Numbered from the stretch's first letter, positions 1-18,704 are shown. The stretch is 18,704 nt of DNA from Nitrospinae bacterium RIFCSPLOWO2_12_FULL_45_22 (GCA_001803565.1 MHDQ01000224.1:1-18704), one strand, 5' to 3'. Numbers and translations: made by a program. The notes: generated by a model not told the origin, from the sequence alone.

Positions 1-14
1 AATGGCTTGGCCAT
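1..14 (-). CDS. Start of an unidentified gene, cut by the window edge
   Basis: On the minus strand a strong ribosome binding site (AAAGGAGGT) lies five bases or less before an ATG at 14-12. The reading frame continues as Met-Ala-Lys-Pro to the window edge. It is the next gene after lysC in the same direction and about 64 bases downstream of the lysC stop, so it is probably in the same operon and possibly another aspartate-family or branched-chain amino acid gene. Four residues are not enough to identify it. Confidence 0.6.
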
Positions 15-31
15 AATACCTCCTTTGTTTT

Positions 32-52
32 TGGTGGTATTATACCAAATGC
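32..52. repeat. Small palindrome between lysC and the next gene
   Basis: A perfect short palindrome, GGTAT-T-ATACC, is nested within wider arms TTTGGT and ACCAAA. It sits immediately upstream of the ribosome binding site of the gene at the left edge. It could be an operator or a small mRNA hairpin affecting that gene. It has no T-run of terminator type on the minus strand. The function is unknown. Confidence 0.35.
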
Positions 53-77
53 CTACTTATCAGTCTAATAAATAATG

Positions 78-605
78 TTACATACTACTAGTGACTAATG
101 ACGGATTTTCTAAGCCAAAGGTCTTATGGAGGGTCCTGACGGCCAGTTCAGTATATTTTGCCTCAATAACACAGGATATCTTGATCTCAGAGGTGCTTAT
201 CATCAGGATATTAATATTTTCTGCAGCAAGGGCGCTGAACATCCGGGCAGCTACCCCAGAATGGCTCCGCATACCTACCCCTACTATGGAGACTTTAGCA
301 ATGTCGGTATCTAATGCGACCTCTTCTTTTGCTCCGATTCCCTTAGCCACTTCTTTAACCAGTTCTAATGCCTTTTTGGATTCAGTCCTGGGGAGGGTGA
401 AAGAAATATCAGCTAATCCCTGGTCACTTACGTTCTGGATAATCATATCTATAACAATCTCTTTTTCCGCAATCCGGCTGAAGATATTCCCGGCAATACC
501 AGGCCGATCTGGGACACCAGAGATAGTGATCTTGGCCTGATTTTTGTCATGGGCTACTCCCGCTACCAGCACCTTCTCCATATCCCGGTCTTCTTCTACT
601 ACCAT
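78..605 (-). CDS. Possible internally initiated aspartokinase beta subunit
   Basis: Met240 of the aspartate kinase (ATG at 605-603) is preceded, inside the coding sequence, by AAGGAGGG (623-616) with a 10-base spacer. This is as strong as any ribosome binding site in the window. Initiation here would give a 175-residue protein consisting of the two ACT domains. Bacillus subtilis aspartokinase II and the Corynebacterium glutamicum enzyme are known to make a beta subunit from an in-frame internal start at the equivalent place, forming alpha2beta2 enzymes. I infer the same here. The caveat is that the codons Glu-Lys-Glu-Gly-Lys-Gly can produce a purine-rich motif by chance. Confidence 0.5.
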
Positions 606-1322
606 AGTCCCTTTACCCTCCTTCTCAAAGGTAGACTTTACTAACAAAGGCACTTGATATTTCTTGGCAAACTCTACTGATCTAGTCTGCAATACCTTGG
701 CCCCTAAGCTGGCTAACTCCAGCATCTCTTCGTAAGAGATCTTATCCAGCCGCCGGGCATCAGCAACAATATTAGGGTCTGCGGTATAGACTCCATCTAC
801 ATCGGTATAGATGATGCACAGATCGGCATTCAGGGCTGCTGCCAGGGCAACTGCGGTAGTGTCTGATCCACCCCGACCCAGGGTAGTTACATCTTCTGCC
901 TCATCTATCCCCTGGAATCCCGCTACTACTGCGATCTTTCCCTTCTCTATGGCAGTTTTAACGCGGTCGGCTGTGATCCGCTTTATGCGCGCTTTGGTAT
1001 GGGCACTATCGGTAACAATACCTACCTGCCTGCCAGTAAATGCCTCTGCGTTATATCCTAATGCCTGTAAAGCCAGGGTCAATAAAGAACAAGATATCCG
1101 CTCACCCGAAGAGAGCAAGAGGTCTAGTTCCCGCTCCCTAGGAATATCACATATCTGGTGAGCTAAACCAATGAGCCGATCCGTCTCACCCGCCATAGCA
1201 GATACTACTACTACCACCTCATCTCCAGCATTTTTAGCCTCAGCAATCTTCTCGGCCACTGCTTTAATCTTCGATATATCTCCTACTGATGTACCACCAT
1301 ACTTATGCACAACCAGCGCCAT
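78..1322 (-). CDS. lysC: Aspartate kinase with two C-terminal ACT domains
   Basis: This enzyme phosphorylates L-aspartate with ATP to 4-aspartyl phosphate, the first step toward lysine, threonine and methionine. The 414-residue protein has the N-terminal KYGGTSVG motif (residues 7-14), the nucleotide-binding [11 protein letters not shown] segment (173-183), and two ACT regulatory domains from about 265 on, with VPDRPG (270-275) and a second GVGMRSHSG segment (348-356). Length and architecture match the monofunctional lysine/threonine-sensitive enzymes of Bacillus and Corynebacterium. The ATG start follows AGGAGAGGG about 10 bases upstream. A spacer of 134 bases separates it from apgM, longer than the other gaps here, so it may have its own weak promoter. 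An internal start at Met240 is probable (see separate entry). The frame is intact. Confidence 0.96.
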
Positions 1323-1456
1323 AAATTATCATCCCTCTCCTCTTTCTATTTTATAAAACTTCAATTAGTTCCCACTGAAAAAAACCAGCAAAGCAAGCTT
1401 TCACGCTACAATTTAAGGCATTAAAAAATTGCATATTAATTGTGACCACTACAGTT

Positions 1457-2677
1457 TTAAGCAGATTTGCTGTAAATAAAATAATCCATTAATTCATAGC
1501 CGTGGGGGAAATGGAGAGAGCCTTCGGTCAATAATGATTCATCAAACCTAGTGGTCCTATCAGCCTTGCCCTTAGGGGAGAAGATAGCAAAAGGGACGGC
1601 TCCGTGGGTATGGGTTTTAAGGGCCACCGGAGTAAGGTGGTCAGTGGTCAGTAAGATTTTATACTCATCAAATTCCTGCATAGCAGATAGGATCGGGCCG
1701 ACTACTTTGCTATCAAAATCCTCCAGGGCCTGGACTTTCTTTTTCCAGTTCCCTTCATGGCTCGCCTCATCTGGCGCCTCAACATGGAGGAAGACAAAAT
1801 CTCTCGTTTTCAGGGCTTCTATGGCATATTGGGCCTTACCGCTATAGTTAGTATCCAGGTAGCCCGTTGCCCCGGGTACTTCTATAACATCTAATCCTAA
1901 ATAAATCCCCAGTCCTTTTAGCAGGTCTACTGCCGATATTATAGCCCCGTTTAGATTATACTTCTCGTGAAACCGGGGCAATTTTGGTGGAGTACCCGCA
2001 CCCCAAAACCAGATATTATTAGCTGGCTTTAAGCCCCGCTCCACTCTCTGACGGTTAATAGGGTGGTTCGCGAGGATAGGCCTGGCATTCCCCATTAGTT
2101 GTAGTAACATATCCTGACCATTACCGCAAGGTAGATACTGGGCAATATCTTGCCCGGAAATATCGTGAGGGGGGACCAGGTTTAATTTCTTTAAGTTTAT
2201 CACTGTTGCGCCATCTTGCCAAATCAGTAGATTACGGTAGCTAGTCCCAGGATAAAACCGGCGGCCCTCGACAGCCAGGGTTCGGTTCAAATCCTCTATC
2301 AGGCCCCGGGCCTCCTGGCTAGTGATGTGTCCCGCACTAAAATCTGCCATGTTATAACTGGCACCATTAGGTTCTAAGGTAACTAGATTACAGCGGAAGG
2401 AAATATCATCCGGGCTCAGTTGTACTCCAATACTGGCGGCTTCTAAGGGGGATCGGCCAGTATAGTATAAGGCAGGATCATAGCCCAAAAGGCTCAGGTT
2501 AGCTACATCGCTACCCGCGGGATAATTTTCCGGAATAGTATGGGTTGAGCCCGTAATACCCCTTCTGGCCAGATCATCCAGGAAAGGGGTAGAGGCTACT
2601 TCTAATGGCGTTTTACTCCCCAGGGCTGCTATGGGCCAGTCTGCCATCCCATCTCCCACTAAGACTAAGTACTTCAT
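1457..2677 (-). CDS. apgM: ApgM-family phosphoglycerate mutase homologue, probable homoserine kinase
   Basis: This is a 406-residue protein of the archaeal-type cofactor-independent phosphoglycerate mutase family (alkaline phosphatase superfamily). Visible metal and active-site motifs are VGDGMAD (7-13), the nucleophile region AGSDVANLSLLGYDP (Ser56), HVEAPDEASH (298-307), TTDH (344-347) and the HTHG histidines near 356-358. The ATG overlaps the hom stop by four bases (ATGA), so it is translationally coupled to homoserine dehydrogenase. No classical homoserine kinase (ThrB, GHMP family) is in the window. Homologues next to hom have been proposed by comparative genomics to be functional analogues of homoserine kinase, and as I recall mutant-fitness work in Bacteroides and Desulfovibrio supports this. 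Context therefore favours homoserine phosphorylation. The glycolytic mutase role remains possible. Confidence 0.9.
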   Translation of the reverse strand: MKYLVLVGDGMADWPIAALGSKTPLEVASTPFLDDLARRGITGSTHTIPENYPAGSDVANLSLLGYDPALYYTGRSPLEAASIGVQLSPDDISFRCNLVTLEPNGASYNMADFSAGHITSQEARGLIEDLNRTLAVEGRRFYPGTSYRNLLIWQDGATVINLKKLNLVPPHDISGQDIAQYLPCGNGQDMLLQLMGNARPILANHPINRQRVERGLKPANNIWFWGAGTPPKLPRFHEKYNLNGAIISAVDLLKGLGIYLGLDVIEVPGATGYLDTNYSGKAQYAIEALKTRDFVFLHVEAPDEASHEGNWKKKVQALEDFDSKVVGPILSAMQEFDEYKILLTTDHLTPVALKTHTHGAVPFAIFSPKGKADRTTRFDESLLTEGSLHFPHGYELMDYFIYSKSA

Positions 2678-4008
2678 GAAATGTCTCTTTCTGCCCGAAT
2701 AAGGGTGGTTCTGGCCAGGACTACTTCTAGTTGATCAATCTTTTTTAAGGCCAGTTGAATATCCTTTTCTAATGCCTCATGGGTCATCATAACTACTGGT
2801 ACCCCTTCTTTTGGCTCACGATCTTTTTGCAGTACAGAGGCAATACTGATAGAATGATCCCCCAGGATGCCTGAAATACGAGCCAAAACCCCAGGCTGGT
2901 CTACTGCCATGAACCGTAAATAATATTCTGACCTTATCTCTCCTATTTTTCTTATCGGGCAATCCGCTATCAGGGGGTTCAGAACCCCTAGAGCTGGTAC
3001 TCTACCCCCTTGTCCCCGGAGGATATTCCTACTAACCTCAATAATATCCCCTACTACAGCGCTGCCGGTAGGCATAGCTCCGGCGCCCTCACCTACAAAC
3101 ATGTTCTTACCCACAGCATCTCCCACAATATAGAGGGCATTCAAGATATTGTCAACATTGGCCAGGGGAGTTTCCTGGGGAAGTAGGGTAGGATGAACCC
3201 GAATATCAATCTCTTCTCCTACTCTTTTCGCAATGGCCAATAGTTTTATCCGGTAACCCAGATGCCGGGCATATTGAATATCCAGGGGGGATATTGCGGC
3301 AATGCCCTCAGTATAGACTCTGCTCAGTGGAATATTAGCACCAAAGGCCAAAGAGGCTAGTATGGTTATTTTATGGGCAGAATCAATCCCCTCAATGTCT
3401 AATGAAGGGTCCTGCTCAGCATATCCTTTCCGCTGGGCCTCTTCCAATACCTGAGTAAAATCCCCTCCTTCATTGGTCATCTTACTCAGGATATAGTTAG
3501 CGGTACCGTTAACTATACCATAGATAGCCTCAATATTGTTCGCCGCAAACCCTTCTCTGATAGCCCTAATAATGGGTATACCACCGCCGACACTGGCCTC
3601 AAACCCTACATCCAGCGAGGCATGGCTGGCCTTTTGGAAAATCTCGTGGCCATAATGGGCCAGGAGGGCTTTATTGGCAGTAACTACATGCTTCCCCTTA
3701 TCCAGGGCCCTCAGGATAAAGGTTTTCGCTGGTTCTAATCCACCAATCAACTCTACGGCTATATCTATCTCGGGATCATCTATTACTTTATAGGCATCAG
3801 TAGTTAATAGATCCTTATTCAAGGAAGGTATCCCCCGATCGCTATCCAGGTCAAGGTCGGCAATCCTCTTTATCTCTAGTGGTACCCCCAGCCGCTTTTT
3901 TATGAGCTGGTTATTCCGGGTAAGGATTTTATATGCCCCAGTACCTACTGTACCTAAGCCGATAATACCAATATATATAGGCCGGTTGAAGGTCTCTACC
4001 TGGTTCAT
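2674..4008 (-). CDS. hom: Homoserine dehydrogenase with C-terminal ACT domain
   Basis: This enzyme reduces aspartate 4-semialdehyde to homoserine with NAD(P)H, the branch point to threonine and methionine. The 444 residues show an N-terminal Rossmann motif [14 protein letters not shown], the [17 protein letters not shown] segment, the catalytic-domain motifs [12 protein letters not shown] and [14 protein letters not shown], and [24 protein letters not shown], which holds the conserved Asp and Lys used in hydride transfer. A C-terminal ACT domain begins near [20 protein letters not shown] and probably gives threonine feedback control. The start overlaps the aminotransferase stop and the stop overlaps the apgM start, each by four bases, so the three genes are tightly coupled. 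Length is typical of the ACT-containing form. The frame is intact. Confidence 0.97.
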
Positions 4009-5180
4009 AAGGCCGCCTTAATACCTCTTATGGCCTGCCGGGTGCGATGTTCATTTTCTACCAAGGCAAACCTTACATAACCCTCTCCATTCTCACCAAA
4101 GCCTATTCCAGGAGAGACGGCTACCTTGGCTTCTTTCAATAAAAATTTAGCAAATTCTAATGAGCCCATTTTCTTGTATGGCGCCGGTATCTCAGCCCAA
4201 AGGAACATGGTAGCTTTGGGTTTCTCTACCGGCCAGCCTACCCGGTTCAATCCCTCTACTAAGACATCCCTCCGGGCCTGGTAGGTATTTCTTATTTCTT
4301 CTACCATTTCCCTGGGACTATTTAGGGCGATTATACTGGCTACCTGAATAGGCTGGAATATCCCATAGTCTAAATAGCTCTTAAGCCTCCTTAGGGCCGT
4401 GATTATCTGGCCATTGCCCACAGCAAACCCTACCCGCCATCCCGGCATGTTATAACTCTTGGAGAGGGTAAAAAATTCTACCCCTACTTCTTTTGCCCCT
4501 TTAACTTCCAGCATACTGGGGGCCTTATAGTTGTCAAATACTAAATCTGCATAGGCAAAGTCATGGATTACTATTATGCGGTTTTCCTGGGCAAAGGCGA
4601 TGATCTTTTCAAAAAAATCCAGATCAACACATGTTGTAGTGGGATTATGGGGGAAGTTTAAGATTATGGCTTTAGGTCTAGGCCAAAGGGCCTTAAAAAC
4701 TCGCAGCATATTCTCCAAAAAATCCTCACCCTGGTTCAGAGGCACTTGTACTACATCACCATTGGCTATAATGATCCCATACGTATGGATGGGGTAAGTA
4801 GGGGAGGGTACCATTACCAGATCGCCAGGGCCAACCAGGGCGAGAGCCAAATGCGAGATACCTTCTTTAGAACCAATAGTCACAATAGCCTCGGTTTCCG
4901 GGTCGAGCTCCACCTGGTAATTCCGCATATACCAATCAACAATGGCCTGGCGTAGCTTGCTGATACCACGCGAGGCAGAGTAGCGGTGGTTATGGGATTT
5001 CTGGGCAGCCTCACAAATCTTAGCAATTATATGGGGTGGGGGGGGCTGGTCAGGATTGCCCATACCAAAATCTATTATATCATCCCCCCGTCTTCGAGCC
5101 TCTAGCTTTAATTCATCTATGATGCTGAAAATATAGGGTGGTAATCTTTTTATCCGGGGGAATTCCCAAAAACCTTCCAT
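4005..5180 (-). CDS. alaC: AlaC-like alanine/aspartate-family aminotransferase
   Basis: This is a PLP-dependent fold-type I aminotransferase of 391 residues. It resembles E. coli AlaC (glutamate-pyruvate aminotransferase) along its whole length, including the N-terminal RLPPYIF segment, DFGMGNPD (37-44), TIGSKEG (101-107), NFPHNPT (175-181), HDFAYAD (206-212, Asp207 contacting the PLP ring nitrogen), the Schiff-base Lys241 in [15 protein letters not shown], and the substrate-carboxylate Arg in GYVRFAL. AGGAG lies six bases before the ATG. It is followed by hom with a four-base overlap. The position suggests it may supply aspartate, or alanine and glutamate interconversion, for the aspartate pathway. 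A role as a diaminopimelate or methionine-related transaminase cannot be excluded from sequence alone. Confidence 0.9.
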
Positions 5181-5203
5181 TATCCTCTCCTCTTAAAATT
5201 CGT

Positions 5204-5262
5204 AAAGAGTAAGGAGTGAGAGGGTAAGGAGAATTTTTTTACCCCTTACCCCTCACGCTTTT
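5204..5262. repeat. Imperfect inverted repeat between metF and the aminotransferase gene
   Basis: Two purine/pyrimidine-rich arms, 5211-5229 (containing GTGAGAGGGTAAGG) and 5244-5261 (containing CCTTACCCCTCACG), are near-complementary around an A/T-rich loop with seven Ts. The hairpin is followed by TTTTT only in plus-strand orientation, whereas the genes on both sides are read on the minus strand, so it is not their intrinsic terminator. It looks like one of the small dispersed GTAAGG/GTGAGG-type repeats that I recall from intergenic regions of diverse anaerobes. It fills nearly the whole 81-base gap. Confidence 0.65.
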
Positions 5263-6158
5263 TATATACCTGCTTGTTCAAAAAGTTCAGGAAGCTCTCG
5301 CTCTAACCCAATAGGCATTATATGAAACCCGCTCACATAGCTCTTTATTTTTGCCATAAGCTCGGCTGCAATAGTGATTCCTTCTCTAACAGGGTCTTTA
5401 GCCTTATTAATCCGCTCAGCAACCGCCATTGGTATAGGCTTGACCAGTATCTTATGGTTCATAAACTCTACCATCCGGGCAGATTTCAAAGGAGTTATCC
5501 CGATAAGGAAGCGTACATTAAGACCAGAAGTCATTTCCAGGAACTTCTCTAGTGGTTCCTGGTCAAATATAGGCTGGGTTTGAATAAATTCTATTCCCGC
5601 AGCGACTTTTTTCCGCAGTTTTATCAATTGAGGCTCTAGGGGTTCAGCCAGGGGGTTAGCCACTGCCCCGATAACAAAGCTAGGGACACCGCTCAGTTTA
5701 CGGCCAGCAAAATCTTCTCCCCTCTCCAGTCCCCTGGCCAGGCTTATAAGCTGGACAGAGTCACAATCATAAACGGGCTTGCCGGTAGGGTGATCACCTA
5801 ACAGGGGATGGTCCCCGGTCATAAAGCAAAAATTTTCTATCCCTAAGGCATATGCACTAAGGAGTTCTGATTGCAAGGCCAAGCGGTTTCGGTCTCGACA
5901 GGTCAACTGTAAGATCGGCTCAAGGCCCCGCTCTTTTAAGAGATGACTAAGGGCTAACGGGCTCATTCGCATTATGGCCCGCTGATTATCGGTTACATTA
6001 AAAGCATCAACTTTCTCCCTTAGTAGATCGGCATGCAGGAGAATTTCTTCGGTGGCCGTACCTTTAGGTGGGGATAATTCTACTGTCACTATCAGATCTT
6101 TTTCTCTTAATTTATTTCTGAATCGGCCTTTGGGGCCTTCTGGGTCGCCTACCGTCAC
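5262..6158 (-). CDS. metF: Methylenetetrahydrofolate reductase (MetF)
   Basis: This enzyme reduces 5,10-methylene-tetrahydrofolate to 5-methyl-tetrahydrofolate at an FAD-bearing TIM barrel. The 298 residues include the N-terminal ELSPPKG motif with the conserved Glu, the NVTDNQRAIMRMS segment typical of the MetV-partnered forms, LTCRDRNRLALQSELLSAYALGIENFCFMTGD (folate/FAD region; Asp in TGDHP), and AAGIEFIQTQPIFD. The start is GTG and overlaps the metV stop (GTGA), so synthesis is coupled to MetV. Pairing with MetV is characteristic of acetogens and other bacteria using the reductive acetyl-CoA pathway, where the MetVF complex does not use NAD(P)H directly in all species. Here it may also serve methionine synthesis, given the downstream hom and lysC. 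Confidence 0.95.
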   Translation of the reverse strand: MTVGDPEGPKGRFRNKLREKDLIVTVELSPPKGTATEEILLHADLLREKVDAFNVTDNQRAIMRMSPLALSHLLKERGLEPILQLTCRDRNRLALQSELLSAYALGIENFCFMTGDHPLLGDHPTGKPVYDCDSVQLISLARGLERGEDFAGRKLSGVPSFVIGAVANPLAEPLEPQLIKLRKKVAAGIEFIQTQPIFDQEPLEKFLEMTSGLNVRFLIGITPLKSARMVEFMNHKILVKPIPMAVAERINKAKDPVREGITIAAELMAKIKSYVSGFHIMPIGLERELPELFEQAGI

Positions 6159-6820
6159 TTCTTCTTGAGCATCTCCCTCCCTAAAGTGATCTTCTGGGGA
6201 TGTTGGCCTTTAGAAAAGTCTTGAGGTTGATGGATCATTTCCATAAGGTACAATTTCCCTCTCTGCTTTAATCTTTCATAAATAAGATACCAACCGCAGT
6301 CCCGATCATCTATTATTTCACACTTACCCTGCTTAGAACCACCGCAGGGGCCGTTAAGGAGCCCTTTGGAGCACTGATTTATAGCGCATATACCTCCGGT
6401 ATACTCCAGGATACACTGTCCACAGAGAGCGCAGAGCTCTTCATAATGGCCTACCCGCCTCAAAGAACCGATAAATAGGGTATCCAATGCCGGAAAGACA
6501 GGTTTTTCTGTTAGTTCCGCTACCGTTTGAACCCCTACTCCGCAGGACATTACCAATATAGCATCCGCTTCTTCTATAAAGGTGCTCTTCTTCGTTAACT
6601 CTTTCTTGGTTTTTTGGGTGGTACAGACCGATTCCAGGACGAAGGATAAGGGTACTGCCTTGCCCACTCCTTCTAGCTCCCGCTTCATATCCTGAACCTC
6701 TTCTTCTCCTCCGGCATGGCATTGGGTGGCACAGGTACCACACCCGATAATGACCACTACATCTGACCCGTCCAGGGATTGAAGAATATCAGGCAATAGT
6801 TTTTGCTGAGATATGATCAT
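6155..6820 (-). CDS. metV: MetV-type Fe-S partner of methylenetetrahydrofolate reductase
   Basis: This 221-residue protein is of the family that matches the 'methylenetetrahydrofolate reductase C-terminal' zinc/iron-sulfur domain. It is Cys-rich: C27, C30 and C34 in GCGTCATQCHAGG, C66, C93 in SCGVG, C130/C133/C136 in CALCGQC, then C145, C150, C159, C167 and C175. In Moorella and Acetobacterium MetV binds metal clusters, is needed for MetF activity, and links MetF to electron donors. The GTGA overlap with metF fits a stable heteromer. The ATG lacks a recognisable ribosome binding site because an A/T heptamer repeat occupies the upstream spacer. In Moorella the MetVF complex associates with Hdr-like proteins; an Hdr-like gene is also present in this operon, though six genes upstream. 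Confidence 0.93.
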   Translation of the reverse strand: MIISQQKLLPDILQSLDGSDVVVIIGCGTCATQCHAGGEEEVQDMKRELEGVGKAVPLSFVLESVCTTQKTKKELTKKSTFIEEADAILVMSCGVGVQTVAELTEKPVFPALDTLFIGSLRRVGHYEELCALCGQCILEYTGGICAINQCSKGLLNGPCGGSKQGKCEIIDDRDCGWYLIYERLKQRGKLYLMEMIHQPQDFSKGQHPQKITLGREMLKKK

Positions 6821-6821
6821 T

Positions 6822-6862
6822 TGTTATCAGTTATTAGTTATAGGTTATAAGTTATAAGTTAA
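6822..6862 (-). repeat. A/T-rich heptamer tandem repeat ahead of metV
   Basis: On the minus strand this stretch reads as five to six imperfect copies of a seven-base unit TATAACT (variants TATAACC, AATAACT, GATAAC). It fills the 43-base gap between the GXGXG gene and metV and ends two to three bases before the metV ATG. No Shine-Dalgarno sequence is left in the spacer. Repeats of this kind (runs of GTTATAAGTTATA) are, from memory, common in intergenic regions of several unrelated bacteria. Confidence 0.7.
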
Positions 6863-6863
6863 T

Positions 6864-7613
6864 TTAGTAGGCATATAGTCTACCATAGGGCCGGTGAGAG
6901 ACAGGGACAAGTTTTATGAATGGACGGCTCATACTTTCATTATAATCCAAATTAAAATCCTCACAGTACTCCCGGAGCAAAGGTTCTATAAGTTTATGGT
7001 CTTGAGGGCCTATTTCCTGGATACCTACTTCGGCGCCTAATTGATGCTTTTCTACCTTACCCCGGACAAATATCTGACCTCCGTGCATACCCGTGCCCAG
7101 ATAATTACCTACTATGGATTGATTATTTGGGCAGGTCAATCCTAAAAGGATCAATATCCCACCCGCCATATATTCTCCAAAGAAGTCCACGGCCTTACCT
7201 CCTACAATAATTACCGGGACCTGGTCTTTATAGGACTTCATATGGATTCCTACCCGGTAGCCTACATTACCTTTTATAAATACTTTACCGCCCCGCATCC
7301 CGTAACCTATCACATCACCGGCATCACCATGGATAATCACCTTGCCATCATTCATGGTATTACCTACACCATCCTGGGCATTGGCGTTAACAATAACGGT
7401 GGGGCCGTCCATAAAGGCCGAGAGATCATTACCCGGGACACCGTCAATAATTATCATCACTTTTTGCTTTATGCCATCGGCTATATAGCGCTGTCCGTTT
7501 ACCCCGATCAACTCTATCTCCTGTTCGCCAGCGGCTATAGCCTCTCTGATCATCCGGTTTAATTCCCGGTAATAGATACCACTAGCATTGATTTTCGCCC
7601 TGCCATTCTTCAT
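6864..7613 (-). CDS. Glutamate synthase C-terminal GXGXG domain protein
   Basis: This is a stand-alone 249-residue version of the right-handed beta-helix domain that ends the large subunit of bacterial glutamate synthase and is also found in formylmethanofuran dehydrogenase subunit C. Repeated GXGXG-type turns are visible: NAQDGVGNTMNDGKVIIHG, GDVIGYGMRGGKVFIKG, FGEYMAGGILILLG and NYLGTGMHGGQIFVRG. In glutamate synthase this domain is structural and helps bridge the amidotransferase and FMN domains. The start lies three bases after the stop of the preceding FMN-domain gene. Homologous separate proteins occur in archaeal-type glutamate synthases and in N-methylglutamate synthase (MgsB), so the exact product depends on its partners. 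No frame damage is seen. Confidence 0.9.
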   Translation of the reverse strand: MKNGRAKINASGIYYRELNRMIREAIAAGEQEIELIGVNGQRYIADGIKQKVMIIIDGVPGNDLSAFMDGPTVIVNANAQDGVGNTMNDGKVIIHGDAGDVIGYGMRGGKVFIKGNVGYRVGIHMKSYKDQVPVIIVGGKAVDFFGEYMAGGILILLGLTCPNNQSIVGNYLGTGMHGGQIFVRGKVEKHQLGAEVGIQEIGPQDHKLIEPLLREYCEDFNLDYNESMSRPFIKLVPVSHRPYGRLYAY

Positions 7614-7616
7614 TTT

Positions 7617-9191
7617 TTAACCTAATATCTTATCAACCTCTTCTTTATCAAGCTCGGATATATAGGGTATTCCTGATATAGCTGCCGCCTCTTGCGTAAG
7701 GGCAACTAGATCATCCCGCTTAATATAAGCCGAAGCAAATTTTCTGGCACCACACATAAACTGCTGAAGACCTTGGGCCAGCCTCTGGAAATATGTATAC
7801 ACCCCAATAGCTGCCGGAGGAATCCTATTGAAATCCTTACCAAACCTCTTTTTTAGCTCTACACTGGTGATGAATATTTCATCTACATCCTTTCCATATT
7901 TCTCTAAGGAACTAGGTATGTTTTCATCGAAAATTAATCTACCCAAGGTTTTCCCCACCATAGCCGCAGCTATAGGGGCTCGGGCCATTCCTACCGCCTT
8001 GACAAAAGGTGCCCCCAGGGCCAAGGCCTTAAATATATGATCTTCTAAGGTAATCCCACCCGCTATCACTATATGAGGGACATATTTCCCTTTATCTGCC
8101 AATCTCTGGGCATATTGATAAGCCAGGCACTCGATTGCTACTGTAGGTATACCCCATTCATTCATCATTCTCCAGGGGCTCATTCCGGTCCCCCCACCAG
8201 CGCCATCTATTGTCAAGACATCTATCCTCGCATCGGAGGAATATTTGATGGCCCTCGCCAAATCTACCGGGCGATAAGCCCCGGTCTTCAGGGAGATAAA
8301 TTTAGCCCCGAGGCTCCTAAGCTCCTCTACCCTTTTAGAGAAATCCTCTTCATTAACCATTCCGACACGAGAATGCCTCTCAAATTCCTTAAAGGTCCCC
8401 TTCTGAAAAGCATCTAGCACTTCTGGGTCGTCTGGGTCAGGAAATACTATATAACCACGAGATTTTAGTAGTTGGGCCTTTTTAGGGTCCGAAATTTTTA
8501 CCTCCCCGCCAATAGTCTTTGCCCCCTGCCCCCATTTAAGCTCTACTGCCTCAACTCCAAGCTGCTCTATGGCATACTCTTGCACCCTCATTCTACTATC
8601 TTCTACATTGGATTGTACTACTATAGCCCCATAACCGTCCTGCCATTCTTGATATTGCCTGACCCTTCTTTCCAGGTCGGGTGATTGGACAACCCTACCA
8701 TTCTTTATTTTAGCCTCTTCGTCCATTCCACAGACATTTTCGCCTATAGTCAAAATTATACCAGAAACAGCCGCCCCTATGGCTAGCCCTTCCCAATTTC
8801 TCTTAGCCACATCAGTGGACCCTAATCCTGGGATTAGGATAGGGAGTTTGCATTTAATACCCCTCTTTTGACCGAGGGAGACCTCCAGTTTTACCTTAGG
8901 GAAAATAGCCTGGTCGCTATCAGCCTCTACCCCTTCGGCCCCAACCGTGGTTCCTAGGATATTGAAATGCGAATAATCAATAGGGTAATCCTTCTGTGCC
9001 CCAGAAGTGGTTGGTCCAAAGGGTTGCGGGTAGATTATTTCCGCACCTCGATAAGCAGACCTGCCGATCTCACAGAGGCCTATACACCCCTCTATACAGG
9101 TCACGCACATACCACTAAAAGGAGAAACCTCTCTGTCGGTCCTTAGTTTTGTCATGGTAGCGGCTGATGAATTTGGCTTAGATAACGTCAT
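7617..9191 (-). CDS. Divergent FMN-binding glutamate synthase domain protein
   Basis: This is an FMN-dependent TIM-barrel protein of the glutamate synthase central/FMN domain family, 524 residues from the ATG at 9191, which is preceded by a near-perfect AAAGGAGG. An upstream in-frame TTG at 9209 overlaps that site and is less likely. Family motifs include a GPTTSGAQKDYPIDYSHFNI segment, WGQGAKTIGG (about 220-229), DGAGGGTGMSPWRMM (about 330-344), and VIAGGI. Unlike the paralogue just upstream it lacks the cluster cysteines after the barrel (the region reads MARAPIAAAMVGKTLG) and has no ferredoxin domain. It instead has an N-terminal Cys motif, CVTCIEGCIGLC (C29, C32, C36, C40), that could hold an Fe-S cluster. 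Function beyond the family is unknown; it may be a regulatory or alternative-substrate partner. Confidence 0.88.
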   Translation of the reverse strand: MTLSKPNSSAATMTKLRTDREVSPFSGMCVTCIEGCIGLCEIGRSAYRGAEIIYPQPFGPTTSGAQKDYPIDYSHFNILGTTVGAEGVEADSDQAIFPKVKLEVSLGQKRGIKCKLPILIPGLGSTDVAKRNWEGLAIGAAVSGIILTIGENVCGMDEEAKIKNGRVVQSPDLERRVRQYQEWQDGYGAIVVQSNVEDSRMRVQEYAIEQLGVEAVELKWGQGAKTIGGEVKISDPKKAQLLKSRGYIVFPDPDDPEVLDAFQKGTFKEFERHSRVGMVNEEDFSKRVEELRSLGAKFISLKTGAYRPVDLARAIKYSSDARIDVLTIDGAGGGTGMSPWRMMNEWGIPTVAIECLAYQYAQRLADKGKYVPHIVIAGGITLEDHIFKALALGAPFVKAVGMARAPIAAAMVGKTLGRLIFDENIPSSLEKYGKDVDEIFITSVELKKRFGKDFNRIPPAAIGVYTYFQRLAQGLQQFMCGARKFASAYIKRDDLVALTQEAAAISGIPYISELDKEEVDKILG

Positions 9192-9247
9192 TGCTTCCTC
9201 CTTTCCCAAAGGGTTTTAATCCCAATTTGGGTGGGAAAACTAAATCT

Positions 9248-10753
9248 TTAACGGCCTGCTGGTTTAATACCCATGATATCTAAGGTTAGGGCATCCAGCC
9301 CAATACCCCGCAGTCTCTCCCTGCTGCCCCGGAGACTCTCAATAGCATTTACCCCTAGAGAACCCAGGATTTCTTTAAGCTCTGAGCTCCAGGCATGTAA
9401 TAAATTCACCAGGCGCTGGGCCGCTACTTCAGGGTCAAGTCGTCGGGTCAATTCTGGCCGCTGGGTAGCTATACCCCAGGCACAATTGCCGGTATAGCAT
9501 TTCTGACACACCCGGCAGCCCATAGCAATTAGTGCCCCAGTACCAATAGCAACGGCATCTGCACCTAAGGCGATGGCCTTTGCTACATCGGCACTGGACC
9601 TTATGCTGCCCGCAGCTATTATCGAGGCCTGGTTACGGATCCCTTCCTGCCGCAGACGGTCATCTACCGCAGCTAGAGCCAACTCAATCGGTATCCCTAC
9701 ATGGTCCCGGATAATAGTAGGTGATGCCCCGGTACCTCCCCGGAAGCCATCCAGGTAGAGAATATCTGCCCCAGCCCGTACTATGCCACTGGCAATAGCG
9801 GCTACATTATGTACAGCAGCAATCTTTACTGATACAGGTTTATAATCAATAGCCTCTTTAATGGCATAGATAAGCTGCCGCAAATCTTCTATAGAATAGA
9901 TATCATGATGTGGTGCCGGAGATAAGGCATCTGTCCCCCGAGGGATCATCCGGGTCTTAGATATCTCTTCCCCAATCTTCTCACCCGGCAAATGGCCACC
10001 AATACCGGGCTTAGCCCCTTGCCCGATCTTGATCTCTACCCCTACACCGGCATTGAGATATTCGGCATGGACCCCGAAGCGACCCGAGGCGCACTGGACA
10101 ATGATATGATCTTTGTAGGGATACAAGTCTCGATGGAGGCCACCTTCGCCAGTCTCTAGCACGGTGCCAAATTCTGCGGCAGCTATAGCCATGGCCTTGT
10201 GGGCATTGAAACTCAATGCACCATAAGACATGGGGGCAAAGATAATAGGGGTTTCTATCGCTATCTGGGGAGGCATCTTGGTCTTAAGCCGCAATGTGCC
10301 ATCTGCCCCGGTGTCAAATTCTAAGAAATCCGGTTTACTGCCCAGAAAGGTCTTGAGCTCCATAGGTTCTCGCAAGGGGTCAATAGATGGGTTAGTAACC
10401 TGGCAGGCATCTAAGACCAAACAATCCCAGATGATAGGATAAGGCAACTCATTGCCCATACCCGTCAAGAGGACACCGCCCGTCTCGGCCTGTTTCCAGA
10501 TATTCTTACGCAATTGGGGCGACCAGTTATGGCTATATTTGAACCCTAAAGGATTAGCCTCTACGGAGATAGCCCCTTCAGGACAGAAGGTAAGGCAGCG
10601 ATGGCAGGCCACGCATTGTTCGTGGAGAGGGGTTACCCGATCTTTAAACTCCAAGGCCCCGAAGCTACAATTTAGTAAACACCGCTTGCAGCGCCGGCAC
10701 TTTTCGTGATCTACTTCTACAATAAATTCTGCTGGGATATAGCTCCGTACCAA
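9248..10753 (-). CDS. Archaeal-type glutamate synthase: 2x[4Fe-4S] ferredoxin plus FMN domain
   Basis: This is the probable catalytic subunit that reductively aminates 2-oxoglutarate using ammonia from the neighbouring amidotransferase. Its 501 residues start with two complete CxxCxxCxxxC ferredoxin motifs (C19/22/25/29 and C47/50/53/57), followed by the FMN barrel with PMSYGALS, ETGEGG, IKIGQGAKPGIGGHLPG (242-257), DGFRGGTGASP (335-345) and AAGSIR. A third Cys group, GCRVCQKCYTGNC (C413/416/419/424), lies where the [3Fe-4S] site of standard GltB is found and precedes the conserved GIATQRPEL. The start is TTG, supported by AGGAGG nine bases upstream. No GltD-like flavoprotein is present, so reduced ferredoxin or an Fe-S partner is the likely electron donor. 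Confidence 0.92.
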   Translation of the reverse strand: MVRSYIPAEFIVEVDHEKCRRCKRCLLNCSFGALEFKDRVTPLHEQCVACHRCLTFCPEGAISVEANPLGFKYSHNWSPQLRKNIWKQAETGGVLLTGMGNELPYPIIWDCLVLDACQVTNPSIDPLREPMELKTFLGSKPDFLEFDTGADGTLRLKTKMPPQIAIETPIIFAPMSYGALSFNAHKAMAIAAAEFGTVLETGEGGLHRDLYPYKDHIIVQCASGRFGVHAEYLNAGVGVEIKIGQGAKPGIGGHLPGEKIGEEISKTRMIPRGTDALSPAPHHDIYSIEDLRQLIYAIKEAIDYKPVSVKIAAVHNVAAIASGIVRAGADILYLDGFRGGTGASPTIIRDHVGIPIELALAAVDDRLRQEGIRNQASIIAAGSIRSSADVAKAIALGADAVAIGTGALIAMGCRVCQKCYTGNCAWGIATQRPELTRRLDPEVAAQRLVNLLHAWSSELKEILGSLGVNAIESLRGSRERLRGIGLDALTLDIMGIKPAGR

Positions 10754-10766
10754 TCTTTCTCGCCTC

Positions 10767-11936
10767 CTACAATCTCAGAGATGCCCCTTCAGAGATAGAC
10801 GCTAACTCCGCTGTTATTCCCGTTCCTTCCTCTTCCAGCCAGGCTATAACTGGGTAGCCGGCCCGGGGAGACCATACCCGCTCTGGGTTAGAGCAAATCT
10901 CTCTTATAGCCGATTCTTCACTAGCCATATAAAGGAGGGGACCCTTTTCAGCCGCAACTAATGGCCTTAATTTAATCCTATCATTGAGACCTACCAATCC
11001 TTTACTATGGGCAAAGAGGATAGCAAACGGGCCATTAACCAGGGCACTACCATACACCATCCGCAGGCTCTTAAGGGCCATCTTCTCCTCCTCGGGTAAT
11101 CGCTCGATATCCTTCCAAAAAGGTGCTGCCAGGGCCATACATGCTGTTTCTATTGATAGATGGTGCTTCCTTATAAGTAAATCAAAGAGATAGGCCATGA
11201 CCTCGGTATCGGTCATTAATGTACAGCGGTAGCCAAACATCTCTAGATATCTTTTATTAATACCATAGGAAGATATTTCACCATTATGGACAATAGACCA
11301 GTCCAGCAGAGTGAAGGGATGAGCCCCGCCCCACCAGCCCGGGGTATTAGTAGGAAACCGATTATGCCCGGTCCAGATATAGGCTTCATATTCATTAATC
11401 CCGTAAAACTCGGCAATATCCTTCGGAAAACCAACCCCTTTGAAGGCCCCCATATTCTTCCCGCTAGAAAATACATAGGCACCATTCTCTTCCACGTTTA
11501 TCTTCATTACTGTCCGAACCACAAAGTCATCATCGGAGAGCTCGGCCACTTCCCTATCAGGCCGGTCCTTTTTCGGCCTAACAAAATAGCGCCGCAGCCG
11601 GGGGTGAAAGACAATCGAGCTCACATGATAATGAGGTATCCGCTCTATCTTGGCAACTTCATAATTCTCTCTAATAAATCTTTCCACGCCTTCTATATCA
11701 GCCCTTTCGCCATACATGATATGGAAGGCATAGTAGTCCTTATATTCCGGATAGATACCATAGGCAGCAAAACCTGACCCTAGCCCATTACCCCGGTCAT
11801 TCATCAGATTTATAGATTTGACTATCTCTGAACCTGGAATAAGCTTTCTCTGGCGATGGATTATCCCCGCAAGGCCACAACCACTAATGTCTTTTTGATA
11901 GTTATAATCTGGTCTCGGATTATTTTTTAGCCACAA
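10767..11936 (-). CDS. Class II glutamine amidotransferase (glutamate synthase N-terminal domain)
   Basis: This 389-residue Ntn-type amidotransferase corresponds to the first domain of glutamate synthase and hydrolyses glutamine to supply ammonia. The nucleophile is Cys20 in SGCGLAGIIH. A 19-residue leader precedes it, and no in-frame start allows a mature N-terminal Cys, so self-processing of a propeptide is implied, as in GltB. Further motifs are TGHNRFPTNTPG (189-200), VHNGEISSYG (216-225), and LMTDTEVMAYL (240-250). The start is TTG with AAAGGAG about 10 bases upstream, and it overlaps the end of the Hdr-like gene by 17 bases. Separate GATase proteins of this kind also occur in N-methylglutamate synthase (MgsA), so the acceptor product is inferred from the neighbours rather than from this protein. 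Confidence 0.92.
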   Translation of the reverse strand: MWLKNNPRPDYNYQKDISGCGLAGIIHRQRKLIPGSEIVKSINLMNDRGNGLGSGFAAYGIYPEYKDYYAFHIMYGERADIEGVERFIRENYEVAKIERIPHYHVSSIVFHPRLRRYFVRPKKDRPDREVAELSDDDFVVRTVMKINVEENGAYVFSSGKNMGAFKGVGFPKDIAEFYGINEYEAYIWTGHNRFPTNTPGWWGGAHPFTLLDWSIVHNGEISSYGINKRYLEMFGYRCTLMTDTEVMAYLFDLLIRKHHLSIETACMALAAPFWKDIERLPEEEKMALKSLRMVYGSALVNGPFAILFAHSKGLVGLNDRIKLRPLVAAEKGPLLYMASEESAIREICSNPERVWSPRAGYPVIAWLEEEGTGITAELASISEGASLRL

Positions 11937-13242
11937 TCTTTTTCCACTCCTTTACCCCACTTGCTGGTGGTTCTGGTAGATTTAGTTTTTTCCGCTGGGT
12001 CTTTTGTGGTTCGCCTAGCTTACCACTCTTCTCAAAAGTCTCGATGGCCTGCTTGACCGTAGCGGGTATTAAACCCTTAGTCATAGCCATACCTTTCAAG
12101 GTAGTGAAGACGGTTTCCATACCGTATCTTTGGGGGCATAGCTCATAGCAGGTATGACACTCCAGACAGTGCCATATATCCTGCCGGTTTAAGAGTTCTT
12201 CTACCTTTCCTTCTAGTATCTTTTCCATGATTTGATCGGGCTGGAAATCAGGAAAATTCAAGCAACCAGGGCAATCATCCAGGCAGGCCCGGCATTGATA
12301 ACAACGCTCCAGGGACTCTAAATCAAACCCCTCCTCAATCTTCTTTATTCTTTCCGACTGAGCATGGCGGCGCTCGTAAAAAGGTTGTGTATCTATCCTA
12401 TGGAAGGCAAGGCCGATCTCATCCGGCATGATACCGTATGCCAGGCAGACCAGCTCGGGATAAAAGAATATTGGTATAGCCATATCCTCGCCCTGGCGTT
12501 GCATCATGTACTGCTTATTATCGAATTGCATAAAGCAGGCAGGGCACATAACCACGAGAGCATCTATATCCAGGCTTTTTATCTCCAGGAGTTTTTCCCG
12601 GGCCATAATTAATGCCTCTTCCATACTGCCAACATTGCTATACTCACCACCGCAGCATTGCATCTTCCTGGGATATTCGATACTCCTCGCCCCCAGCGCT
12701 GTTACCAGGGCATCGAACTTTTGCGGCAAGAGGGGGTCGTCAAACTGGATGGCATAGCTGGGCCGGATCATGTGGCAGCCATAATGTACCGCTATCTGCA
12801 TCCCTGATAAAGGCTCAATGATACCTTCCTTTAGTTTAGCCAGGCCTATCTTGTCATGAAGATATTCTGCCAGGTGCATTACCGTAATCCGGCCTTGATA
12901 CTCTAACCCATAGGTTTCCAATTTCCGATTTATTTCATCCTTAAGAGAAAGATTTAAAATTAGAGATGTCTTTACCGTCTTCAAGGTGCTATAGCAGCCA
13001 TTACAAGGCTCAATGAGCACTTCTACTCCAGCATCTTCGGCTACAGCCAGGTTCCTGGCTGCAGTCAGGTACCATACCTTTGGGTCCAGGTTTTTGACCA
13101 GGGCCTTTTCCGGGCAGCAAGTAAACCCTGGAATATCTTCTACTTTAATGCCCAGTTGCTTCATGAGGAGCCGGACTGACTTCTCCATAAAGGGGAATCG
13201 AGCCGGTATTTGACAACCCCAGAAAAAAGTCACTGATTCCAT
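11920..13242 (-). CDS. HdrB-HdrC-like fusion protein (heterodisulfide reductase family)
   Basis: This 440-residue iron-sulfur protein has an HdrB-like N-terminal half with two complete CCG motifs that fit the family spacing CX31-39CCX35-36CXXC: C10/C42-C43/C80-C83 and C156/C196-C197/C233-C236. The C-terminal part is HdrC-like with two CxxCxxCxxxCP ferredoxin motifs (C314/317/320/324 and C359/362/365/369). In methanogens HdrB carries the non-cubane clusters that reduce the CoM-S-S-CoB disulfide and HdrC feeds it electrons. The family is used far more widely as an electron-transfer module. No HdrA or hydrogenase gene is in the window. The order B then C is the reverse of HdrD. The protein is soluble with no membrane helices. 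I see no clear Shine-Dalgarno before the ATG. It leads the operon. Confidence 0.9.
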   Translation of the reverse strand: MESVTFFWGCQIPARFPFMEKSVRLLMKQLGIKVEDIPGFTCCPEKALVKNLDPKVWYLTAARNLAVAEDAGVEVLIEPCNGCYSTLKTVKTSLILNLSLKDEINRKLETYGLEYQGRITVMHLAEYLHDKIGLAKLKEGIIEPLSGMQIAVHYGCHMIRPSYAIQFDDPLLPQKFDALVTALGARSIEYPRKMQCCGGEYSNVGSMEEALIMAREKLLEIKSLDIDALVVMCPACFMQFDNKQYMMQRQGEDMAIPIFFYPELVCLAYGIMPDEIGLAFHRIDTQPFYERRHAQSERIKKIEEGFDLESLERCYQCRACLDDCPGCLNFPDFQPDQIMEKILEGKVEELLNRQDIWHCLECHTCYELCPQRYGMETVFTTLKGMAMTKGLIPATVKQAIETFEKSGKLGEPQKTQRKKLNLPEPPASGVKEWKKIVAKK

Positions 13243-13568
13243 AATGCGTTATTTATATTCGTGATATAATTAAGTAGTATTTAGGACGCAGATTCACGCA
13301 GATAACTCTTTTTATGAGTTGTGTGTTGCAGAGTTTAGTCCATAATCTGCTACGCATGATCCATAACTCGATAGCAGAGGAATTTATAATCTTAAAAATC
13401 TGCCGTCATCTGCGTCCAAAAAGGAAATTGCTATGCTATTAAATTACACTTTGCTTTGTTCCGTAGGAATTTGGCAACAGAGCCCAAACTTTCAATTATA
13501 TTAATCAAAACCTGATTGTCAACTGCTTTCTGCCAAATTTGTTGAAGGGAACAAAAATTTTTTATGTT
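13243..13568. other. Divergent intergenic region between the Hdr-like gene and smpB
   Basis: No coding sequence is credible here. It contains the imperfect inverted-repeat element at 13284-13417 and a second, exact 9-base inverted repeat, AATTTGGCA at 13468-13476 and TGCCAAATT at 13531-13539, just ahead of smpB. A possible but weak plus-strand promoter is TTGGCA (13471-13476) with AATTAT 17 bases downstream. On the minus strand the region before 13242 is very A/T-rich (13243-13275) and could hold a -10 element, but I see no convincing -35 match. Confidence 0.5.
13284..13417. repeat. MITE-like element with GGACGCAGAT inverted ends
   Basis: The 19-base ends, 13284-13302 (GGACGCAGATTCACGCAGA) and 13399-13417, are complementary at 15 of 19 positions, including the outer ten. 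Inside are further short inverted pairs, AACTC/GAGTT around a TTTTTAT loop near 13304-13320 and CTGCTA/TAGCAG near 13347-13377. The structure could fold as a branched hairpin. CGCAGAT-type repeats of this form are, from memory, scattered in many environmental bacterial genomes. No transposase is present, so any movement would need an enzyme encoded elsewhere. Confidence 0.65.
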
Positions 13569-14024
13569 ATGACTCAGAAGACGGTTTGTCAAAATCGGAA
13601 GGCCTGGCATGACTATGAGGTACAGGACACTTACGAAGCAGGGCTGGTGTTGCAGGGCAGCGAAGTAAAGTCCCTTCGTGAGGGTTGGGGGAACCTGAGA
13701 GATAGCTATGCTAGACTAAAGGGTGGTGAAGTCTATCTGTATAATTTCCATATCAGCCCCTATCCCCAGGCCGGTCAATTCAACCATGATCCCCTACGGC
13801 CCCGAAAGCTCTTGCTACACAAACGAGAGATCAAGAAACTTGTGGGAAAAACCACTGAGAAAGGTCTTACGCTAGTACCTTTAAGGGTATATTTTTCTCG
13901 GGGTCTGGCTAAGGTAGAGCTGGCCTTAGCCAAGGGTAAAAAAGTTTATGATAAGCGTGAAGAACTAAAACGCCGTTCAGCCAAAATGGAGTTAGAAAGA
14001 AGTCTCCGGGAAAAGCAAAAATAG
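13569..14024 (+). CDS. smpB: SsrA-binding protein SmpB
   Basis: SmpB binds tmRNA and delivers it to stalled ribosomes for trans-translation. The sequence after the ATG at 13569 gives a 151-residue protein of standard length, with [32 protein letters not shown] near the N-terminus, [37 protein letters not shown] and the basic C-terminal tail rich in Lys/Arg that enters the mRNA channel. An in-frame TTG at 13539 would add ten residues absent from the family and lacks a ribosome binding site, so ATG 13569 is preferred. The GAAGGGA motif is somewhat far (18 bases) from this ATG. It lies just upstream of the tmRNA gene it serves. Confidence 0.95.
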
Positions 14025-14073
14025 TTTGCTAAACAAAGGAAAGAGTGTTAAACTATTATTTAGTCTGCATTCT

Positions 14074-14438
14074 GGGGGCGAAATGGGTTCGACGGGGATA
14101 GTTGAGGCTGAGGTGGCATGCCGAGGTCCCGTTAGCTCGTAAAACAAATGGGAAATAAAATAAACGCAAACTCTTATGAGTATGCCTTAGCTGCTTAATC
14201 GCAGCTAACGTCCTCTCAACTCTCGCCCGTGGGGTTGAGAAGGGCGCCGACTAGCGGGCCTGGTTCCTTTCTTTTTGCCTGGAGGAGAAAGGGATAAGAA
14301 CTAATCCGGGCTAGCACCTTAAATCCATCCCTGTCTGTGGGGATCGGAGGGTGTGAAGAGCTTAAACACAGAATAAGCATGTAGAGGCCTCGAGCCAAAG
14401 GTTTCCGGACGCGGGTTCGATTCCCGCCGCCTCCACCA
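14074..14438 (+). ncRNA. ssrA: Transfer-messenger RNA (tmRNA, SsrA), one-piece
   Basis: This is a complete 365-base tmRNA ending in an encoded CCA. The 5' end GGGGGCG pairs with CGCCTCC at 14428-14434 to form the acceptor stem, including a G3-U70 wobble at the position that specifies alanine. The conserved 5' element GAAATGGGTTCGACGGGGAT follows the start. Near the 3' end the T arm is visible as GCGGG-TTCGATT-CCCGC (14411-14427). Between them lie the tag reading frame and pseudoknot-type complementary segments. It begins 49 bases after smpB and may be co-transcribed with it; a possible -10 (TATTAT, 14054-14059) lies in the gap but lacks a good -35. Confidence 0.97.
14166..14198 (+). other. 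tmRNA proteolysis-tag reading frame
   Basis: The resume codon GCA at 14166 opens a ten-codon frame encoding ANSYEYALAA, followed by TAA. With the alanine brought by the tmRNA the tag is AANSYEYALAA. The hydrophobic YALAA end is the classic signal for ClpXP-type proteases. The frame has the same length as the E. coli tag (AANDENYALAA) and differs in its middle. Confidence 0.92.
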
Positions 14439-14474
14439 ACAAATCATAAGTTCAGATACCAACATTCAAAGCCC

Positions 14475-14574
14475 AAACAGTAACTGTTTCAGCCACGAAG
14501 GAGCACTAAAAAAAGAATAAGAGAAGCGGTATATTCTAACTTCTCCATGTCTCTGTGCCTCTGTGGTGAACGAT
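14475..14574. repeat. Converging intergenic region with hairpin and dispersed-repeat-like sequence
   Basis: After the tmRNA there is a small hairpin (AAACAG, loop TAA, CTGTTT at 14475-14489) without a T-run. A segment then starts with GCCACGAAGGAGCAC and ends with CTCTGTGCCTCTGTGGTGAA, whose complement also begins with a CCAC-AGAGGC-type motif. It is therefore a degenerate inverted element, with an internal GAGAAG/CTTCTC pair. I recall similar CCACAGAGGCACAGAG repeats in many bacterial genomes. No clear intrinsic terminator is seen for either converging transcript. Confidence 0.5.
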
Positions 14575-15245
14575 TACATAGTGGGTATACGGGTCAATTC
14601 CCCGGTCAAAGTATCTAGCAGATAATATTCTTGCTTGAATTCGGCCAGGGAGATGACCCGTACCTCATGGTTATAAATTATTTCCTTATAGAGATGGGTA
14701 TGACCACAAAACATAAACTGTGGCTCTATCTCATCTAATAACCACCGCAAGGGCTTATCACCCATATCCTGCCCTCGCCACTCAAAACCCAAGCCCCAGG
14801 GGCAGCCGTGAGCCAGAAAAATATCCAGCCCTTTCAAGCCACGACAGGCCTCCAGGTCTTCTTTTACAAAGTATCCCTTCTGCCATTCTTCCGTGAGCTG
14901 ATCCTTGAGGAGGGGGTAGAGAAAAGGGTCATAAGCCCCATTGAGGCCCGACAGCCTTATCATCTCGCTCCCTTTCTGAAAAGTGAGGATCTCGCCGGTC
15001 TTAATAGGGATGAGGTTATTCAGGCTACCCTCTCCTCTTTCGATTTTCTGGATCACTGCCACAGAATCATTATTTCCATAGATCCAATGTATAGGTTGAG
15101 CATGGGAGGTGTAATAACACATATCCCCTACCTGGAGGATAATGTCTACTTCGAGGGAGCCAACTACCTCATGAAAGACCTGGATAGCAGAAGAGCGGCC
15201 ATGCTCGAAAAAACCGTGAATATCACCAAATAGGGCGATTATCAT
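14574..15245 (-). CDS. Calcineurin-like metallophosphoesterase
   Basis: This 223-residue protein has the full set of metallophosphoesterase metal-binding motifs: GDIHG (7-11; Asp8, His10), QVGD (38-41; Asp41), YGNND (56-60; Asn58), AHG (145-147; His146) and GHTH (181-184; His182, His184). These bind a dinuclear metal centre that hydrolyses phosphomonoesters or phosphodiesters. An LNGAYDP segment (101-107) resembles larger members of the superfamily rather than short YfcE-type proteins. The ATG overlaps the stop of the CoA-transferase gene by four bases, so the two are translationally coupled, but no biochemical link between them is obvious. The substrate is unknown. Confidence 0.87.
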   Translation of the reverse strand: MIIALFGDIHGFFEHGRSSAIQVFHEVVGSLEVDIILQVGDMCYYTSHAQPIHWIYGNNDSVAVIQKIERGEGSLNNLIPIKTGEILTFQKGSEMIRLSGLNGAYDPFLYPLLKDQLTEEWQKGYFVKEDLEACRGLKGLDIFLAHGCPWGLGFEWRGQDMGDKPLRWLLDEIEPQFMFCGHTHLYKEIIYNHEVRVISLAEFKQEYYLLDTLTGELTRIPTM

Positions 15246-17644
15246 ATTGCTCCGGCAGCCTTAAGTTCTTGGACTTTAGCAACACTTAAGCCTACTAATG
15301 CCTGCAGGATTTCCTCGTTATCCTGGCCCAACCCCGGACCCAACCTCCTTATGCAGCCGGGGCTCAGGGAGAACCTGGGTACAATACCTTGCATCTTGAC
15401 CTTCCCCAGCACGGGGTCTTCTACCTCTACTATGCTGCCCCGGGCCTGGTAATGGGGGTCTTCAAAGGCATCCTTTACACTATAGACTAAGCTGGCTGGG
15501 ACCTGGTTTTGCCACAATAACTGGATTAAGTCTTTGGTAGTATAGTTACTAAAGATAGAGATTATTATCTCATTCAGGGCTTTGCAATTTGCTACCCGGT
15601 GGACGATAGTGGTGAATCTAGGGTCCTGGGCTAGCTCCTTCCTGCCCACGGCTTCTGCAAACCGGGCAAAGTCTCTATCCTCTACCAGGAGCATAGCTAT
15701 CCAACCACCATCACCTACCGGGAAGACCACCTGGATACCGGCATTGCCAGTTATATTAAGTACCGGGCCTAGTCGCTCCTTTACCAGTCCGAGTTTATGG
15801 TAAGCGGGGATGTTATCATGGGCGAAGCGTAAAAATGGGCTATACATAGCCAGGTCTATCCATTGGCCTTCACCTTTATGGTCCCGATGATACAGGGCGG
15901 CCAGGATAGCAATAGCGCCAAATATCCCGGTAATATAAGCCCCGATAGAGACGCTAGGTTTGGAAGGAGGGCCATCCGGTGAGCCAGTAAGGGCCTGGAA
16001 ACCACCTATAGCTGCTGCTGTAGGCTCATAGGCCAGCCGGTGGGCATAAGGGCCTTCCTGACCAAAACCGGTTACCCGGAGCAAGATTATCTTCGAGTTA
16101 GCTTTCACCAACTCATCATAACCTAAGCCCCACTTTTCTAAGGTACCGGGCCGAAAACCATCCACCACTACATCTGACACGGCTACCAGCTTTTTAAAGA
16201 CCTCCTGGGCTTCAGGGTATCTCAGGTTAAGGGTAATGGAGCACTTATTCCTGGCATCTACCGCCCACCATAAGGAGGTGCCATTATAAAACGGTGGCAG
16301 GTGCCTCACGATATCCCCTACACCTGGATCTTCAACTTTTATTACCTCACTGCCAAAGTCTGCCAGGAGCGTACAGCTAAAGCCACCGGCTAAGCCCTGT
16401 CCTAACTCTATTATCCTTAGTCCTCCTAGCGGAGGGTTGGCTTGAACGGTGCTGGTCGCTTTGATAGAGCCCGGGACAGCTTTGGGCTTCAGCTCAGCAA
16501 GGAGGGAATTATGCTCCCCGAGCTTTGGACCTCCATCCCTTATCCGGCCCGGGGTCTTAGAGAACCTGGAGGCTACCTCTGGTACCATAACTCTTCCTAA
16601 CTCGCAATCTTCAATCTCGATCAGGTCTTGTCTGGCCTTTATATGTGGATCATCAAAGATATCCTTGATATTGTATACCGGAGAGAAGGGGATATTGACC
16701 TTTTCCAGGATGGGGATAATCTCATGAGCCCGATAAGATTTTACCCAGCCTTCTACTATCCCGTTTATTGCTTCACTGTTTTCTGCCCTGGTCCGTATAT
16801 TTTTAAACCGTGGGTCAGCTTGTAAGTCCTTGGATCCGATATCTTTAGCCATAACTCTGGCTAATTTAGCAAAATTTTTGTCATCCCCGGCTGAGATGGT
16901 TATCCACTTACCATCTCTGGTTCGATAAGTATCAGAGGGGGCAAAGCTGGGGTGACGGTTACCACTCCGCTGCCTTACGGTCCCTAGCTTATCATAAGCT
17001 GCTACAGAAAATTCCATGAAACGGAAGAACCCTTCATATTGGGCTATATCAGCACATTGACCCTGGCCGGTCTTCCTCCGGTAATACTCGGCAATGAGGG
17101 CTGCCAGGGCATTGAAGGCCCCTGAGGTATAATCACAGTAGGCCATTCCGATGGGCAATGGTGGACCATCCGGGGAGCCAGTCAGATGGATCATCCCACC
17201 CATAGCCGACCCAATAGCATCATAAGAGGTCCGCCGACTATATGGCCCCTCCTGGCCAAAGCCACTTACCCGGACAAAAATAACCTTCTCATTGACCTTC
17301 TTCATATCTTCGTAACCCAGATTCCAGCGCTCAAAGGTCCCGGGCCGATAATTTTCTGAAACAATATCATATTCTTTGAGCAACTCTTTTATTATCCTCT
17401 GCCCTTCCTCAGTCCGCATATCTAATGCAATAGATTTTTTATTCCGCATATCTATGGGTTTCCATAAAGATACCCCCTGATGTAAGGGTGGGATACGCCG
17501 GATCAGAGTACCCATTTCCGGCATCTCTACCTTGATCACCTCTGCCCCTAGCTCAGCCAGCAGAGTTGGTCCCACTGGCCCGGCAGCCGCTACGCCTAGA
17601 TCTAATACCTTCAATCCTTGCAATGGCCCCTGACATTCTTTCAT
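15242..17644 (-). CDS. Tandem-domain class III CoA-transferase (CaiB/BaiF family)
   Basis: This 800-residue protein is made of two complete class III CoA-transferase domains (about 5-385 and 405-795) joined by a short linker. Each has the family's DLG/ELG-G start, EVIKVE, the NYRPGT or GFRPGT segment, RVSGFGQEGPY or RVTGFGQEGPY, and HLTGSPDGPP or ALTGSPDGPP. Normal family members are about 400 residues and work as interlocked dimers, so a fusion can act as an intramolecular pair. The expected catalytic Asp is present in the first domain (Asp171, in AYCDYTSG) but is Ala569 in the second (SIGAYITG). The start at 17644 is chosen because AGGAGG is seven bases before it; the ATG at 17650 is only one base from that site. 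The substrate acid is unknown. Confidence 0.9.
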   Translation of the reverse strand: MKECQGPLQGLKVLDLGVAAAGPVGPTLLAELGAEVIKVEMPEMGTLIRRIPPLHQGVSLWKPIDMRNKKSIALDMRTEEGQRIIKELLKEYDIVSENYRPGTFERWNLGYEDMKKVNEKVIFVRVSGFGQEGPYSRRTSYDAIGSAMGGMIHLTGSPDGPPLPIGMAYCDYTSGAFNALAALIAEYYRRKTGQGQCADIAQYEGFFRFMEFSVAAYDKLGTVRQRSGNRHPSFAPSDTYRTRDGKWITISAGDDKNFAKLARVMAKDIGSKDLQADPRFKNIRTRAENSEAINGIVEGWVKSYRAHEIIPILEKVNIPFSPVYNIKDIFDDPHIKARQDLIEIEDCELGRVMVPEVASRFSKTPGRIRDGGPKLGEHNSLLAELKPKAVPGSIKATSTVQANPPLGGLRIIELGQGLAGGFSCTLLADFGSEVIKVEDPGVGDIVRHLPPFYNGTSLWWAVDARNKCSITLNLRYPEAQEVFKKLVAVSDVVVDGFRPGTLEKWGLGYDELVKANSKIILLRVTGFGQEGPYAHRLAYEPTAAAIGGFQALTGSPDGPPSKPSVSIGAYITGIFGAIAILAALYHRDHKGEGQWIDLAMYSPFLRFAHDNIPAYHKLGLVKERLGPVLNITGNAGIQVVFPVGDGGWIAMLLVEDRDFARFAEAVGRKELAQDPRFTTIVHRVANCKALNEIIISIFSNYTTKDLIQLLWQNQVPASLVYSVKDAFEDPHYQARGSIVEVEDPVLGKVKMQGIVPRFSLSPGCIRRLGPGLGQDNEEILQALVGLSVAKVQELKAAGAI

Positions 17645-17672
17645 CTCCATACCTCCTACCCAAGTTGTTAAA

Positions 17673-18455
17673 CTATTTGCCTTTAAACACAGGCTTCTTT
17701 TTTTCCAGAAAGGCCCTTACGGCTTCCTGGTGGTCTTCTGTCTTAATACATTCGGATTGGACATAGGCTTCATATTGGAGGGCATTGGCTAAATCCATCT
17801 GCCATACTTTATGCAGGAAGGTCTTCATCATACCGATGGCCCGGGTAGCGGATTGAGCTAGCTGAGCAGCCAGGTTCATTACGGTCTCTTCCAATTGGTC
17901 AGCCGGAACCACTTGATTTATCAACCCTATCTGTTCCGCTTCGCGGGCACTGATTATTTTACCAGTAAACAGGAGTTCTTTTGCCTTAGCCAGCCCGATT
18001 AACCGGGGCAAGAAATATGCCCCGCCCCAATCAGGTCCCAGGCCTAGCCGGACAAAAACTTCCCCAAAACGGGCCGCTTCGGCTGCTATAACCAGGTCAC
18101 AGGCCAGGGCCAAGTTGCAGCCCGCCCCTACAGCATCACCATTGACCATGGCAATTACCGGCTTTTCCAGCATTGTTACAGCGCTGACAGCCCGGTGGGC
18201 GAGGGTCATTATCAACTTCCTCCGCCCTTCATCCTTCAAATCACCCCACCCTTTGATATCGCCCCCCGCACTAAAGGCTTTACCCGCACCAGTCAGCACA
18301 ACCACCCTCACTGCCTCATCATTAACAAAACTCTCAAATAGTGTCCCTATCCCTTCCCGCATCTCTATACTAAAGGCATTCAGTACCTCAGGCCGATTAA
18401 GAGTAACTTTGGCTATCCCGTCCCGCTTTTCTACCAAAATATCCTTCAGCTCCAT
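17673..18455 (-). CDS. Enoyl-CoA hydratase/isomerase (crotonase) family protein
   Basis: This is a 260-residue crotonase-fold protein that acts on an acyl-CoA thioester. The CoA-binding and oxyanion-hole segments are clear: KAFSAGGDIKG (59-69) and NGDAVGAGCNLALACDLV (105-122). The two glutamates used by classical enoyl-CoA hydratases are absent, being Asn114 and Phe134 at the aligned positions. An Asp in the GPDWGG segment (Asp142) lies where PaaG-like isomerases have an acidic residue. An isomerase or another crotonase reaction is therefore more likely than hydration. It is the first gene of a three-gene operon with the double CoA-transferase 28 bases downstream, which suggests activation and conversion of one organic acid. 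AAGGGGGAAG provides a ribosome binding site. Confidence 0.93.
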   Translation of the reverse strand: MELKDILVEKRDGIAKVTLNRPEVLNAFSIEMREGIGTLFESFVNDEAVRVVVLTGAGKAFSAGGDIKGWGDLKDEGRRKLIMTLAHRAVSAVTMLEKPVIAMVNGDAVGAGCNLALACDLVIAAEAARFGEVFVRLGLGPDWGGAYFLPRLIGLAKAKELLFTGKIISAREAEQIGLINQVVPADQLEETVMNLAAQLAQSATRAIGMMKTFLHKVWQMDLANALQYEAYVQSECIKTEDHQEAVRAFLEKKKPVFKGK

Positions 18456-18487
18456 AACACTTCCCCCTTACAATTTATTTTTCTCTT

Positions 18488-18516
18488 AGCATATTTCATT
18501 CCTTTTGTTCCGTCAA
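18488..18516 (-). promoter_or_regulatory. Sigma-70-type promoter of the crotonase/CoA-transferase operon
   Basis: On the minus strand TTGACG (18516-18511) and TATGCT (18493-18488) are separated by exactly 17 bases, matching the -35/-10 consensus at five of six and four of six positions. Transcription would start near 18481, leaving a leader of about 26 bases that contains the ribosome binding site of the crotonase gene. This is the best promoter in the window. Confidence 0.65.
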
Positions 18517-18704
18517 TATCCAAAAACAATCCTGCCCTGGTAACAGTTTACAGGGCTCAGGGATCAGTTGTCAGACAGGCTTTTCCTCAAAAACATCTCC
18601 GGGGCTATGAATCGTTTGCCCAATCTCCAAATAACGATCACCATTTTAGCCATCCTTCAAAAGTAGTTAACAGTTTGACAAAAGGAAAATAGTTTTTTAA
18701 CCCT
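18517..18704. other. Non-coding right edge
   Basis: No convincing gene is present. At 18554-18580 there is a CAGGGCTCAGGGATCAG-like stretch followed by TTGTCAGACAGG, resembling another class of small dispersed repeat. At the very edge, TTGACA (18675-18680) on the plus strand with a 17-base spacer to TAACCC could be a promoter reading out of the window, but the -10 match is poor. Confidence 0.35.

Follow-up and report, generated by a model that had tools for sequence, protein, structure and literature searches.

Glutamate synthase is a major route by which ammonia nitrogen enters biomass, at an energetic cost that depends on the electron donor; NAD(P)H, ferredoxin and F420H2 are the donors known so far. 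The nearest concept to the locus described here, among the papers found, is the F420-dependent glutamate synthase of methanogens and ANME (MTH193; PMC3087415, PMC9012536), which is likewise of the split, archaeal type with a clip-on input module encoded alongside. Its module is FrhB-type and reads F420H2, whereas the candidate module studied here is a fusion of HdrB-like and HdrC-like halves (HdrBC). Closer relatives are sister operons (L045, L085, L103) that share the glutamine amidotransferase (GAT), FMN (FMN1) and GXGXG (GXG) subunits as well as the operon logic, with FMN1 proteins that are 61-66% identical. Their input module, an FeS protein with a Pyr_redox_2 protein, is in contrast NAD(P)H-type and is never found with HdrBC.

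In thiol:fumarate reductase (TfrAB), an HdrB-type domain draws on two thiols to supply a flavoprotein reductase with electrons. HdrBC would likewise collect thiol electrons for such a reductase, but the acceptor of TfrAB is fumarate, and its donors CoM-SH and CoB-SH are not expected in most bacteria. With the HdrB and HdrC subunits of HdrABC-MvhAGD (5odc), HdrBC shares the HdrB fold, the cluster cysteines and the dicluster domain of HdrC; it differs in being fused in B-C order, in forming its own clade, in having no HdrA alongside and in its apparent partner, a glutamate synthase. The HdrABC-MvhD-MetVF system of Moorella (PMC5736913, PMC6085437) likewise has metVF clustered with the gene of an Hdr-type protein, but the present unit lacks HdrA and MvhD and has four glutamate synthase-type genes between HdrBC and metVF.

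The preliminary description of this DNA had supposed that an Hdr-linked glutamate synthase would be new, and in full-text searches that covered few subscription papers no description of such a link was found. Seven papers mention both glutamate synthase and Hdr (PMC9012536, PMC12054007, PMC3087415, PMC5736913, PMC7325909, PMC6085437, PMC2702500), and the passages of them that were found draw no HdrBC-glutamate synthase connection. A Desulfobacterium protein called an 'HdrL heterodisulfide reductase/glutamate synthase fusion' was considered as a precedent and set aside, as it is grouped with HdrA-type proteins and mvhD, and its glutamate synthase portion was taken to be GltD-like.

Gene content and layout of the locus

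The window, meaning the whole stretch analysed, is an entire contig of 18,704 nucleotides from Nitrospinae bacterium RIFCSPLOWO2_12_FULL_45_22, a MAG that is 85% complete. Domain and family scans identified a seven-gene run on the minus strand at 5262-13242, in the order HdrBC, GAT, FMN1, FMN2, GXG, metV and metF, with successive gaps of -17, 13, 38, 3, 43 and -4 nt, the first being a 17-nt overlap of GAT with hdrBC. Seven adjacent genes without a promoter-sized gap had been proposed before, and all seven were recovered; the proposed range of 6155-13242 began too late and omitted nearly all of metF.

The first gene (11920-13242, minus strand) encodes the 440-aa HdrBC fusion, in which domain scan, alignment and fold place two HdrB-type CCG domains ahead of two HdrC-type [4Fe-4S] sites. 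It is followed on the same strand by a stand-alone class II glutamine amidotransferase subunit of 389 aa with a TTG start (GAT, 10767-11936, domain scan) and by FMN1 (9248-10753, 501 aa), which joins a two-[4Fe-4S] ferredoxin domain to an FMN glutamate synthase domain (domain scan, alignment). FMN2 (7617-9209, minus strand, 530 aa) is a divergent Glu_synthase-family protein by domain scan, alignment and predicted structure. The 249-aa GXG (6864-7613, minus strand, domain scan) is the GXGXG structural subunit of glutamate synthase and the sole GXGXG match in this genome. Also on the minus strand, metV (6155-6820, 221 aa, domain scan, a DUF5981 protein) adjoins metF (5262-6158, 298 aa, an MTHFR by domain and family scan), the gene pair of a MetVF-type methylene-THF reductase; this MetV is likewise the only match in the genome.

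The unit is longer than seven genes. Past metF, still on the minus strand, it runs on through an AlaC-like class I/II aminotransferase (4005-5180, gap 81 nt), a homoserine dehydrogenase, hom (2674-4008, gap -4 nt; both by domain and family scan), and an apgM-type protein proposed to be a homoserine kinase (1457-2677, gap -4 nt; TIGR02535 above cut-off). An aspartate kinase identified by family scan (ask, 78-1322, minus strand), which lies after a 134-nt gap, probably belongs to the unit as well. Upstream, a 12/12 match to a sigma-70-type promoter, TTGACA-16-TATAAT, stands at 13495-13522 on the minus strand, about 250 bp ahead of HdrBC, and is a consensus match only. Terminator-like matches in the window occurred at chance level. 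Against Rfam the leader of the unit gave no riboswitch, its sole match being the neighbouring tmRNA.

Other features of the window were recorded in passing. The leader between promoter match and hdrBC contains, at 13280-13421, a 24-nt inverted repeat that is 79% complementary and has GACGCAGAT-type words, with no Rfam match. Divergent from the operon, at 13539-14438, are an smpB-like gene and then a tmRNA gene (tag ANSYEYALAA), and at 15242-17650 an 802-aa protein carries two CaiB-type CoA-transferase domains in tandem fusion.

GATase, FMN and GXGXG subunits are thus encoded by separate genes in one operon, as in archaeal-type split glutamate synthases. The Glu_synthase domain of FMN1 is full-length (E 1e-139), and the protein has the N-terminal two-cluster ferredoxin and C-terminal cysteine motif of this enzyme type, with Cys 19, 22, 25, 29, 47, 50, 53 and 57 and Cys 413, 416, 419 and 424 invariant in the alignment. 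A GltBD enzyme would have GltD, or another NAD(P)H-FAD subunit in that role, encoded next to its large-subunit genes; no such protein is among the window proteins scanned, and neither is an FrhB-type domain, the mark of the F420-dependent type. Nor is there an HdrA partner, as in HdrABC, or an HdrA or MvhD clustered with MetVF, as in Moorella; the earlier remark that no gltD and no HdrA are visible was correct. The core of HdrBC, GAT, FMN1 and GXG is probably a split, archaeal-type glutamate synthase with a dedicated HdrBC electron input.

The HdrBC protein and its genomic company

The HdrB half of HdrBC has the sequence and the fold of HdrB (target TM-score 0.93 on 5odc), while likeness of the other half to HdrC is looser (TM about 0.6). 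Since HdrBC did not reach the equivalog cut-off of TIGR03288 (271.5 versus 345.15 bits), we regard it as a relative of HdrB and not as a proven HdrB; TfrB is a weak NCBIfam match. In a tree with 20 other HdrB proteins, the 31 HdrB sequences linked to glutamate synthase form one clade (SH-aLRT 93, and 99 for 30 of them). All 10 CCG cysteines and all 8 ferredoxin cysteines are invariant in every row of the linked HdrBC alignment that covers them. Both CCG motifs are therefore present with their bridging cysteines, on which Hdr catalysis depends according to the EtfD structure paper (PMC13083937). EtfD itself is a non-catalytic relay in which one motif cysteine is missing and a histidine ligand takes its place (PMC13083937). 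Because HdrBC has lost no cysteine and every row keeps the glycine G82 inside the first CxxC, its catalytic site looks intact and Hdr-type, and a dithiol/disulfide partner seems a better fit than a simple relay function.

An early look at other genomes had found HdrBC-GAT-FMN1-GXG in an unrelated genome (L046) and, elsewhere, FMN1 with an FeS protein, an FAD protein, GAT and GXG. The FMN1 alignment was searched against 84,980 species genomes, and the 80 closest loci were combined with eight locally found ones. Among these 88 loci, HdrBC occurs in 31 and the FeS and/or FAD protein in 38; 4 lack both despite enough flank, and 15 are cut. HdrBC and the FeS/FAD module were never found in one locus (0/88). 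The FAD protein is a Pyr_redox_2 protein whose best NCBIfam model, though below that model's cut-off, is an NADH-dependent phenylglyoxylate dehydrogenase subunit. On the FMN1 tree, a quick one with some uncertain placements, a single change separates the HdrBC state from the FeS/FAD state. The clade that contains the FMN1 of the window (SH-aLRT 98) has 35 rows, 28 with HdrBC, seven on cut contigs and none with the FAD module, from Nitrospinota, Schekmaniibacteriota, Bacillota, Nitrospirota, Methanobacteriota, Myxococcota and Actinomycetota. HdrBC loci from Armatimonadota (L083) and Borrarchaeota (L097) branch outside it. Three archaeal GAT-FMN1-GXG operons (L089, L096, L104) lack HdrBC as well as an NAD(P)H-type module and are presumably fed directly by ferredoxin.

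A separate sample of 386 genomes, drawn domain-wide, was used for the reverse comparison, with HdrBC of this type defined by a score above 420 bits (the next HdrB scored 335 bits). Thirteen genomes have such an HdrBC and 53 have FMN1, a co-occurrence with a Fisher p of 1.6e-10 when kinship is ignored. The HdrBC gene lies at glutamate synthase genes in 12 of the 13. In ten, a single contig carries HdrBC followed by GAT and, further downstream, FMN1, and in two the linkage is inferred across contig ends, the contig stopping directly past HdrBC or GAT and, in one of them, another contig opening with GAT-FMN1-GXG. The only exception is G033, where GAT does not adjoin HdrBC.

A neighbourhood survey of this kind had been named in advance as the check on an Hdr-linked glutamate synthase, and its outcome bears out that proposal: the pairing is conserved, and HdrBC occupies operons without the NAD(P)H-type module that their sisters have. 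Most such operons have no metVF. Two findings had been listed as counting against the link, namely no preferential association and a gltD partner elsewhere in the genome. Association with glutamate synthase genes proved strongly preferential, and the gene of this genome that most resembles gltD is an NfnA adjoining NfnB and not a GltD adjoining GltB. Judged by sequence and gene order, the association is old and specific and recurs across many bacterial and archaeal phyla.

Proposed electron input to the glutamate synthase

These comparisons point to HdrBC as the likely dedicated electron-input module of the glutamate synthase, standing in for the ferredoxin and NAD(P)H-type FAD protein of the sister operons. 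In the scheme we propose, HdrBC would dock on FMN1 to form a physical complex. The HdrB half would receive electrons at its pair of noncubane cluster sites, and the HdrC half would relay them through its two [4Fe-4S] clusters to the N-terminal ferredoxin of FMN1 and then to its FMN. GAT would free ammonia from glutamine, ammonia and 2-oxoglutarate would give an imine, and the FMN of FMN1 would reduce the imine. Several HdrBC operons have glnA or P-II genes as neighbours, which makes assimilation the likely direction. We tentatively suggest that the donor to HdrBC may be a small or protein-bound dithiol, oxidised to the disulfide, and not HdrA. Some observations sit less well with HdrBC as an input module: FMN1 has a ferredoxin domain of its own and the three archaeal operons do without either module, so that free ferredoxin could be enough; HdrBC is separated from GAT in G033; FMN2 has no role in the scheme; and the genomes without HdrA, discussed next, are MAGs.

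The preliminary description had instead pictured delivery of low-potential electrons, and HdrA, the bifurcating subunit, is the usual partner of HdrBC. HdrBC could be the distal part of a bifurcating Hdr complex in which HdrA with MvhD, encoded elsewhere, feeds HdrBC, one electron pair going to glutamate synthase (perhaps also MetVF) and the other to ferredoxin. Many genomes with the HdrBC-linked glutamate synthase do have HdrA, and in this genome HdrA and MvhD are present on another contig (C95). However, that HdrA has its own HdrC-B fusion beside it, and no HdrA-like gene was seen in the mapped operons with HdrBC and glutamate synthase, whose neighbours are partly annotated. Moreover, eight genomes with the linked HdrBC, all of them MAGs and seven of them actinobacterial, gave no HdrA match. 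Undetectable HdrA in these eight lends no support to low-potential electrons, the retained Hdr-type catalytic cysteines point rather to a dithiol, and we consider the bifurcating arrangement unlikely. Besides HdrA, MvhD and the HdrC-B fusion, the locus on C95 (L160, 3-6062) includes a second HdrA-MvhD fusion, whose reading frame contains a TGA that may encode selenocysteine.

HdrBC might also be no more than co-regulated, acting as a sensor of thiols and disulfides or as a disulfide reductase in its own right, with the glutamate synthase using free ferredoxin through FMN1. Free ferredoxin could suffice, because FMN1 has its own ferredoxin domain and operons with neither module exist. A bystander of this kind is improbable, since HdrBC and the NAD(P)H-type module strictly alternate within one operon family, co-inheritance is deep, and in the eight HdrA-negative genomes the linked HdrB is the sole HdrB-like match at E 1e-30 and always lies at glutamate synthase. 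Operation in reverse, with glutamate oxidised and HdrBC reducing a disulfide with the electrons, would suit both the classical role of HdrB as a disulfide reductase and the complete set of catalytic cysteines, yet the dedicated glutaminase subunit in the operon and the glnA or P-II neighbours indicate assimilation and make it very unlikely. That HdrBC serves MetVF as in the Moorella HdrABC-MvhD-MetVF system, with glutamate synthase a passenger, is highly improbable: metVF is in the same run here and adjoins GXG in two other loci (L050, G033), but the unit has no MvhD or HdrA, metV accompanies only this one of about 31 loci with HdrBC and glutamate synthase (L050 and G033 being cut upstream of FMN1), and in 11 other such genomes MetV lies elsewhere without HdrBC.

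MetVF and FMN2 in the unit

The earlier suggestion that the Hdr-like protein or the ferredoxin domains supply electrons to glutamate synthase, MetVF or both gains support as far as an Hdr link to glutamate synthase goes, given the alternation of modules, but gains none for MetVF in general, with none of the 11 other genomes showing a link; in these, mapped MetV genes lie with acs, folD, metH, GltD-like or other genes. MetVF is not a general partner of HdrBC. Proximity of metV to a split glutamate synthase was confined to the window, its same-order relative L050, G033 and, with a different gene layout, G025. The G025 locus (L034, contig C52, 8016-17477) lacks HdrBC and is a divergent glutamate synthase set, in which FMN2, metV, metF and FMN1 occur with a long GAT protein that matches GXGXG weakly.

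Purified MetVF of Clostridium ljungdahlii used reduced ferredoxin in vitro (PMC8760232). This genome has genes resembling an archaeal-type CODH/ACS (a PF03598 match, with the gene map judged by eye), and carbon fixation and methionine may therefore share its single MetVF. In this bacterial genome the CODH/ACS look-alike genes lie next to formylmethanofuran dehydrogenase-like pieces (L231, contig C157). The position of MetVF ahead of aspartate-family genes fits co-regulation.

FMN2 belongs to a widespread Glu_synthase-like family (loci L029-L033, L166-L169, L172-L175 and L179, and window 7617-9209) with an invariant CxxCxxxCxxxC near the N terminus. It has no NCBIfam match, its matches among PDB sequences are short and to designed TIM barrels only, and its predicted structure (pLDDT 65, moderate) indicates an FMN-type TIM barrel only. 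Since FMN2 lacks the HLPG...SPAPHHDIYS stretch present in FMN1, its substrate may differ from that of FMN1. The family occurs in 30 of 52 genomes examined, mostly away from glutamate synthase; among the genes next to it are glnA and an NrpR-type regulator (Pfam) and, by eye or similarity, NuoEF-like genes with a 2Fe-2S protein, or amidotransferase genes. It is near a split glutamate synthase in 6 of the 88 loci and lies directly upstream of HdrBC in G366, a proximity above the expectation of a rough chance model. MetVF and FMN2 are probably lineage-specific, co-regulated additions, and their co-transcription with the aspartate-family genes would balance the supply of nitrogen, one-carbon units and amino acids.

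The HdrBC-linked glutamate synthase suggests an undescribed way to power nitrogen assimilation, in which an Hdr-type module would add a class of donor to those known. A thiol-driven enzyme, for which a thiol pool and not NAD(P)H, ferredoxin or F420H2 would pay for glutamate in archaea and in bacteria of many phyla, is a possibility that we hold with some reserve. An Hdr-type module would also connect the assimilation of nitrogen with thiol chemistry across many uncultured anaerobes, and it would give a function to HdrBC fusions otherwise read as methanogen-type heterodisulfide reductase, also in genomes with no detectable HdrA.
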